Assembly: GCF_030996345.1 (NCBI RefSeq)
Contig: NZ_CP118747.1
Location: forward strand, 2,044,001 to 2,108,000
Source of the DNA: Acidithiobacillus sp. AMEEHan
Lineage (GTDB): Bacteria; Pseudomonadota; Gammaproteobacteria; Acidithiobacillales; Acidithiobacillaceae
DNA length: 64,000 nucleotides
Direction of reading: 5' to 3'
Shown here: positions 1-64,000 of the stretch, one piece after another
Numbering within the stretch: the first letter of the stretch is position 1
How the letters are laid out: each line of letters starts with the position of its first letter
Position numbers and translations under genes: made by a program
Notes under the pieces: generated by a model
Database searches by the model: none
What the model was told of the DNA's origin: nothing
Seen by the model: the letters and a program-made list of their open reading frames with translations, nothing else

Positions 1-405
1 CGGTGTAATGAGCGAGCGTGTGTTTTCCTGGCGCCAATCCGGCTCGGAGAATCCGCGCCGCAGCTGATCTGCGGCAAGAACACTTGCAGTGGCGCGGTCT
101 GGAACGCGCAGCAAGGCTTCGGACAGTCGCATGAGGGAAAGGCCGCTTGCACTATCCAACGGGTATTCTGCCAATAGGGCTTCCATACCCAAAAAATTGT
201 GGCGTTGCGCCTCACGCGCGCCCTGCACCCAGGGTGCAGCGCGCTCTACGACAGCATCCCAGGAGAGTTCGCCAACACAGTGCTCCGCGGCCATGACGCA
301 AGTCGGTTCCGAGCGCACCGCCGCAGGCAAAGTGATCTTTTGCACAGCGCTCTGGCAATCGAGTTCTCCACCGTGCGCAATCCTATCGTTTGAGGTATCC
401 AGCAT
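1..405 (-). CDS. putA: Proline dehydrogenase / PutA, N-terminal part (runs off left edge)
   Basis: The minus strand from an ATG at 405 has no stop to base 1, giving 135 codons of an incomplete gene. AAGGAG sits 7 bases before the ATG. The segment from about residue 78 (ALLAEYPLDSASGLSLM, then LSEALLRVPD) matches the start of the proline dehydrogenase region of PutA, which oxidises proline to glutamate semialdehyde and usually on to glutamate, passing electrons to quinone. Whether the aldehyde dehydrogenase half is present cannot be seen. It is divergent from an amino acid permease and proB, so proline handling is a reasonable theme. The ORFs on the plus strand here are shadows. Confidence 0.8.
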   Translation of the reverse strand, partial: MLDTSNDRIAHGGELDCQSAVQKITLPAAVRSEPTCVMAAEHCVGELSWDAVVERAAPWVQGAREAQRHNFLGMEALLAEYPLDSASGLSLMRLSEALLRVPDRATASVLAADQLRRGFSEPDWRQENTRSLITP

Positions 406-687
406 TGATGCTCCTTATCTTTTCCGGCAGCGGTACGTGATTTCCCAGCAAAAGTCGTACCCGGATGCCCAAAAAAATGCCAAAGAGAAAATGTGGCTAT
501 CTTGCAATTTACCATCCCTTTTTATTCCGGTGATCTTAATAAGCAGATTTGATTTGTCTAGTATAGTAGATACTACGATTGCGTGGTGCATAATCACGAA
601 GATCCCGAGAGATCATTTATCTGATTTGACATAGATTTATTTTTATGACATGGTAAAAATTGTTATCATAAGAACTGGGGACTCGGT
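406..687. promoter_or_regulatory. Divergent intergenic region between putA and the permease
   Basis: This is an A+T-rich stretch between two divergent genes, with no supportable gene in it. It contains a TTGACA at 626-631, but no convincing -10 hexamer at 16-18 bases from it. It also contains a small inverted repeat (TAGTA ... TACTA, about 558-574) that could be an operator. Promoters for both directions must lie here, but I cannot place them with confidence. Confidence 0.4.
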
Positions 688-2307
688 TTGCCAAAAAAAC
701 CACTGCACGATGATAAGGGAGGCTTGCGCCGGGAGGGAGGGCTGCAAGGCCTGATCCTCGCCTGCGTTGGCGCATCCATTGGATCCGGTTGGCTTTTCGG
801 TCCGTTATACACGGCGAAGATGGCTGGTCCTTACGCGATAGGCTCTTGGGTTATCGGCATGATTGCCATTCTTTTGCTTGCAGTGGTTTTTGCTGAGCTT
901 GCACCGCTGATTCCGAAAGCTGGCGCTGTGGTACATTTGGCAAATATTGGCAATGGTCCCATCGTGGGTAATATGTGGACCTGGATTTTGTTCTTGTCAT
1001 ACGCCACGATTGCGCCTATCGAAGTGACGGCATTGCTTACCTACGCAAATAATTATTTCCCCCATTTTCTCCAGCCACATAGTAGCTTGCTGAGCAGCCA
1101 GGGGTATTTCTACGCGCTGATTGCTTTGGCATTTTTCGTGGCATTGAATTTTCTCTCCGTACGCTGGGTTTTTCGAATCAATAACGGTGCGACTTGGTGG
1201 AAGATAGCGATTCCAGCGCTCACTGGAATCGCGCTGATCGCTCTTGGCTGGCACTCGGGAAATTTCCACAGTGTTGCGGGGAATTCGGCCAGCAACATTC
1301 AAGGGATGTTCGTTGCCGTGGCCACCGGCGGAGTCATCTTCTCCTTGTTGGGATTTCGCCACGCCATCGACTTAGCAGGTGAAAGTAAAAATCCGAAACG
1401 TGATTTGCCCTTGGCGACAATTCTTTCGGTGCTTATCGCGGGCATTATCTACATCCTTGTCCAGGTTGCGTTCATTGCTGCCGTGCGACCAGAAGATCTG
1501 GCCAATGGGGGCTGGGAGCATTTGCACTTTCCGGGCATCAACGGGCCGTTTGCGGCACTGGCCGCCAGCATTGGAATTTCCTGGCTTGCTGTTCTTCTGT
1601 ACGTGGATGCCTTTGTGTCGCCGGCTGGGACAGCATTGATCTACACGGCCACTTCCGCCCGTGTCACTTTGGCAACGGCAGAAAGTGGAGCGTTCCCTAA
1701 GGTGCTGGGCAAAATCAACAGGCATGGCGTGCCCTGGAGCAGTCTTATTTTGCTCTACATTGTCGGTGCCATTTTCTTTCTGCCCTTTCCGTCTTGGCAA
1801 AAAATGGTGGGATATATTGCTTCCATGACGGTACTGTCTTATGTCATCGGTCCCATTGCTTTGATGCAACTACGCAAAGCGATGCCGAGCCTGGAGCGCC
1901 CCTTCACTCTCCCGGGCGCAAAGGTGATTGCACCGATCGCCTTCATTGTGGGGACCTGGATCGTCTATTGGTCGGGATTGCACACCCTCAATTTTATTTT
2001 TGGAACGCTGTTTGTATTGCTTGCGCTCTATGCCCTCTGGGGGGTTTTTCGCAAAGAGCCCCTGCGCGATATGGGTTGGCAATACATCTGGTGGATTATT
2101 CCTTATTTCCTTGGCATATGGTGTGTGTCTTGGATTAGCCCTAAATCTCTGGGGGGCATTGGGCTGATCGGGTTCTATGAAGGAATGACAATCATCGCTA
2201 CAGTTAGCCTTGTGATTTTCTATTGGGCAGTGCATAGTGCAGTTTCCGATCACGAGATTCGGGTCTACATGCGAAATCTGGGTAAACGTGGGGTTGGCGC
2301 GCCGTGA
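688..2307 (+). CDS. APC-superfamily amino acid permease
   Basis: This is a 539-residue polytopic membrane protein. The first helix begins near residue 19 with the glycine-rich signature ACVGASIGSGWLFGP, typical of helix 1 of amino acid/polyamine/organocation (APC) permeases, where the unwound GxG region binds substrate. About 12 hydrophobic segments follow. The start is a TTG at 688, because the next in-frame ATG (residue 45) would remove helix 1. The stop overlaps the GTG of proB by 4 bases, so the two are probably co-transcribed. Divergent putA suggests proline or a related amino acid as substrate, but this is inference only. Confidence 0.8.
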   Translation: MPKKPLHDDKGGLRREGGLQGLILACVGASIGSGWLFGPLYTAKMAGPYAIGSWVIGMIAILLLAVVFAELAPLIPKAGAVVHLANIGNGPIVGNMWTWILFLSYATIAPIEVTALLTYANNYFPHFLQPHSSLLSSQGYFYALIALAFFVALNFLSVRWVFRINNGATWWKIAIPALTGIALIALGWHSGNFHSVAGNSASNIQGMFVAVATGGVIFSLLGFRHAIDLAGESKNPKRDLPLATILSVLIAGIIYILVQVAFIAAVRPEDLANGGWEHLHFPGINGPFAALAASIGISWLAVLLYVDAFVSPAGTALIYTATSARVTLATAESGAFPKVLGKINRHGVPWSSLILLYIVGAIFFLPFPSWQKMVGYIASMTVLSYVIGPIALMQLRKAMPSLERPFTLPGAKVIAPIAFIVGTWIVYWSGLHTLNFIFGTLFVLLALYALWGVFRKEPLRDMGWQYIWWIIPYFLGIWCVSWISPKSLGGIGLIGFYEGMTIIATVSLVIFYWAVHSAVSDHEIRVYMRNLGKRGVGAP

Positions 2308-3447
2308 GTGAAATCCAGCGGGAGCGTCCTTCCGCAGGTAGAAAATGGGTGGTCAAAATTGGTAGCAGTCTACTCATGAATGGCATGGGAAGGCTGGCGG
2401 AAGACCGTGTTTCCGACTGGTTATCGCAGATTCAAGCGCTGATCCATGATGGATATCAGATCGTACTGGTCTCCTCTGGAGCCGTTGGCGTTGGAGCTCG
2501 ACGCATGGGCTGGGAATGTCGACCGACGCAGCTCGCCGATCGCCAGGCCGCGGCCAGCGTCGGTCAGTCTATTCTCATGCATGGCTACGAGAAAATTCTG
2601 CACCAGATTCAGCGGGAAAACCATCCTGTTTTGCACTGTGGCCAAGTCCTTCTCACTCATGAAGAGCTGCGTAATCGCTCGCGTTATCTGAATGCCCGAG
2701 ATACCTTGCGTACGTTGATTGATCACGGCGTGCTGCCCATCGTCAACGAAAACGACGCCATTTCGCATCGTGCCATACAGCTTGGCGACAACGACACTCT
2801 GGGGGCGTTGGTCGCCAATTTATGGGATGCAGACCTACTGGTCTTGCTCACAGACCAGTCAGGTCTGTTCGATGCAGACCCGCGCACGCATCCCGAGGCA
2901 AAGTTGGTCCAGCATGCCAAGGCAGGTGAGGCTCGCTTGGAGCGTCTCGCTGGTTCCGGTGGTTCCTCGGTAGGTACGGGGGGATGTTGGCGAAGGTGAA
3001 AGCGGCGGCACGGGCGGCACGTTCCGGCTCCTCCACAATCATCGCTGGCGGTCTGGAGAGTAGGGTGTTGCTTCGTATTGCTGCGGGAGAGCCGGTCGGT
3101 ACCTGGCTCGAAGCGAAAGTCCCCGTGCTCACGGCCCGCAAGCGCTGGTTGTCTGACCATCTGCGTGTGCATGGTAAGTTATACCTGGATGCTGGAGCGG
3201 TAGAGGCCGTTCGGGCAGAGGGGCGAGCCTCTTGGTTTTCGGTATCCAGGCACAGGAAGGCGAATTTCGGCGGGGAGACCTCGTCAGGTGTCTCGATCCG
3301 GGCGGGCGCGAGATTGCTCGTGGTCTGATCAATCTGGATTCTCATCTCCTCCAGCACTGTCGTACGCAATTGGCCGAGGAGGGCGATGTTGCCGATGATT
3401 TTCGCGTGGCTATTCACCGCGACAATCTGGTGCGCAGTCAGACCTGA
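2304..3447 (+). pseudogene. proB: Glutamate 5-kinase, interrupted by two frameshifts
   Basis: ProB phosphorylates glutamate, the first step of proline synthesis. The N-terminal kinase domain (VVKIGSSLL, VLVSSGAVGVGARRMG, VNENDAIS, GDNDTLGALVA) is intact to about residue 225. The reading then shifts at a run of six G (2978-2983). Seven G would restore the conserved GTGGM-x-x-K continuation. A second shift at GGGG (3220-3223) would be repaired by a fifth G, giving EGASLLVFGIQAQEGEFRRG of the C-terminal PUA domain, which then runs to the stop at 3447. Both lesions are single missing G in homopolymers, and everything else is conserved, so sequencing error is likelier than decay. The GTG start overlaps the permease stop. 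Confidence 0.88.
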
Positions 3448-5687
3448 GCTGAGCTATTGCGGTCGGCGGCGGGTGCACGCTCCGGAAAGTAAAGATCCTG
3501 CTGCTGGTGCGCAAGGCGTATGCCTCGGCGATATAGCGCCTCAACCGCTCGGGCGCGCAGTTCTGTCTGAATCGTGAAGCTGTTGTTGCAGTCGCCGATG
3601 TAAACGCGCAGGTAAAACACCAGGGAGTTTTCGGTTACATCGAGCAGGAGCGCGGTGGGTGGAATACCGCGTGGATCATCCTGCAGAACTTCCGGGTGAT
3701 TTTTCCCCACTTCTTCCAGAATTTCACGCACTTCGTCAATGTCCGAGTCATGACGTACCCGTAATGGAATCATGAGCCTTAGCACGTTATTGCTGTACGT
3801 CCAATTGGTGACCTGACCGGATATCAGCTCAGAATTCGGCACAAAAACTTCTGTGCGATCAAAGGTCAGGATCAGCGTGGAGCGGATGCTGAGCCGCTGA
3901 ACATAACCTTCCGTTGTTCCTACCTTGACCCAGTCACCGACGCGAATGGGGCGTTCCAGCAGTAGAATGATTCCCGAAACAAAATTATTGACGATATTCT
4001 GCAGACCAAAACCAATTCCGACGGATAACGCGCCGGCGATGATCGCAAGGTTGTGCAAAGCCACGCCCGCTGTCGATAGTGACAAGAGGATGGCAATGAT
4101 GAAGCCGACATAGCGAAAAATAGCCAGGACGGAATGGCGAGACCCGACATCGAAGTGACGAAAAATACCACGCGCAGAGGCCAGACGATTCTGTATCCAT
4201 TGATTGACATTGAACAGGACAATCAACAAGATGGCAGCGATCAGCCAACGAAACGGCTGAATATGAAAGTTCCCGACGGTGAAACCTTGAATAAAATATT
4301 TCCAAAAGAAGTGGAAGCCGCTACGTGTGAGACCCCAGGCTAAGAGACTGATGACCAACACCAGCAGCCAAAGGGAGGCGTGGCTGAGAGTTCGCAACCA
4401 GAATAGCCAAGAACTGCCCTGGGTGGAGAACCCCAGGTGTTGCCGAATGAGACGAGGAAGCGCGCCGTCGCCTTCGTCGTCATCCCCCCAGATATCATCG
4501 AGGAACCAGCCGATTACCCGCGCAACGATGACGGCCACCAGGGTGGTGACGAAGCCATCCGTTAGATAGTTGGCAAGCTGAGAATAGCCAATGAAATTGA
4601 GCAGGATCAGAGCACTGGCCAAACCGAAAAGAAGGAGTTGCAGCCATCGCCAATCCTTGAGAAAGGTGAAGCGTCGCGCACGCCAAAGCACCCAGATGAT
4701 AGTGCCGAGAATCGCTGTATGAATTGCCGTCAATAAGGCCGTGTGCTCGGCGATGATGGTGCTCCCTTGAGGATCAAGAGACTGGTACATCAACACAAAG
4801 ACGCCGAACGTGATGATGAAGCGCAATGGACGCCACAATACACGCAGCAATACGGCCTCGCGCTGCGCGCGGGAGGGAATTTCGGCAAGGTGTCGCAGCA
4901 TGGAGCGAGCGAGCCAAGTGCTGAGGACATACGCAGTTAAGGTCGCTAGCACCAGCTCGGTGATTGGCAATAAGGCGCCCAACAGATAACTTGATAGTAA
5001 CCAAGCAATAATAGCGAGCAGGGGATATAACTCACGAATAGCAGATTTGGAGTTGCGGCGCAGAATTATCATCAGTAGGTAGACGGCGATGCCGACGCCC
5101 CAGGCGCCTTGAAAGTGAGGATCGTTGACAGCATGTTTGCGAATCCAGAAATCTCTTTCTTGTTCCCATGTCTCTTTGGGCGTGCTGAGAACCTGTGCAA
5201 TCTGCTGTATAAAATCTGGGCCGCGCTGTAGCAGTTCCCGGGTATGTATATGGGCTTCCTTGGCGTGCAGCTCGCTAAGAACGGTGTTGCCCCCGACATA
5301 CAGCACCTTGCACGCGGCGAGTTGGCCGTTGATCTGCTTTTGTTGGGATTCGAGCTTCTGTCGTAATTGACTGAGCTCGGCTGGTTCTCCCACTACGGGA
5401 GCACCCAGAATATGCAGCGATTTTTCAATGGTATTGAGAGATGCTTGCTGCCTTTGGGTGCAGGCGTTGGCGGAGGCAACCAGTGCCTGCGCTTGTCTTT
5501 GCCATTGACGCAATTGCTGCAGGCTTACCGTACCATCCAGCGCGTCGTGTATGTGGCGCAGCACTTGCGCATCACTGGCGAAATCGCTGGTTGTGCCGGC
5601 TGTCGCCAGGGTAGAAAGCATCCCCCACGCCAGTAGTAAGCCGAGGCAGGCTCTCAGCAGCGATTGCGTCAGCACCCCCAGTGACAT
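3438..5687 (-). CDS. Large mechanosensitive ion channel, MscS family
   Basis: This 749-residue protein would release solutes on osmotic downshock. I start it at the ATG at 5687, because a signal-peptide-like hydrophobic stretch follows at once. An upstream in-frame start would add 28 unlikely residues. A periplasmic helical region is followed by many membrane segments. The C-terminal third is a standard MscS core: the pore helix rich in Ala/Gly (IIAGALSVGIGFGLQNIVNN), the ERPIRVGDWV beta-domain signature, and the alpha/beta domain to the end. Its size places it with the long MscK/YbiO/YjeP-like subgroup. It starts 10 bases after the ferritin-like gene ends and converges on proB with a 10-base overlap. 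Confidence 0.85.
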   Translation of the reverse strand: MSLGVLTQSLLRACLGLLLAWGMLSTLATAGTTSDFASDAQVLRHIHDALDGTVSLQQLRQWQRQAQALVASANACTQRQQASLNTIEKSLHILGAPVVGEPAELSQLRQKLESQQKQINGQLAACKVLYVGGNTVLSELHAKEAHIHTRELLQRGPDFIQQIAQVLSTPKETWEQERDFWIRKHAVNDPHFQGAWGVGIAVYLLMIILRRNSKSAIRELYPLLAIIAWLLSSYLLGALLPITELVLATLTAYVLSTWLARSMLRHLAEIPSRAQREAVLLRVLWRPLRFIITFGVFVLMYQSLDPQGSTIIAEHTALLTAIHTAILGTIIWVLWRARRFTFLKDWRWLQLLLFGLASALILLNFIGYSQLANYLTDGFVTTLVAVIVARVIGWFLDDIWGDDDEGDGALPRLIRQHLGFSTQGSSWLFWLRTLSHASLWLLVLVISLLAWGLTRSGFHFFWKYFIQGFTVGNFHIQPFRWLIAAILLIVLFNVNQWIQNRLASARGIFRHFDVGSRHSVLAIFRYVGFIIAILLSLSTAGVALHNLAIIAGALSVGIGFGLQNIVNNFVSGIILLLERPIRVGDWVKVGTTEGYVQRLSIRSTLILTFDRTEVFVPNSELISGQVTNWTYSNNVLRLMIPLRVRHDSDIDEVREILEEVGKNHPEVLQDDPRGIPPTALLLDVTENSLVFYLRVYIGDCNNSFTIQTELRARAVEALYRRGIRLAHQQQDLYFPERAPAADRNSSAQV

Positions 5688-5697
5688 GTTGAATGAC

Positions 5698-6519
5698 TCA
5701 GGTAAGTGCGCGCCGTGCTCCGCGCATGAGTAGGGGAAGGAGTAGACGCTGTACCATCGGTGGCAGCGCAACCGGCTTCATCAACATCTTGATGGCCATC
5801 TCAAAGGGATAGTGACGGCGGATCCAGACGCTCAGACGTTTGCGGAAGGCACGGAAGTCGTTTTGAGTAAAAGTCTGCCCTGGATTGCGCAGTTCAAATG
5901 CGCAACGAATGGCCAAAAAGCTGTCCTCGAGGTCTGCTTCGGCGGCGCGCTGCCACAACCCGCGCAGCACACGCCAGCGGGAAATTCCCTCCCGCGTCTG
6001 GTACTCCCGGAAGAAGCGAAAGAAATACTTGTAGTGTTGTACCTCGTCGGCGCGGATGCGACCAGCAAGCTCGCGTAACACGGGTTCCGGGCTTGCCTGT
6101 TGAATCATCGTGTAAAAACTGGCGGTGCCGGTCTCGACCACGCACCGCGCCGCCATTTCCAGTGCCGGTGTGGGTCCGAGGCTTTCGGTTTGGCACAGGG
6201 GGGCGTATTCGGCAACAAAGCGCGCGTAGGCTGCCTCCCAATCGAAATCTGGCCACACCGTCAAAATGTATGCGCGTAGGGCCCGCCCGTGTTGGACTTC
6301 TTCCTGTTCCCACTGCTCCTGCAGCCACGAGCGGGCCTCCAGGTGGCCCCCGTAATATTCGGCCAGATTGTGGGCGTAGAGGTCCGATAAGGTCTCAACG
6401 AAAGAAGCGCCAGCCAAAAGATAAAACCAATCACTTTCCTCTTCGATGGCGCCGCGCTGCACGCGGTCAAAGGGGATGTCTTGTAGAGACCAGCGGGGAT
6501 GGCGGAGTTGGTTGGCCAT
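5698..6519 (-). CDS. Ferritin-like diiron protein
   Basis: This 273-residue, largely helical protein carries a full set of likely carboxylate/histidine diiron ligands: E42, the pair E74-x-x-H77 (EEVQHG), E130 (VVETGTASFY), and E159-x-x-H162 (DEVQHYKYFF). This arrangement is found in ferritin-like oxidases and acyl-ACP-desaturase relatives. The C-terminus (from about residue 225) is basic and hydrophobic and may contact the membrane. The substrate is unknown. The gene lies between queC and the mechanosensitive channel on the same strand with short gaps, so all three may share a transcript. I see no reason to call it a desaturase rather than a generic ferritin-like oxidase. Confidence 0.7.
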   Translation of the reverse strand: MANQLRHPRWSLQDIPFDRVQRGAIEEESDWFYLLAGASFVETLSDLYAHNLAEYYGGHLEARSWLQEQWEQEEVQHGRALRAYILTVWPDFDWEAAYARFVAEYAPLCQTESLGPTPALEMAARCVVETGTASFYTMIQQASPEPVLRELAGRIRADEVQHYKYFFRFFREYQTREGISRWRVLRGLWQRAAEADLEDSFLAIRCAFELRNPGQTFTQNDFRAFRKRLSVWIRRHYPFEMAIKMLMKPVALPPMVQRLLLPLLMRGARRALT

Positions 6520-6545
6520 TCGATGCAGTTCTCCTGTTCTGTCAA

Positions 6546-7205
6546 TCAGTAATCGCGGGCGTACTGGACGTCTGCGGCCTGCAGGCCAGCGTTACGAAAT
6601 GCTTCCCGTCGCTTCAGGCACTGCGGGCAAGCGCCACAATGTTGCGCCCTCCCAAGCAAGCAACTGTACGATAAATTCCACTCGACTCCCAAGCCTTGAC
6701 CCAGTTTTACGATTTCTGCTTTGTGCAATTCGAACAGTGGCAACCGCAGGGAATGCCCCAGCGCTGCGAGATGGTTCCGCAGCGGGGCCAGAGCCTCCAC
6801 ACGCGATCCGCTGTCTACGGCAGCGTCATCGGCAGAGATGCCCATGCAGATATGACAAATTCCCAAGGCGCCTGCTACGCTGGCTGCCACGCTGATGGCG
6901 ATGAGGTTGCGGTACAGCATGGGCACATGAAAGCGATGCGGTCGAAGTTTGCCAAGCGCCTCGCCCAATTCTCGCATGGGAATGCGCCGGGCAGCGATCC
7001 CCAGCTGCTGGCACTGCGCAGTTACCGATTGCCATTCCTGCGTCGCAGCGCGTTGCGCGTAATCCAGAAAAACGGGTTCTGGATCGAGGCCTCCGCGACG
7101 CAGGAGGCGCAACAGCGTACTGCTTTCCACTCCGCCACTCAGCAGAAGAAGGACGCGTTCGCCCGCTGGCAAATCTGGTAGCAACTGCTGTACTTGGTCT
7201 ATCAT
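6546..7205 (-). CDS. queC: 7-cyano-7-deazaguanine synthase
   Basis: QueC converts 7-carboxy-7-deazaguanine to preQ0, an ATP- and ammonia-dependent step toward queuosine in tRNA. The 219-residue product starts at the ATG at 7205, with AAGGAG 12 bases before it. An upstream in-frame extension into the yciO region was discarded. It shows the PP-loop LLLLSGGVESSTLL (S-G-G-x-[DE]-S) and the C-terminal zinc-binding cysteines C-x8-C-x2-C-x2-C (SCLLGRAQHCGACPQC). The Asp of the usual SGGxDS is Glu here. queD, queE and queF are not in view. Confidence 0.88.
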   Translation of the reverse strand: MIDQVQQLLPDLPAGERVLLLLSGGVESSTLLRLLRRGGLDPEPVFLDYAQRAATQEWQSVTAQCQQLGIAARRIPMRELGEALGKLRPHRFHVPMLYRNLIAISVAASVAGALGICHICMGISADDAAVDSGSRVEALAPLRNHLAALGHSLRLPLFELHKAEIVKLGQGLGVEWNLSYSCLLGRAQHCGACPQCLKRREAFRNAGLQAADVQYARDY

Positions 7206-7237
7206 GCCGCTGTTTTCTCCTTGCCTGCGAGTACTCC

Positions 7238-7900
7238 TTGGCACTGATATTGGACGTTCACCCGCAAAATCCCCAAGCGCGCCTCTTACAACAGGCCGTG
7301 GCCCGGGCACGCGCGGGTGGGCTTCTTGTGTACCCCACGGACACCTGCTATGCGCTGGGTTGCTGTATCGGTGCCAAGACGGCGCAGGAGCGCCTGCGGC
7401 AGATCCGGCAGCTCGATGTCCATCATGATCTGTCTCTGCTGTTTTCCAGTATTTCGCAGTTGACGGAATACGCCAAGCTGGACGATCGCAGCTTTGCCAT
7501 TGTCAAGCGAGTCTTACCGGGGCCGTTCACCTTCATCCTACCAGCGACCCACGACGTACCACGACGCTTGGCGGACCCGCGGCGGCGTAGCATCGGGGTA
7601 CGCGTGCCGGATGCCCCGGTGGTGCAGGGACTCCTAGCCGAGCTGGGAGAGCCGCTGATGAGCTCCACCCTGCAACTTCCTGGCGATCCCCTGCCGTTGC
7701 ACGAAGTGCATGAGATTGCGGATCGGATTGGCAATCGTGTGGATGTGTTTCTCCGTGCCGAGGACGGCGGCACCGAGTGTTCTACGGTGATTGATCTTTG
7801 TGAATGGCCACCGCGTCTTCTTCGCCGCGGCCTGGGCGCTCCGGATTCTTTGGGAATCGATCTTGCCGAGAGCGGAAATCCGATCGCAGAAGAGGTATAG
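7238..7900 (+). CDS. Sua5/YciO/YrdC family protein (threonylcarbamoyl-AMP synthase-like)
   Basis: This 220-residue protein spans a single YrdC-type domain. It has the family motif VYPTDTCYALGC near residue 31, the nucleotide-pocket stretch VLPGPFTFILPAT, and the basic segment RRRSIGVRVPD. Members make threonylcarbamoyl-AMP for the t6A modification of tRNA. The length without a C-terminal Sua5 domain and the divergent KR/SxN region fit the YciO branch, whose own activity is less certain. The apparent start is a TTG at 7238, with only a weak ribosome binding site. Only 32 bases separate it from the divergent queC start. It begins a tight operon with the M50 protease, trpS, scpA and scpB. Confidence 0.8.
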   Translation: MALILDVHPQNPQARLLQQAVARARAGGLLVYPTDTCYALGCCIGAKTAQERLRQIRQLDVHHDLSLLFSSISQLTEYAKLDDRSFAIVKRVLPGPFTFILPATHDVPRRLADPRRRSIGVRVPDAPVVQGLLAELGEPLMSSTLQLPGDPLPLHEVHEIADRIGNRVDVFLRAEDGGTECSTVIDLCEWPPRLLRRGLGAPDSLGIDLAESGNPIAEEV

Positions 7901-7907
7901 TCGTCGG

Positions 7908-8570
7908 ATGAACGATATTGAAAATATTATTCGGCAGATCAGTATCTGGGCGATCCCGGTGCTCTTCGCCATTACGGTGCACGAGGTCGCCCATGGTTGG
8001 ATGGCCTGGAAACGCGGCGATCCCACAGCCATGTTGATGGGCCGCCTGACCCTGAACCCTCTCAAACATATCGATCCCTTTGGTACGATCCTGCTGCCTG
8101 CCATGTTGCTGTTGTTCCATTCGTCGTTTCTGTTCGGCTACGCCAAACCGGTTCCGGTCAATTTCGCTGGCCTGCGCGATCCCAAGCGCGATATGGTGTT
8201 GGTCGCCATCGCTGGACCTGCTGCGAATCTCATCATGGCGATCTTCTGGACGATCATCCTTTGGCTGGGGGTCCAGTTGGCGGGCACCGCCCCGTATTTT
8301 GCTGAGCCGATGCAGCTGATGGGGCAGGCGGGGATCCTCATCAATGGGGTACTGATTCTGTTCAATCTCATTCCAATTCCGCCCCTCGATGGCGGGCGGG
8401 TGGCGGTTGGTCTCTTGCCCCGCGACGCATCCAACGCCCTGAGTCGGATCGAGCCTTACGGTTTCATCATTCTGATCGTACTGCTCTTTACTGGAATCCT
8501 ATGGGCGGTGCTGGGCCCCGCCTTTGAGTGGTTTCAGGGATTCTTCTTTCGCCTGGGAGGGCTGGCATGA
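7908..8570 (+). CDS. Site-2 protease family membrane metalloprotease (M50)
   Basis: This 220-residue integral membrane protein belongs to the short site-2 protease group (no PDZ domain). The zinc motif HEVAHG (H-E-x-x-H) lies in the first helix, near residue 26. The second metal-site motif NLIPIPPLDGGR near residue 154 supplies the conserved Asp. Such proteases cleave peptides within the membrane, but the substrate here is unknown. The ATG at 7908 follows the yciO stop by 7 bases. A longer ORF reading back into yciO is only a frame artefact. Its stop overlaps the trpS start as ATGA. Confidence 0.87.
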   Translation: MNDIENIIRQISIWAIPVLFAITVHEVAHGWMAWKRGDPTAMLMGRLTLNPLKHIDPFGTILLPAMLLLFHSSFLFGYAKPVPVNFAGLRDPKRDMVLVAIAGPAANLIMAIFWTIILWLGVQLAGTAPYFAEPMQLMGQAGILINGVLILFNLIPIPPLDGGRVAVGLLPRDASNALSRIEPYGFIILIVLLFTGILWAVLGPAFEWFQGFFFRLGGLA

Positions 8571-9766
8571 GCGCGACGGTGGTTTCCGGCATGCGTCCCA
8601 CGGGACGCCTGCATCTCGGCCATTACCATGGGGTCTTGAAAAACTGGCTACGTTTGCAGGAGCAGCACGAGAGTTTTTTCTTTGTCGCCGATCTGCATGC
8701 CCTCACCACGCACTACGAGCGCCCGGAGGGGATTCGACAGTCGACCTGGGACTTGCTGGTCGAATGGCTGGCGGTGGGGCTCGATCCGGAAAAAGCAACG
8801 CTTTTCGTGCAGAGTTGGGTTCCCCAGCATGCCGAATTGGCCCTCTTGTTGGGCATGTTGACTCCTCTATCGTGGCTGGAGCGGGTGCCGACCTTCAAAG
8901 ACCAGCAGGAGCAGTTGCGCGACCGCGATCTGGCAACTTTCGGGTTTCTGGGATACCCGGCCTTGATGAGTGCGGATATCCTGCTCTATGACGCTGCCTC
9001 GGTGCCGGTCGGTGCAGATCAGGTGGCACACCTGGAGATCTGTCGCGAACTGGCGCGCCGCTTCAACAACCTCTATGGCCGCAGCCCTGCGGATAGCGAG
9101 GCAATCGAGGCAGGCCTGCGTGCCCTGGGCAAAAGGGGAAAACAGCAATATCAGCGCCTGCAGGAGCGTTTTCAACAGGATGGTGACGGCAGTGTGATCG
9201 CGCAGGCGCGCGAACTCCTCGACAGCGCTGCCAGTATCAACGAGGCTACTCGCGCCCTTCTGCTTGCCAATCTGGAAGGCAAAGGGCGAACAATCCTCAT
9301 CGAACCCCAGCCGCTGCTGACGGAAGCGGCAAAAATGCCGGGCCTGGACGGGCGCAAAATGAGCAAATCCTACGGCAACGCTATCGCGCTGCGAGAGGAG
9401 CCGGAAACGGTGCGTAAAAAGCTGCTCACCATGCCCACGGATCCGGCGCGGGTGGGGCGGCACGATCCGGGCGAGCCGCAGCGCTGCCCGGTCTGGCCCC
9501 TGCACCAGATTTATTCCAGTGAGGCGACCCGCACCTGGGTACAAGAAGGTTGTCGCAGTGCCAGCATTGGCTGCGTGGACTGCAAAAGCGCTCTGGTGGA
9601 CAAGGTATTGGCAGAGCAGGAGCCTATCCGCGCACGGGCCGAGGAATGGGCGGCACAGCCGCAACGCCTGCGAGAAATCGCCGCGCATGGCGCGGAGAAG
9701 GCACGGACCCGCGCCGAACAGACCCTGATTCGGGTCCGCGAGGTCATGGGCCTGGATGCTGGCTGA
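8567..9766 (+). CDS. trpS: Tryptophanyl-tRNA synthetase
   Basis: This class I aminoacyl-tRNA synthetase charges tRNA-Trp in the cytoplasm. The 399-residue product begins at the ATG overlapping the protease stop (ATGA). Visible signatures are RPTGRLHLGHYHG (HIGH-type motif, near residue 10), the conserved GYPALMSADILLYDA Trp-pocket region, PVGADQ-x-x-HLEICRELARRFN, and GRKMSKSYGNAI (KMSKS motif, near residue 265). It is longer than the roughly 335-residue E. coli enzyme, with extra sequence in the middle (about residues 180-250), as in the longer TrpRS forms. scpA begins 11 bases before its stop. Confidence 0.95.
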   Translation: MSATVVSGMRPTGRLHLGHYHGVLKNWLRLQEQHESFFFVADLHALTTHYERPEGIRQSTWDLLVEWLAVGLDPEKATLFVQSWVPQHAELALLLGMLTPLSWLERVPTFKDQQEQLRDRDLATFGFLGYPALMSADILLYDAASVPVGADQVAHLEICRELARRFNNLYGRSPADSEAIEAGLRALGKRGKQQYQRLQERFQQDGDGSVIAQARELLDSAASINEATRALLLANLEGKGRTILIEPQPLLTEAAKMPGLDGRKMSKSYGNAIALREEPETVRKKLLTMPTDPARVGRHDPGEPQRCPVWPLHQIYSSEATRTWVQEGCRSASIGCVDCKSALVDKVLAEQEPIRARAEEWAAQPQRLREIAAHGAEKARTRAEQTLIRVREVMGLDAG

Positions 9767-10538
9767 GCGGGCATTCACTGCGGGGGACGCGCTTGCCATC
9801 CCCGAGGGTCTGTACATCCCGCCCGATGCCCTGGAAGTCATTCTCGATCAGTTTTCGGGGCCGCTGGATCTGTTGCTCTGGCTGATTCGCCGCAATCGTA
9901 TGGATATTCGCGACATCCCTGTCGCGGAGGTCACTCGTCAGTACCTTGCCTATCTGGAAGAAGCGCGGCGGCGGCAGCTCGAACTGGCCGCAGACTATTT
10001 GCTGATGGCGGCTTGGCTGGCCGAGATCAAGGCGCGCATGCTCCTCCCTTTGCCCCCCGCAGAAGAGGGGGAGGCGGAGGATCCGCGTGCCGAGCTGGCC
10101 GAGCGCCTGGCCAAGCTCGCCCAGGTGCAGGCGGAGGCGGAGGCATTGGCACGCTTGCCTCGTGCTGGTCTGGATTTTTTGCTCCCCGCACCCCTTGCGC
10201 ATGATCCGATGCCTCTCGTTCCGCCGGCGCTTTCAGTGTCGCGACTGCCAGAGTTGCTGCAACAAATCGCGCAGCGTCATCGACGTAGGCAGGTGCGTGC
10301 GCCGAGGCCGCGCGTCGCTGTCGATTTACGCCAACGCATTCTCGAGATCCTACAACGTTGTCGCAGCGCCCAGCACCCCCTGTCTTTTCGCGAAACGCTA
10401 CCGCCGCAACGCGATCGCCTGCAACTGGGCTTGAGTCTGCTGGCCATCCTCGAGCTCCTGCGGCAACAGGCCCTGCGCCTGCTCTGGCGGGATGGCGCAT
10501 GGATGCTGGCTGCCATCGAGGCTGAGAAAAATGACTGA
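9756..10538 (+). CDS. scpA: Segregation and condensation protein A
   Basis: ScpA is the kleisin that bridges the heads of SMC in the bacterial condensin complex. The 260-residue sequence has the kleisin N-terminal signature FSGPLDLLLWLIRRNRMDI near residue 34, followed by the helical AADYLLMAAWLAEIKARMLLP. A charged linker (about 107-140) and a C-terminal winged-helix region follow. It overlaps the end of trpS by 11 bases and the start of scpB by 8, so translation is probably coupled. The smc gene is not in the window. Confidence 0.92.
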   Translation: MLAERAFTAGDALAIPEGLYIPPDALEVILDQFSGPLDLLLWLIRRNRMDIRDIPVAEVTRQYLAYLEEARRRQLELAADYLLMAAWLAEIKARMLLPLPPAEEGEAEDPRAELAERLAKLAQVQAEAEALARLPRAGLDFLLPAPLAHDPMPLVPPALSVSRLPELLQQIAQRHRRRQVRAPRPRVAVDLRQRILEILQRCRSAQHPLSFRETLPPQRDRLQLGLSLLAILELLRQQALRLLWRDGAWMLAAIEAEKND

Positions 10539-11052
10539 AGATACCTTGCGCGATCTCTTTCTCGCCATTCTGTTGTTGCGCACGGATGGCATAACGGAGG
10601 TCGAGCTGGAAGCCCTGCTTGCCGTAGATCACCCGCAGTGGCGGGAAATGCTGGCCCAACTTGTGGAGACCGGCTGGGGGCCCCTGCAGTTGGTGCTGCA
10701 GGGAGGGCAGGTGCAGGCACGCCTGCATCCGCGCTATCTCCATCTTCTCCAAGAGTTACAGTTAGAAAAGCCGCGCCCCTTGCGTAAGGCGGTTTTGGAA
10801 ACGTTGGCCATCATCGCCTACCAGCAGCCCATCACGCGGCCCGAAATCGAACATTGGCGGGGGGTTGCTTTGGGTAGCGGCATTTTGCAGCAACTTCAGG
10901 ACTTCGACTGGATAGAAATCAAGGGGCATCGCGATGGTCCAGGACGGCCGGCCTTGTGGGGTACGACGACGGAGTTTTTGCGTCACTTTGGTCTGTCCTC
11001 GCTCGCCGAATTGCCTGCGGCGAATCTGGAAAATGCTGCGCCGGAATCATAA
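10531..11052 (+). CDS. scpB: Segregation and condensation protein B
   Basis: ScpB dimers bind the ScpA kleisin and regulate SMC chromosome condensation. The 173-residue product starts at the ATG at 10531, inside the end of scpA. An earlier in-frame start is less likely. It shows the two winged-helix domains of the family. The second carries the hallmark ETLAIIAYQQPITRPEIE, then a divergent form of the usual RG-x-x loop (HWRGVALGSGILQQL) and GRPALWGTT. It is the last gene of the yciO-scpB run. A separate promoter follows for sqr. Confidence 0.93.
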   Translation: MTEDTLRDLFLAILLLRTDGITEVELEALLAVDHPQWREMLAQLVETGWGPLQLVLQGGQVQARLHPRYLHLLQELQLEKPRPLRKAVLETLAIIAYQQPITRPEIEHWRGVALGSGILQQLQDFDWIEIKGHRDGPGRPALWGTTTEFLRHFGLSSLAELPAANLENAAPES

Positions 11053-11085
11053 GGAAATATGATGAAAAGATTAGAAACTGCTGAT

Positions 11086-11114
11086 TTGACTGTGGCCCCG
11101 CGCTGATCGATATT
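11086..11114 (+). promoter_or_regulatory. Candidate sigma70-type promoter for sqr
   Basis: A TTGACT (-35, 11086-11091) and a GATATT (-10, 11109-11114) are separated by exactly 17 bases in the gap between scpB and sqr. Five of six and four of six positions match the consensus. The predicted transcript starts near 11121, leaving a leader of about 70 bases that ends in GAGGAG (11180-11185) before the ATG at 11193. No obvious activator site is seen. Confidence 0.55.
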
Positions 11115-11165
11115 CGCACCGGAAGCTGAGAGAAAAAAATCTTTGCCGACGACACAGACTTTTGA

Positions 11166-12503
<1,338 letters not shown>

Positions 12504-12527
12504 GGCACTCTGACGCCTCTTCTATCG

Positions 12528-12554
12528 GCCCCACCGAGTGGTGGGGCTTTTTTT
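12528..12554 (+). terminator. Rho-independent terminator of sqr
   Basis: GCCCCAC (12528-12534) pairs with GTGGGGC (12541-12547) around a six-base loop, followed by seven T. The stem lies 24 bases after the sqr stop and just before the rluB leader, so it closes the sqr transcript. Confidence 0.9.
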
Positions 12555-12573
12555 ACTGCCGGGAGGCAGCCGA

Positions 12574-13392
12574 ATGGATGAGAAGTTACAAAAGGTGCTG
12601 GCGCGCTACGGCCTGGGCTCGCGCCGAGCCTTGGAGGAATGGATTGCCGCAGGGCGCGTCAGTGTGAATGGAAAAATTGCCAAACTGGGCGATCGCGTAG
12701 ACGCAAACGCGCAACTTCTGGTGGATGGCAAAGCTCTGCAAATTCCCGCCTGGAGCCAAGGGCGTCTGCGGATTTTGCGCTACCACAAACCGGCGGGTGA
12801 GATCTGTAGCCGTCGTGACCCCGAAGGTCGGCCCTCCGTTTTCGACCGTTTACCGCGCCTGCGCGCCAGCCGCTGGGTCTCCATCGGCCGGCTGGATCTG
12901 AATTCCGAGGGTCTGCTCCTCCTCACCAATGATGGAGATCTGGCCAATCGTTTGATGCACCCGCGCTATGGACTGCAGCGGGAATACGCGGTTCGGGTGC
13001 TCGGACGGCTGTCTGACGAACAGATCGAACAACTGCTCAGTGGCGTGGAACTGGAAGACGGACCCGCCAAATTTCTGCAGATCGAAGATGCCGGTGGGGA
13101 AGGGGCAAACCGCTGGTATCATGTCACGCTGGAGGAAGGTCGCAATCGCGAGGTGCGGCGCTTGTTCAGTGCCCTGAACCTGGCGGTAAGCAGGTTGATC
13201 CGTGTGCGCTATGGCCCCATCGAAATGCCCAGACATCTAAAAAGTGGATACTTCGAAGAGCTGCCAGAGGAAGAACGCGCGGCGCTTTTTGCGCAGATCG
13301 ATTGGCAGGAACAACCCGATCTGCCGGCGAACCGGAGGCCAGGACAGCCTATTGGCGCGGCACGGAGACGGCGGATGCCACCCCGGCAATGA
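12574..13392 (+). CDS. rluB: 23S rRNA pseudouridine synthase B
   Basis: RluB isomerises U2605 of 23S rRNA. The 272-residue product starts at the ATG at 12574, after GGGAGG. The GTG at 12538 lies in the sqr terminator and is not used. An N-terminal S4 RNA-binding domain (about residues 1-60, LQKVLARYGLGSRRALEEWI) precedes the RsuA-type catalytic domain. The catalytic motif is GRLDLNSEGLLLLTNDG, with Asp in GRLD, and the family-typical EGRNREVRRLF is present. The C-terminal tail is basic. Its stop overlaps the next start as ATGA. Confidence 0.92.
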   Translation: MDEKLQKVLARYGLGSRRALEEWIAAGRVSVNGKIAKLGDRVDANAQLLVDGKALQIPAWSQGRLRILRYHKPAGEICSRRDPEGRPSVFDRLPRLRASRWVSIGRLDLNSEGLLLLTNDGDLANRLMHPRYGLQREYAVRVLGRLSDEQIEQLLSGVELEDGPAKFLQIEDAGGEGANRWYHVTLEEGRNREVRRLFSALNLAVSRLIRVRYGPIEMPRHLKSGYFEELPEEERAALFAQIDWQEQPDLPANRRPGQPIGAARRRRMPPRQ

Positions 13393-14084
13393 AGCAGGAG
13401 TCGGTCAGTGACTGGAATTGGGTGTACCAGCAGCTGCTGGCGCAGTGGGGAGCACAGCACTGGTGGCCCGCCAAAACTCCTTTCGAGGTGATGGTAGGCG
13501 CCATTCTCACGCAAAATACCGCTTGGACGAATGTGGAGAAGGCGATTGCGCGCCTGGAGTCTGCCGACCTACTGGATGTTGGGAGGATTCTCGACAGCGA
13601 TGATGCGAATCTGGAGACTTGTTTGCATCCTTCCGGCTACTACCGGGTGAAAGCCCGCCGCTTGCGTTCCCTCTGTGCCTTCCTGCAGGAAGAGGGCTGT
13701 GCCGAGAGGCCAGAGTCCCTGCGCGAGCGAGGCAGTTTGCCGGAACTGCGCAGGAAATTGCTGGGGGTGCATGGCATAGGAGAGGAAACCGCGGATTCCA
13801 TCCTGCTGTATGCACTCCAACTGCCAGTCATGGTGGTGGATGCGTATACCAAGCGGATCGCCATCCGTCTTGCCTGGTGCGAGGAGCGCGTCCGTTACGC
13901 GGAGATACAGCGTGACATCGAGTCCGCTCTGATGCACGGCGATGTGGAACTGCGCAAGGAACTGCACGCCTTGCTCGTGGAACTGGGCAAAAACATTTGC
14001 CGACCGCGTCGCCCAATTTGCAGCCAATGTCCGTTGAGCAGGCGCTGCGCCTATGGAGTCGATCAGGCGCGGCCGGGCAACTGA
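13389..14084 (+). CDS. Endonuclease III / HhH-GPD family DNA glycosylase
   Basis: This 231-residue base-excision repair glycosylase overlaps rluB by 4 bases. It has the helix-hairpin-helix LLGVHGIGEETADSILLYAL (about residues 120-139), the catalytic Asp in MVVDAYTKR, and a C-terminal iron-sulfur loop C-x6-C-x2-C-x5-C (CRPRRPICSQCPLSRRC). The Lys that makes Nth a bifunctional lyase is Glu here (GIGEET rather than GVGRKT). The enzyme is therefore probably monofunctional, closer to the MagIII/thermophile endonuclease III-related group than to true Nth. It converges on hflD with a 22-base overlap of the 3' ends. Confidence 0.83.
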   Translation: MKQESVSDWNWVYQQLLAQWGAQHWWPAKTPFEVMVGAILTQNTAWTNVEKAIARLESADLLDVGRILDSDDANLETCLHPSGYYRVKARRLRSLCAFLQEEGCAERPESLRERGSLPELRRKLLGVHGIGEETADSILLYALQLPVMVVDAYTKRIAIRLAWCEERVRYAEIQRDIESALMHGDVELRKELHALLVELGKNICRPRRPICSQCPLSRRCAYGVDQARPGN

Positions 14085-14725
14085 CGCAGATAATCGCGGC
14101 TGCACTCACAGAGTTTTCCCCGTTCGAGCAGCGTGGTCCAGATTCTGCCCCCTGCCTGGCGCCACAACACTCCGGCACGGATTCCCCCGAGGAGGAGAGT
14201 GCGAATGCGGGCGGTATCCTCGTCGCGCGTGAGAAAGCGGCTTTCCCCAGACACAATGATCCGCGGCGAGAGTGTGCCGATACCCTCAGCGTAGGTGTCC
14301 GCCAGCCCAGCGAGGACACTGGGATGAAGCAGCTCGCCAAAATGATCGACTTGGCGTCGCGCCTGCTCTATGCCCCGTTGAACGCGATCCATGGCTTTTG
14401 GCTGCGCCAGAAGGCGGCCGCTCAACTTGGCCAGCGAGAGGGTATAGCGCAAGATTTCTGCTTCCTCCGCCTGTGCCGGGCCCCTATGTAGCAATGGGCA
14501 GAGGGCCTGCAGGCCCCGTTGCAATCCGTCGAGGCCCGCCAGGGCAGCAATGCTGTCCTGCGCATTGATGGCCAGAATGCTCTGCACGCTGAGAAGCAAC
14601 AGATGATTGTCACTGCGTCCACGGCGTGCGGCTTCCTGTACCTCGAGTGCGGCGCGCAGCATTCCCGCCAGCGCGAGGCAGCGATCAGGTAGACGCTGTG
14701 GAGCGGGTAAGAACTGGGAAATCAA
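14063..14725 (-). CDS. hflD: High-frequency lysogenization protein HflD homologue
   Basis: This 220-residue, almost all-helical protein of the HflD/DUF489 family has the conserved YAEGIGTLSPRIIVSGESRF and LLGGIRAGVLWRQAGGR blocks in its C-terminal half. In E. coli HflD lies at the inner membrane and interacts with lambda CII. Its ordinary host role is not well defined. The ATG overlaps the glnD stop, so it is translated with glnD. It is usually found beside mnmA or purB, so the link to glnD is a lineage-specific arrangement. Confidence 0.85.
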   Translation of the reverse strand: MISQFLPAPQRLPDRCLALAGMLRAALEVQEAARRGRSDNHLLLLSVQSILAINAQDSIAALAGLDGLQRGLQALCPLLHRGPAQAEEAEILRYTLSLAKLSGRLLAQPKAMDRVQRGIEQARRQVDHFGELLHPSVLAGLADTYAEGIGTLSPRIIVSGESRFLTRDEDTARIRTLLLGGIRAGVLWRQAGGRIWTTLLERGKLCECSRDYLRQLPGRA

Positions 14726-17235
14726 TGAACTTTCGCCCTTTCTGATGGAAATTTGTCGTTCAGGCGTTGCTCCAAGGTCGTCAGCAGGAGTTGGCGCTCC
14801 CGGCGACGCAATTTCTCTCCCCGTTCATTTCGGATGAAAAAGGTGTCTTCCACGCGCTCACCAAAGGTAGAGACCTTTGCGGCAACGACACTGAACCCGA
14901 GCTCCGCAATCACGGCACCGACGGAATAGAGCAATCCCATCTGGTCACAGGCCTGCACTTCCAGCAAGGTATCGTCCGGCAATGCATCATTATCCAGATG
15001 CAGTTGCAGAGGAATGCCGGCGAAAAAACGATGGCGCGCATCGCGGTGGCGCAGCCCAAAATGGGGTTCGCTGTGGACGCCCAGATTCAGCATGTTGCGC
15101 AGCTCCGTCGCCAACTCATCATGGGCCGCCGCCGAACGTTGAAAGGCGCGTGTTTCGTCGACTACGTGAAAGGTATCCAGAGCGAGACCGTTGTCGCTGG
15201 TATCGATCCGTGCATCCAGAACGGCCAGCGAATGGCGATCCAGAACCGCGGCAATATTTTGAAACAAGCCTGGCCGATCGGGACCGAAAAGAAAAATTTG
15301 CTCTCCCTGATGGCGATGGTGTCGGATGGCGACGCGATAATCTTCCTTTCGTTGCAGAATTTGTCGTGCCTGCCAGAGCAGTTCCTCGCTGTCGTAGCGG
15401 AGAAAGTACCCTACCGGCAGTGCGCGCCACAGACGCTGTAGCTCGACACTTTGCAGATCGGAAAAATTCCCGGCAAGGGCTTCGATGCGCTGGCGCGCAA
15501 TCTCCCGTCGATCATCGGCGGCGGTCCCGGAAGCCAGGAAGGCATCGGCGCGTTCGTAGAGCTTGTAGAGCAGACTCGCCTTCCAATCGTTCCAGAGATC
15601 GGGATTGGTGGCCCGCATATCAGCCACGGTCAACAGAAACAGGTGCGCGAGACGCTTGCGGGTGCCTGCCCATAGCGCAAACTGGCGAATGATTTCCGGG
15701 TCATCCAGATCGCGTCGCTGCGAGGTGGAAGACATGAGCAGGTGTTCTTCGATGAGCCAGGCGACCACTGCACGCTCACTTTCCGGAAGTTGCAGGCGTC
15801 GGGCAAAAGTGCGCCACTCGCGCGCTCCGATGCGAGAATGATCCCCACCGCGGCCCTTGCCGATGTCGTGAAAAAGCCCTGCCAGGATCAGGTAGGCCGG
15901 TTGATCAATTTCGCGCCAGGCAGTACGCAACACTCGGGTATCGGTGTCCCGCCAGAGTTCAGCGAGTTGATCGACCAAGAAGAGGGTGTGCTGGTCGACG
16001 GTGTAGGCATGGAAAAGATCGCGCTGAATCAGCCCACTGATGCGCTGAAAGGCGGGCAGGATACGCCCCAGCAGACCCGTACGGTGCAACCAGTTGAGCA
16101 CGCGACTAGCACGCAGGGGCTCGACGATAGCCTGTAAAAATGCGGCGCGAAACGCGGGATCGGAAAACAGTTGGGGCTTCCAATCCTTTTGCTGGCGCCG
16201 AGCGGCGCGCAGCATCTGCGCAGGCAAATCCGCTGCGACACTGGCTCGTTGTCCCCAGTGGCGCAGCAGCGCGCTCGGATGCTCCTCGGCATCGAAGGAG
16301 CTGTCGAGGAATTGTCCCGTGGCCAGATAGTGCGCAATCGCCTCTTCGACAATAGCGGTCAAAGCCTGGATTTCGGCAAACGACTGGTAGAGACGTTGCA
16401 TCAGCCGTTCCGCTGCACTTCTTCCGCGTTTTGCCGTGAAGCCTAGATCGTTCGCGATGGCTTCCTGTAACTCCAGACGCAGCCGATCCTCTGCACGTCC
16501 GCTACGCAGATGCATGGCTACCCGCACTTGGGCGATGAAGCGCTCGGCCGCGCGCAACTGGCGCAAGTCCGCCGCATCCAGGATGTCGACGCGCTTGAAT
16601 ACCGCAAGTTCTGGCCGTTGCCAAATGCGCCCGGCAAACCAGAGAAGCTGGTGCACATCGCGCAAGCCCCCCGGGCCATCCTTGGTCTGTGGCTCCAGAT
16701 GATACGCGGTATCGCGGAAACGGCGATGACGCGCCTCCTGTTCGGCTACCTTGGCGGCAAAAAAAGCATTGATCGACCACGGGGGGTTGTTCCGCAGTTG
16801 CCTTCGCAGGTCCTGCCAGAGGCCTGCATCGCCGGCGAGGAAGCGGAGTTCCAGCAGGGTGGTGGCAATGCTCAGGTCGCCACGGGCTGCCTCCAGGGTC
16901 TCTGTTACCGTGCGCAAGGCAGCACCGACTTGCTGCCCCCGGTCCCAAAGAGAGGTCAAAAATTGGCTGACAAAATCTTCTGCAGCGCAGTCCGGGGTGC
17001 GCAATAGCAGGAGATCGAGGTCCGAGAAAGGAAAGAGGACGCCGCGGCCGTAGCCACCAACAGCAATCAGGGCCAGCCCCGCTGGCGCTGCCAGCTGTCG
17101 CCACAGCATCCGCAGAGCATCGTCGGTGGCCTGCGCGAAACCGCGCAGACGCTGAGTGATGCTGCCCTCAGTGGGAAAAGGAGGCTGCAACGATGCACTG
17201 GAGGGAAGAATCACCGACTCGCTGTCAGAGGCCAA
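14722..17235 (-). CDS. glnD: Bifunctional uridylyltransferase/uridylyl-removing enzyme
   Basis: GlnD senses glutamine and adds or removes UMP on the PII proteins, setting nitrogen assimilation. The 837-residue product has the expected domains in order. The nucleotidyltransferase motif is ALIAVGGYGRGVLFPFSDLD (about residues 53-72, with the catalytic GG-GR and D-x-D). A GlnD/PII helical linker follows, then an HD phosphohydrolase domain (GLFHDIGKGRGGDHS, about residue 455), and two C-terminal ACT domains (EQIFLFGPDRPGLFQNIAAV and VQACDQMGLLYSVGAVIAEL). The length is slightly under the 860-890 usual for enterics. It is in an operon with hflD downstream and map 11 bases upstream. Confidence 0.95.
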   Translation of the reverse strand: MASDSESVILPSSASLQPPFPTEGSITQRLRGFAQATDDALRMLWRQLAAPAGLALIAVGGYGRGVLFPFSDLDLLLLRTPDCAAEDFVSQFLTSLWDRGQQVGAALRTVTETLEAARGDLSIATTLLELRFLAGDAGLWQDLRRQLRNNPPWSINAFFAAKVAEQEARHRRFRDTAYHLEPQTKDGPGGLRDVHQLLWFAGRIWQRPELAVFKRVDILDAADLRQLRAAERFIAQVRVAMHLRSGRAEDRLRLELQEAIANDLGFTAKRGRSAAERLMQRLYQSFAEIQALTAIVEEAIAHYLATGQFLDSSFDAEEHPSALLRHWGQRASVAADLPAQMLRAARRQQKDWKPQLFSDPAFRAAFLQAIVEPLRASRVLNWLHRTGLLGRILPAFQRISGLIQRDLFHAYTVDQHTLFLVDQLAELWRDTDTRVLRTAWREIDQPAYLILAGLFHDIGKGRGGDHSRIGAREWRTFARRLQLPESERAVVAWLIEEHLLMSSTSQRRDLDDPEIIRQFALWAGTRKRLAHLFLLTVADMRATNPDLWNDWKASLLYKLYERADAFLASGTAADDRREIARQRIEALAGNFSDLQSVELQRLWRALPVGYFLRYDSEELLWQARQILQRKEDYRVAIRHHRHQGEQIFLFGPDRPGLFQNIAAVLDRHSLAVLDARIDTSDNGLALDTFHVVDETRAFQRSAAAHDELATELRNMLNLGVHSEPHFGLRHRDARHRFFAGIPLQLHLDNDALPDDTLLEVQACDQMGLLYSVGAVIAELGFSVVAAKVSTFGERVEDTFFIRNERGEKLRRRERQLLLTTLEQRLNDKFPSERAKVH

Positions 17236-17246
17236 CGCCGCTACTC

Positions 17247-18056
17247 TCAGAGGGGATCTCCCGGTAACTGGGTGAGTACTTCATGACCGGTCTCCGTCAC
17301 CAGAACCGTGTGTTCCCACTGCGCCGAGGGGCTGTGATCTTTGGTGACGATGGTCCAACCATCGGGCAGGGCCTTAATATGACGCTTGCCGGCGTTGATC
17401 ATGGGCTCGATGGTGAAGGTTTGCCCAACCTGCAATGCCAGTCCCTTGCCTGGCTCGCCGTAATGCAGGATCTGCGGTTCGTCATGAAATTTGCGGCCAA
17501 TACCGTGACCACAGAATTCGCGCACGACCGAACAATGCTGCGCTTCGGCATAGCTCTGAATGGCGTGACCGATATCTCCAAGAGTCGCCCCGGGGCGCAC
17601 GACTTCGATGCCGCGCACCATGCTCTCGTGCGCCACTTCGACGACACGCCGCGCTTTCAGGGGCACATTACCTACCAGAAACATCTTGCTGCTGTCGCCA
17701 TGAAAGCCATCTTTGATGACGGTGACATCGATATTGAGAATATCGCCGTCCTTGAGAATGCGGTCACCAGGAATACCGTGGCAGATGACGTGATTGACCG
17801 ATATGCAAACGGACTTAGGGAAGGGTGGATATTCCGGGCTGGGCTGGTAATTGAGGGGAGCCGGGATCCCCTGCAAGTCGTTGACGATATAGTCGTGACA
17901 GATCTTATCGAGTTCACCCGTGCTGATGCCGGGACGCACATGCTCGGCAATCATTTTCAGGACCATGGCGGTCAGTTGCCCGGCAACGCGCATTTTTTCG
18001 ATTTCTGCGGCGTTGTGGACAACCACCGGGGGACGGGCTTGGGCTCGGCGTAACAT
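17247..18056 (-). CDS. map: Methionine aminopeptidase, type I
   Basis: Map removes the initiator methionine from nascent proteins. The 269-residue product starts at the ATG at 18056, preceded by GAAGGAG. An ATG 27 bases upstream lacks such a site. The five metal ligands of the M24A family are visible: D in LNIDVTVIKDG, D in HGDSSKMF, H in CGHGIGRKFHDEP, E in TIEPMIN, and E in QWEHTVLVTE. The nucleophile-pocket His is in NHVICHGIP. Type I is indicated by the absence of the large insert of type II. It sits between sfsA and glnD on the same strand. Confidence 0.95.
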   Translation of the reverse strand: MLRRAQARPPVVVHNAAEIEKMRVAGQLTAMVLKMIAEHVRPGISTGELDKICHDYIVNDLQGIPAPLNYQPSPEYPPFPKSVCISVNHVICHGIPGDRILKDGDILNIDVTVIKDGFHGDSSKMFLVGNVPLKARRVVEVAHESMVRGIEVVRPGATLGDIGHAIQSYAEAQHCSVVREFCGHGIGRKFHDEPQILHYGEPGKGLALQVGQTFTIEPMINAGKRHIKALPDGWTIVTKDHSPSAQWEHTVLVTETGHEVLTQLPGDPL

Positions 18057-18079
18057 GTAGGCTCCTTCGCGCGGTCCAT

Positions 18080-18778
18080 TCAAAATAGTAGAGGCTCCGC
18101 GTCACAGAGTTCTATATTATCAGGCCTGACTCGGCTTCGGTAGGCAAGCACCTCGACACCCCGCTCGCGGGCGCGGCGCAGTGCGGCTCCGTAGTTGGAG
18201 TCGATCGCGTCGGCGGGTGCAAAACCATGACCGTCCTCCCGCCCCAGCAAAAACAGTAGGACCGCGCGGTGTCCGCGCGATCGCTCGCGCTCCAGTGCCT
18301 GCAGATGACGCAGCGCTCGACTGCTAGGTGCGTCCGGAAAGCGCAGTACGCCATCCTCGTCCAGCAGGGTGCAGGATTTGACTTCGACGAAGGCCTCGCC
18401 GCGCTCGGGGTCGCCTAGCCAGAAATCCACCCGTTCGCGCTCGCCGAAGGCAACTTCGCGGCGTAGCTCGCGGTACCCGGCGAGTTCCACGATCTGCTGC
18501 TTGCGCAGCGCTTCGGCCACCACGGCATTGGGTCTCTGGGTATTGATCGTTACCCAGCTCGCGCCGCTCCAGTAGAGTTCCCAAGTCCAAGGGAGCTTAC
18601 GCTTTTGGTCCGCATGCCAAGACAACAAGACGGGCTGGCCTGCTTCGGCGCAGCTGCGCATGCTGCCCGGGTTGGGACAATGCACCTGTACCACCTCACC
18701 GTCGCTCAACTCGCAGTCGGCAAGAAAACGCTTATAGCGCCGCAGTAGCTTGGCCGGGGTAAGGAGGGGCAGTTTCAT
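18080..18778 (-). CDS. sfsA: DNA/RNA nuclease SfsA family protein
   Basis: This 232-residue member of the SfsA family was named for an effect on maltose metabolism in E. coli and has a nuclease-like fold. Conserved blocks seen are KRYKRFLADCEL-like (RRYKRFLADCELSDG), HCPNPGSM, the nuclease-type E-V-K in AFVEVKSCTLL, FPDAPSSRALRHLQALE, and FAPADAIDSNYGAALRRA. The start overlaps the stop of the LysR gene by 3 bases, so LysR, sfsA and map may be read through. The biological role is not firmly established. Confidence 0.9.
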   Translation of the reverse strand: MKLPLLTPAKLLRRYKRFLADCELSDGEVVQVHCPNPGSMRSCAEAGQPVLLSWHADQKRKLPWTWELYWSGASWVTINTQRPNAVVAEALRKQQIVELAGYRELRREVAFGERERVDFWLGDPERGEAFVEVKSCTLLDEDGVLRFPDAPSSRALRHLQALERERSRGHRAVLLFLLGREDGHGFAPADAIDSNYGAALRRARERGVEVLAYRSRVRPDNIELCDAEPLLF

Positions 18779-19671
18779 ACGTCGGTACCCTGCAGATGGA
18801 TGCGCAAGGTTTGCAGCAAGGTCTGCGTGGCCGGATTGGCATCCTCTCGAAACAAGACTGCGAGACGATGCGGAATGGGTGGGTCAAAGTGCAACAGACG
18901 CAGATCATCCGGCAGGTTACTCCGATAAAAGGAGGAAAAGCCGAAGCCCAAGCCGCTGCGAACGCCTTCGCGGATGGCCGCGTGGCCACTGAACTCATAG
19001 CGAATGGCCAAGTCGATGCCGAGGCGCTTGGCGGTCTGCTGCACCGCCTCGCGAATGCCGGAACCGGGTTCTCGCCAGATCAGATCATTACCCTCCAAGA
19101 CCTGCAACGGGATCGCCGAGTCTTCCCGCGCCCAAGGATGATCCATAGGTAGGATCAGACCGACTTCGGTTTCGACGAGGGTTTCGGATCGCCAGCTGCC
19201 TTGCTCTCCGAGTTGGAGGTCGTCTTCGACAAAGACCAGATCATACTCATCCTTGTTTTGCCGCGCCTGGCGGCTGTTGAGCGCGCAAACCTGCAAATGG
19301 ATTCCGGGATAGTCGCGGTGGAACTCCGCCAGTAGGCGCGGTAACAGCACTTCGGCGTTGCTTTGACTGGCTGCCATGTGCACCGTACCGGTCAATAGAC
19401 CTTGGCTGTCGGTGCACAGGGAGTCGACCTCGGCCAATGCAGCTTCGATGCGCTCGCCGATACGCCACAGGGCAATGCCGATGGGCGTAGGGCTGATACC
19501 GCGATGGGTGCGACGATAGAGAGGCTCGCCCACGCGCTCCTGCAACTGTTTGAGACGATGAGATATGGCGGGTTGCGTCAGAAAAAGGCGTTCTGCTGCC
19601 TGATGCAGATTGCCGGCACGTGCGGCTTGTGCCCAGATTAGAAGCAGGCTAGGATCGATGCGTCGCTCCAT
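18775..19671 (-). CDS. LysR-family transcriptional regulator
   Basis: This 298-residue regulator has an N-terminal winged helix-turn-helix (ARAGNLHQAAERLFLTQPAI then SHRLKQLQE, about residues 17-45) and a periplasmic-binding-protein-like effector domain from about residue 92. It is divergent from the TDT transporter across 116 bases that contain a palindromic ATTA-N7-TAAT, so the transporter is the likely target. The inducer is unknown. It resembles CbbR/CysB-like regulators only at family level, and no specific name can be justified. Confidence 0.88.
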   Translation of the reverse strand: MERRIDPSLLLIWAQAARAGNLHQAAERLFLTQPAISHRLKQLQERVGEPLYRRTHRGISPTPIGIALWRIGERIEAALAEVDSLCTDSQGLLTGTVHMAASQSNAEVLLPRLLAEFHRDYPGIHLQVCALNSRQARQNKDEYDLVFVEDDLQLGEQGSWRSETLVETEVGLILPMDHPWAREDSAIPLQVLEGNDLIWREPGSGIREAVQQTAKRLGIDLAIRYEFSGHAAIREGVRSGLGFGFSSFYRSNLPDDLRLLHFDPPIPHRLAVLFREDANPATQTLLQTLRIHLQGTDV

Positions 19672-19787
19672 GCAGCACTCTCCATGAAATTAGATTTTAT
19701 AATCATCAAAATTAATATAATGCATTGGATTTGATATTCTAACGCGCATAACATGTCGTGGTCCAATCTGCAATGGAGCTGTTAGTC
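19672..19787. promoter_or_regulatory. Divergent promoter region with LysR-type operator
   Basis: This is a strikingly A+T-rich gap between the LysR gene and the transporter. An inverted repeat ATTA-N7-TAAT spans 19689-19703 and satisfies the T-N11-A rule for LysR-type binding sites. TATAAT occurs at 19698-19703 and again at 19716-19721. The second could be the -10 of the transporter promoter, with a poor -35, as expected for an activator-dependent promoter. Confidence 0.5.
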
Positions 19788-20963
19788 ATGGGTTTCCTCT
19801 CACATGTACCGAACGGTGACATCCGGCAGGTGATTCGTCACTTTACCCCCAACTGGTTCACCGCCAATATGGGAACCGGCATCCTGGCTCTGATGTTGGC
19901 CCTCTTTCCGTACGGCCACTGGGGGCAAGTGGATATTGCCAAGGGTCTGTGGTGCATCAACAGCCTTTTCTTTGCCTTATTCAGTATCCTTTTCCTCAGT
20001 CGGGCGGTATTTTACTTTCAGGATCTTCGAAAACTCCTCGATCATCCCGTCCAGTCGCTCTTCATTGGTGCCATTCCCATGGGATTCGCCACCATCGTCA
20101 ATGGCTTTTTCATTATCTGGCCCTTGCGTCCTGAAAGTCTGGTGGTCGCGACGGCCTTCTGGTGGATTGATGTCATTCTCGCCCTTATTTCCGTGCTGCT
20201 GGTGCCATATCTGATGTTCACCAGCCAAGGGCACAGCATGGAGCGAATGACCGCAGCCTGGCTACTACCCATTGTGCCGCCGGAGGTTGCCGCGGCCAGT
20301 GGTGGTCTGCTGGCGCCCCATCTGGCCCCCGCCGCAGCCGAGAATGTGATCTATACGAGCTATGTACTGTGGGCCATTTCGGTGTTGTTGGCCATGGGGA
20401 TCCTGGCCATTCTGCTGCTGCGTTTGACCTTGCACAAGCTGCCGCATCAGGACATGGCCGTATCGAGCTGGTTGACCCTGGGACCCCTCGGTACCGGCGC
20501 GATGGCCATGATTACCCTCGGCAATGCAGATTTCGCCAGTTTTCACGGTGCGCTGACGGAAATGGCACATTTCGCGCAGCTGGCGGGTCTCATGATCGCC
20601 TTGCTATTGTGGGGCTTCGGCCTGTGGTGGATGAGCATGGCCATTTTCTTCACCCTGCGTTATTTGCGCGAAGGGTTGCCTTTCAATATGGGTTGGTGGG
20701 GATTCACCTTCCCTTTGGGAGTGTTCAACGCGGCCACGTACCTACTGGCCGACAAAACCGGCTTCTGGGTTTTTCAGCCCCTGGGCGCGGCCTTTACTAT
20801 CCTACTGGCGTTTTTCTGGACGATCGTTACCCGTAAGAGCTTTCTGGGCATGTGGACGGGAAGGCTGTTTCGAGCCCCCTGCCTATCGGAGGAGACTGGC
20901 TTGCCGATGGCCTGTGAGCGTCCGCAGAAGGCCTCACAAGAGGCGAGCACGATGGTCTCGTAG
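19788..20963 (+). CDS. TDT-family transporter (TehA/Mae1/Ssu1/SLAC1 type)
   Basis: This 391-residue protein has about ten membrane helices and the family opening HFTPNWFTANMGTGILAL. Relatives move C4-dicarboxylates, tellurite, sulfite or other anions. In a sulfur oxidiser, sulfite export is an attractive idea, but nothing in the sequence proves it. I prefer the ATG at 19788, with GGAG 9 bases upstream, over a GTG 30 bases earlier. Control by the divergent LysR regulator is likely from the layout. Confidence 0.8.
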   Translation: MGFLSHVPNGDIRQVIRHFTPNWFTANMGTGILALMLALFPYGHWGQVDIAKGLWCINSLFFALFSILFLSRAVFYFQDLRKLLDHPVQSLFIGAIPMGFATIVNGFFIIWPLRPESLVVATAFWWIDVILALISVLLVPYLMFTSQGHSMERMTAAWLLPIVPPEVAAASGGLLAPHLAPAAAENVIYTSYVLWAISVLLAMGILAILLLRLTLHKLPHQDMAVSSWLTLGPLGTGAMAMITLGNADFASFHGALTEMAHFAQLAGLMIALLLWGFGLWWMSMAIFFTLRYLREGLPFNMGWWGFTFPLGVFNAATYLLADKTGFWVFQPLGAAFTILLAFFWTIVTRKSFLGMWTGRLFRAPCLSEETGLPMACERPQKASQEASTMVS

Positions 20964-20981
20964 CGCGATAATGGACCTCCC

Positions 20982-21779
20982 TCAACTGAGGGCCTGATAT
21001 GCTTCTGCTATCAAGGTCCGGCCATATTTGCGTTCCAGCTTGCGGATGAGGAAATGGCCGGTCGCCATGTCCTGAAAATGCGTTATGAAAATGCTATTGA
21101 TCGTGGCGCCGCCGATGGCGCCCAAGGCAGGCACCAGCTGTGCTAGAGCCTTGTCGGTTACCGCTACGCCAAAGCGTTCGGCCACCTTGCGCAGCAAGGC
21201 CAACAGGGCGGTGCTGGAGGAGGATCCGGCGCCGCTGGCGCCCGCCCGGCCAACTTCGCTGACGAGTCCACTCAGGGCCACGCGCGCAGCGTAGTAGCCG
21301 GTTTCTGCCGCATCGTCTGTGTCCTGTCTGGTACTCCCCAGGGCGAAGACCTCCAGACAGGCGGCTTTGGTGGCGGGGCTGCTGATGATTTCTCCCTGAC
21401 TGCGGGCGATGTCGATGATGGAACGCAAGATGATCGTGGTCGAGATCGGCAGCTCCACAGCAAGAGCGGAAAGACCAAAAAATCCCCCCACTGCGCCAGA
21501 GGCCGCGACGGCTGCCTGGTGCCAACGTGGGGACGGCTTGCGGAAGGGCGCGTCATCCAGGGTGAAGAGGGCTGCCTCGGTCGCCTTGCCCAGCGCCTGT
21601 TCGCTGATTCGAGCAATCTCGCGGTGCCATTTTTGCGGCAGTCGTTGCAGACCCTGTTCGATGGGAGCCCCCAGCCGGTCCACGAGACGTGCCGCCAAGC
21701 CGGGATTTTCCAGAAGATCACGGGCTCTGCGCAATTCGGCAGCATCTTCCTCGGTCAACAGCCGTTGTATCTCCGCCAT
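20982..21779 (-). CDS. EcsC family protein
   Basis: This 265-residue protein of the EcsC family shows the conserved GAVGGFFGLSALAVELPIST segment (about residues 98-117) and the later GAIGGATINSIFITHFQDMA. The family is named from a gene of the Bacillus ecs locus. Its molecular function is unknown, and the hydrophobic glycine-rich stretches suggest membrane contact. The ATG at 21779 is chosen because GGAG lies 6 bases before it. Two upstream in-frame starts lack a site. It follows dksA on the same strand. Confidence 0.8.
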   Translation of the reverse strand: MAEIQRLLTEEDAAELRRARDLLENPGLAARLVDRLGAPIEQGLQRLPQKWHREIARISEQALGKATEAALFTLDDAPFRKPSPRWHQAAVAASGAVGGFFGLSALAVELPISTTIILRSIIDIARSQGEIISSPATKAACLEVFALGSTRQDTDDAAETGYYAARVALSGLVSEVGRAGASGAGSSSSTALLALLRKVAERFGVAVTDKALAQLVPALGAIGGATINSIFITHFQDMATGHFLIRKLERKYGRTLIAEAYQALS

Positions 21780-21841
21780 CGAATTCTCCGTCATCTGCGC
21801 CAAAGCCCGCTAATCCAAGGAATAGCCGCCGTGGCTACAAA

Positions 21842-22297
21842 TCAGTCCTGGGCCATTTGCCGCTCACGCTTTTCTTCCAGTGTCTTGCAGTCGATACAGA
21901 GGGTGGCGGTGGGGCGGGCTTCCAGCCGTCGCAGGCCAATTTCTACGCCGCACGCCTCGCAGTACCCGTATTCGCCAGCATCGATCCGTGCCAGGGCCTG
22001 GTTGATCTTGCGAATCAGTTTGCGCTCGCGGTCGCGGGCGCGCAGCTCGAGACCCATATCGGTTTCCAGGCTGGCGCGGTCATTCGGGTCGGAGTAGTTG
22101 ACGTTTTCGATCTGCAAATTCTGGACAGTCCGATCGACTTCCGCCATCAGTTCCGTGCGCCAGTTCTCCAGAATTTTGCGAAAATGGGCGATCTGGCCTG
22201 CACTCATGTACGCTTCGTCAGCCGCCGGCTGGTATGGAGTGAAAGCCTGAAGCTCTTGCGGGTTGCTGGTTTTGATAGCCGCAGCGCTGTCCGTCAT
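21842..22297 (-). CDS. dksA: RNA polymerase-binding transcription factor DksA
   Basis: DksA binds the secondary channel of RNA polymerase and acts with ppGpp. The 151-residue product starts at the ATG at 22297, after GGAAG. The coiled coil carries the two acidic tip residues in DPNDRAS, and the C-terminal zinc finger is complete: C-x2-C-x17-C-x2-C (CEACG ... CIDC). This makes it the four-cysteine, zinc-dependent form. It is divergent from the HAD-family gene across about 155 bases. Confidence 0.96.
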   Translation of the reverse strand: MTDSAAAIKTSNPQELQAFTPYQPAADEAYMSAGQIAHFRKILENWRTELMAEVDRTVQNLQIENVNYSDPNDRASLETDMGLELRARDRERKLIRKINQALARIDAGEYGYCEACGVEIGLRRLEARPTATLCIDCKTLEEKRERQMAQD

Positions 22298-22452
22298 GGT
22301 CTGTCTTCCTGTCTTGCTGTGGAGAAAATCGCGCATGGTGTAGCAGAGATTTTTCCCTTTGGCAAACGCTGCGCATTTCGGTATATCCTACCGACCGATC
22401 AGTCGCGTGCTGCCTGAACCCGGAATATCCGATCCTCCTGGAGATAATACCT

Positions 22453-23211
22453 ATGTCCCGCCTGCGTGCCCTCATTTTTGATGTCGATGGAACTTTGGCT
22501 GATACCGAGCGAGATGCCCATCGCGTCGCCTTCAATCGGGCATTTTCCGAATTCGCCTTGCCTTTTGAGTGGGATGTGCCGACCTATGGCAAGTATCTCA
22601 AGATTACCGGTGGCAAGGAGCGTTTGCGTGGCTATCTGCAGGATCATCCCCAATATCCGCAGCTGAGTGACAGCGAGATCCGCGAGATTCACCGGCGCAA
22701 GACCGCCCTCTACGGAGAAATCATTGCTGAGGGTATCGCGCCGTTGCGTCCTGGGGTGAAACGCCTGCTGGATAGCGCAGCTGCGGCAGGATTACGCCTG
22801 GCCATCGCCACCACCACGACCCCCGATAATGTCGCGGCGTTGTTGCAAAGCAATCTGGGGGAAGGCGGCTGGAATCGTTTTGACTACATCGGTGCCGGCG
22901 ATATCGTCCCACAGAAAAAACCGGCGGCGGACATCTATCAGCATGTCTTGCAGCGCTTGGGTCTGGCGGCCGCCGATTGCCTGGCTCTGGAGGACTCCGA
23001 GAACGGTTTGCGCTCGGCGCTCGGGGCCGAACTGGCGGTGTTGATCACGCAGACGGAATATACCCAGGGACAGGACTTTTCTGGGGCATTGCGCGTGCTC
23101 GATCAGCTCGGCGAGCCGGGGCAGCCTGGGAAGGTTCTGCAGGGTCGGGACGCTAGCGAATCCGTCGTCGTCGACCTTGACACGCTGGAGCATTGGCTCG
23201 CCGCAGGCTGA
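22453..23211 (+). CDS. HAD-family phosphatase, CbbY-like
   Basis: This 252-residue haloacid dehalogenase-type hydrolase has motif I (FDVDGTLADTERDAHRVAFN, nucleophile Asp near residue 10), motif II Thr in AIATTTTPDN, a Lys in VPQKKPAADIY, and motif IV Glu/Asp in ALEDSENGLRSA. The closest named relatives are CbbY proteins, which in autotrophs remove the Rubisco inhibitor xylulose-1,5-bisphosphate. That role is plausible in a CO2-fixing acidophile, but no cbb genes are near. GGAG lies 11 bases before the ATG. Confidence 0.8.
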   Translation: MSRLRALIFDVDGTLADTERDAHRVAFNRAFSEFALPFEWDVPTYGKYLKITGGKERLRGYLQDHPQYPQLSDSEIREIHRRKTALYGEIIAEGIAPLRPGVKRLLDSAAAAGLRLAIATTTTPDNVAALLQSNLGEGGWNRFDYIGAGDIVPQKKPAADIYQHVLQRLGLAAADCLALEDSENGLRSALGAELAVLITQTEYTQGQDFSGALRVLDQLGEPGQPGKVLQGRDASESVVVDLDTLEHWLAAG

Positions 23212-23261
23212 ACCTGCATGACGGCAGTAGGGCAGGGATGCTCGTCCATGTGCTGAGACGA

Positions 23262-23708
23262 CTAATCCTTTTTTTGGCAGTGTGGGCAGATACCATTGAC
23301 CACCATCTCGACCTCTTCCACGCGGTATTCGGCGGGCAGCTGCGGCGCGGGGAGCTGACTCTCTGGGAGACAGAGCACCTGGCCGCAGCGCAGACAGTGA
23401 AAATGGGGATGGGAGGGATGCTCCGGGTTGATGGCGCTGAAGCGCCAGACTCGATCATCGGCGGTGATGCGATGCGTCAAGTGGTGTTGCACCAGCCAGT
23501 CCAAGCCACGATAGAGGGTCACGCGGTCGATGGTCTCCGCCCAGCGCATCAGGATGTGTTCCTGAATTTCGCTGTGGCTGACGGGTTGTGCCAGATCGAG
23601 TAGAGACTGCAGAATTTGCAGGCGGGCACGGGTCGGGCGCTGGCCTGCAGCGCGGACCCGCCGTTCCGCCTCTGCCGTTTGCGCTGCAATATCGAGTGTT
23701 CGTCGCAT
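23262..23708 (-). CDS. Fur-family metal/peroxide-responsive regulator
   Basis: This 148-residue protein has a winged helix (QRPTRARLQILQSLLDL, then the recognition region VTLYRGLDWLVQHHL) and a C-terminal metal-binding half with HPHFHCLRCGQVLCL and a final C-x2-C (NGICPHCQKKD). The two CxxC pairs indicate a structural zinc site, as in Zur, PerR and many Fur. Which metal it senses cannot be told from sequence. The start is the ATG at 23708. It is divergent from bcp, so control of that peroxidase is possible. Confidence 0.85.
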   Translation of the reverse strand: MRRTLDIAAQTAEAERRVRAAGQRPTRARLQILQSLLDLAQPVSHSEIQEHILMRWAETIDRVTLYRGLDWLVQHHLTHRITADDRVWRFSAINPEHPSHPHFHCLRCGQVLCLPESQLPAPQLPAEYRVEEVEMVVNGICPHCQKKD

Positions 23709-23794
23709 TCCCGCATGGTACCCCGCGCAGCACCTGTCAGGAAAGCAACTGGACAGCAACGTCGAGGGCGCGTTAGATTCACAGGGACATCATA

Positions 23795-24283
23795 ATGGGA
23801 GAAAAACCTGTGACCGAATGCCTCGAAATTGGTCAAATTGCGCCCGAATTCACTGCCAAAAACCAGCGGGGGGAGAACATCGTGCTGGCCTCCCTGCGGG
23901 GTAAGATCGTCGTCCTCTATTTCTACCCAAAAGATGATACGCCTGGATGCACCACCGAGGGTCAGGAATTCGCCGCCCTGTACCCCAAGTTTCAGGCGGC
24001 TGGCGCTGAAATACTGGGGGTGTCCCGGGATAGTGTCGCCAGTCATCTGAAATTTTCCTGCAAATACGAGTTCCCGTTCTCCCTGCTTGCCGACCCGGAC
24101 GAAATCTTGTGTAAGGCGTACGATGTCATCAAGGAAAAGAAGAACTACGGCAAGGTCTATCTGGGAATCGAACGCAGCACCTTTGTCATTGATCGCGCGG
24201 GGAAGCTCGCCTACATCGAACGGAAGGTGAAGGCCGCTGGCCACGCCGAAAAAATCTTCGCCGTCGTCGAGAAACTGCGCTGA
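23795..24283 (+). CDS. bcp: Peroxiredoxin, Bcp/PrxQ type
   Basis: This thiol peroxidase of about 162 residues reduces hydrogen and organic peroxides with thioredoxin. The peroxidatic Cys is C52 in YPKDDTPGCTTEGQEF. The resolving Cys that E. coli Bcp has five residues later is replaced by Gln. C88 in LKFSCKYEFPF is the likely partner, as in the other PrxQ subgroup. The start may be the ATG at 23795 or the GTG at 23810, the latter having GGGAG 8 bases upstream. The stop and the phoH start share one base (TGATG). Confidence 0.93.
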   Translation: MGEKPVTECLEIGQIAPEFTAKNQRGENIVLASLRGKIVVLYFYPKDDTPGCTTEGQEFAALYPKFQAAGAEILGVSRDSVASHLKFSCKYEFPFSLLADPDEILCKAYDVIKEKKNYGKVYLGIERSTFVIDRAGKLAYIERKVKAAGHAEKIFAVVEKLR

Positions 24284-25680
24284 TGACGGCAAAGTCGGTG
24301 GTGGCAGCCCGGCGGCTCTATGTGCTGGATACCAACGTCCTGATGCACGATCCTGCTTCGCTGTTCCGCTTTCAGGAACACGATATCCTTCTGCCGATGA
24401 TCGTGCTGGAGGAGCTGGACCAGCACAAAAAGGGTTTGAGCGAACAGGCGCGTAACGTCCGCCAGGTGAGCCGGCATCTCGATGAGATGCTGGGTAGTGA
24501 TGCCGATCTCGAACTGGGCCTGCCGTTGCCTTACGCGCAGGGGCGACTTTATTTCCAGACCGCCGCCTATCAGGCGAAACTGCCCGAAGACCTGGCGGGT
24601 GGCAAAGCGGATCACGAAATCCTCGCCGTTACCCTGGCGTTGCAGGGAATGCATCCGGATCGCGAGGTCATTCTCGTTAGTAAGGATATCAACCTGCGCA
24701 TCAAGGGTCGCACCCTCGGTATTCGAGTGGAGGATTATCACAACGACCGCGCCCTCGAGGATGCCGATCTGCTCTATACGGGCGTTGATGTCCTGCCCCA
24801 GGACTTCTGGGAGCGTCACAGTCGCGACCTCGATGCCTGGCAGGAAAATGGTCGCAGTTTCTACCGGTTGCGTGGGCCGGCCGTGGAGTACTGGCATCCC
24901 AACGAGTTCATTCAGTTGGACCCGGGTGGTGAACAGCGCGAAGACTTTTCTGCCATCGTCCGCAAAGTCGCTGCCGATCATGCAATCATCGAGAGGATCA
25001 CCGATTACGGCTCGGAACGGAACGCGGTCTGGGGCATTCGCGCACGCAACCGCGAGCAGAATTTTGCTCTGGCCCTGCTGCTTGATCCTGAAATCGACTT
25101 CGTCAGTATTCTAGGGCCGGCGGGTACCGGCAAGACCCTGTTGACTTTGGCTGCAGCACTGCAGCAGATTTTCGAGGAAAAGCGCTACGCGGAAGCCATC
25201 ATCACCCGCGCAACGGTTCCCGTTGGCGATGAGATCGGCTTTCTGCCGGGCACGGAAGAGGAAAAAATGCAGCCTTGGATGGGGGCGATCGAGGATAATC
25301 TCGAAATCCTCTCGCGCGGCCCCGAAGGCGCAGGCAGCTGGGGGCGCAGCGCTACCCAGGATCTCATCAGCAAACGTCTGCGCATCAAATCCATGAGCTT
25401 CATGCGCGGACGCACCTTTCTGGAAAAGTTCATCATCGTCGACGAGGCGCAGAACCTTACCCCCAAGGAAATGAAAACCCTCATCACCCGCGCAGGTCCT
25501 GGTAGCAAGGTTGTCTGCTTGGGCAACATCGCCCAGATCGACACGCCCTATCTGACGGAGACCACTTCGGGCCTGACCTATGTCGTTGATCGTTTCAAGA
25601 ATTGGGATCACAGCGGCCACATCACCCTGCGCCGCGGTGAACGCTCGCGTCTCGCGGACTATGCCAATGAGGCGCTTTAG
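24283..25680 (+). CDS. PhoH family ATPase with N-terminal PIN domain
   Basis: This 465-residue two-domain protein has a PIN ribonuclease-like domain at residues 10-150 (YVLDTNVLMHDPASLF, with later acidic residues in LEELDQHKKG and SKDINLRIKG). It is joined to a PhoH P-loop ATPase with Walker A GPAGTGKTLLTLAAAL near residue 281 and Walker B FIIVDEAQNL near residue 385. PIN-PhoH proteins of this kind unwind and cut RNA. The physiological target is unknown. It is translationally coupled to bcp by the overlapping TGATG, hinting at co-expression under oxidative stress. Confidence 0.92.
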   Translation: MTAKSVVAARRLYVLDTNVLMHDPASLFRFQEHDILLPMIVLEELDQHKKGLSEQARNVRQVSRHLDEMLGSDADLELGLPLPYAQGRLYFQTAAYQAKLPEDLAGGKADHEILAVTLALQGMHPDREVILVSKDINLRIKGRTLGIRVEDYHNDRALEDADLLYTGVDVLPQDFWERHSRDLDAWQENGRSFYRLRGPAVEYWHPNEFIQLDPGGEQREDFSAIVRKVAADHAIIERITDYGSERNAVWGIRARNREQNFALALLLDPEIDFVSILGPAGTGKTLLTLAAALQQIFEEKRYAEAIITRATVPVGDEIGFLPGTEEEKMQPWMGAIEDNLEILSRGPEGAGSWGRSATQDLISKRLRIKSMSFMRGRTFLEKFIIVDEAQNLTPKEMKTLITRAGPGSKVVCLGNIAQIDTPYLTETTSGLTYVVDRFKNWDHSGHITLRRGERSRLADYANEAL

Positions 25681-25741
25681 CAGAACTTGAGTCGTAGGCG
25701 GTCAACTTCTAGACTGAGCGCGCCAAACGAAGGAAAGGACG

Positions 25742-27631
25742 ATGGGCTGGAAGCCGGAAGACTCGAGCAATCTTTACAATCTGGATCATTGGGCCGAGGG
25801 ATTCTTTCAGGTTGGCGAGGACGGCCAGCTCTGGGTCACGCCTGATGGTCCTCAGGCCCGCAGCCGTGCCGGCCTGATAGACGTCATCAAGCGCCTTGCC
25901 GGCCAGAATCTGGGTTTGCCTTGTCTTCTGCGTTTCCCGCAAATACTGCAGCAGCGTGTAAAAGCACTGCAAGGTGCTTTCAGCGAGGCGATGCAGCGGG
26001 AGAACTACGTTGCAGCCTATACGCCGGTCTACCCTATCAAGGTCAACCAGCAACGACGCGTGGTGGAGGAGATCCTGCGCGCGGGGCAGGGTCAGCTGGG
26101 TCTGGAAGCCGGCAGCAAACCAGAGCTCCTGACCGTACTGGCGTTGATGCCGGCGGGTGGTACCGTCATCTGCAATGGCTATAAAGATGCGGAATACATC
26201 CGCTTGGCGTTGATTGGGGAACGTCTGGGCCTGCGGGTCTATCTGGTGATCGAGAAAAGTGCCGAGTTGCCACTGATTTTGCGCATCGCCGAGGAATTGC
26301 GGGTGCGCCCCCGCATCGGGGTGCGCGCCCGTTTGGCCTCGGCAGGTGCGGGAAAATGGCAGAATACGGGGGGAGAAAAATCCAAGTTCGGGCTCTCCTC
26401 TACGGAGATCCTGCAGCTGGTTGCCGAGCTCGCCGCCGCCAACGCCTTGGATTGTCTGCAACTACTGCATTTTCATCTCGGTTCGCAGATCCCCAATATT
26501 CAGTTCATTCATGGGGGGATGCGCGAGTGCGCGCGGTTGTACGCGGAATTGCGTCATCTTGGCGCCGATGTGCAGGTGGTGGATGTCGGCGGTGGGCTGG
26601 GGGTGGATTACGAGGGGACCCACTCGCGTGCCTACTGTTCCACCAACTATCGTCTCGAGGACTACGCCCAGGCAGTGGTGGGTGGTCTGGCGGAGATTTG
26701 TCAGCAGGAAAAGTTGCCCCAGCCAAGGATTATCTCTGAATCCGGCCGAGCCCTTACTGCTCATCATGCGGTATTGCTGTTCAATGTGGTCGATGTCGAG
26801 CGTGCCGCGGGCGAGACCCTGGCCGCCGATGACCTTCCCGAAGATGCCAACCATCCCTGGCGACGCCTTCTTGATCGTCTGCAGCAACATCCCGATGCCA
26901 GCACTGCCCTTGAGGTCTATCAGGAGGCAATGTTCCGGATTGGTGAGGAGCAACAGGAGTTCAAGCTCGGTTTGCTTACCCTCGCCCAGCGTGCCCAGGC
27001 CGAGCGCCTATACGCGCATCTGATGTGGCGCTGCCGAGCGCTCTTGGATCCTGCTAAACGTGCCCATCGTGAAGTTCTTGATGAACTCGAAGAAAAGTTG
27101 GTAGACAAATATTTTGCCAATTTTTCTTTGTTTCAGTCGCTGCCGGATGTATGGGCGATCGATCAGGTCTTCCCGATCATGCCCGTACATCGCCTGGACG
27201 AGTGCCCCGACCGGCACGCGCGCCTGGAAGATATCACCTGCGATTCTGACGGTCGCATTGATGCCTACGTCACCGCCGATGGTCTGGGACCGACGCTGCC
27301 AGTTCACGCCTTGCGCACTGGTGAGCCTTATTATCTGGCCGTGTTTCTGGTTGGCGCTTATCAGGAAATCCTCGGCGATATGCACAATCTTTTCGGCGAT
27401 ACCGATGCGGTGAATGTGATTTGTGAAGAAGATGGTGCCCTACGTCTGGAAGGCGCGGTACCGGGGGATTCGGTGGCCGAGGTGCTGCAGTATGTGCAGT
27501 TTTCGGCGGAAGAGCTGGTGCGTCAGTTCGAGCAGAAACTCGCGGGCACCGGCAGTATTCCAGCCGCAGAGCGAGAGGGCTTTCTACGAGATTTCCGCGA
27601 CGGCCTGCAAGGCTATACCTATCTGGAGTAG
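25742..27631 (+). CDS. speA: Biosynthetic arginine decarboxylase
   Basis: SpeA is a PLP enzyme that turns arginine into agmatine for putrescine and spermidine synthesis. The 629-residue length is normal for the family. The PLP-binding Lys is in YTPVYPIKVNQQRRVV (about residue 99). Other family blocks are LGLEAGSKPELL, CNGYKDAEYI, KSKFGLSS, and LQLLHFHLGSQIPNI, plus VDVGGGLGVDYEGTHS, which lines the cofactor phosphate. The ATG follows GGAAAGGAC. It converges on the fumarylacetoacetase-like gene. No speB is visible. Confidence 0.95.
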   Translation: MGWKPEDSSNLYNLDHWAEGFFQVGEDGQLWVTPDGPQARSRAGLIDVIKRLAGQNLGLPCLLRFPQILQQRVKALQGAFSEAMQRENYVAAYTPVYPIKVNQQRRVVEEILRAGQGQLGLEAGSKPELLTVLALMPAGGTVICNGYKDAEYIRLALIGERLGLRVYLVIEKSAELPLILRIAEELRVRPRIGVRARLASAGAGKWQNTGGEKSKFGLSSTEILQLVAELAAANALDCLQLLHFHLGSQIPNIQFIHGGMRECARLYAELRHLGADVQVVDVGGGLGVDYEGTHSRAYCSTNYRLEDYAQAVVGGLAEICQQEKLPQPRIISESGRALTAHHAVLLFNVVDVERAAGETLAADDLPEDANHPWRRLLDRLQQHPDASTALEVYQEAMFRIGEEQQEFKLGLLTLAQRAQAERLYAHLMWRCRALLDPAKRAHREVLDELEEKLVDKYFANFSLFQSLPDVWAIDQVFPIMPVHRLDECPDRHARLEDITCDSDGRIDAYVTADGLGPTLPVHALRTGEPYYLAVFLVGAYQEILGDMHNLFGDTDAVNVICEEDGALRLEGAVPGDSVAEVLQYVQFSAEELVRQFEQKLAGTGSIPAAEREGFLRDFRDGLQGYTYLE

Positions 27632-27638
27632 TGCTGGA

Positions 27639-28490
27639 TTACCGCGCATGCCGAATCGGGTTACGTAACGTGCCAATGCCCTCGATGCGCAATTCGCAGC
27701 TTTCGCCGGCCTGCAGAAAGCGCGGCGGCTTGCGGCTGAATCCCACTCCCGCTGGCGTTCCCGTCGCCAACACATCGCCCGCACGCAAGGGCACGGCGGC
27801 AACGGTAGCGACCAGCAAATCGGCTACATCGAACAGGAGATCACTGGTATTGCCATCCTGCAGGCAGTTTTCGCCTATCCAAGTTTGCAGGCGTAGTCCT
27901 GTACCACCCAAGGGCAACTCGTCGGCACTTACCACCCAGGGGCCCATGGCGCCACTGCGCGCTACGTTTTTCCCCAAGGTCCATTGACTACTGCGAAATT
28001 GCAGGTCACGCAGACTGCCATCGTTGAAAATGGTATAGCCGGATACCGCCGCCAACGCCTGATCCCGGCTGACTCGGCCAGAGAGAGGCTGCGCGAGTAC
28101 CACCGCCAGCTCTACTTCGTAATCGAGTTCTGGGGAAACATCTGGAATCTCCAGAGCCTGCTCGTGCCCCACCAGCGAGTCAGGAAAACGAATAAAAAGA
28201 TTTGGATACTGTGGTGCAGCACTCCCGGTCTCGGCAATATGGTCGCGATAGTTGAGTCCGGCACAAAGAATCTTCTGGCCGAGCAGGGGGGGAAGAAAAT
28301 GCATCTGGCGCTGATCGATGGGCGCGCATCGTTGTGAAACGTAATCCAGCCGCTCGTACAGGCGGGAACTCCTGGTCAATACATCGCGTGCGCTTAGATT
28401 CTCGTCCAATTCCCGCAGCAGAAAGGCACTTTCTCCGACCCAGACGGCGATTTCCGTGTGACCAGCAACTTCCAACAAACTCCAACGCAT
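27639..28490 (-). CDS. Fumarylacetoacetate hydrolase family protein
   Basis: This 283-residue protein has the FAH C-terminal-type catalytic domain. The metal-binding motifs are LDYEVELAVVLAQP (E-x-E) and a downstream Asp (GYTIFNDGSLRDLQF). The conserved LCAGLNYRDHIAETG and LATGTPAGVGFSRKPP blocks are present. Members cleave C-C bonds in diketo acids or act as oxaloacetate decarboxylases, and the substrate here is unknown. The ATG at 28490 has GAGAGGAG 9 bases upstream. It follows the antiporter gene on the same strand by 34 bases. Confidence 0.85.
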   Translation of the reverse strand: MRWSLLEVAGHTEIAVWVGESAFLLRELDENLSARDVLTRSSRLYERLDYVSQRCAPIDQRQMHFLPPLLGQKILCAGLNYRDHIAETGSAAPQYPNLFIRFPDSLVGHEQALEIPDVSPELDYEVELAVVLAQPLSGRVSRDQALAAVSGYTIFNDGSLRDLQFRSSQWTLGKNVARSGAMGPWVVSADELPLGGTGLRLQTWIGENCLQDGNTSDLLFDVADLLVATVAAVPLRAGDVLATGTPAGVGFSRKPPRFLQAGESCELRIEGIGTLRNPIRHAR

Positions 28491-28524
28491 AGCGCTATCT
28501 CCTCTCGATCGCGTGATTTCCCGC

Positions 28525-30521
28525 CTACACTGCCTCCACACCCTTCACATCTTTCTCCTCCTGCTCACCATGCAACACGAAGCGCTCGGCCTCCGTCAGT
28601 GATTCTGGCGAGCCAAAAAGTACCAGAACGTCCCCGCGGCGGAGTCTGGTTTCTGGCGATGGTTCCCGCCCACGAATCCCAAAGCGGCGCACGGCGGCGA
28701 CTTGCACCCCGCGCTTTTCCAGCTCCAAGTCACCTAGGCGGCGTCCGAGGGCATAGGCGGTCTCGCCCAAAGCGATGGAGTAGAGGCGGGGCGATGTCTG
28801 GTCCTCTCCCGGTGCCGACCCACCCCAAAAATTCCCGCGAAAGAGACTGTAGCGTTCCTGCCGGAAACGCCGCACTCGTCGCAATACCGTACTTAGCGGA
28901 AAGCCGATTTGCAGCAAGGTTTGGGAGGCCAGCATGAGTGCCCCCTCGGTGACTTCCGGGACGACCTCATCGGCGCCGGCGCCCTCCAAGGCTGCCATCT
29001 GACTGTCGTCGTGCGCCCTTACCACACTGGGGATCTGCGGTCGCAGCTCCTTGGCGACGGCAAGCACGCGAGCGCTTTCCTGCACATTGCCGTAGGTGAT
29101 GACAATCGCGCGAGCATGGCCGATACCAGCAGCCTCCAGCATATCGCGGCGACTGGCGTCACCATAGAAAATGGTTTCACCTGCCGCCTGGGCCTGGCGT
29201 ACCCGGGTGGGGTCGAGATCAAGGGCCAGGTAGGGGACCCCCTCATCCTCGAGGACGCGAGCGATGCTCTGGCCCACGCGACCATAGCCACAGATGATGA
29301 CGTGTTCCCGCAGATCCTGCTGCCGCACGTCTTCTAGAGCCTGCTGTCGGCGGTTGCGGTAACCCGGAGCCAGGAGACGTGCAATGGCTCCGTTGTACTG
29401 CACCAGCAACGGCGCGAAGAGCATGGACAGGAGCATCGCCCCAGCACCGGCTGCAATACGCCGGGCGGCAGCAGATTTTTCTGGCTGGCAAGCGAAATGA
29501 GGACGAAGCCGAACTCCCCTGCTTGCGCCAGGACCACTGCGCTGCGCAGCGCCACCCCGTTCTCGAAGCCAGTCACACGACAAATGATCCACACCAGCCC
29601 GCCCTTGAGAAAGAAGATCAGTGCCAGAACCAGCAAGACCCAGGGTAAATACTCGATCAGTACAGGAACATCGACCATCATGCCGATGGTTACGAAAAAA
29701 AGTCCGAGCAGGATGTCCCGGAAGGAAGCGATGTCGGCCTCCACCTGGTAGCGATAGGCCGTTTCGGCAAGCAGCATGCCGGCGATGAAGGCGCCCAAGG
29801 CCAAAGACAGCCCGGCCGCCTCGGTGATCCAGGCCAGCCCAAGGGTGACGAGCAAGAGATTGAGCATGAAAAGCTCATTTGACTTGCGCGCGGCTACCCA
29901 CTCAAACCAGGGGCTGACGAGTGGGCGGCCGAGGACCACCAGCAGCAGCAATGCCAGAACCGCTTTACCGCCGGCAATGGCCAAATCGTGGGGTAAGGCC
30001 TTGGGCGAACCGGCGAGAGCTGGGATGAGGATGAGCAGAGGGATGACCGCGAGATCTTGAAAAAGCAGCACACTGATGGCGATGCGACCGTGACGGCTCT
30101 GGGTCTCCAGACGCTCCGCCAGGGCCCGCACCACCATCGCCGTGGACGACATCGCCAGGATGCCGCCGAGCACGACACCAGTACGCCACGATAGGGGAAT
30201 GAGCAGGGCAACACCGAGGAAGGCGAGGACGGTCAGCACCACCTGCGCACTGCCCAGGCCAAAGACCAAGCGACGCATGCGAATGAATTGCGCCAGACTG
30301 AACTCTAGCCCAATACTGAACATCAGGAAGACGACCCCGAATTCCGCCAAGTGCCGCATACGTTCCTCGTCTGGCACCAAGGCTAGGGCATGTGGGCCGA
30401 GGAGCATCCCCACCAGTAGATAAGAGATGATGGGGGGCAAGCGCACCTTGCGGGCCATGGCTACCGTGAGCACCGCGGCGGCGAGCAGAACGACGACCGT
30501 CAGCAGAGAATGATCAGGCAT
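28525..30521 (-). pseudogene. CPA2-family K+/H+ antiporter with RCK domain (KefB/YbaL type), one frameshift
   Basis: The start is the ATG at 30521, with GGAAGGAG before it. An upstream extension is spurious. Residues 1-360 form about 12 helices of a CPA2 cation/proton antiporter (LPPIISYLLVGMLLGPHALA, GVVFLMFSIGLEF, LAQAGEFGFVLISLASQ). The frame breaks at CCCC (29439-29442, GGGG on the coding strand). A fifth G would continue the last helix as GAMLLSMLFAPLL. The other frame then supplies an NAD-binding RCK_N domain (HVIICGYGRVGQSIARVLED) and a TrkA-C domain to 28525. The lesion is the same homopolymer type as in proB, so the gene is probably intact in the organism. It is divergent from hldD. 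Confidence 0.85.
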
Positions 30522-30575
30522 GGCTCCTTCCAGCAGGGTTTTTGCTATCATAGCGCAAAGGAGGTGGCCAATCCC

Positions 30576-31562
30576 ATGTATATCGTCACTGGCGGCGCCG
30601 GATTTATCGGTGCCAATCTCATACACGCCCTCAATCAGCGCGGGATCTCTGACATTCTGGTCAGTGATCATTTGCAGCGCGCTGACAAGTTTCGCAACCT
30701 CGCCGACCTGAACATTCGTGATTATTTTGAAGCGGAGGCATTTCTCCCAGAGTTGTTGGCTGGGCATTTGGGAAAGATCGATGCCATTTTTCACCAAGGA
30801 GCCTGTTCCGACACCATGGCCAGTGATGGCCGCTACGTCATGGATAACAACTACGCGCACAGTAAGGCCCTGTTTCACTGGTGTCAGGAGAATCGGGTAC
30901 CCTTTCTGTATGCCTCGAGCGCCTCAGTGTACGGCATGACGGGTCGTTTTCGGGAGGAACGCGCGGCGGAAGACCCTCTCAATGTCTACGCATTCAGCAA
31001 ATTTCAGTTCGATCAATATGTGCGGGCCCAATGGCACGCGTTACAGGCGCCGGTGCATGGCTTTCGCTTCTTCAACGTCTACGGTCCGCGGGAATTCCAC
31101 AAGGGGCGCATGGCGTCGGTAGCTCTGCATTTTTCCCGCCAATATCGTCAGGAGGGCAAGGTGCGCCTCTTCGCCGGCAGTGACGGCTATGCCGATGGCG
31201 AGCAACGCCGCGATTTCATCCATGTGGATGACGTGGTCGCCGTCCATTTTCATTTTCTCGAGCATCCGCAGTCCGGCATCTATAACGTCGGAACGGGTCG
31301 GGCGCAGAGTTTCAATGATGTCGCCTTGGCTGTCATCCAGACCATCGACACAGAAACGGGCAAAGCGCCCCGCTCTCTCGCCGAGCTGCAACGGGATGGA
31401 GTGATTACGTATAGCCCTATGCCGGAAGCGCTGCACGGTAAGTACCAGAGTTACACCCAGGCCGATATCGAAAAATTGCGTGCGGCTGGGTATAGCGCTC
31501 CTTTTCTGGATGTGGAGGCCGGTGTGAGACGCTATCTGGCCTGGTTGGGCGAGAGGGAGTGA
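30576..31562 (+). CDS. hldD: ADP-L-glycero-D-manno-heptose 6-epimerase
   Basis: HldD performs the last step in making ADP-heptose for the lipopolysaccharide inner core. The 328-residue short-chain dehydrogenase starts at the ATG at 30576, with an excellent AAAGGAGGTG. The NADP-binding motif is VTGGAGFIGANL at residues 4-15, the family block is FHQGACSDTM, and the catalytic Tyr-x3-Lys is YAFSKFQFD. The conserved FFNVYGPRE and QRRDFIHVDD segments are also present. It is directly followed, with a 4-base overlap or 2-base gap depending on the start, by a second sugar epimerase. Confidence 0.94.
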   Translation: MYIVTGGAGFIGANLIHALNQRGISDILVSDHLQRADKFRNLADLNIRDYFEAEAFLPELLAGHLGKIDAIFHQGACSDTMASDGRYVMDNNYAHSKALFHWCQENRVPFLYASSASVYGMTGRFREERAAEDPLNVYAFSKFQFDQYVRAQWHALQAPVHGFRFFNVYGPREFHKGRMASVALHFSRQYRQEGKVRLFAGSDGYADGEQRRDFIHVDDVVAVHFHFLEHPQSGIYNVGTGRAQSFNDVALAVIQTIDTETGKAPRSLAELQRDGVITYSPMPEALHGKYQSYTQADIEKLRAAGYSAPFLDVEAGVRRYLAWLGERE

Positions 31563-31564
31563 GC

Positions 31565-32572
31565 ATGGATGGCAGGATTCTGGTAACCGGAGCGGCAGGG
31601 TTCATCGGCTTTCATCTCAGTCGTCGTCTGCTCGCCGAGGGATATTCGGTCTATGGCATCGACAACCTCAATGCCTACTACGACCCGGCTCTGAAGCGCG
31701 CCCGTCTGGCCCAGCTGGAAAGTCACCCCGCCTTTCAGTTTCAACGCCTTGATCTGGCAGATCGGGTGGCTATGGAGGCCTTGTTTTCGCGTTTGCCTTT
31801 CGCAGCAGTGGTCAATCTGGCTGCCCAGGCGGGAGTTCGCTATTCATTGAAGGCACCGCACGAATACGTGGACAGTAACCTGCAAGGCTTTCTGAATGTT
31901 TTGGAGGGTTGTCGGCAGCAGCAAGTGCAACATCTGCTCTTCGCCTCCTCCAGCTCTGTCTATGGGGCCAACAGCCAGCTGCCCTACAGTACCCACGATC
32001 CCGTCGATCACCCGGTCAGTCTTTACGCAGCGACCAAGCGGGCTGGCGAGTTGATGGCGCACAGTTACGCCCATCTGTATCGCATTCCCTGCACCGGTTT
32101 GCGCTTCTTTACGGTCTATGGCCCCTGGGGGCGGCCAGATATGGCCTACTTCAGTTTCACCCAGAAAATTTTGGCCGGAGAAAAGATCCCGGTATTCAAT
32201 CACGGGCGGATGCAGCGCGACTTCACCTATATCGATGACATCGTCGAGGCCGTGACGCGCCTGCTACCGCTTGCGCCGGTGCCACAGGAGAATTGGCCGC
32301 GCGACCCGGCAAGCAGTGCAGCCCCATTCCGGATTCATAACATCGGCAATCACCAACCCGTGGCGTTGCTGGAATTTATTCGACTACTGGAAGAGGCGTT
32401 GGGACGTAGCGCGGAACTGGAGCTCCTGCCGATGCAGGATGGCGATGTGCACGCCACCTTTGCCGAGGTCAGCGAATTACAGCGGACGGTGGACTTCGCC
32501 CCGCGCACGGACCTGGCGACGGGGCTTCGACGTTTTGTTGCCTGGTACCGGGACTATTTCGGCGGCCAGTAG
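31565..32572 (+). CDS. NAD-dependent nucleotide-sugar epimerase (UDP-glucuronate 4-epimerase type)
   Basis: This 335-residue extended short-chain dehydrogenase has the Rossmann motif LVTGAAGFIGFHLS at the N-terminus, catalytic SSSSVYG, and Tyr-x3-Lys in YAATKRAGE. The segment YGIDNLNAYYDPALK and the TVYGPWGRPDMAYF block are characteristic of UDP-glucuronate 4-epimerases (CapI/LspL group), which supply galacturonate for surface polysaccharides. The ATG at 31565 is spaced 5 bases from GGGAG. A GTG at 31559 is an alternative. It is probably co-transcribed with hldD. Confidence 0.85.
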   Translation: MDGRILVTGAAGFIGFHLSRRLLAEGYSVYGIDNLNAYYDPALKRARLAQLESHPAFQFQRLDLADRVAMEALFSRLPFAAVVNLAAQAGVRYSLKAPHEYVDSNLQGFLNVLEGCRQQQVQHLLFASSSSVYGANSQLPYSTHDPVDHPVSLYAATKRAGELMAHSYAHLYRIPCTGLRFFTVYGPWGRPDMAYFSFTQKILAGEKIPVFNHGRMQRDFTYIDDIVEAVTRLLPLAPVPQENWPRDPASSAAPFRIHNIGNHQPVALLEFIRLLEEALGRSAELELLPMQDGDVHATFAEVSELQRTVDFAPRTDLATGLRRFVAWYRDYFGGQ

Positions 32573-32579
32573 ATCCTCT

Positions 32580-33713
32580 CTAGCCCTGTGCAGTCCCTTG
32601 CCTGCTGACTACCGGAGCGACATCCATCACCCGCGTCAGCAGGCCATTCTGCTCCTGCGTGCTAAGCCAGGAGCGCGCTTGACGAAAACGTAGCCAGCAA
32701 TGCTGTTCGTAATCATAGAGCTGGCACTGGGCAAAAATCCGCCTTACCGCGCGAAAGCTGAAGCGCATTTCGTGGATGTACTGCCCATACTGCTCGCGCA
32801 GGTCGGCATAGGCCCCTTTCAGGTGATAGAACGGGATCCGGGCATCGACATGGTGCGGGGTGTGGATGAGGATGTTGTGAATCAATAGCTCGCTGATGCG
32901 CGAACAACGCACGATACTGCTGCAATAGAGCTGGCCCAGCGCTGGCGCCCAATCTTCTTTCTCCGCGAAAAAGGGAAGGTCTGGATGGGTATGATGCAGG
33001 AAGACAAAAAGCGCTATGAAGTAGTTGAAAACGATGAAAGGCAGGAGTACTGCCGAGATCCATGACGAAATCCCCCCAATCCACCAGGCAACTGCCGAAA
33101 ATCCCAGGAAAAAGAAGAGAGTGATGGCCTTATCATTGCGGAACGCCGCCCGATTTTTCTCATCCCCACGGAAGCGCAGCATGCCCGGCCACCAGACCCG
33201 TAGAATGTAGTGCAGGGCGCAGGCATAGGGGGTGCGCTCCAGTCGGTAGAGCAGGCGTCGTGGCCAAGAGCTTTTGCGGTATTCGGCAGGAGTCCAGGGA
33301 CGCCAGATCCAGTCGACCGAACTCAGGCTGGTAAAGCCGTGATGCACGCGGTTATGGCCGAAGGCCCAGAGGCGGTACATATTGAAAGAGGGTAGCATGA
33401 AGATCGTCCCCAACCAGCGCGATATACGCTGACTGCGGAAGAGGGCACCGTGTGCGGCATCATGGGCCCAAACGAACATGAAGGCGACTGCTGCGCCTGC
33501 CAACAAACCAAACACCAGCTTGAGCCACCAGTACGGAGCGAGCAGGGTGCCAGCGATCGCGCTCAGGTAGAGGAGGGCGTCAAAAAAGTAAGCCAGCAGC
33601 GCCCGGGTGATGGATTGTTGATAGCGTTCCGGCCGGATCGCCGCACGCAGTTCCTGAAGACGGATGTGACGCAATTGCGCCAGATCCCGTTGCAGAGATT
33701 TTTGAAGCATCAT
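32580..33713 (-). CDS. Membrane fatty acid desaturase / hydroxylase family protein
   Basis: This 377-residue membrane diiron enzyme has three histidine clusters in the expected order: HDAAHGALF (about residue 85), HNRVHHGF (about 122) and HTPHHVDARIP (about 290), with an additional FLHHTHPDLPFF. Four or so membrane helices separate them. The probable action is desaturation of acyl chains in membrane lipids. The exact position cannot be assigned. The start is the first of two adjacent ATGs (33713), after AGGGGG. Upstream is a short (TA)n stretch around 33740. It converges on the epimerase gene. Confidence 0.85.
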   Translation of the reverse strand: MMLQKSLQRDLAQLRHIRLQELRAAIRPERYQQSITRALLAYFFDALLYLSAIAGTLLAPYWWLKLVFGLLAGAAVAFMFVWAHDAAHGALFRSQRISRWLGTIFMLPSFNMYRLWAFGHNRVHHGFTSLSSVDWIWRPWTPAEYRKSSWPRRLLYRLERTPYACALHYILRVWWPGMLRFRGDEKNRAAFRNDKAITLFFFLGFSAVAWWIGGISSWISAVLLPFIVFNYFIALFVFLHHTHPDLPFFAEKEDWAPALGQLYCSSIVRCSRISELLIHNILIHTPHHVDARIPFYHLKGAYADLREQYGQYIHEMRFSFRAVRRIFAQCQLYDYEQHCWLRFRQARSWLSTQEQNGLLTRVMDVAPVVSRQGTAQG

Positions 33714-33896
33714 AAACCCCCTGACATCATAGAGTATTAGTATATATATATCCGCAATACGAGGGGAGAGCAAGCATGGATCCTACACGCTCTGCTTCCC
33801 TCTATCCCGATTTTCGCTCTCTTGCAGGCTTGGAGATGATGATGCTAGATTGCCTGACGGGGATTGCGTCCTCATTCATTCAGGGAGAATGTGAAC

Positions 33897-34217
33897 ATGT
33901 TGGATATGAGCAAAATCAAGCCTGTTACCCGATTGGTCCTGCTGGCTGGCGTCATTGCCCTGGCCAGTGCCTGCGCGAAGAAAGAGGAGAGCACTGCCGC
34001 CGCTTCTTCCAGCGCCACCACCGAATCTTCTGCCGCCGCTAGCTCCGATACGAGTTCTGCCGCTGCAGCCAGCACCGCGCCGGAGAGTTCCGCGGCGACG
34101 GCCTCTGACATGAGTGGCATGAGTGGCGCCGCCAGCACCGAGTCTTCGGATTCTGCGGATGCTGCCAGTTCTAGCAGCGATGATAGTAGCGGGAACTCAA
34201 GCACCTCTACCGATTGA
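33897..34217 (+). CDS. Small Ser/Ala-rich lipoprotein
   Basis: This 106-residue protein has a lipoprotein signal, with the lipid-attachment Cys at residue 26 (ALASAC/AKKEES). Almost all that follows is Ser, Ala and Thr with scattered Asp/Glu, a low-complexity, probably unstructured chain with no recognisable domain. It closely mirrors the N-terminal half of the next gene, the lipocytochrome c, in signal, context and composition. It may be a shortened paralogue or a cell-surface spacer. The ATG at 33897 is preceded by AGGGAG. A terminator follows. The function is unknown. Confidence 0.7.
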   Translation: MLDMSKIKPVTRLVLLAGVIALASACAKKEESTAAASSSATTESSAAASSDTSSAAAASTAPESSAATASDMSGMSGAASTESSDSADAASSSSDDSSGNSSTSTD

Positions 34218-34240
34218 TTCTTGCTGCAGGGTTGTCTTGA

Positions 34241-34280
34241 AATGGGTTGGTGGATTCTTTTCCACCGACCCATTTTGTTT
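34241..34280 (+). terminator. Rho-independent terminator after the Ser/Ala-rich lipoprotein
   Basis: A 14-base stem with a single mismatch (34241-34254 with 34261-34274) encloses a 6-base loop and is followed by TTTTGTTTT. It lies 24 bases after the lipoprotein stop and separates it from the cytochrome gene. Confidence 0.85.
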
Positions 34281-34353
34281 TATCCTTTCGAGTAAAATAC
34301 TTTAGCTTGGGCGAGAAAGATCTCACGGCAACAAATCAAAGGGAGGTTTCGCA

Positions 34354-34902
34354 ATGGTTACGGAAGGGAAGCGTATTCATCCGCTGGCGAGAACGCTGTT
34401 GATGCTGGGCATCGTCGGTCTCGCCGCAGCTTGTGGCAAAGGTAATGAGAGCAGCAATGTGGCAGCATCATCCGGAAGTGGGAGCGACAGCAGCGCAGTG
34501 TCCTCCAGCGAAAGCGGTGGCAGTGCGGCAACGCAGTCCAGCGACAGCGCGGCGACCAGCTCCCCTGCTGGTTATCAGGAATCGCCTGCAGCCCATTTGA
34601 TTCCCGTAGCGATGAGCACAGATCAGATGGCCAAGGCCAAATCCCTGGCGGAAGCAAAGGGTTGTTTTGCCTGCCATCAGGTCGATGCCAAGGTCGTGGG
34701 ACCGGCTTTTGCCTGGGTTGCCTACAAGTACAAGGGCAATCCGAAGGCAGAAGGAAAATTGGCGGACGCCATTCAGCATGGTATCAGCGGTGTATGGGGT
34801 GGTATGCCCATGCCGGCGCAGGATGTTACTCCCGCGCAAGCCAAAGAGCTTGCCTCCTGGGTATTGGCGCAAAAGCCTATCGCACCGCCCAAGGCTTCTT
34901 AA
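34354..34902 (+). CDS. Lipid-anchored class I cytochrome c
   Basis: This 182-residue protein has a lipoprotein signal (lipidated Cys near residue 27, GLAAAC), a Ser/Gly/Ala-rich tether of about 50 residues, and one cytochrome c domain from about residue 85. Heme attaches at C104-x2-C107-H108 (KGCFACHQ). The axial Met is probably in WGGMPMPAQD near residue 150. The domain is short, like cytochromes c-551/c-552. A periplasmic, membrane-tethered electron carrier is expected. Its partner (for example a terminal oxidase) is not in view. AAGGGAGG precedes the ATG. Confidence 0.88.
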   Translation: MVTEGKRIHPLARTLLMLGIVGLAAACGKGNESSNVAASSGSGSDSSAVSSSESGGSAATQSSDSAATSSPAGYQESPAAHLIPVAMSTDQMAKAKSLAEAKGCFACHQVDAKVVGPAFAWVAYKYKGNPKAEGKLADAIQHGISGVWGGMPMPAQDVTPAQAKELASWVLAQKPIAPPKAS

Positions 34903-34924
34903 ACTCACTGGTTTCGTGATACAA

Positions 34925-34948
34925 CCCCCGCTTCATGCGGGGTTTTTT
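34925..34948 (+). terminator. Hairpin terminator overlapping the AmpG-like leader
   Basis: CCCCGC (34926-34931) pairs with GCGGGG (34937-34942) and is followed by six T, ending immediately before the ATG at 34949. It probably ends the cytochrome transcript. If transcription reads through, the same GGGG would serve as the next gene's ribosome binding site, so the hairpin could also mask translation. Confidence 0.75.
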
Positions 34949-36166
34949 ATGCGAAAAGTATTCTGGATTGCCAGTAGCTATTATGCCGAAGGGTTGCCTT
35001 TCTCTCTGGTGCAGCAGGTATCTGTACAATTTTTTACCGCTGCTGGGGCTGGAACCCCCCTGATCGGCTTGCTTTCTCTGCTGGGTCTGCCTTGGAATTT
35101 CAAGCTGTTTTGGAGTCCGCTGATCGATCTCTTTGGCAACAAAAAGCGTTGGATCTTTGTCATGGAGCTGATCCTAGCGGGGGTGGCGATGCTGCTCATC
35201 TGGCCTGCGCAGGCCATGAACCTGTCTCTGGCCTTCAAGATTTTTGCGCTCATGGCGGTGATGTCCGCTACCCACGATATGTCCGTCGATGGCTTTTATA
35301 TCCAGACCTTGCCGGAAAGCGAGCAGGCCAGATACTCCGGCTTGCGGGTTGCGGCCTACCGGGTGGCCATGCTGGTTGGCAATGGCGCGTTGGTGATCAT
35401 TGCAGGTTGGGTGTCCTGGGTAGCTTGCTTCGCCCTTGCGGCGCTGATGCTGATTGTTCTCGCCTTCTGGCATCGGGCCGCGATGCCAACTCCCGAAAGG
35501 GGTGCCAAGCCTGGAGACAGGCGCTGGCAGCAAGTGCTTGAGTCAGTCCACAATTACCTTGCACAGCCAAACATCGTCTGGGCATTGCTGTTCATTCTTC
35601 TCTTTCGGGCGGGCGACGCCTTTCTCTTCGCCATGGTCACCCCGTTTTTGCACAGCCTGGGCTATGGGTTGGTGGCACGGGGTGTACTTACCGGTGCCAT
35701 AGGCACCATCACCGGGATTGCTGGCTCCATTCTCGGCGGCCTGATCATCGCGCGCTGGAGCTTGCAACGAAGCATTTTTACTCTGACCTTCATTCAATCC
35801 TTTGCCATACTCGCCTACGCTTGGCTTGCCTGGGCTCGGCCAGATGTGTTTTCCGTTGCCGCCGTTGCCGCCTTCGAGCAATTTGCCGGAGGGCTGGGTA
35901 CGGCAGTTCTCATGGTCTTTCTGATGCAACGTTGTCAGAAGGGTTTTGAAGCCACGCATTTTGCGATTGGTTCCGCCTTGATGTCTCTTGCCTCTACCGT
36001 CGCTGGCAGTTTCAGCGGGTTTCTGGTTCGTGACCTGGGCTATTTCCACTTTTTCCTGCTTAGTTTTGCTGCCGCGATTCCCAGCCTCTTTTTGGCATTC
36101 TTCATGCCTTCAGGGCTTTTTCACCAGGAACAGAAGCGTTACAAGAACGCGAGAATCACAGTATAG
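34949..36166 (+). CDS. AmpG-like MFS transporter
   Basis: This 405-residue protein has about 12 membrane segments. The opening IASSYYAEGLPFSLVQQVSV and the loop NFKLFWSPLIDL are typical of AmpG-family permeases, as is ATHDMSVDGFYIQTL (the usual form is ATQDIAVDGYALTLL). AmpG imports anhydromuropeptides for cell-wall recycling. Many AmpG-like proteins have other, unknown substrates. The ATG at 34949 is chosen as the first residue of the conserved region. A long upstream reading frame crosses the cytochrome gene and is spurious. Confidence 0.82.
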   Translation: MRKVFWIASSYYAEGLPFSLVQQVSVQFFTAAGAGTPLIGLLSLLGLPWNFKLFWSPLIDLFGNKKRWIFVMELILAGVAMLLIWPAQAMNLSLAFKIFALMAVMSATHDMSVDGFYIQTLPESEQARYSGLRVAAYRVAMLVGNGALVIIAGWVSWVACFALAALMLIVLAFWHRAAMPTPERGAKPGDRRWQQVLESVHNYLAQPNIVWALLFILLFRAGDAFLFAMVTPFLHSLGYGLVARGVLTGAIGTITGIAGSILGGLIIARWSLQRSIFTLTFIQSFAILAYAWLAWARPDVFSVAAVAAFEQFAGGLGTAVLMVFLMQRCQKGFEATHFAIGSALMSLASTVAGSFSGFLVRDLGYFHFFLLSFAAAIPSLFLAFFMPSGLFHQEQKRYKNARITV

Positions 36167-36323
36167 TATTTTGATTTATAAAAAGTTTATTTTAGCTTCC
36201 GGTGGGGCCAGGACAAAGTTCGCGCGACGCAAGCGTGTACCGCCGCGTTTTCATCCTCTACCTCAACGTCAAGGTTGTCTTTTACCAGAACTGGAAGAAG
36301 TCTATAGAGCCTGTCGTTATAGG

Positions 36324-36659
36324 ATGACAAATTCAAAGCAGGAATTCGTGATTGATGGCTTCACCCACTGGCGAGGCGCAGTTTTGGGTGCCTGGAATCC
36401 GGGTTCGCGTTGGCAGTCGGAATATAGCAATCGCAGACGGGATCGGCGTATGTTGCGTCAACTTGGCGGTGGACATCATCAGCCCGTTTGGGGTGGAACC
36501 AACACCTGGTGGGAGCGGCATTTCTGGGTGCCGGGCCTGAGCCTCCCGCGCGCTGCTCGTCTGGCTTCCATCATGGGGCAAAATGCCTTTCTCTATCTCG
36601 ATGGCCGGCGCGTTCATCTGATTTGGTGCTACACTTCGAAAAGGCGAGATAAAATATAG
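36324..36659 (+). CDS. DUF3293 family protein
   Basis: At least 111 residues are coded. The blocks AVLGAWNPGSRW and ARLASIMGQNAFLYLDGRR match the two conserved regions of DUF3293 proteins, whose function is unknown. The true start is unclear. In-frame residues before the ATG at 36324 (PELEEVYRACRYR) also look like the family N-terminus, yet no ATG or GTG lies upstream, and the only other candidate is a TTG at 36171. The region should be checked for a sequence error. The next gene begins 13 bases later. Confidence 0.55.
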   Translation: MTNSKQEFVIDGFTHWRGAVLGAWNPGSRWQSEYSNRRRDRRMLRQLGGGHHQPVWGGTNTWWERHFWVPGLSLPRAARLASIMGQNAFLYLDGRRVHLIWCYTSKRRDKI

Positions 36660-36672
36660 GCGGAGTTGGGTC

Positions 36673-37107
36673 ATGGAAAAGTCGTTGTTATCTTATGAAC
36701 TGCGCGAGGCGACCCTAGATGCGGTAGGGAAGATGTTGCCGTCTCGTGTCATTCTGGAATACCGGAGCGAGTCAGGTGGTCAGGCTTTATCCATCTCTCT
36801 AGGTACTGACTTGTTTCAGCGTCTGGTAGAGTTGCACGCCGGCAAGGACAAGGCCCGTCAGTGGTTGCAAGCCCGGCTGCGGGAGGTGGCGGATCTATCA
36901 CCGAGCACCATCGAGCACTACCTGAACTTTGTCATCAAGCAGCAGCTGTGCATTTTCCCCGAAGAGTACCCAAGCAGCGAACGTCTGGAAGTCATGCCGT
37001 TATGTGTGTTTCCGCTTGGAGCCCGCACCGGTTTCTGTGCCCATTGTGCGCTGAGTCGGGACAGTCTGGAGAATCAAGCCCCTGGAGCGGAGCGCATCAG
37101 CGCATAG
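36673..37107 (+). CDS. Conserved-looking hypothetical protein with C-terminal CxxC
   Basis: This 144-residue soluble protein belongs to no family I recognise. It has a mixed alpha/beta N-terminal half, a helical KDKARQWLQARLREVADLSP segment, and near the end the sequence GFCAHCALSRD. The CxxC there could bind metal or act in redox. Codon use is like the neighbours, and the ATG follows GGCGGAG closely. It is probably co-transcribed with the DUF3293 gene. Confidence 0.6.
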   Translation: MEKSLLSYELREATLDAVGKMLPSRVILEYRSESGGQALSISLGTDLFQRLVELHAGKDKARQWLQARLREVADLSPSTIEHYLNFVIKQQLCIFPEEYPSSERLEVMPLCVFPLGARTGFCAHCALSRDSLENQAPGAERISA

Positions 37108-37501
37108 AGCACCGGCCCCGGCGGAAGTCAGGGTTGTGCAGCTTTTTTCTCCAGCCTTCAATGTCGCATAATATAGATTATGTTAAATTGTAGATTCTGC
37201 GCCGTTGACCCGGCAGAGGCGCTCGAAGTGCTGACCCTGTCGCTTCCCCCACCCCTTCCTCTTCACGAGGATTAGTAAGAATCATGATCCCATATCGCCT
37301 TCAGGTTTTACGCAGATAGGGCCGATATAGGTAGCGAAAAAGTTCAAGAATCATTGGCAACGGCCTTATAGTAAAACGATAACTTCAGCATGGATTGCAA
37401 GTGAAATTTCGTAAGCTTTTCTGTTAGCAAGTACCCCTTGCCAAAAAAAATGTTTTGTTCTATAAACCGTTAAAGATCGGAAAGAATAACGGGATGAATG
37501 C
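37108..37501. promoter_or_regulatory. 394-base intergenic region with a strong promoter for the NlpC/P60 gene
   Basis: No gene is supported here. Near the right end, TTGCCA (37438-37443) and TATAAA (37461-37466) are separated by exactly 17 bases, a good sigma70-type promoter. The transcript would start near 37473, some 29 bases before the ATG at 37502. The left part (37108-37430) has no clear hairpin or repeat, and I see nothing else in it. Confidence 0.6.
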
Positions 37502-38113
37502 ATGCGTACAGTAAAAAACATCAGTCCTTATGCCCGATTCGCGGGCGTACTCTTCGCCGTTTCATCACTGATCCTCTCTGGTTGTGCAGAATATGGGGGA
37601 GGTAACGGCTGGCAGGCACCGGTTGCGACGCAAGCCCCGGCAACGACTCCACAAGACAGTTATTCCTATTACAACTCCCATCGCGAAGCAACGGTCCTGG
37701 ATGCAGTGCTGGTGAACGCCATTGCGCAAATCGGCAAGCCTTACGTCTGGGGTGGCGAAAGCCGGCATCACGGCTTTGATTGCAGCGGGCTGATTCAATA
37801 CGTTCTCCATGAGGCGGGAGTAATCGTGCCGCGTACTGCGCGGGCGCAGGCGCTGGCCCTTCCGGCAATTCCGTTCTCCCAAATTCGAAAAGGCGACTTA
37901 GTCTTTTTCGACACCATGGGTGCTCCCTATACCCATGTTGGGATTTATATCGGTGGCGGCCAATTTGTCAGTGCTCTCAATCGTCATGCCGGGATTACCG
38001 TGCAGAGCCTGCATAATCCCTACTGGGCGCAGCGTTTGGATGGCGTCAGGCGCCCAATGCCTCCGGAACTGCTTGCCATGCAGTCCCTCAATGACCATGT
38101 ACTCAATCAATAA
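37502..38113 (+). CDS. NlpC/P60 family lipoprotein, peptidoglycan endopeptidase
   Basis: This 203-residue outer-membrane-type lipoprotein has a lipobox LILSGC, with lipidated Cys 28. The C-terminal NlpC/P60 cysteine peptidase domain starts near residue 70. The catalytic Cys is C94 in GFDCSGLIQY and His is H145 in YTHVGIYIG, with the third polar residue shortly after. Enzymes of this type (Spr/MepS, NlpC) cut peptide bonds in the wall peptide. The next gene, a lytic transglycosylase, overlaps its 3' end, so the pair forms a cell-wall remodelling unit. Confidence 0.9.
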   Translation: MRTVKNISPYARFAGVLFAVSSLILSGCAEYGGGNGWQAPVATQAPATTPQDSYSYYNSHREATVLDAVLVNAIAQIGKPYVWGGESRHHGFDCSGLIQYVLHEAGVIVPRTARAQALALPAIPFSQIRKGDLVFFDTMGAPYTHVGIYIGGGQFVSALNRHAGITVQSLHNPYWAQRLDGVRRPMPPELLAMQSLNDHVLNQ

Positions 38114-39296
38114 GAATCAGCCATCTAGGGCATTTCCACCGAGAGCTGTTGTCGGCGCAGTCCTGCTCGGCTGCACTCTACTCCTCAGCGCTTGTGCCAA
38201 TCAGGTGAGCCCTGTCGCGTACAACAGCCAGACCTACCCACGGCAGCCAATTCCTGCCACCGCGCGGCAGCCGATGGCTCCAGCACCGGCCAGTGCACCG
38301 GCGCAAGCTGCGCCGACGCGGCGGGTGGATTGCTCGCAGAACTTGTTCTTCCCCGGATTTCCACAGGAGTACCAAGCACAGTTGCGGGATTTCGCCTGTG
38401 TCTTACAGACCAAGTATCAGTTGCCCGAGCAGTGGGTCCTGCCCGCGCTCTATAATGCGCGTTTCAATCAGCGCGCCCTTGCCCTGATGACTCCACCTCC
38501 TCCCTCTGCCAAACCCCTCCAGCCGTACCCATGGTGGCGTTATCGGGATCGCTTTGTGCGCAGCGATCGTCTCCAGCGGGGGATGGACTTCTGGCGCTCC
38601 CACCAGGCCATTATCGAGCAGGTTGCGCAGAAATACGGGGTATCGCCGGAAATTCTCCTGGGAATTCTTAACATAGAGACGGGGTTTGGTACCTTTCAGG
38701 GAAATTTCCCGGTACTTGATGCGAACCTGTCGCTTGCCCTGGGCTTGCCAGCGCGTCGCTCATTCTTCTTATACGAAACGGCAGAGACGATTCGGCTGGC
38801 ACATCAATTGGGTCAGCCCCTATCTTCCTTGCGAGGATCCGAGGCCGGCGCCATGGGAATGTCGCAGTTCCTTGCGAGCAGTTATCTGAAATACGGGACC
38901 GTCTGGAATGATCCGCCGGGGGATGGATTACCCGATCTGTGGCGTTCCGTGCCAGATGTGTTGGCCTCGACCTCGAAATTTTTCCTTGCCCATGGCTGGC
39001 AGCGTGGACAGCCGGTTCTGCGCGAGGCGAATGTTCCTGACCCAACCCAGGCGACTGCATTTCTGCATGGCCGCTATCCCTTGCGGGAGATTGAGCGCGC
39101 CGGCATTCGGCCACGCTCCCCAACACCGATGCCAGCCGACACCCAAGTGGGGCTGCTGCAGCTCGCTACCGAACGGGGACCGCGATTTTTTATCGCCTAC
39201 CCCAATTTTTATGCCATCATGGGCTACAATCCGAGCACCTATTACTCTGCCACGGTCTGGGCTTATGCGCGGGCGCTGCGGGCTCGCTTGGGCTGA
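38091..39296 (+). CDS. mltB: Membrane-bound lytic murein transglycosylase B family
   Basis: This enzyme, about 401 residues long, cleaves the glycan strand of peptidoglycan. After a lipoprotein signal (LLLSAC, lipidated Cys near residue 35) comes a Pro/Ala-rich linker, then the SLT2/MltB domain. The catalytic Glu lies in LLGILNIETGFGTFQGNFPV, and the typical GSEAGAMGMSQFLASSYLKYG and PNFYAIMGYNPSTYYS follow. The start lies inside the NlpC gene. Two in-frame ATGs (38091, 38097) are equally possible, and neither has a clear Shine-Dalgarno site, consistent with translational coupling. Confidence 0.9.
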   Translation: MTMYSINKNQPSRAFPPRAVVGAVLLGCTLLLSACANQVSPVAYNSQTYPRQPIPATARQPMAPAPASAPAQAAPTRRVDCSQNLFFPGFPQEYQAQLRDFACVLQTKYQLPEQWVLPALYNARFNQRALALMTPPPPSAKPLQPYPWWRYRDRFVRSDRLQRGMDFWRSHQAIIEQVAQKYGVSPEILLGILNIETGFGTFQGNFPVLDANLSLALGLPARRSFFLYETAETIRLAHQLGQPLSSLRGSEAGAMGMSQFLASSYLKYGTVWNDPPGDGLPDLWRSVPDVLASTSKFFLAHGWQRGQPVLREANVPDPTQATAFLHGRYPLREIERAGIRPRSPTPMPADTQVGLLQLATERGPRFFIAYPNFYAIMGYNPSTYYSATVWAYARALRARLG

Positions 39297-39349
39297 GACT
39301 TTCCTGACGACGTGATAGACTCGGACGATTCCGATTTCCGAGGTATTTC

Positions 39350-40681
39350 GTGACGATGAAAGCGCTTTCTGACGTAGAACTGCTGCTGCCAGAGTGGCTG
39401 ATTCCGATCGTTCCGGATGGCGCCCTTCCCGCCCATGGCATGGCCATTCAGGATGGCAGAATTGTCGCGACAGGTCCCCATTCTGTGTTGCGGGAGCAGT
39501 TCCCCGCGGCGCAGTCCATACCTCTCCCCGGCCAGGTTTTGCTGCCAGGCTTTGTGAATGTTCACACTCATGCGGCAATGACGCTCTTGCGCGGCTTGGC
39601 CGATGACTTGCCGTTGATGGTCTGGCTGCAGGAGCACATTTGGCCAGCCGAGGGGCGCTTCGTCGCCCCAGAGTTCGTGCGTGCTGGCACTCGCCTGGCC
39701 ATTGCCGAGATGCTGCGCGGCGGAACTACCTGCTTCAATGATATGTATTTTTTCCCGCAGGATGCGGCGGAAGTCGCGCAAGAGATGGGCATGCGCCTGG
39801 TCCTCGGCCACGTCATCATCGACTTCCCCACGACGTACACCCGCAATGCCGAAGATGCCCTGCGTCTGGCCGCCCTGCAAATCACGAGCCTAGGCAACCC
39901 CGCGCTGCTGCGGCACAGTATCGCGCCGCACGCACCGTATACGGTGAGTGATGGGCCTTTGCGCGAAGCTGCTGCGTTGGCACGCGAGAGTGGAAGCTTT
40001 CTGCATATGCATGTGCATGAAACAGCCGGAGAAGTGCGCGATGCCTTGGCGCGAGATGACCGCCGTCCACTACGGCGCCTGCACGATTTGGGCTTGCTGA
40101 ATGAGCGGTTTCTTGCCGTACACATGACCCAGTTGAACGAAGATGACCTGGCCATCTGCAAAGAGACCGCCTTGCAGATTGCGCACTGCCCGGAATCCAA
40201 TCTCAAACTCGGTTCCGGGATTGCGCCCATCGCCTCTCTCCTGGCGCAAGGCCAGGGGGTTGGCCTGGGTACCGATGGCGCGGCAAGCAACAATGATCTC
40301 GACATGCTTGGCGAGTTGCGCATGGCAGCCCTTCTGGCCAAAGGGCGGGAAGGCGATCCCACTGCCCTGCCTGCCACGCAGGCGCTGTACATGGCGACTC
40401 TGGGGGGAGCGCGGGCTCTGGGTTGGGAAGAAGAAATTGGTAGCCTGGAGGTCGGCAAAGCGGCCGACTGCATTGCGGTGAGCCTCGATCATCCTGCCAC
40501 CAGCCCGGTCTATGACCCTGTCTCGCAGCTCGTTTACTGTGCCGGTCGCGACCAGGTGCGCAACGTCTGGGTTGCGGGTGAGCAAAAGATCCGGGATGGT
40601 CTGGCCCTGCATTGGGATGCTGCCGAACTGGGTCGGGAAGCACAGGATTGGGCTCTGCGCATTGCACGGGAGAATCGTTGA
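39350..40681 (+). CDS. mtaD: TRZ/ATZ amidohydrolase, methylthioadenosine/S-adenosylhomocysteine deaminase type
   Basis: This 443-residue metal-dependent deaminase has metal ligands in the family positions: GFVNVHTHAAMTLLRG (H-x-H), HMHVHETAGEV, HMTQLNEDD and GTDGAASNNDLDML (Asp). The segment LADDLPLMVWLQEHIWPAE is diagnostic of the MTA/SAH deaminase subgroup, which handles by-products of methylation and polyamine synthesis. The start may be the GTG at 39350 or the ATG at 39356. Its stop overlaps the ubiG start (TGATG), so it is linked to an S-adenosylmethionine-using enzyme, which suits the proposed job. Confidence 0.87.
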   Translation: MTMKALSDVELLLPEWLIPIVPDGALPAHGMAIQDGRIVATGPHSVLREQFPAAQSIPLPGQVLLPGFVNVHTHAAMTLLRGLADDLPLMVWLQEHIWPAEGRFVAPEFVRAGTRLAIAEMLRGGTTCFNDMYFFPQDAAEVAQEMGMRLVLGHVIIDFPTTYTRNAEDALRLAALQITSLGNPALLRHSIAPHAPYTVSDGPLREAAALARESGSFLHMHVHETAGEVRDALARDDRRPLRRLHDLGLLNERFLAVHMTQLNEDDLAICKETALQIAHCPESNLKLGSGIAPIASLLAQGQGVGLGTDGAASNNDLDMLGELRMAALLAKGREGDPTALPATQALYMATLGGARALGWEEEIGSLEVGKAADCIAVSLDHPATSPVYDPVSQLVYCAGRDQVRNVWVAGEQKIRDGLALHWDAAELGREAQDWALRIARENR

Positions 40682-41385
40682 TGAGCAATCTGGATCCAGC
40701 GGAGATCGACAAGTTTCAGTCTCTCGCAAATACTTGGTGGGACAGTCAGGGTCCCTTGCACACTCTGCATGAAATCAATCCGGTGCGTCTGCACTATATC
40801 AACGAAAAAGTACCCGGAGGATTGTGCGGCAAGCGCGTTCTGGATGTCGGCTGTGGTGCCGGTATCCTGAGCGAATCGATGGCCCGGCAAGGCGCGCAGG
40901 TGCTGGGTATCGATCTGGCCGAGGACGCGCTTCGGGCGGGTAAGCAGCATGCTGCGGAACAGGGAGTCGAAATTCAGTATCGAAGCGTCGCCGTGGAGGA
41001 TCTCGCGGCGGCCGAGCCCGAGAGCTTCGATGTCGTGACCTGTATGGAGATGCTCGAACATGTTCCGGATCCCGCGGCGATCATTGCCGCCTGCGCGAAG
41101 CTCGTGAAAGCGGGTGGGGATGCATTTTTCTCTACCCTCAACCGTAACCCGAAAAGTTATCTCTATGCCATTGTTGGTGCGGAATATCTCTTGGGTCTGT
41201 TGCCACGTGGCACCCATGACTATGAAAAATTTCTACGGCCTAGCGAGTTGCTGGACATGGTTCGCGACGGTGGGCTGCGTCTGCGCGACTTGCAGGGTAT
41301 GCATTACGATCCCTGGCGGCGCACGGCGCGGCTGACCGGTGATGTGAGCGTCAATTATCTTTGTCATTGTCAGAAGCCTGGATGA
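40681..41385 (+). CDS. ubiG: Ubiquinone biosynthesis O-methyltransferase
   Basis: UbiG performs both O-methylations of ubiquinone synthesis. The 234-residue product has the expected start (EIDKFQSLANTWWDSQGPLH), the SAM-binding motif VLDVGCGAGILSESMARQGA, ESFDVVTCMEMLEHVPDP, and the membrane-interacting loop GAEYLLGLLPRGTHDYEKF. The ATG at 40681 shares a base with the mtaD stop, and gph overlaps its end, giving a three-gene operon mtaD-ubiG-gph. Ubiquinone is the acceptor for SQR and PutA encoded elsewhere in the window. Confidence 0.95.
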   Translation: MSNLDPAEIDKFQSLANTWWDSQGPLHTLHEINPVRLHYINEKVPGGLCGKRVLDVGCGAGILSESMARQGAQVLGIDLAEDALRAGKQHAAEQGVEIQYRSVAVEDLAAAEPESFDVVTCMEMLEHVPDPAAIIAACAKLVKAGGDAFFSTLNRNPKSYLYAIVGAEYLLGLLPRGTHDYEKFLRPSELLDMVRDGGLRLRDLQGMHYDPWRRTARLTGDVSVNYLCHCQKPG

Positions 41386-42044
41386 TGCGCTGGCAGGCCC
41401 TGCTCTTTGATCTCGATGGTACCCTGGTGGACACTGCGCCGGATCTGGTCGGTGCTGTGCAGGATCTGGCGCGGGAGCGAAACCTGCCGGTTCCAGCCTT
41501 CGCCACACTCCGTCGGATGGCCTCTCACGGGGCGCCGGGGTTGCTCGGGGCGGCTTTTGACATCGGCCCTGCTGATCCCGACTATGCTCAGTTGCGGCTG
41601 GATTTTTTACGTCTGTATCGCGCCCGGGCGCATCGCGATAGTGTCCTGTTTCCTGGAATTCCGGAAATTCTCCGGTATCTCTCGAAAGAGCAAACTCCCT
41701 GGGCCATCGTCACCAACAAAAGCGAGGAATTGACTCATGATTTGTTGGCCACCCTCGCCCTGCCCTATCCTCCCGCCATCGTGGTTGGGGGCGACACCAC
41801 CGAGCAGCCCAAGCCGTCGCCCCTACCCGTGCAGTATGCGCTGCGGCATCTCGGTATCCATGCCGAGGCAGCCGTGTTCCTGGGCGATGATCGCCGTGAC
41901 ATCGAAGCTGGGCGAGCGGCAGGTTGCTGCGCCTGGGCTGCCGCCTGGGGCTATTGGCAGGAGTTGGATCCGCCGAGCACCTGGGGAGCCAACGCGGTTC
42001 TCGCCGACGTCGATGACTTACGTGCTCGCCTTCTGGCCAATTAA
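41382..42044 (+). CDS. gph: Phosphoglycolate phosphatase-like HAD hydrolase
   Basis: This 220-residue HAD-family phosphatase has motif I FDLDGTLVDTAPDL, motif II Thr in WAIVTNKSEEL, and motif III/IV in KPSPLPV and VFLGDDRRDIEAGRAAGC. The ubiG-gph neighbourhood is common in proteobacteria and supports the assignment, though the family includes MupP-type phosphatases, which cannot be excluded. The start overlaps ubiG as ATGA, and a second ATG follows directly. The 3' end overlaps the convergent transporter by 27 bases. Confidence 0.85.
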   Translation: MMRWQALLFDLDGTLVDTAPDLVGAVQDLARERNLPVPAFATLRRMASHGAPGLLGAAFDIGPADPDYAQLRLDFLRLYRARAHRDSVLFPGIPEILRYLSKEQTPWAIVTNKSEELTHDLLATLALPYPPAIVVGGDTTEQPKPSPLPVQYALRHLGIHAEAAVFLGDDRRDIEAGRAAGCCAWAAAWGYWQELDPPSTWGANAVLADVDDLRARLLAN

Positions 42045-42908
42045 CTGCACCAGAGAGGCGGATAGTATCAGCGCCGCTCCCATGATTTCGATGAGGCTCA
42101 TGGACTGATTTGCCCAGATCCAGGCAGAGACGGCACCCACGATGACCTCGATCGGCATAATCACTGCCGAAATGCGGATCGGTAAACGGCTGACCCCGTA
42201 AATGGTGGCGGCAGTGGCGAAACCGACCCAGAACCAGGCAAAAAGGGGAATGAACAGCACCGGCCAGTGGAATGCGGCTGGCCATGCCTCATTGCCAGCA
42301 AAGGCCAGTGCAATGATGGCGCAGCCCCACCAGATGGCGACGGCGCGAAGCAGATCGGATGTCGCGGGGGCAGCACGCAGCACCACATTGCTCACGGCAA
42401 AGGCAAAGCCACTGCTCACCGCAAAAAACAGCGTGAGCAATCCTGCCGCGCGCAGATTCACATTTCCCTGTACCACCACCAGGACAGTGCCGAATACCGC
42501 GAGGAACACGGCCAAGGCACCGCGCCAACCGATCGCTTCGTGCAGAAAGATGCGGGCAAGCAAAACCGCCCAGACGGGCGACAGGTAGAAGAGTAACAGG
42601 ACAATGACGACTTGCCCGTGAAACAGGGCCATCATGAACGCCACATTGGTCCAGCCACCGAACAATGCCAGCCAGACCAGACTTTGCCAATCGCCGCGCT
42701 GGATTTTCTGGGCGCCCCGCCATCCCGCCAGGAGACTTCCTCCTCCTGCCAGAAACAGGTAGGTCATGGCAATCAACCATGGACCGCCAAAGCCCTGCGC
42801 GGTAAAAAAGCGCAAGGGCCACCAGTAGGTGCCCCATAAGCCAGCGCCCAAAACCAGACTTAAAACCGGCAATAGCTCTACAGAATGTCGTGAGGGACCG
42901 TGGGACAC
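42018..42908 (-). CDS. EamA/DMT-superfamily transporter
   Basis: This 296-residue protein has ten predicted helices in two EamA repeats (about residues 14-145 and 160-290), as in drug/metabolite exporters. Repeat ends such as LLFYLSPVWAVLLARIFLHE and the matching ISAVIMPIEVIVGAVSAWIW are characteristic. The substrate is unknown. Such proteins usually export amino acids or small metabolites. It is transcribed away from dapC across a 90-base gap and converges with gph. Confidence 0.83.
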   Translation of the reverse strand: MSHGPSRHSVELLPVLSLVLGAGLWGTYWWPLRFFTAQGFGGPWLIAMTYLFLAGGGSLLAGWRGAQKIQRGDWQSLVWLALFGGWTNVAFMMALFHGQVVIVLLLFYLSPVWAVLLARIFLHEAIGWRGALAVFLAVFGTVLVVVQGNVNLRAAGLLTLFFAVSSGFAFAVSNVVLRAAPATSDLLRAVAIWWGCAIIALAFAGNEAWPAAFHWPVLFIPLFAWFWVGFATAATIYGVSRLPIRISAVIMPIEVIVGAVSAWIWANQSMSLIEIMGAALILSASLVQLIGQKAST

Positions 42909-42998
42909 TTGTCAGCGCTGCCTGCTTGGCCCAGAATTTTGCGGATGAACCATATTCACTCAGATCCCGTGACGCGCTGATGGGGAGGCGATTGTAAA

Positions 42999-44174
42999 AT
43001 GAACCCGCGACTGTCGTCACTGCAAGCCTACCCCTTTGAACGTCTTCGCGATTTACTGGCCGGTATACATCCGCCGGCACTGTCCCTGATCGACTTTTCC
43101 ATCGGCGAACCACGGCATCCCGCCCCCGCCTTGGTAGTGGAGAGCATCATCGAGCATCTGCATGGGCTTGCGGAGTACCCCAAAGTCCTTGGCTCGGACA
43201 CCTTGCGCGAGGCGATTGTCGCCTGGGCATCCCGACGTTTCGCCCTGTCTGCAGGCTTCCTCGATCCCGAAAAGCACGTCTTGCCTGCCAACGGCAGTCG
43301 CGAGGCGCTGTTCAGCGCTGCTCAGGCACTGGTGGATGTCAGCTCAGGCAAGGATCTGATCCTGTTGCCCAATCCGTTCTATCAGATCTACGAGGGGGCG
43401 GCGATCCTCGCCGGAGCGCAGCCGTACTATCTCAATTGCGAGGCAAGCGGCCAACCGGACTACCGGGCAGTAACACCGGAGATCTGGCAGCGTTGTGCCC
43501 TACTTTATGTGAACAGCCCGCACAATCCCACCGGGGCTGCCTTGCAAGGAGAAGATTGGGATTTCCTGATTGCCACGGCCCGGCAATACGATTTCATTCT
43601 GGCGGCAGATGAATGCTACAGCGAGATTTACTTCGCGGGGCCTCCGGCCGGAGTGCTGAGCGCCGCAGCCCGCAGTGGCTCTTTGGCCAACGTTTTGGCA
43701 TTTCACAGCCTTTCCAAGCGCTCCAGCGTCCCCGGGGCGCGTAGCGGTTTCATCGCCGGTGACGCAGATCTGTTGGCGGCTTTCCGTCTCTATCGCACCT
43801 ACCTCGGCAATGCCATGCCGCCCTTCATTCAAGCCGCATCGGCAGCTGCCTGGGACGACGAAAAACACGTTGCAGCCATGCGCAAAGACTACTCGGAGAA
43901 ATTTGCGGCGGCGGCGGAAATCCTGGGAGATATCCGCCCCATCGAGCGCCCGGATGGGGGCTTTTATCTCTGGCTGCAGGTTGGCGATGACGAGGCCTTT
44001 ACTCGTGACCTCTACGCAGCACAGCATGTGCGCTGCCTGCCCGGCAGCTATCTGGCGCGCACGGCGCACGGTGTCCATCCCGGCGCCGACCGCGTGCGCA
44101 TTGCCTTGGTTGGCCCTCTGGATATTTGCCGTGAGGGACTGAACAGAATCCGTGAATTTCTAAAAACCTCTTGA
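42999..44174 (+). CDS. dapC: Succinyldiaminopimelate aminotransferase
   Basis: DapC makes N-succinyl-LL-2,6-diaminopimelate precursor by transamination in lysine/diaminopimelate synthesis. The 391-residue fold-type I PLP enzyme begins [20 protein letters not shown], highly typical of DapC. It shows NSPHNPTGA, the cofactor Asp/Tyr in DECYSEIYF, the PLP Lys in [16 protein letters not shown], and the carboxylate-binding Arg near the C-terminus (RVRIAL). It is followed by dapD after 19 bases and then dapE, which confirms the pathway. Confidence 0.94.
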
Positions 44175-44193
44175 TCGACAAAGGAATCCTCTC

Positions 44194-45015
44194 GTGACTG
44201 CATTACAGGAAATCATCGATACCGCCTGGGAACAACGGGCTGAAATCTCTCCTAAACAGGCGCTCGTTGAATTGCGCGAGGCCGTACACCAAGTACTCGA
44301 GGGGCTGGACAAGGGCGTGCTGCGCGTGGCCGAAAAGATCAATGGGCAGTGGCACACGCATCAGTGGATCAAGAAGGCTGTGCTGCTCTCCTTTCGTTTG
44401 CAGGACAATTTCCGCATGAATGGCGGTGAGACGCAGTACTACGACAAGGTGCCGGGCAAGTTCAGCGATTATAACAGTAACGACTTCCGCACCGGCGGCT
44501 TCCGTGTGGTACCCCCGGCTACCGTGCGCAAGGGTGCGTTCATTGGCCGCAATTGCGTGCTTATGCCCTCCTTCGTCAACATCGGCGCCTATGTCGATGA
44601 GGGTACGATGGTTGATACCTGGGCAACGGTTGGCTCCTGCGCGCAGATCGGCAAGAACGTACATCTTTCCGGTGGCGTCGGTATTGGCGGCGTGCTGGAG
44701 CCACTCCAGGCCAATCCCACCATCATCGAGGACAATTGCTTCATTGGCGCCCGCTCCGAAGTGGTGGAAGGAGTGGTCGTCGAGGAGGGCTCGGTGATTT
44801 CCATGGGGGTGTTTTTGGGTGCCAGCACCCGGATCTTCGATCGCAGCACGGGAGAGATCAGCTACGGCCGGGTCCCCGCCGGCTCGGTGGTAGTGTCCGG
44901 CAACCTCCCCGCCAAGGACGGCAGCTACAGCCTCTACTGTGCCGTGATCGTCAAAAAGGTCGATGCCAAAACCTTGGGCAAGGTCGGCATCAACGAAATC
45001 CTGCGCGATCTCTGA
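44194..45015 (+). CDS. dapD: Tetrahydrodipicolinate N-succinyltransferase
   Basis: This 273-residue trimeric left-handed beta-helix enzyme has hexapeptide repeats running from about residue 100 to 220 ([40 protein letters not shown]). It transfers succinyl from succinyl-CoA to tetrahydrodipicolinate. The conserved RIPPGTVR-like region appears as [11 protein letters not shown]. The length equals that of the E. coli protein (274). The stop overlaps the dapE ATG by one base. Confidence 0.96.
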
Positions 45016-46151
45016 TGCGTGTTCTCGAATATAGCCGGGAACTGATTGCGCGCCGCTCGGTAACGCCGGCGGATGCAGGTTGTCAGGAGTGGATGATCGC
45101 AAAGCTCCGAGAACTCGGATTTGCCATCGAGCGTATGCCTGCCGGCGGCGTGGAGAATTTCTGGGCGCTACACGGTGACGATGGTCCGTTATTTTGCTTT
45201 GCTGGGCACACCGATGTCGTCCCGCCCGGACCGCTCGATGCCTGGCACAGCGATCCCTTTGTGCCGAGTATCCGCGATGGCAAGCTTTATGGTCGGGGGG
45301 CTGCCGACATGAAGGGTAGCCTTGCGGCAATGCTGGTGGCAGTCGAGGATTTCCTGCGCGAGTCGCCCAAGCATCGGGGGCGCATCGCTTTTCTGATCAC
45401 CTCCGATGAGGAGGGCGTGGCTACCCATGGCACCCGCCACGTGGTCGAGCAACTTCGGACCCGTGGGCAACGCATCGACTACTGCTTGGTGGGCGAGCCT
45501 TCTTCCGAGGAGAGTCTGGCCGATGTGGTCAAGAATGGCCGCCGTGGCTCTCTCAATGCCAGCCTACGTATCCTGGGTGTGCAGGGCCATGTAGCCTACC
45601 CGGAGAAGGCGGAAAACCCCATTCATCGGGCCTTGCCAGCTTTGCAGGAGATCGTCGGGCGCGAATGGGATGCCGGTAGCCCCGACTTTCCTCCGACGCG
45701 CCTGCAGATCTCGAATATTCATTCTGGCACCGGAGCTACCAATGTCATTCCCGGTGTACTCGAACTGCAATTCAATTTCCGCTTTTCGCCAGCATCCACT
45801 GTGGAAGGCCTGCAGGCGGCCGTACAGGAGATTCTGGATCGTTACCAACTCCGCTACGAGCTCGACTGGCAGTTCTCCGGGCCGCCATTTTATACCGCGC
45901 CGGGCAAGTTATTGGATGCGGTGCAAACGGGCATCACCGAGGTCATGGGACGGCCGGCAAAGCTGTCCACCGGCGGCGGTACCTCCGATGGCCGCTTCAT
46001 TGCCCGGCTGGGCGGCGAGGTGGTGGAGCTTGGCCCCTGCAATGCCAGTATCCACAAAATCGACGAGCATGTGGCGCTCGCGGATCTGGAGCGCTTGCCG
46101 CAGATTTACCTCGCTACCCTCCGCGCCATGTTTGGCAAGGGAGCGCTGTAG
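45015..46151 (+). CDS. dapE: Succinyl-diaminopimelate desuccinylase
   Basis: This 378-residue M20-family zinc hydrolase removes succinate from N-succinyl-diaminopimelate. The metal ligands are in [12 protein letters not shown] (His), [10 protein letters not shown] (Asp), [11 protein letters not shown] (Glu pair), PSSEE (Glu) and the C-terminal HKIDEHV (His). The dimerisation/substrate block [13 protein letters not shown] is present. The ATG at 45015 is the first in-frame start after dapD, and a much longer overlapping frame is spurious. It completes the dapC-dapD-dapE cluster. Confidence 0.95.
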
Positions 46152-46816
46152 TGTCCGTGTTGCGCCCGGCGATAGCACTTCTGCTGGTCTATACACCCCT
46201 TGCCATGGCCAACACCCCAATCCTGCAAAGCGATTGTCAATTGACCAATTCCATTGCCATCACCCCTCCGTCACTTCGGGGCATGGCGACCTGGCTTGCT
46301 TGGCAGGACGACGGATCGGGAATGCAAGCCAGCTCGGAAAAGGAGCTGACGGCTGCCAGTAGCGTGCTTCCCTCCCCCTCTTGTGCGCTGGTTGAAAATC
46401 TTACCAATCATCGCCGCGTAGCGGTGCTGATCGACGAAAAGAGCCCGTCGGGCAGTTTTGGCTTGCTGCAGTTGGGGTCTGGCGCAGCACGGGCATTGGA
46501 CATCTTCGCTGCGACCCCGATCGAGGTGACAGGCTTGGCTGCCGCCGCGGATGCCTCGGTACCAGAATTGCCAGTGACATCTGACCAGCATTATCTTTGG
46601 TCCGCGGCATATTCCAGCGCCCGTGTGGCGCAAGTGCTGTGGGAAAAGATGCAGCGCGCCGGTATCGCGAAAACCCAGATCGCCCCCGGCATTGATCATG
46701 GATCTTGGGCCTATCGTTTGCGCTTGGGTCCGCTGCCGAGCAATCTTTCTCCCAGCATCCTGGCGCAAACCCTGCGCCACGCCGGATTCCCGTTTCATAC
46801 ATCAGAAAATGAGTAA
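46151..46816 (+). CDS. Exported protein, possibly RlpA-like (divergent)
   Basis: This 221-residue protein has a signal peptide (cleavage expected near residue 21, LAMANT). The middle (about residues 80-130: CALVENLTNHRRVAVLIDEK, then LLQLGSGAARALD) has the layout of the double-psi barrel of RlpA. However, the catalytic Asp context (usually NDRGP) is DEKSP, so lytic activity is doubtful. The C-terminal 75 residues could be a SPOR-like domain. The GTG start overlaps the dapE stop, and its end overlaps the sulfotransferase start, so it is part of this operon. The RlpA assignment is tentative. Confidence 0.5.
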   Translation: MSVLRPAIALLLVYTPLAMANTPILQSDCQLTNSIAITPPSLRGMATWLAWQDDGSGMQASSEKELTAASSVLPSPSCALVENLTNHRRVAVLIDEKSPSGSFGLLQLGSGAARALDIFAATPIEVTGLAAAADASVPELPVTSDQHYLWSAAYSSARVAQVLWEKMQRAGIAKTQIAPGIDHGSWAYRLRLGPLPSNLSPSILAQTLRHAGFPFHTSENE

Positions 46817-47769
46817 GATGCAAAACTGGCCTAATCTCTTTATCGTAGGTGCGGTAAAAAGTGGTACTACCTCCCTATGGGCGTATCTCAAGCAGCATCC
46901 TGAGATCTATTTTCCGGAGATGAAAGAGCCGCATTATTTCACGCATCCGCATCCGGTTCCGGAGCAACGTCACTGTATTCGTTATATCGATTCCGAAGAG
47001 CGTTACCTGCGTCTGTACCAAGATGCTGGCGGGGTGACTTATCGGGGCGATGCCAGCCCTTCCTACCTGTGGTCGGAAATCGCTGCGCAAGAGATCGCGC
47101 AATATTGTCCTGACAGCAAGATCATCATCATCCTGCGTGATCCGGTACAGCGGGCCTATGCGCAATATCTGATGGATTTCAATGAGGGGGTTACCGATCT
47201 CGACTTTTATCTCGCCTTGCAACGGGACTGGACGCGTCCAGACAAAGGTTGGGGCGTATCCCAGTTATATGTCGAGCTAGGTTTGTACCATGATCAGATT
47301 CAGCGCTATTTTTCGCTATTTGACCGTGATCAGGTGAAAATTCTTCTGTTAGAGGATCTGCAACGCAAGCCGCTGCAGGTTCTCCATAATCTGGCAGAAT
47401 TTCTGCAAATTTCCCCCTTGCCGTTGCAGCGGATCGATTTCCGTCGGGCGCATAATCACTACGCTCGCCCCCGCGGCAACTGGGCCCGGCGACTGGCTGG
47501 AAATCCTGTCAGCCGGACCATTGGCGAATATTTTTTTTCCGCAACGCTGGGGGGAATATATCTGGCGCAACCTTTTCTTGCGGGAGGAGAAAAAACCTGC
47601 CATGGATCCGCAAGCCCGAGACTGGTTGATCGAGCGTTTCCAGCCGGAAATGACGCGGCTCGAAAGATTGCTGCAGCGGCCTCTTCCCGAACTGCGACGA
47701 AGTTGGTCGGAAACTGGCCCGCTCAATACGTCCGACTATCCGCTGTCGACGGAGTCGCGCTTGCGGTAG
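46809..47769 (+). pseudogene. Sulfotransferase domain protein, one frameshift
   Basis: The PAPS-dependent sulfotransferase fold is clear. The 5'-phosphosulfate loop is NLFIVGAVKSGTTSLWAYLK (residues 10-29), the 3'-phosphate motif is IILRDPVQRAYAQYLMD (about 102-118), and a later segment is VKILLLEDLQRKP. The frame breaks at a run of eight T (47531-47538). With seven T it would continue as EYFFPQRWGEYIWRNLF and end at 47769, with the usual DPQARDWLIERFQPEMTRLE tail. In the given frame it runs on into ppsA as a false 1199-residue fusion. The acceptor of the sulfate group is unknown; a surface glycan is possible. Confidence 0.8.
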
Positions 47770-47822
47770 CCAGGGGTGGGGTCTATCTTCAAAGGAGCAT
47801 GTCCGTTTTGGAGGGGCCTACC

Positions 47823-50222
47823 GTGGAATACATCCGCTTCTTTGCCGAAATCGGGATCGATGACATCGCTCTAGTGGGCGGGAAGAACGCTTCCCTCGGG
47901 GAAATGTATCGGGCCCTGCGCCCGCTGGGGGTACGGGTACCCAACGGCTTCGCCATTACCGCCCACGCTTACCGGGATCTGCTCGACCACCACCGGGCTT
48001 GGCCCAGGCTACACGAAATCCTCGACGGCTTACAGGCGCATGAGGTCGAGGATCTTGCGCGACGCGGCAAGGCAGCGCGGGAGCTGATTTACAGTCTGGA
48101 GTTGCCCGAGCAACTGCAGGACGAGATTCTCGCCGCCTACGCCCGCCTGCGCGACGAATATGGCGAAAACCTCTCGCTCGCCATCCGCTCCTCTGCCACT
48201 GCTGAAGACCTGCCCACCGCGAGTTTCGCCGGTCAGCAGGATACCTTTCTCAACGTCAGTGGTGAAGCGGATCTACTCGACGCCTGCCGGCGCTGTTTTG
48301 CCAGCCTCTTCACCGATCGCGCCATCCATTATCGTATCGACGAGGGCTTCGACCACTTTCAGGTCGCGCTCTCCATTGGTGTCATGAAAATGGTGCGCTC
48401 GGACCTCGCGAGCAGTGGGGTGATGTTCTCTCTTGATACGGAAACCGGTTTTCGCGATGTCATTTTCATTACCTCCTCGTACGGACTGGGAGAAAACGTC
48501 GTGCAGGGATCGGTCAACCCCGACGAATTCTATGTCTTCAAGTCCGGATTTCGGCGGGGAAAGCGGGCGGTGCTGCGGCGTGTTCTCGGTAGCAAAAAAC
48601 TCAAAATGGTCTACGCTGCCGACAGCACCCGTCATGGGGTGCGTAATATCGCGACCACGGCCGCTGAACAGCAGCGCTTTTCCTTGGCGGACGAAGATGT
48701 TCTCACCCTCGCCGGCTACGCCATCCAGATTGAAGAACACTACAGCAAGGCGATCGGTGAAGAGCGCCCCATGGATATGGAGTGGGCCAAGGACGGCGAA
48801 GACGGTCAACTGTACGTCGTGCAGGCGCGCCCGGAGACCGTCGCCTCCCAGCGCAAGGGCACGGTGTTGCAGGAATATTATCTGCGCGAGCGGGGCACGG
48901 TACTCGTCAGCGGCCGCGCCGTAGGGAGTAAGATCGCTGCGGGTCAGGCGCGACACATTGCGACTTTGGGGGAACTGCATTTCTTCCAGCCAGGGGAAAT
49001 TCTGGTGGCCGATAACACCACTCCCGATTGGGAGCCGGTGATGAAACTTGCCGCCGGTATTGTCACCGAGCGTGGTGGCCGTACCTGTCATGCTGCCATC
49101 ATCGCGCGGGAATTGGGCATTCCGGCAGTGGTGGGTGCTGAGCACGCCATGAGCAAGATCCCAGATGGAAAGCCGGTAACCATCTCCTGCGCGGAGGGGG
49201 AAGTTGGCAATGTCTATGCTGACGCCCTGCATTTTGAGGTGGTGGAAACTGATCTGTCCGGATTGCCCCGGCCCAAAACGGAAATCATGATGAATCTGGG
49301 TGACCCTGAGCTGGCCTTTCAATTGCAGGCCTTGCCCAATGATGGTGTCGGACTGGCGCGGATGGAATTCATCATTGCCAATGCCATCAAGGTCCATCCC
49401 TTGGCTCTGCTACACCCCGAACGGCTCAGTGACGCGCAGGTGCGTCGGGAGATCAAGCGACTGACCGCCGAATATTCGAGCCCGGAAGAATATTTCGTGC
49501 AACGTCTGTCCGAGGGGGTCGGGACCATTGCCGCCGCCTTTTACCCGAAGCCCGTCGTGCTGCGTACCTCGGACTTCAAAAGCAACGAGTATGCCGCGCT
49601 GATCGGCGGTACGGATTTTGAGCCCGAAGAGGCCAATCCCATGTTGGGTTTCCGCGGTGCCTCGCGTTACGCCCACCCCAATTATGAAGAGGGATTTCGC
49701 CTCGAATGTCGCGCGATTCTGCGCGTGCGTGAGGAAATGGGGCTGGACAATGTCATCGTCATGCTGCCTTTCGTCCGCCGGGTAGAGGAGGCCGACGCCG
49801 TGTTGGCAAAGATGGCCGAATTTGGCCTACGTCGGGGCGAAAATGGTTTGCAGGTCTACGCCATGTGTGAAGTACCCAGCAACGTCTTACTGATCGATGA
49901 CTTTGCCAAACGCTTCGATGGCTTTTCCATTGGCAGCAACGACCTGACCCAGCTTGCGCTAGGGGTCGATCGGGACTCCGCCATTGTTGCCTTCGACTAC
50001 GACGAGCGCGATCCCGCGGTGAAGGTGCTCATCCAACAGGCCATAGATGGCTGCCGGCGTAACCACATCCACTCCGGTCTCTGTGGCCAGGCGCCCTCGG
50101 ATTATCCGGAAATGGCGGAATTTCTGGTACGGCTGGGCATTGATTCCATTAGCCTCAATCCGGATACCATTCTTTCCACTACCCGTCAGGTTCTGGAGCT
50201 GGAGAAATCTCTGCATCGATAA
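47823..50222 (+). CDS. ppsA: Phosphoenolpyruvate synthase
   Basis: PpsA converts pyruvate and ATP to phosphoenolpyruvate, AMP and phosphate, feeding gluconeogenesis. From the GTG at 47823 (with GGAGG 8 bases upstream) it is 799 residues, the usual length. An ATG at 47799 has its GGAG only one base away. Domains in order are the PPDK N-terminal ATP-binding domain (ALVGGKNASLGEMYRAL; SAIRSSATAEDLP-type LAIRSSATAEDLPTASFAGQ), the phosphohistidine domain with catalytic His in TERGGRTCHAAIIARELG, and the PEP-binding TIM barrel (FSIGSNDLTQLALGVDRDS, SGLCGQAPSDYP). It heads the gluconeogenic/pyruvate block. Confidence 0.95.
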   Translation: MEYIRFFAEIGIDDIALVGGKNASLGEMYRALRPLGVRVPNGFAITAHAYRDLLDHHRAWPRLHEILDGLQAHEVEDLARRGKAARELIYSLELPEQLQDEILAAYARLRDEYGENLSLAIRSSATAEDLPTASFAGQQDTFLNVSGEADLLDACRRCFASLFTDRAIHYRIDEGFDHFQVALSIGVMKMVRSDLASSGVMFSLDTETGFRDVIFITSSYGLGENVVQGSVNPDEFYVFKSGFRRGKRAVLRRVLGSKKLKMVYAADSTRHGVRNIATTAAEQQRFSLADEDVLTLAGYAIQIEEHYSKAIGEERPMDMEWAKDGEDGQLYVVQARPETVASQRKGTVLQEYYLRERGTVLVSGRAVGSKIAAGQARHIATLGELHFFQPGEILVADNTTPDWEPVMKLAAGIVTERGGRTCHAAIIARELGIPAVVGAEHAMSKIPDGKPVTISCAEGEVGNVYADALHFEVVETDLSGLPRPKTEIMMNLGDPELAFQLQALPNDGVGLARMEFIIANAIKVHPLALLHPERLSDAQVRREIKRLTAEYSSPEEYFVQRLSEGVGTIAAAFYPKPVVLRTSDFKSNEYAALIGGTDFEPEEANPMLGFRGASRYAHPNYEEGFRLECRAILRVREEMGLDNVIVMLPFVRRVEEADAVLAKMAEFGLRRGENGLQVYAMCEVPSNVLLIDDFAKRFDGFSIGSNDLTQLALGVDRDSAIVAFDYDERDPAVKVLIQQAIDGCRRNHIHSGLCGQAPSDYPEMAEFLVRLGIDSISLNPDTILSTTRQVLELEKSLHR

Positions 50223-50253
50223 GGTCAATTTTTTGCTGGATGAGGAGCTCGGG

Positions 50254-51774
50254 ATGCCCGATAAAAAGGTTCTGCTGGTGATTTTTGATGGCTTTGGGCT
50301 CAACCCCAATCGCGCCTTCAATGGCTGGGCGCAGGCGCGGACCCCACATCTCGATCATTACTTTGCCAGCAACCCGCACAGTGCCCTGCAGGCCTCCGGG
50401 CGGGCGGTGGGCTTGCCGGATGGGCAGTTTGGTAATTCCGAGGTGGGGCACCTGACCCTGGGTTCCGGACGCATCCTCAAACAGGATCTGCTGCGCATTG
50501 CTGATGCCATTGCCGATGGCAGCTTGGAGCAGTTGCCCAACTGGCAGAAAATACTGCAGAAAAGCAAACGCATTCATCTGATCGGCATGGTCTCCGATGG
50601 CGGCGTGCATTCGCATATCGAGCATCTCTTGGCAATGCTGCCCTTGTTGGTGCGGGCCGGTATGGAACCGGTCGTTCATTTCATCAGCGATGGTCGAGAT
50701 ACGCCCCCGCGCAGCGCCGATCGCTTCGTGAAGCGCCTGCAGGAGGCCTTGCAGCAGCTCGGCACGGGCCGTATCGCTACTTTGTCCGGCCGCTACTATG
50801 CCATGGACCGGGCTCGGCACTGGGAGCGCACGGAAAAGGCTTGGCGAGCCATGCTGTTGGGTGATGGGCAATCGGCAGAGGATGCCATGAGTGCTGTGCA
50901 GGCGGGCTGGCAACGAGATGGCGGGGATGAGTTCATTCAACCCACGGTGATTGGCGATCCGCAAAAGGCGCGCATTGCCGCCGATGATCCGGTGCTTTTC
51001 TTCAACTTCCGCTCCGACCGCATGCGCCAGCTCTGTGCCGCTATCGCCCTGCCCCATTTTGCCGAGTTTGATCGCGGCAGTGAAAGCGCGCGTATCAGTA
51101 CCTGCATGACCGCCTATGACGAGAGCTTCGATCTACCGGTATTGTTTCCGACCGAAATCCCCACGCAGGTGTTGGCAGAGGTCCTTGCCGATGCCGGCTT
51201 GGCACAGTTCCACTGTGCAGAAACTGAAAAGTACGCTCATGTGACCTATTTCTTCAATGGCGGCCGCGAGGAGGTTTTCCCTCTGGAGGAGCGTGAGATC
51301 ATCCCCTCCCCCGCCGTCGCCACTTATGACCTGCAACCGGAGATGAGCGCGCCGGCAGTGGCGGATCGCGTCATGGCCGCATTACGGTCGGACAACTACG
51401 CTTTTGTATTGGTCAATTTCGCCAATGGCGACATGGTCGGCCATACCGCCAAGATTCCCGCCATCCTCCGCGCCGTCGAGACCTTGGACCTGCAATTTCA
51501 TCGGGTTACGCAGGTGGCCTTGGCGCACGGGTATCGGGTCATTCTCACCGCCGATCATGGTAACTGCGATGAAATGGTCGACCCCGTCAGTGGCGAGCCG
51601 CACACCCAGCATACCGTCTACCCGGTGCCCTTCTTGCTGCTGGGCGAGCCCGGAGCGCGCCTCGGCATTGGTGCTGGTTTGGCCGACGTCGCGCCTACCA
51701 TACTGGATCTGTTGGGAGTGGAGAAACCTGCAGCGATGACGGGGCGCAGCCTGCTCCTGCATGCCGAGCTGTAA
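50254..51774 (+). CDS. gpmI: 2,3-bisphosphoglycerate-independent phosphoglycerate mutase
   Basis: This 506-residue alkaline-phosphatase-superfamily enzyme interconverts 3- and 2-phosphoglycerate. The N-terminal metal Asp is in VIFDGFGLNP, the catalytic Ser is in FGNSEVGHLTLGSGR, and HFISDGRDTPP, FFNFRSDRMRQL and the C-terminal metal motifs VNFANGDMVGHT and LTADHGNCDEM are all in place. The ATG at 50254 follows GAGGAG. It is 31 bases downstream of ppsA, the next enzyme but one (enolase lies between) in gluconeogenesis. Confidence 0.94.
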   Translation: MPDKKVLLVIFDGFGLNPNRAFNGWAQARTPHLDHYFASNPHSALQASGRAVGLPDGQFGNSEVGHLTLGSGRILKQDLLRIADAIADGSLEQLPNWQKILQKSKRIHLIGMVSDGGVHSHIEHLLAMLPLLVRAGMEPVVHFISDGRDTPPRSADRFVKRLQEALQQLGTGRIATLSGRYYAMDRARHWERTEKAWRAMLLGDGQSAEDAMSAVQAGWQRDGGDEFIQPTVIGDPQKARIAADDPVLFFNFRSDRMRQLCAAIALPHFAEFDRGSESARISTCMTAYDESFDLPVLFPTEIPTQVLAEVLADAGLAQFHCAETEKYAHVTYFFNGGREEVFPLEEREIIPSPAVATYDLQPEMSAPAVADRVMAALRSDNYAFVLVNFANGDMVGHTAKIPAILRAVETLDLQFHRVTQVALAHGYRVILTADHGNCDEMVDPVSGEPHTQHTVYPVPFLLLGEPGARLGIGAGLADVAPTILDLLGVEKPAAMTGRSLLLHAEL

Positions 51775-51859
51775 AAAGAGACTTGCCCATTCCCGATAGA
51801 CTGTCTACGCTAAATTCCGAGGGCAAGATCGGAATTGCCAATGGTTCAGGGAGGTCGTC

Positions 51860-52213
51860 ATGCCGGAAATGCAGGATCGCATCACGCAAATTGAAGAACT
51901 CACCCAACGTCTCAAGGAGCAATATCCTTCAGAAATCAATAGCTTTCTCGCCTTTATGGGAAAAGCGGAAGGCAGTCCGGCACTGAGCAAGGCGCAAAAG
52001 GAACTGATCAATGTGGGGTTGGCCGTCGCAGCACAATGCGAGTGGTGTATCGCCCTGCATGTGCATGGTGCCGTCAAGGCGGGCGCGAGCCGCGATGAGA
52101 TCATGAGTGCTGCCTTCCAGGCAGTGCTCATGCATGGTGGTCCGGCCCTGATGTATTTGGTGCCGCTTACCAAGGCTCTCGATGAGTTTCTCCCGGAGGC
52201 GGGCCATGCATAG
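51860..52213 (+). CDS. Carboxymuconolactone decarboxylase / AhpD-like protein
   Basis: This 117-residue helical protein has the AhpD-like active-site motif CEWCIALHVHGAVKAGAS (C-x2-C ... H-x3). This fits a thiol-disulfide or peroxidase-reducing role rather than a true decarboxylase. In Mycobacterium, AhpD is reduced by lipoamide-bearing E2 proteins. Here the gene directly precedes and overlaps pdhA, so a link to lipoyl redox chemistry is attractive but inferred. GGGAGG lies 9 bases before the ATG. Confidence 0.82.
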   Translation: MPEMQDRITQIEELTQRLKEQYPSEINSFLAFMGKAEGSPALSKAQKELINVGLAVAAQCEWCIALHVHGAVKAGASRDEIMSAAFQAVLMHGGPALMYLVPLTKALDEFLPEAGHA

Positions 52214-53255
52214 TGCGGATCCCGTTTTTTTGCTGCGCCAGATGCTACGCGCCCGCGCCCTGGAGGAGACCGCGGCAGAAGAGTACGCCGCTGGCAGGAT
52301 TGCAGGTTTTTTACATCTCTACCCTGGGGAGGAGGCAGTGGCAGCCGGAGTGCTCAGTTGCGCCGAACCCGGTGACTATATCGTCAGCACCTACCGCGAG
52401 CACGTACACGCCCTCCTGCGTGGCATTCCGGCGGCGGCCATTCTCGCAGAACTCCTTGGGAAAAAGACCGGAGTAAGCGGGGGAATGGGCGGTTCCATGC
52501 ACCTCTTCGATGCGCAGAGGCGCTTTCTCGGGGGCTACGCCATAGTCGGTGAGACCTTTCCCATTGCCCTGGGGGCTGGCTATGCCGTCGCCTATCGTCA
52601 GCTACCCGAGGCAGTCATTTGCTTCTTTGGCGACGGTGCGGTCAATCAAGGAACCTTCCATGAATCCCTGAACATGGCAGCCCTATGGCGTCTACCCATC
52701 CTTTTTGTCTGCGAAAACAATCACTATCAGATCGGTACGGAAATCCATCGCCACTCTGCTGTGGTTGAGGTCTATCGCCGCGCCTGCGCCTACAATATCC
52801 CTGCCGAGCGGATCAATGGCATGGACGTCCTTGCGGTGCAGCAGGCCGCCGAGCAGGCCCTGGCACTCATTCGCGCTGGTCAGGGTCCGCAGTTTCTCGA
52901 GTTCGAGACCTACCGCTACCGCGGCCATTCCATGGCCGATCCTGGCGCATATCGCCCGGCCAGCGAGGTACAAGCCTATCAAAGCCAAGATCCCATCAAG
53001 GAACTGGAAGGCGAGTTGTTCACCCAGGCCAATTGTCCCGCAGGTGATTGCGTACGACAATTTCAAGAGCAATGCTGTGCCGCTGGTCATCTCAGTAGTG
53101 AGGGACTGCGACAGCTGCAGGAAGAAATCGCCGCGGAAATGCGGACGGCCCTCGCCGACGCGCAGGCTGCGCCAATGCCAAGCCTTACGGAGGCGCAGGC
53201 AATCTTTCAGAAAAACCATCGCTTCGAGAATTTCTTTGGGAGGGGTGTAGCATGA
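52206..53255 (+). CDS. pdhA: Pyruvate dehydrogenase E1 component, alpha subunit
   Basis: This 349-residue thiamine-diphosphate enzyme subunit decarboxylates pyruvate. The ThDP-binding motif is FFGDGAVNQGTFHESLNMAA, ending in ENN (about residues 140-173). The regulatory-loop region EFETYRYRGHSMADPG is present. The short N-terminus and separate alpha and beta genes fit the alpha2beta2 type. The ATG at 52206 lies inside the AhpD-like gene and has GGAGG before it. The stop overlaps pdhB as ATGA. Confidence 0.93.
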   Translation: MHSADPVFLLRQMLRARALEETAAEEYAAGRIAGFLHLYPGEEAVAAGVLSCAEPGDYIVSTYREHVHALLRGIPAAAILAELLGKKTGVSGGMGGSMHLFDAQRRFLGGYAIVGETFPIALGAGYAVAYRQLPEAVICFFGDGAVNQGTFHESLNMAALWRLPILFVCENNHYQIGTEIHRHSAVVEVYRRACAYNIPAERINGMDVLAVQQAAEQALALIRAGQGPQFLEFETYRYRGHSMADPGAYRPASEVQAYQSQDPIKELEGELFTQANCPAGDCVRQFQEQCCAAGHLSSEGLRQLQEEIAAEMRTALADAQAAPMPSLTEAQAIFQKNHRFENFFGRGVA

Positions 53256-54244
53256 CGGAGTTGCTGTACTGGCAGGCCCTGAACCGCGCCCTGGACGAAG
53301 AGATGGCGCAGGACGATAAGGTGTTTCTCTTGGGTGAGGATGTCGGCCTCTATGGGGGCACCTATCGCGTCAGCGAAGGGCTCCTGGCCAAGTATGGCGA
53401 GTGGCGGGTGCGCGATACCCCGATCTCTGAAAACAGCTTTACCGGACTCGGTGTCGGCGCTGCGATGTTGGGACTGCGGCCAGTGGTGGAGATCATGACC
53501 ATCAATTTCGCCCTCCTCGCCCTCGATGCTTTGGTCAATATGGCGAGCAAGATCCCGTTCATGTCTGGTGGTCAGTTTCCCATGGCCTTGACGGTGCGAA
53601 TGCCAGGCGGGGTCGCCAAACAGTTGGGGGCACAGCACTCGCAGCGCCTCGAACATACCCTGATGAATGTTCCCGGCCTGCGTATCGTCGTTCCTGCAAC
53701 TCCTCAGGATGCCTACTGGCAACTTCGGCAGGCCATCCGCTCAGATGACCCGATCATCGTCCTCGAACACGAACTCCTGTACTTCCGCAAAGGAGAAGTG
53801 GTAACGAGTGGTAGTCCCTTACCCATACATGCAGCAGTGATCCGTCGTCCGGGACGCGATCTGACTTGTATCGCCTATTCGCGTATGGTGGAAGTAGCCT
53901 TGGCGGCGGCGGAGGAGCTCGCAAGGGATGGCATCGAAATGGAGGTCATCGATCTCCGCAGTCTCTCTCCCGTTGACTGGGAGCCCTGTGTGCAGTCGAT
54001 TGCCAGGACCCATCGTGCTTTGGTCTTGGAAGAAGATTGCCGCTTTGCCGGTGCCGGCGCTGAAATCGTTGCGACTATGCAAGAGCGCTGTTTCTATTTT
54101 CTGGACCGCCCCATCCAACGCACAGCCGGTCTCGATCTTCCCACGCCCTTTGCCGCGGAGCTGGAGTCCGCCACTATCCCCAATGTCGAGCGGACCTGTC
54201 AGGCAGCCAGAGACCTCGTCCAAATGTCAGGAGCAAACGCATGA
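53252..54244 (+). CDS. pdhB: Pyruvate dehydrogenase E1 component, beta subunit
   Basis: This 330-residue transketolase-like partner of PdhA is recognised by VFLLGEDVGLYGGTYRVSEG, the ThDP-activating Glu in VVEIMTINFALLALDALVNM, and the C-terminal transketolase domain (EMEVIDLRSLSPVDWE, ALVLEEDCRFAGAGAEIVAT). ATGA overlaps on both sides show tight coupling with pdhA and the E2 gene. The sequence resembles the cyanobacterial/plastid-type PDH beta subunit more than the enteric single-chain E1. Confidence 0.94.
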   Translation: MTELLYWQALNRALDEEMAQDDKVFLLGEDVGLYGGTYRVSEGLLAKYGEWRVRDTPISENSFTGLGVGAAMLGLRPVVEIMTINFALLALDALVNMASKIPFMSGGQFPMALTVRMPGGVAKQLGAQHSQRLEHTLMNVPGLRIVVPATPQDAYWQLRQAIRSDDPIIVLEHELLYFRKGEVVTSGSPLPIHAAVIRRPGRDLTCIAYSRMVEVALAAAEELARDGIEMEVIDLRSLSPVDWEPCVQSIARTHRALVLEEDCRFAGAGAEIVATMQERCFYFLDRPIQRTAGLDLPTPFAAELESATIPNVERTCQAARDLVQMSGANA

Positions 54245-55431
54245 AACAGGAAGTCATTATGCCCGTCCTGTCGGATACCATGCAGACTGGACGCTTGGTT
54301 CGCTGGAACAAGGCCGTCGGCGATGCGGTAAATAAGGGAGATGCCCTCGCCGAAGTCGAAACCGACAAGGCGATACTGGATGTGGAGGCCTTCCAGGATG
54401 GCTTCCTGGCTGGCCCACTGGCGCCAGTGGATACGGATATCCCGGTGCGCTCGGTGATCGCCTGGCTGGTGGATAGCAGAGAGGAGCTAGACACCGCGTC
54501 TTCGAGCAAGACTGCAGCCCCTGGCACCGGCGCCCAAGCCGCCAACCCTGCGCCGCCCGTTCCGGAGAGTTCTCACGAAACAGCGCCGCATGCAGCCGCG
54601 CAAGAGACGGTCTCGACCACTACTGTGGCCGAGCCTTACCCCCCACACACAGTGTCAGATGGCGTTCTTGCTAGCCCGTATGCCCGTGCTCTGGCTCAGG
54701 AACTGGGAATAGACCTGAGCACTTTGGGCACCGGCCCCATCGACAGCCCTCGCGTGCTGGCGGCGGCACTGCGCGGCCCGCTGCCAGATCTCAGTGCCGG
54801 CCCGAACTACCAGATCGAGCGCCTCGCCGAAGTACGTGCCGCGGCGGCCCGGAATATGCAGTCTGCCGTGCAGACGCCGGCCTTTCAGATTAGCGCACGC
54901 CTGCCCATCAGCACGCTGCAAGCGCAGGCCAAAGCCGCGAAACAGAGTTTCACCCTCGTTCTGGCACGCGCATGTGCCCTGACGGTCGCTGAAGACCCCT
55001 GGTTCAACCATCTCTGGACGCCGCGGGGACTGGCAAAGCGCGAACGGGTGGATGTGGCGATTGCCGTGGATACCGGCGATGCCCTGCTGACGCCGGTCCT
55101 GCGTGATGCGGCCCGGCGTCCGCTCAAGGAACTGGCGGAAGACTGGCGCATTCTACTTGGCAAGATCAAAAGAGGTCGCTTGGCTCCCGAGGATTATCGG
55201 GGGGGTACTTTCTACCTTTCCAATCTCGGGGTCTTTGACGTGGTGCAAAGCTTCGACGCCATCGTCCCTCTCGGTGCTGCAGCCATCTTGGCGGTAGCGG
55301 CAACCCAGGCCGATGGCAGCGGTGACTGTACCTTGAGTTGTGACCACCGAGTGATCTTTGGCGCCGATGCCGCCCGCTTTCTGCAGCGCCTTCGCGAGCG
55401 CATCGCCAATCCAGCCTGGCTGGATACCTGA
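54241..55431 (+). CDS. pdhC: Dihydrolipoamide acetyltransferase (PDH E2)
   Basis: This 396-residue E2 core has one lipoyl domain at residues 1-78 (lipoylated K43 in EVETDKAILDVEA), an Ala/Pro/Thr linker, a peripheral-subunit-binding domain near 140-180 (SPYARALAQELGIDLSTLGT), and the acetyltransferase domain. The active-site His is in SCDHRVIFGADAARFL, where the usual D-H-R-x-x-D-G has Phe for the second Asp. Plastid-type E2 proteins have Tyr there, so the change is probably lineage-specific. No E3 (lpd) gene is beside it. ackA follows after 9 bases. Confidence 0.92.
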   Translation: MKQEVIMPVLSDTMQTGRLVRWNKAVGDAVNKGDALAEVETDKAILDVEAFQDGFLAGPLAPVDTDIPVRSVIAWLVDSREELDTASSSKTAAPGTGAQAANPAPPVPESSHETAPHAAAQETVSTTTVAEPYPPHTVSDGVLASPYARALAQELGIDLSTLGTGPIDSPRVLAAALRGPLPDLSAGPNYQIERLAEVRAAAARNMQSAVQTPAFQISARLPISTLQAQAKAAKQSFTLVLARACALTVAEDPWFNHLWTPRGLAKRERVDVAIAVDTGDALLTPVLRDAARRPLKELAEDWRILLGKIKRGRLAPEDYRGGTFYLSNLGVFDVVQSFDAIVPLGAAAILAVAATQADGSGDCTLSCDHRVIFGADAARFLQRLRERIANPAWLDT

Positions 55432-55440
55432 GAAGCGCGC

Positions 55441-56607
55441 ATGGCTGAACTGGTTCTCGCTCTGAATAGCGGCTCATCTTCCCTCAAATTTGCTCTTTAC
55501 GAATATAGCGGCGAGTTCGGGCAAAGGGCGGGAGAAGGCGCGATTGAGCGGATTGGCCAGAGTGTCGGCCGGCTGTGGTGGCGGGCGAATAATGCCAACA
55601 TCGATCGCAATGCCGTTTTTCCCGATCATTCCGGCGCCCTGCGTGCTCTGCTGGACTGTTTTCAGGAGCTGGGCTTACAGCAGCTCGCCGCCATTGGGCA
55701 CCGTGTCGTTTCCGGTGGGCCGGAGCTGCGTGAGCACTGCATCATCGACGCCCAGGTGTTACAAATTCTCCGGGCATCCCTGCGCTTTGCCCCATTACAT
55801 CTTCCTGCCGAGATCGCCGTCATGGAGGCGGCCAGTAAGCATTGGCCGCAAACCCCGCAGTTTGCCTGCTTCGACACCGCCTTTCATCGCAGCATTCCGG
55901 AACTGGCGGCGCGCTATTCCCTGCCCCGCAATCTGTGGCAGGAAGGGATACGGAAGTATGGCTTTCACGGACTCTCTTACGAATACATCTGCACGCAGAT
56001 CGACAAATCCGGACGGAGCATCATCGCCCACCTGGGCAATGGCGCCAGTCTGGCGGCAGTGCGGGACGGTGTGTGCGTGGATACCAGTATGGGGCTCAGC
56101 CCCACGGGCGGCGTAGTCATGGGGACCCGTTGCGGCGATCTCGACCCCGGGGTACTTCTTTTTCTCCTCGAAGAAAAGGGCTACACCGCCAATCAGCTCG
56201 AACGCGTTCTCAACCATCTCTCGGGTCTCTTGGGTCTATCTGGTACCAGTGGCGACATGCAGGTCCTGCTGGCGGCCCGGGACAAAGAGCCACACGCAGC
56301 TTTCGCCATCGATGCCTTTGCCTACAGCGTGCGCAAGATGATCGGCAGCTTTCTGGCGGTCCTGGGAGGTGCGGATCGCTTGATTTTTACGGGCGGTATC
56401 GGCGAGCATGCCGCGCTGGTACGCGAGCTGATCTGCATGCCCCTCGCTAGCCTGGGATTTGTTTTGGACCGCGCCGCCAATCAGGCCGGGCAAAGACGAA
56501 TCTCCCAGCCCGACAGTCCCACCGAGATCCTCTGCATCCCTACCGATGAAGATCGCATGATTGCCGCTCATAGCTATCACCTTCTGCATCAATCGTCTGC
56601 CGCCTGA
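55441..56607 (+). CDS. ackA: Acetate kinase
   Basis: This 388-residue ASKHA-family kinase interconverts acetate/ATP and acetyl phosphate/ADP. Signatures are LALNSGSSSLKFALYE at the N-terminus, IRKYGFHGLSYEYI, AHLGNGASLAAVRDG, DTSMGLSPTGGVVMGTRCGD, and the C-terminal LIFTGGIGEHAALVR. It lies 9 bases after the E2 gene and is probably co-transcribed with it. No phosphotransacetylase gene is in view, so the source of acetyl phosphate is unclear. Confidence 0.95.
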   Translation: MAELVLALNSGSSSLKFALYEYSGEFGQRAGEGAIERIGQSVGRLWWRANNANIDRNAVFPDHSGALRALLDCFQELGLQQLAAIGHRVVSGGPELREHCIIDAQVLQILRASLRFAPLHLPAEIAVMEAASKHWPQTPQFACFDTAFHRSIPELAARYSLPRNLWQEGIRKYGFHGLSYEYICTQIDKSGRSIIAHLGNGASLAAVRDGVCVDTSMGLSPTGGVVMGTRCGDLDPGVLLFLLEEKGYTANQLERVLNHLSGLLGLSGTSGDMQVLLAARDKEPHAAFAIDAFAYSVRKMIGSFLAVLGGADRLIFTGGIGEHAALVRELICMPLASLGFVLDRAANQAGQRRISQPDSPTEILCIPTDEDRMIAAHSYHLLHQSSAA

Positions 56608-56670
56608 GAGCTCACAGACGAAATCGGGGGAATTCCAGCGCTTCTCCTGGGTGATGGGCGGAAGTCGGCC

Positions 56671-56698
56671 TTGCTTTGTCCGGGGATTTTGCTATCAT
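56671..56698 (+). promoter_or_regulatory. Promoter of the tRNA-Lys gene
   Basis: TTGCTT (56671-56676) and TATCAT (56693-56698) are 16 bases apart. Transcription would start near 56705, a few bases before the tRNA 5' end at 56709, as expected for a monocistronic tRNA gene. Confidence 0.55.
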
Positions 56699-56708
56699 CT
56701 CGCGGATC

Positions 56709-56784
<76 letters not shown>

Positions 56785-56792
56785 TATAAAAC

Positions 56793-56829
56793 AGGCACTT
56801 AGGAATATTTTCTAGGTGCCTTGTTTTTT
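56793..56829. terminator. Bidirectional hairpin terminator between tRNA-Lys and the RT gene
   Basis: AGGCACTTAG (56793-56802) pairs perfectly with CTAGGTGCCT (56812-56821) around a nine-base loop and is followed by TTGTTTTTT. On the other strand the hairpin is followed by TGTTTTATAT. It can therefore end both the tRNA transcript and the convergent transcript of the reverse transcriptase gene. Confidence 0.85.
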
Positions 56830-56939
56830 GTCATCCAACTTATGTCCAACCTTAAAGTAAAAACAAGCTATCCCAGCGGGCGGGATCAAGGGCATCTCCG
56901 TGGCCGTAAACGCGCAGGATCATGGGCTGCTACTCCGCG

Positions 56940-59900
56940 CTATGAGGGAATGGACATTCGATAAGCATGGATTCTGAACCCCTCAGGCACGGGCTTGAAT
57001 GGATCATCTTCATCCGGCCAACGATTAGCCCGACTTTGGAATTCCCGCAGATTATGGATATCTACATTGACCACTACCACATGCTCGTTCTCGCCGCCGC
57101 GTAACCGACAGACGTCCCGCTTGTGATTAGTCTTTTCGGGCGCCCGCACACGGCTGTCGCCAAATCGCCTGTTGTTGACCAAGGCCACATACGCATGAAC
57201 ATCCAAGCTAGCGGATTCCACCAGCGCCGAGAATGTCTCAAGGTCTTGGTTCCAAGACAGAACCATCATGCAGTCTACCGCCCCCTGAAAATTCAGTCGA
57301 TGCTGAACATTCTGGAGCTCGGAGCAGACCAGTACACCAAAGGCAAAACCTTTGTGGAGGTAAACAGGCTTGGCGCTGCGATCCCCAGGGAACAAGGTCC
57401 AACGCTTACCGAAATCCCTTTGCAAGAGGAAATCTTCCCCTGGGGCTGGCAGTGTCTTGGGCTGGTGTACCCGGACAAATGCGGGGAAGCCAAGGCGATC
57501 ATCGGCAAGAACGAGGACGGCTTCGCTGTGAATGGTGCGTTCCGCGACATGATAGTCCAGACCAGCAATCAGACTGATTCCTGAGTCCCGAAGCAGACCC
57601 GTGACGGTGCCAAGCCACCGTTCGGGCAAAGATAATTCCGGTAACAGTAGGTGTGTGGGCTTTGGACTTGCCTTAATTGCCTGATTCACTACATCTTCAA
57701 TACGCTTATACCGTGATCTGGACAGGTCTGACCGACCACTAGCGGCCGCTTTCCACGTGTCATCCGAGGTCAACAGGCTGCTGATGCCAAGCAACACCGG
57801 CTTATGACTCTTGCCACCCAGGATGGCCAGATTGATGTCATTCGGGTTGGCTTCACTGGGCTCCTGTGTACCAGGATCAAGAAGCGATTCCCAAACCCAT
57901 ACTCCCCGAAGCGCTCGCACATAGCGCGCCCAATTCCTAGTTGGAGCGTGCTTGTCGCCATCTTTGCCGAGCAAAACACACTCCTGAGGTAGGAACAGAG
58001 AAACCTCCTCTGTCGAATAAGGGCGCGTTGGAAACAAATAAGGCAGGAATGAAATGGCCTCGCTCCCTGTCGCCGACAGCCCTGCTCTGGGATGCACTCT
58101 GAATGTGCTAAGGTCGCCGTTAGTTTTCGATCTCCGAAGGAAGTCAGAAAGGTCATCCAGGCAATCGTAACACTTGGCGAGATAGTCTTCACCACTAACT
58201 GCTGGGCGCTGACGAGTCGCATCCCTATGCAGATGATCTTTGTAAGAGACTTTCGCCCAATCCGCTTCGCGAATTGCGAGTGAGACCGATTCCAAGTCAT
58301 CTTCCTTACCCAGCAACCCGACAGCCTCACATAATTCGAAAGCGACCTTAGGTAAGGGCTGCAGACCACCCTTCCGTTTCCCCCAGCGCAGCGATCTAGA
58401 TATGGCATCAGCAGCAGATTTTCTCACGCCATCTCGTACAGACTCCCATTCGGTCTGTAGACCTCTTTCCGGTACTTTTATGTCATGTCCGTTCACACGG
58501 ATACATTCAATGGTTACCCTCTCAACCTGTGTCAGCGCAGCCAGCGCCGCATCGAACAGGCGTTTAGCATCCGGCCAGTCTTTCAACGCCACCGCCAGCG
58601 ACAGCAATCGTGGCAGGTAATCTAAGTGATCAAAAATCTTGTCTGGCCGAAGAATGTGGTTCAAGGCGAATTGGTAAAACTTGCGGCGTTCGGTCTTCCA
58701 GTCATCTGGACGCAAGTCCCGCGAAAGGATCTCCACGGCACGTAATAAAACGGACCACCCTAGCCGCCTGACGGACAGTCCGTCAGCCTTGCGCAATGTG
58801 TCTGCTTCTTCGGATGCCTGCCCTGCGGCGGCTAATACCTTGGCAGCTGCCATGGACTCCAGATTGTCAGGGTTTGGCATCAGGCGGCGTTCGCTCGACA
58901 CGCTCCGAATCTGGGACTCAATGCTATCCAGCAAATCCAGACCGCCTTGCCCGTCCAGAAAGAAGACCTTCTGCTTTGACTGTTGCAGCAAAAGCGTGGT
59001 CTCACCTTGATAGGCTCCCGGTAATTGCAGATAGATATTCTCTTGATCTTTTCGCGGTGGGGGGAAGCTCGACGTCCGTTTGGCGATGAACTTCTGTAAT
59101 TTTGGAAAATCAACCACATCCCCTGGGTCACGCAGCACAATGAAAATATCGTCCACATATCTGCCGTAGTAGACAGGACTCAGTTGTTGCTCAATTTCAC
59201 GGTCTAGACCAATCAGTAGGGCATTCGATACCACACGGGAAATTGAGAGACCAATAGGCAAGCCGCCAACAAGTGGCACATCCGATTGTTTGGGCTCGCA
59301 CCCCAGTTCGACAAGCTTTGCCAAAGCCCGGTCGGACCAAGCCACAAGGGCATCTGCGAAATCGGAGGTGAACGCCTTCTCCCATGGCGTTAATTCGATC
59401 TTGGCGTAATCATGGAAGCACTTCCCCTTCATGAACGCTGGTGCAATCCGATGGTAGTAACTGTTCAAGTCCATCGTGATGGCAATAACAGATCTATCGG
59501 CCTCCAGTTCTTGGCGGATTGCCTTGAGACCCCGTTCCCGCCATTGCCGATAGGGGACAAAATAAGGGTAGAATGATCCGATTGCTTCGGTGTGATAGGG
59601 GCCGAGCGTTCCTTCAGGTGAGCCCAATTCAGGGCGATACCTCCGTAAACGGTTCCCGTAAGCCGATTTGGTCAATGCAGCATCGAACTTGTGTCCGACC
59701 AGGTTGATCCAAAGCGCGGACAGGATGTGCATTTCTACAGGGAAGTTACCAACCAATCGGAATTCCGGTGTTAGGTCATGCGTGACACATAGGTGCTGGA
59801 AGGCGCGATCAGGATTGGAGAAGAATCCATGCCCATTCGGTATTTTCTTGTCTGTTTTTGGCTTCGCAGACAACTTCTTTGCGACTAGGTGGGGCTCGCC

Positions 59901-60113
59901 CAAGTTTTCTGTAAGCACATCGATAATCTGACCCGTTTGGAGACGCTCCAGCAAGCCCGTCAAGCGTGTCGGCAGAGTTGATTCGTAATCGACGAATTCG
60001 CGGGCGACAAAGAGCGAGCGTTCAAAATAGCAGTCTGCCTTTGCCTTCCTGAAGGCATAGAAAAGCTCGGTTAAAGATAAGTCTGACCAGAACTCAATAT
60101 TGCGCTGTGCCAT
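56940..60113 (-). CDS. Reverse transcriptase-nitrilase fusion (UG1 / DRT type 1 defence protein)
   Basis: This 1057-residue two-domain protein has a reverse transcriptase region at about residues 110-400. It contains motif A Asp 215 (AITMDLNSYYHRI), motif B-like GLPIGLSISRVVSNALL (about 284-300) and the catalytic Y319-V-D-D322. A long helical middle (about 410-750) precedes a nitrilase/C-N hydrolase domain (about 757-1020) with a complete Glu-Lys-Cys triad: E825 (LLLPELSLPE), K885 (VHQPKTLPAPGED) and C929 (GVLVCSELQN). RT plus C-terminal nitrilase is the UG1 architecture of defence-associated reverse transcriptases (DRT1), which protect against phages. Both active sites look functional. It is the last gene of the minus-strand island, pointing at tRNA-Lys, and is visibly A+T-richer than upstream genes. 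Confidence 0.88.
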   Translation of the reverse strand: MAQRNIEFWSDLSLTELFYAFRKAKADCYFERSLFVAREFVDYESTLPTRLTGLLERLQTGQIIDVLTENLGEPHLVAKKLSAKPKTDKKIPNGHGFFSNPDRAFQHLCVTHDLTPEFRLVGNFPVEMHILSALWINLVGHKFDAALTKSAYGNRLRRYRPELGSPEGTLGPYHTEAIGSFYPYFVPYRQWRERGLKAIRQELEADRSVIAITMDLNSYYHRIAPAFMKGKCFHDYAKIELTPWEKAFTSDFADALVAWSDRALAKLVELGCEPKQSDVPLVGGLPIGLSISRVVSNALLIGLDREIEQQLSPVYYGRYVDDIFIVLRDPGDVVDFPKLQKFIAKRTSSFPPPRKDQENIYLQLPGAYQGETTLLLQQSKQKVFFLDGQGGLDLLDSIESQIRSVSSERRLMPNPDNLESMAAAKVLAAAGQASEEADTLRKADGLSVRRLGWSVLLRAVEILSRDLRPDDWKTERRKFYQFALNHILRPDKIFDHLDYLPRLLSLAVALKDWPDAKRLFDAALAALTQVERVTIECIRVNGHDIKVPERGLQTEWESVRDGVRKSAADAISRSLRWGKRKGGLQPLPKVAFELCEAVGLLGKEDDLESVSLAIREADWAKVSYKDHLHRDATRQRPAVSGEDYLAKCYDCLDDLSDFLRRSKTNGDLSTFRVHPRAGLSATGSEAISFLPYLFPTRPYSTEEVSLFLPQECVLLGKDGDKHAPTRNWARYVRALRGVWVWESLLDPGTQEPSEANPNDINLAILGGKSHKPVLLGISSLLTSDDTWKAAASGRSDLSRSRYKRIEDVVNQAIKASPKPTHLLLPELSLPERWLGTVTGLLRDSGISLIAGLDYHVAERTIHSEAVLVLADDRLGFPAFVRVHQPKTLPAPGEDFLLQRDFGKRWTLFPGDRSAKPVYLHKGFAFGVLVCSELQNVQHRLNFQGAVDCMMVLSWNQDLETFSALVESASLDVHAYVALVNNRRFGDSRVRAPEKTNHKRDVCRLRGGENEHVVVVNVDIHNLREFQSRANRWPDEDDPFKPVPEGFRIHAYRMSIPS

Positions 60114-60227
60114 ACTCTTTCCCTCAGTCCTAGAAAATTATTTTTGGCCAGAAAAACTCAAAATGGTTGTGAGAGGGGACCACGGAAATCGAGCGATTTT
60201 GGCGAAGGCAAGCAGATTCCAGAAGTC

Positions 60228-60866
60228 TCATGCCAGAAACCGCTCCGCAGTCCGCCGAACGGTCTGTAACCCCTGACGGATGTTGTCAATCCCGCGCTCC
60301 AATTTTTCCTGTGCTACATGGAAGAGAGTCATATATAGGCAGATCTGTCCGGCGTGTTTGGTGCAGCGGCCAACACATACTGGGAAGAGCGCGTCTGGTA
60401 ATCGACTCGCGGCGAGATTCTGGATACGCCAGTTGGGAATACCGGCTCCACCAATTGCCGACCGATCCCACAGTGCGGTTCTGGAAGTCCATTGCCAGAA
60501 CCGCGTACTCGCAGATTTTTGGTCCGACGACGATAAAAAAGGCCAGAAGATAAGAAATCGCTTATGCGCGTCATTGGGAATAATCTTTGACTGGTACTTT
60601 GGGAACACCCTACACCAGCATCTACTCTGGTCCCTGGCTTTAGACGACAACAGGTTATTCAGGAAGACCGCGATCTGCGGTCTGGCGGCGGCAAAGAGCA
60701 GCCTTCGAACGAATGCCAATTGCGCAAGCTCTAAGAGTGACGCCTGGGTGAACGCGAAACCTGTCAGCAACAAGGCGATTGTAGCGATATCGCCACTCAA
60801 CAGAAGCCAAATGGCCTTATCGGCCTCAGATATCAGCGGCGGAGAGCCCGTAATATTTTTTGCCAC
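60228..60866 (-). CDS. Small membrane-type ORF upstream of the RT gene, possibly frameshifted
   Basis: A GTG at 60866, preceded by GGGAAGGGATGG, opens a 212-residue frame 18 bases after the DUF499 stop. Residues 18-40 (AIWLLLSGDIATIALLLTGF) are a convincing membrane helix and the last 30 residues are amphipathic helical, but the middle reads poorly. Adding one base at T6 (60535-60540 on the plus strand is A6) would give a second helix, FLIFWPFFIVVGPKICEYAV, in another frame. The gene is therefore either frameshifted or decayed. I recall membrane-protein partners being described with UG1 RTs, which would fit, but I cannot verify this here. The family is unrecognised. Confidence 0.45.
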   Translation of the reverse strand: MAKNITGSPPLISEADKAIWLLLSGDIATIALLLTGFAFTQASLLELAQLAFVRRLLFAAARPQIAVFLNNLLSSKARDQSRCWCRVFPKYQSKIIPNDAHKRFLIFWPFLSSSDQKSASTRFWQWTSRTALWDRSAIGGAGIPNWRIQNLAASRLPDALFPVCVGRCTKHAGQICLYMTLFHVAQEKLERGIDNIRQGLQTVRRTAERFLA

Positions 60867-60884
60867 CCATCCCTTCCCATTTCT

Positions 60885-63731
60885 TCAGTCCTCGTTTTCG
60901 AACTCGGCGTTCCTAAACTTCAGTACGTTGCAGTTCTCCTTCACGGCGCGCTGAAGCCCGTCGTCAAAGCCGGTAGGTGACTCGGCCTGGATCTCGATGG
61001 CGATCTTTACCTTCACGTCGGGGCGCATGGTGAACTGCTGGACGACCTCGTCGACCAAGTCGGCGAACTGCTTCTTCGCCAGAAACGGGTCGAGCTCGAT
61101 GCTGCCGTAGAACCGCTTTTTGACCGTCTTCCCCGCGGTAGTGCCGTTCGAGGCATGGCCGCCATTGGTCGAGTCCTCCACGCGGGAGGTATCCCCACCG
61201 ACCGGGACAGTTGTCGTGGCTGCACCGCCGCTTGCCTCGGCGGCCTTGTCCCGAGACTCTTCCTCCGCTGCACGCAACGCATCCAAATAGGCTGCTGCAG
61301 CGGATGGCTCGATCAGTAACAGCGACGAATCCATGAACAGTGCCGTGCGCTTGCCGTAGCTGAAACCAACATACTGGCCATCCTCCTTCCCTTGGGCAAA
61401 CCCAAAAAAGTCCCGGCTCTCCGCTCCCGCTGCCAGCGTGCGCTGGAATACTGCGTCGTCCTTCAGGCGCGGCAGGTAGAGTTGCTGGCAAGTCTGCTGC
61501 CACACGTTGAGCGCGTTGGCTTCCGCGATATCAGCCTTCCAGAACCAGTCCTTCAACACTTTGGCCAGATGGATTGGCGCCCATTCGCAGATGAGGAGTT
61601 CGTTCTCTTTGAGCACACGTTCGATTTCCTGTGACAAATTAGGTGCGCCCGGATTGACCTGGAGGTGCTCCCACTGAATGTCGGATAGCCCTTTGCCAGG
61701 GCGAGCCTCCTGCATGGGCGCAAGCATCCACTTGTAGGTCTCACGGATCATCCGGCGAAGCGCATCGTTTGCATCCTCCTGACTCTTGCTCGCCTGCCGC
61801 GCCTGGAACTGATCAAGGTTGAGCTTCATCTCCTTGATGTCGCTCACAATGGACTGCCACGCAAGGGTCGATCGCACCTGATCCTTCAGACGGCTCACGC
61901 TGTCGTAGTCGGCAGCGAGGAAGATCAAACGATTCTGCTTGAAGCGGGGCTGGTCGGCACGGTTTTTCAGAATCTCGGTTGCGCGATTGAGGGCTGGGCT
62001 GTGGCCATTGCGGCTGAATGCTGCATCGGGCGGCAGCACGACCAGGCGTAATTGCCAGTCATCCGGGACATCGCCACTGGCCGTGAAGATGTGGATACCG
62101 CCAAACACACTGGAAGCAAAGGACCTCTGAATTTGGCCACGGATAGCGGGAAACACGTCCTCCTTGTCCTGGAAGCGGCGTTTCCGCTCCTCCATTTCGC
62201 GGCGCAGGTTGGGCCGCGTATCGAACCAGAAGCGGTTGTTGCCACTGTTCAGGTAATGCAGGCGGTCACTCAAACGGCGCAGCGCATCTTTGTAGAGGCC
62301 AACCTGTTGGCCCGGTTGCGCCACACCCAGCGCGATGCGTTCCAGTTCGATGCCGCGCACCATCTGGTTCAGCGTGCTCGGTGCACTGCCGAGAAAAATT
62401 GTCCGTGCGGAACGGCGGCAGGCTTGTAAGCTGCCCAGGCGAGGATCAGCGCTCTCAATCTCAGTGGTTTCCGCACGCTCGCCGTCTACGTCGCGCTCAA
62501 CGACCGGATCCCAACCCTGCGGCAGGTAGTAGATCATCTCATTGCGGGTATCCGCATCCTGCAGCGGAAAACTGCCGGGCATGATCAACGGGTCTTTGTC
62601 GTTGTCCTTCCAGAGTCGGTGAATGACCTTGGCCATCAACTTCAGCACACCACGGGTGCGCTGGAAGTTGTCGAGTGACGACCAGTCCTCGTAGAGTCGA
62701 TCGAACACCTCCGGGTGGATGGGATAGGCGTCCATCAGTCGGTCAAAATACCGGCTTTCCAGTGTCTCGTGGGGGAAATCTTCGCTATTCTCCGTATAGT
62801 AATCGGCAAATGCCCGGCATACCGATTCAGCCGCCAGCTTGTCGTTGATACTGGAAAACAGGCGGCGACGGACGATCTCGAACGCCTCCTCGGTGCCCAC
62901 CGGCTTCCACAGCGCCTGTATCCGGCCAAAGGCGTGTGCCAGCGCTTCCAATGCCCTCACCCCACGTTGGCTGCCGGCTTCCTTGTCCGATTCGGGTAGC
63001 GACGCCAGCAGCACCGCTGTGGGCACAGCCTTGAGCGCCTCGGTTAGCGCCTGAACAAAACTCAGGTTGGAATCAAAGGTGCCGCCCGCAAGGGTCATGC
63101 CCTCCTCGAATTGGCGCACATAGGCCACCAGCTCGTCGATCAGAATGACACAGGGCGCGTAGCGGCCCAGCAGGTTGGCCAGCACCTCCTTACCTGGCGA
63201 GGTGCCCGAAGCGTCTGCTTGCGCCACCAGCGCGTAGCCCTCGGCCCCGCCTAACTGCCACGCCAAATCTCCCCACAGGGTGCGGATCGCCTGGCCATCA
63301 CGCACCACCGGCTGGTTGGGTGAGGACTTGATGCCATCGAGCACGGCGACACGCGCCTTGGGCAATTCCGTCACGCCAGCCGCATCGAGAATGGCGGGAA
63401 CCCCCGGCAGGTCGCTGGTGTCAGTCGCCCCTTTGGCGAGGTGGTAGACCGCCAGCATCGTATGCGTCTTACCTCCACCGAATGCCGTTTGCAGTTGAAT
63501 GACCGGGTCTCCCCCTTTACCGGTCAGTCGTTTGACCACAGAGTCAAGCAGCAGACGCATGCCTTCGGTGATGAAGGTGCGCTGAAAGAACAGCGTAGGA
63601 TCCTGATACTCAGGCGTCGCCGTGCCTGCGTGGACGCGCGATAGATCCGCGGCAAACTCGGATTGCAGGAAGGTGCCCTTGAGAACATCTTCATGTGGGA
63701 CGGCAATTTCACGCCACGGTTTTAGACTCAT
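60885..63731 (-). CDS. DUF499 P-loop ATPase, anti-phage-associated
   Basis: This 948-residue protein opens with [20 protein letters not shown], typical of DUF499. Walker A is TAFGGGKTH (about residues 82-90) and Walker B is [15 protein letters not shown] (about 193-207). Further C-terminal are a DUF499 helical region and a low-complexity linker (about 820-870), then a small domain after it. DUF499 proteins occur next to DUF1156 methylases in phage-defence loci, where they are thought to act as ATP-driven partners, like PglY/BrxC. The ATG at 63731 follows GGGGGGAAG. The DUF1156-like gene ends 15 bases upstream. Confidence 0.85.
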
Positions 63732-63746
63732 TGTACTTCCCCCCAA

Positions 63747-64000
63747 TCAAATTCCCAATTGCACCTGCGAACCCACGATGCCGGTATCTGCCGATGCCTG
63801 TTCAATGCCTGACCACGCGGCCACCAGCTCATTATAGGCACGTGCCTCCTCAGCCCAACCTTTACGCTCGCAGAGGGTATAGAGGCGATAGGCCAGTGCG
63901 CGGATGGGCTCCGCCTGGGCGGGCATGCGCGCAAGCAGCACGCCTGCAGCAGTTTCGCCATCCTGGTTGAGTGCGCGGATCATCTGGTGCAGAGCCTCCC
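63747..64000 (-). CDS. C-terminal end of a probable DUF1156 DNA methylase (runs off right edge)
   Basis: About 84 residues precede a TGA at 63747-63749, and the frame is open to base 64000. The segment [20 protein letters not shown], then [10 protein letters not shown], resembles the C-terminus of DUF1156 proteins, large adenine-specific methylases with a zinc ribbon. Position directly before a DUF499 gene supports this, since the two are a recurrent pair. The catalytic part lies outside the window, so the assignment rests on a short tail and synteny. Confidence 0.6.

Follow-up and report, generated by a model that had tools for sequence, protein, structure and literature searches.

Within the window (the whole stretch of 64,000 nucleotides analysed here), the P0001 gene encodes a reverse transcriptase (RT)-nitrilase fusion that is most likely a UG5-nitrilase-type class 3 defence-associated reverse transcriptase (DRT). 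The gene rides as cargo on a ~32-kb tRNA-Lys integrative element, with HmaABC ahead of it. Taken jointly, the family assignment, the element setting and a DRT1-like working of the protein form a proposal to which we give a probability of roughly 0.6. As judged from its sequence, P0001 adds an intact protein to an anti-phage family already known, and its gene probably encodes a single-protein anti-phage system. The genomic context of P0001 matters more than the protein itself: UG5 RT-nitrilase genes often follow, or are embedded in, methyltransferase-based defence systems of five kinds, which makes a hypothesis of layered immunity directly testable.

The open reading frame is uninterrupted at exactly 56940-60113 on the minus strand and begins with ATG, while the plus-strand frame over the same positions contains many stops, bearing out the single 1057-residue chain of the first-pass annotation (Table 1). 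That annotation had also placed YVDD at residues 319-322 and the motif A Asp at 215, both of which we recover at these positions, and had read the protein as an RT-nitrilase fusion of the DRT kind with both active sites intact, a reading with which the conserved residues agree. Conservation was counted on 23 UG5-nitrilase sequences for the RT and on 18 full-length ones for the nitrilase, P0001 included; alignment A4 comprises 10 UG5 and UG1 nitrilase domains.

Table 1 Features of the P0001 gene and its surroundings, in window numbering.
Feature	Position	Strand	Basis
UG5-type reverse transcriptase-nitrilase fusion P0001	56940..60113	-	ORF, 1057 aa; PADLOC; RT tree
RT motif A Asp D215	59469..59471	-	in DLNSYY; invariant 23/23 UG5-nitrilase sequences
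RT catalytic YVDD, residues 319-322	59148..59159	-	both Asp invariant 23/23 UG5-nitrilase sequences
S407, candidate protein-priming serine (predicted)	58893..58895	-	invariant 23/23 UG5-nitrilase
Nitrilase (CN-hydrolase) domain, residues 755-1057	56943..57851	-	AF2 model; VIA-align
Nitrilase E826	57636..57638	-	invariant 18/18 full-length; 10/10 UG5 and UG1 domains (A4)
Nitrilase K886	57456..57458	-	invariant 18/18 full-length; 10/10 in A4
Nitrilase second Glu E893	57435..57437	-	invariant 18/18 full-length; 10/10 in A4
Nitrilase nucleophile C930	57324..57326	-	invariant 18/18 and 10/10 (A4); aligned with C1116 of DRT1 9YFD
C-terminal K1040-x-x-P1043 lid-like motif, residues 1040-1046	56976..56996	-	invariance counts; tail-length match to DRT1 K1219
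tRNA-Lys(CTT), probable integration site	56709..56784	+	ARAGORN, Rfam
Attachment-site repeat	56738..56829	+	second copy 91%, 92 bp, at 88758-88849 beyond window
Spacer HmaC to RT gene, 771 bp, not conserved, weak transposase remnant	60114..60884	.	DNA homology, ORF search
HmaC (AAA+ ATPase, DUF499)	60885..63746	-	PADLOC 1579 bits
HmaB (DNA methylase), 3' end	63747..64000	-	PADLOC 1768 bits; gene reaches 66926, beyond window

The AF2 model of the nitrilase domain (pLDDT 84.8, pTM 0.88) matches the G. pallidus amidase 4kzf by VIA-align (Z = 23.6, 239 residues, 2.8 Å) and the nitrilase filament 8uxu with Z = 21.0. The nitrilase part of the structure prediction suggested earlier yields a confidently predicted nitrilase fold, in which C930 sits at the passage from a strand to a helix. 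As far as this fold model reaches, the refuting case named in the first-pass annotation, nitrilase residues that form no pocket, did not arise. Of the triad first given as Glu825-Lys885-Cys929, the residue types stand and the numbering does not: positions 825, 885 and 929 are Pro, Pro and Val, the correct residues being E826, K886 and C930, joined by a second nitrilase Glu, E893, seven residues after K886. A UG5-nitrilase profile (A1, 8 rows) matches DRT1 9YFD (E = 6.8e-17) and sets C930 on C1116. The full-length AF2 model of P0001 is poor (pLDDT 51), and its Foldseek matches to nitrilases, DRT9 and UG15 are a weak lead. That P0001 is a degenerate or inactive copy retained in a mobile island is very improbable: broken or split relatives exist (L049/L166 has an in-frame stop between RT and nitrilase), but nothing in the gene itself points that way, as it has neither stop nor frameshift, its catalytic residues are intact, and the full-length protein is 89% identical to its nearest relative, the copy in Acidithiobacillus sp. 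YTS05.

The original label of UG1 (DRT type 1) did not survive comparison of the two families. The best PADLOC model is RT_UG5-nitrilase (PDLC03780; 931 bits, E = 2.2e-280, residues 3-1056), which keeps the DRT-kind RT-nitrilase and drops DRT type 1; the Drt1a (UG1) profile matches P0001 partially at 77 bits, whereas it scores 1342 and 1380 bits on two UG1 proteins. The RT phylogeny proposed as a check, with reference labels taken from PADLOC profile assignments, puts P0001 outside UG1, the outcome that the first-pass annotation had named as refuting its label, and inside a UG5-nitrilase clade of 13 (support 99/97; UG1 clade 99/99), and the AU test rejects a grouping of P0001 with UG1 (P = 0.00025). 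Although UG1 proteins have the same domain order and share the nitrilase residues and the tail motif, membership of P0001 in UG1 is ruled out by the PADLOC scores, the RT tree and the AU test. In the nitrilase tree, four nitrilases of the same genome are separated (100/100) from 23 nitrilase domains, which comprise those of UG5 and UG1 plus two more. This tree suggests that UG5 and UG1 RT-nitrilases may derive from one fusion event, and the RT topology test does not reject a single fusion origin (P = 0.346); long branches, few outgroups and a stand-alone nitrilase (L052) that falls within the UG1 nitrilases limit the suggestion. A UG5_small RT scan at E 1e-20 matched 5 of 398 genomes, all five hits being the UG5-nitrilase genes themselves.

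The cooperation of polymerase and nitrilase had been called poorly understood, a statement now out of date for UG1, for which a structure and a mechanism model were published in June 2026 (PMC13275509). Purified DRT1, DRT5S and DRT5L made protein-linked DNA without added template, and in the DRT1 active-site lid, which contains the UG1 tail motif, K1219A and A1223F lose defence, as do C-terminal deletions (PMC13275509). By tail length K1040 of P0001 is the equivalent of K1219, and the Lys and Pro of K-x-x-P are invariant in 18/18 UG5-nitrilase and 8/8 UG1 sequences and in all 10 rows of A4; the A1223 position is Glu in P0001. In the 8-row alignment A1, no Ser, Thr or Tyr between Y319 and Y499 is invariant except S407, the candidate priming site. 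S407 shares a column with the UG1 priming Ser (S402 of 9YFD) in one alignment and is displaced from it by four residues in two further ones. The DRT1 priming serine is reportedly not conserved among other class 3 DRTs, and drt1b, a partner of about 18% of drt1 genes (PMC13275509), was not found with P0001. Together, S407 and K1040-x-x-P1043 provide exact mutant targets for testing whether the UG1 mechanism (protein-primed DNA, filament and lid) holds for RT-nitrilases at large.

Our working model builds on the architecture, UG5 membership, invariant catalytic residues, nitrilase fold model, lid motif and mobile-element cargo position established in this analysis, while for priming, assembly, trigger, substrate and the anti-phage activity of the P0001 copy we infer from DRT1/UG1. 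The RT domain would synthesise short DNA without a template, using a residue of its own chain (candidate S407) as primer, and the DNA-tagged protein would assemble into nitrilase-cored tetramers or filaments, in which the K1040-x-x-P1043 tail would shut the nitrilase pocket of the subunit next to it and keep that nitrilase inactive. Phage infection might then disrupt the assembly and free the E826-K886-E893-C930 nitrilase, which would attack an essential amide- or nitrile-like metabolite, leading to growth arrest or death of the infected cell. A UG5 RT-nitrilase with a one-TM protein was validated as an anti-phage system in 2022 (PMC9122126). Counted against the model are that P0001 is only ~21% identical to L060, which has the tested UG5 RT-nitrilase layout, and that the tested system includes a one-TM partner, whereas none was found beside P0001; the reported non-conservation of the DRT1 priming Ser, the offset of S407 in two alignments, the Glu at the A1223 position, the poor full-length model and the phage records without a relative weigh in the same direction.

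Acidithiobacillus is an acidophilic, chemolithotrophic genus, and the host type given in the first-pass annotation is consistent with it, but calling the gene unusual on that ground is weak because it is mobile-element cargo and has relatives elsewhere: Sinorhizobium, a Halothiobacillus MAG and further hosts carry them, as do 253 of the 5426 complete E. coli genomes. The E. coli homologue (WP_000222103.1) is 43% identical to P0001. Phage records held no homologue. Scans of viral contigs with P0001, L017 and L018 gave none, and that with L059 gave only L059 itself; with profile A1, among the matches listed from the best 80 of 138, L058-L061 match the nitrilase part, and the UG1 scan gave L154-L156. 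A literature search on Acidithiobacillus and defence RTs turned up no title on that subject.

Beyond the window, a tyrosine integrase (87273-88499; Pfam Phage_integrase, E = 1.3e-25) adjoins the second copy of the attachment-site repeat, and HmaA (67483-71016 in window numbering; PADLOC 2152 bits) brings all three genes of the HmaA-HmaB-HmaC operon next to P0001. Upstream of the RT start codon, DNA homology extends no further than 24 bp for L004 and 9 bp for L005, and for L005 it ends 8 bp past the stop; with these limits, a conserved flanking ncRNA as in DRT2/DRT9 is not supported, and Rfam over 50000-64000 gave no match besides the tRNA. The spacer ORF 60228-60866 has one hydrophobic stretch, a weak codon-position signal, a transposase-like segment (residues 159-210, 48%, E = 3e-4), no Pfam or PADLOC match and no DNA relatives, whether in plasmids or at other places of the genome. 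The idea that the spacer encodes a TM partner was set aside given the missing family match and the transposase-like end, and we read the spacer as a scar; with the tRNA-Lys on the other side, no RTasTM gene adjoining P0001 was found.

An upstream methyltransferase defence operon in the same strand run was found at 13 of the 23 UG5-nitrilase loci, compared with 1/12 UG1 loci (Fisher P = 0.0097) and 0/15 other RT loci (P = 0.00028), the operons being of type I, type IIG, BREX, DISARM and Hma kinds. There are eight type I loci, of which L050 and L186 combine hsdRMS with the RT-nitrilase gene. Because the hsdM genes of five of them (L050, L186, L188, L189 and L190) are 80-93% identical, counts were collapsed to clusters, giving 8/18 for UG5-nitrilase with P = 0.049 (borderline) and 0.0036 in the same order of comparison. 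The 900-bp gap limit was set knowing the window's 771-bp spacer; a 300-bp limit gives 12/23 UG5 and 0/12 UG1. Most methyltransferase queries came from UG5 loci and only two from UG1 loci, and methyltransferases may therefore have been missed in the control loci (L163 holds a 441-aa gene with an NPPY-like motif). No such operon was found in 10/23 UG5-nitrilase loci (E. coli, S. meliloti, four viral contigs and four others), and several stretches, such as L060, stop at contig ends, where absence means "not found".

The 12 UG1 loci comprise eight from genomes and plasmids, three viral ones and L210, which is UG1 and not "other RT", and corrected counts are used throughout. Control RTs were UG5-profile hits in 19 regions (18 plus one), of which 17 entered, 16 were scored and 15 remained without L210; L204 yielded no RT, and L197 and L209 were left out (contigs under 4 kb). 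The 253 E. coli genomes enter as one locus, L143. Outside the 23 stand L016 (a second E. coli gene copy), two further S. meliloti records, and L159, L191, L192 and L181, which are contig ends or fragments, L192 probably being the other half of the L189 gene. An HsdM-like gene downstream of the UG1 locus L154 was not scored as upstream. System names for L188-L190 follow phmmer similarity to L050, not PADLOC, and the L184 operon, which opens with a 797-aa gene, was named from its later genes.

Gene position hints that RT-nitrilases and methylation-based defence may work together; our literature search found no report of the association. Two explanations of the upstream operon are both compatible with the proposed DRT1-like mechanism. 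The same enzyme could act as a guard whose trigger is tied to the methylation-based system ahead of it (Hma here), so that when a phage inhibits this system or restricted DNA accumulates, the RT-nitrilase would be set free to act as a suicidal back-up layer, in the way PrrC does for EcoprrI (PMC12707154). We regard this as unlikely. It is favoured by the operon's excess over UG1 and other RT loci, by 4-bp overlaps with the preceding gene (L050, L051 and L185), by RTs lying inside BREX-like (L051, L185) and DISARM (L161) operons, and by P0001 and its three closest relatives (89, 82 and 60% identical) each following a system of another kind (Hma, MmeI-type IIG, type I and DISARM). However, ten loci had no operon found, the RT-nitrilase + 1TM pair had its validation as a stand-alone system (PMC9122126), the upstream systems have no obvious common protein to sense, and defence genes cluster anyway, in a count with sampling limits.

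An even chance goes to the gene being an independent single-gene defence with no functional coupling, which would tend to be the last or an inner gene of a defence operon because it brings along little promoter. Homology between the window, YTS05 and Halothiobacillus copies starts 9-24 bp before the start codon, so the shared cassette has little or no promoter. At 95% identity to each other, L022 and L184 nevertheless stand after distinct type I operons (HsdM 27% identical); L183, 84% identical to L184, is preceded by Mu-transposase-like and TniQ genes, where no methyltransferase was found. Alone, though, independence leaves unexplained why methyltransferase systems are followed rather than defence operons at large. 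A bolder, doubtful extension of the guard is that UG5 RT-nitrilases serve methylation-based immunity as interchangeable suicide modules, one cassette fitting type I R-M, type IIG, BREX, DISARM and Hma and firing when the first layer is blocked or yields DNA fragments; if true, the RT's DNA synthesis would report restriction state.

Among known systems, PrrC of the type IC EcoprrI locus serves as a working analogy only: a toxic effector gene is carried with an R-M operon, as is UG5-nitrilase, but the proteins are unrelated and coupling is demonstrated for PrrC alone. DRT1/UG1 (9YFD, PMC13275509) shares the class 3 architecture, nitrilase residues and K-x-x-P lid motif, whereas P0001 belongs to another RT clade and is about 170-240 residues shorter, and its candidate priming serine is not demonstrably equivalent, the alignments disagreeing on register. 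The UG5 RT-nitrilase + 1TM of P4-like satellites (PMC9122126) and P0001 have in common the RT clade, the C-terminal nitrilase, the catalytic residues, the invariant Ser and the tail motif; the satellite layout, as in L060, includes an overlapping RTasTM gene, while P0001, with no such neighbour found, sits behind HmaABC. With the nitrilase/amidase superfamily (4kzf, Nit2 and 8uxu), P0001 shares the fold and the Glu-Lys-Glu-Cys set, and it differs in having "CSE" at the nucleophile and in being fused to an RT.

The gene for P0001, an RT-nitrilase protein, is real and uninterrupted with correct bounds, matches nothing else in the genome at E 0.001, and belongs to an already known kind of system, UG5-nitrilase. 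The first-pass annotation had filed it as UG1, a label that fails. PADLOC matched the whole chain to RT_UG5-nitrilase at 931 bits and to Drt1a (UG1) at only 77, against 1342 and 1380 Drt1a bits for the UG1 references L053 and L056; Pfam returned RVT_1 alone, weakly and under its cut-off. In an RT tree of 8 UG1 proteins, 13 UG5-nitrilases, a Leptospira RT-nitrilase and 7 other RTs, UG5-nitrilase (99/97) and UG1 (99/99) formed distinct groups, the other RTs lay on long branches, and P0001 was nested deep within UG5, next to Acidithiobacillus sp. YTS05 and a Halothiobacillus MAG. Topology tests rejected placing P0001 with UG1 (p = 0.00025); a single origin of UG5, UG1 and the Leptospira protein was not rejected (p = 0.346). 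In the nitrilase tree, the UG5 and UG1 domains grouped with two others, apart from four same-genome nitrilases (100/100). Taken together, the trees therefore indicate that UG5-nitrilase and UG1 have the fusion type in common and not the lineage.

Other arrangements were also seen. The divergent Leptospira interrogans plasmid protein (L019) fell outside both clades of the RT tree, and an annotated 3'-5' exonuclease starts 11 bp after its gene. The stand-alone nitrilase of L052 groups among UG1 nitrilases, with a 372-aa ORF bearing a YIDD motif ~4.5 kb downstream. RT and nitrilase are two adjacent ORFs on the viral contig L061, which may be a natural two-gene form; in L049/L166 (G407) the adjacent ORFs form one continuous reading frame broken by a stop.

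Both proposed RT landmarks, the motif A Asp at D215 and YVDD at 319-322, were borne out. The nitrilase triad had been placed at 825/885/929; the true residues are E826, K886 and C930, with E893, seven residues past the Lys, as fourth member of the catalytic set. The full-length structure model was poor. Modelled by itself on ten domains (7 UG5, 3 UG1), the nitrilase domain reached pLDDT 84.8 and pTM 0.88, and its best VIA-align matches were amidases (4kzf, Z 23.6, 239 residues, 2.8 A), with yeast Nit2 (4h5u) at Z 23.3 and a nitrilase filament (8uxu) at Z 21.0. C930 (domain residue 176) is predicted to follow a strand at a helix start; such a junction is the usual place of the nucleophile in the nitrilase family.

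The part of this analysis most worth pursuing is the methyltransferase-operon context. Walking upstream on one strand across gaps of at most 900 bp and at most six genes, and calling methyltransferases by phmmer plus an NPPY-like motif, we found such operons at 13 of 23 UG5-nitrilase loci, 1/12 UG1 loci and 0/15 other RTs, counts to be read knowing that the gap limit was set in view of the window's 771-bp spacer and that control methyltransferases are possibly under-called. The walk originally gave 0/11 for UG1 and 1/16 for other RTs; L210 proved to be a UG1 behind HmaB-HmaC, hence the correction. Fisher tests gave p = 0.0097 against UG1, 0.00028 against other RTs and 5.5e-5 pooled; with related operons collapsed (8/18), p = 0.049, 0.0036 and 0.0014, respectively. 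The same walk found no upstream methyltransferase operon at the other ten UG5-nitrilase loci: E. coli (L143), S. meliloti (L018), four viral contigs, L166, L183, L187 and L212.

Features at UG5-nitrilase and related loci
Feature	Location	Strand	Remark
UG5-type RT-nitrilase ORF, intact, 1057 aa	window 56940-60113	minus	P0001
tRNA-Lys element	56785-88849 (window numbering; genome C1)		mostly outside window
tRNA-Lys 3' part and flank, repeat	88758-88849		92 bp, 91%
Hma upstream	window
Type IIG upstream	L004
Type I R-M upstream	L005, L050, L057, L184, L186		PADLOC matches
Type I R-M upstream	L188, L189, L190		similarity to L050
KwaA and KwaB ahead of RT, besides type I R-M	L184 (6999-16116), L189, L190		scores weak in L189, L190
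BREX-like, 4-bp overlap between the RT and a PglX/type IIG-like methyltransferase gene	L051 (G395), L185 (G795)
DISARM, RT inside operon	L161 (G662) 1988-19462	all one strand
UG1 (Drt1a) 58 bp after HmaB-HmaC	L210 (G189) 2631-10444
Mu-transposase-like and TniQ genes upstream of UG5-nitrilase	L183 (G850) 3564-13226
RT-nitrilase, Leptospira plasmid	L019 1-4232
Stand-alone nitrilase	L052 (G170) 6761-7642
RT and nitrilase ORFs	L061 7782-10650

The BREX-like call rests on BrxC upstream in L051 and on the methyltransferase in L185. The DISARM order is DrmD/DrmA-like, DrmMI, a 526-aa protein, a 436-aa DrmMI-like protein, RT, DrmA, DrmB. In L184, L189 and L190, type I R-M, kwaA, kwaB and the RT form composite operons in one strand run, with hsdR split over two ORFs in L190; in L051 and L185, 577- and 599-aa genes, 60% identical, follow the RT. 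The L183 gene is probably cargo of a Tn7-like element. The E. coli gene occurs in 253/5426 complete genomes, adjoining AbiE genes in two records examined and lying close to tRNA-Thr in one.

PADLOC placed HmaC, HmaB and HmaA, a candidate defence system (PMC8565338), upstream of the P0001 gene on the same strand beyond the spacer, a pairing that recurs with a second RT clade, UG1 in L210. A tRNA-Lys lies 155 bp past the P0001 stop codon, its repeat adjoins a tyrosine integrase, and a TrwC-type relaxase gene lies between the two copies; this arrangement most likely makes the P0001 gene the tRNA-proximal cargo of an integrative element of ~32 kb. By eye, the element also contains AAA ATPase, regulator and ADP-ribosylglycohydrolase-like genes. 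In YTS05 the RT and tRNA-side flank are conserved, an MmeI-type IIG system stands directly upstream, and a relaxase-gene segment reappears farther upstream; in Halothiobacillus, type I genes precede the RT. Homology to the window copy starts 24 bp and 9 bp, respectively, ahead of the RT start codon.

Fusion of unknown groups 1 and 5 RTs to nitrilase is noted in PMC8934634, and precedents for a possible R-M guard role (PrrC/EcoprrI, PARIS) in PMC12707154. Among the matches listed, literature searches gave no report pairing UG5-nitrilase with R-M, BREX, DISARM or Hma operons; the UG/Abi RT survey (Mestre 2022) may already describe the association. At L060, a PADLOC RTasTM gene overlaps the RT-nitrilase by 4 bp, on a contig with what we take to be a P4-type primase. 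This layout matches the UG5 RT-nitrilase + 1TM system of P4-like satellites, a validated anti-phage system likened to type-I DRT, yet with an RT from a different clade (PMC9122126).

According to PMC13275509, DRT1 synthesizes DNA without a template, primed on S402, forms DNA-driven tetramers and filaments, and defends by abortive infection requiring both active sites; DRT5S/L, presumably UG5 proteins going by their names, make covalent DNA products. The UG5 family profile aligned C930 to C1116, the catalytic Cys of DRT1 in that paper. S402, which the paper describes as a residue that the other class 3 DRTs do not conserve, appears in our UG1 alignment to be the Ser of a [LIV]-S-G-P-like motif (read from L154 and L155). 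S407, a candidate counterpart in priming, is invariant in 23/23 UG5-nitrilases and, in an eight-sequence alignment, is the sole invariant hydroxyl residue lying between Y319 and Y499; it coincides with the S402 column in one alignment and lies four residues away in two others. In DRT1, a neighbour's C-terminal tail closes the nitrilase pocket, and K1219A and A1223F act like tail deletions (PMC13275509). The UG1 tail of L140 equals DRT1 1219-1229 in length and has the residues named there (K, T, A and last H). The K-x-x-P tail motif (K1040-x-x-P1043 in P0001), which UG5-nitrilase has in common with DRT1 and UG1, is invariant in the set analysed here (18/18 full-length UG5-nitrilases, 8/8 UG1) and is the strongest sign that the two clades may share such a lid.
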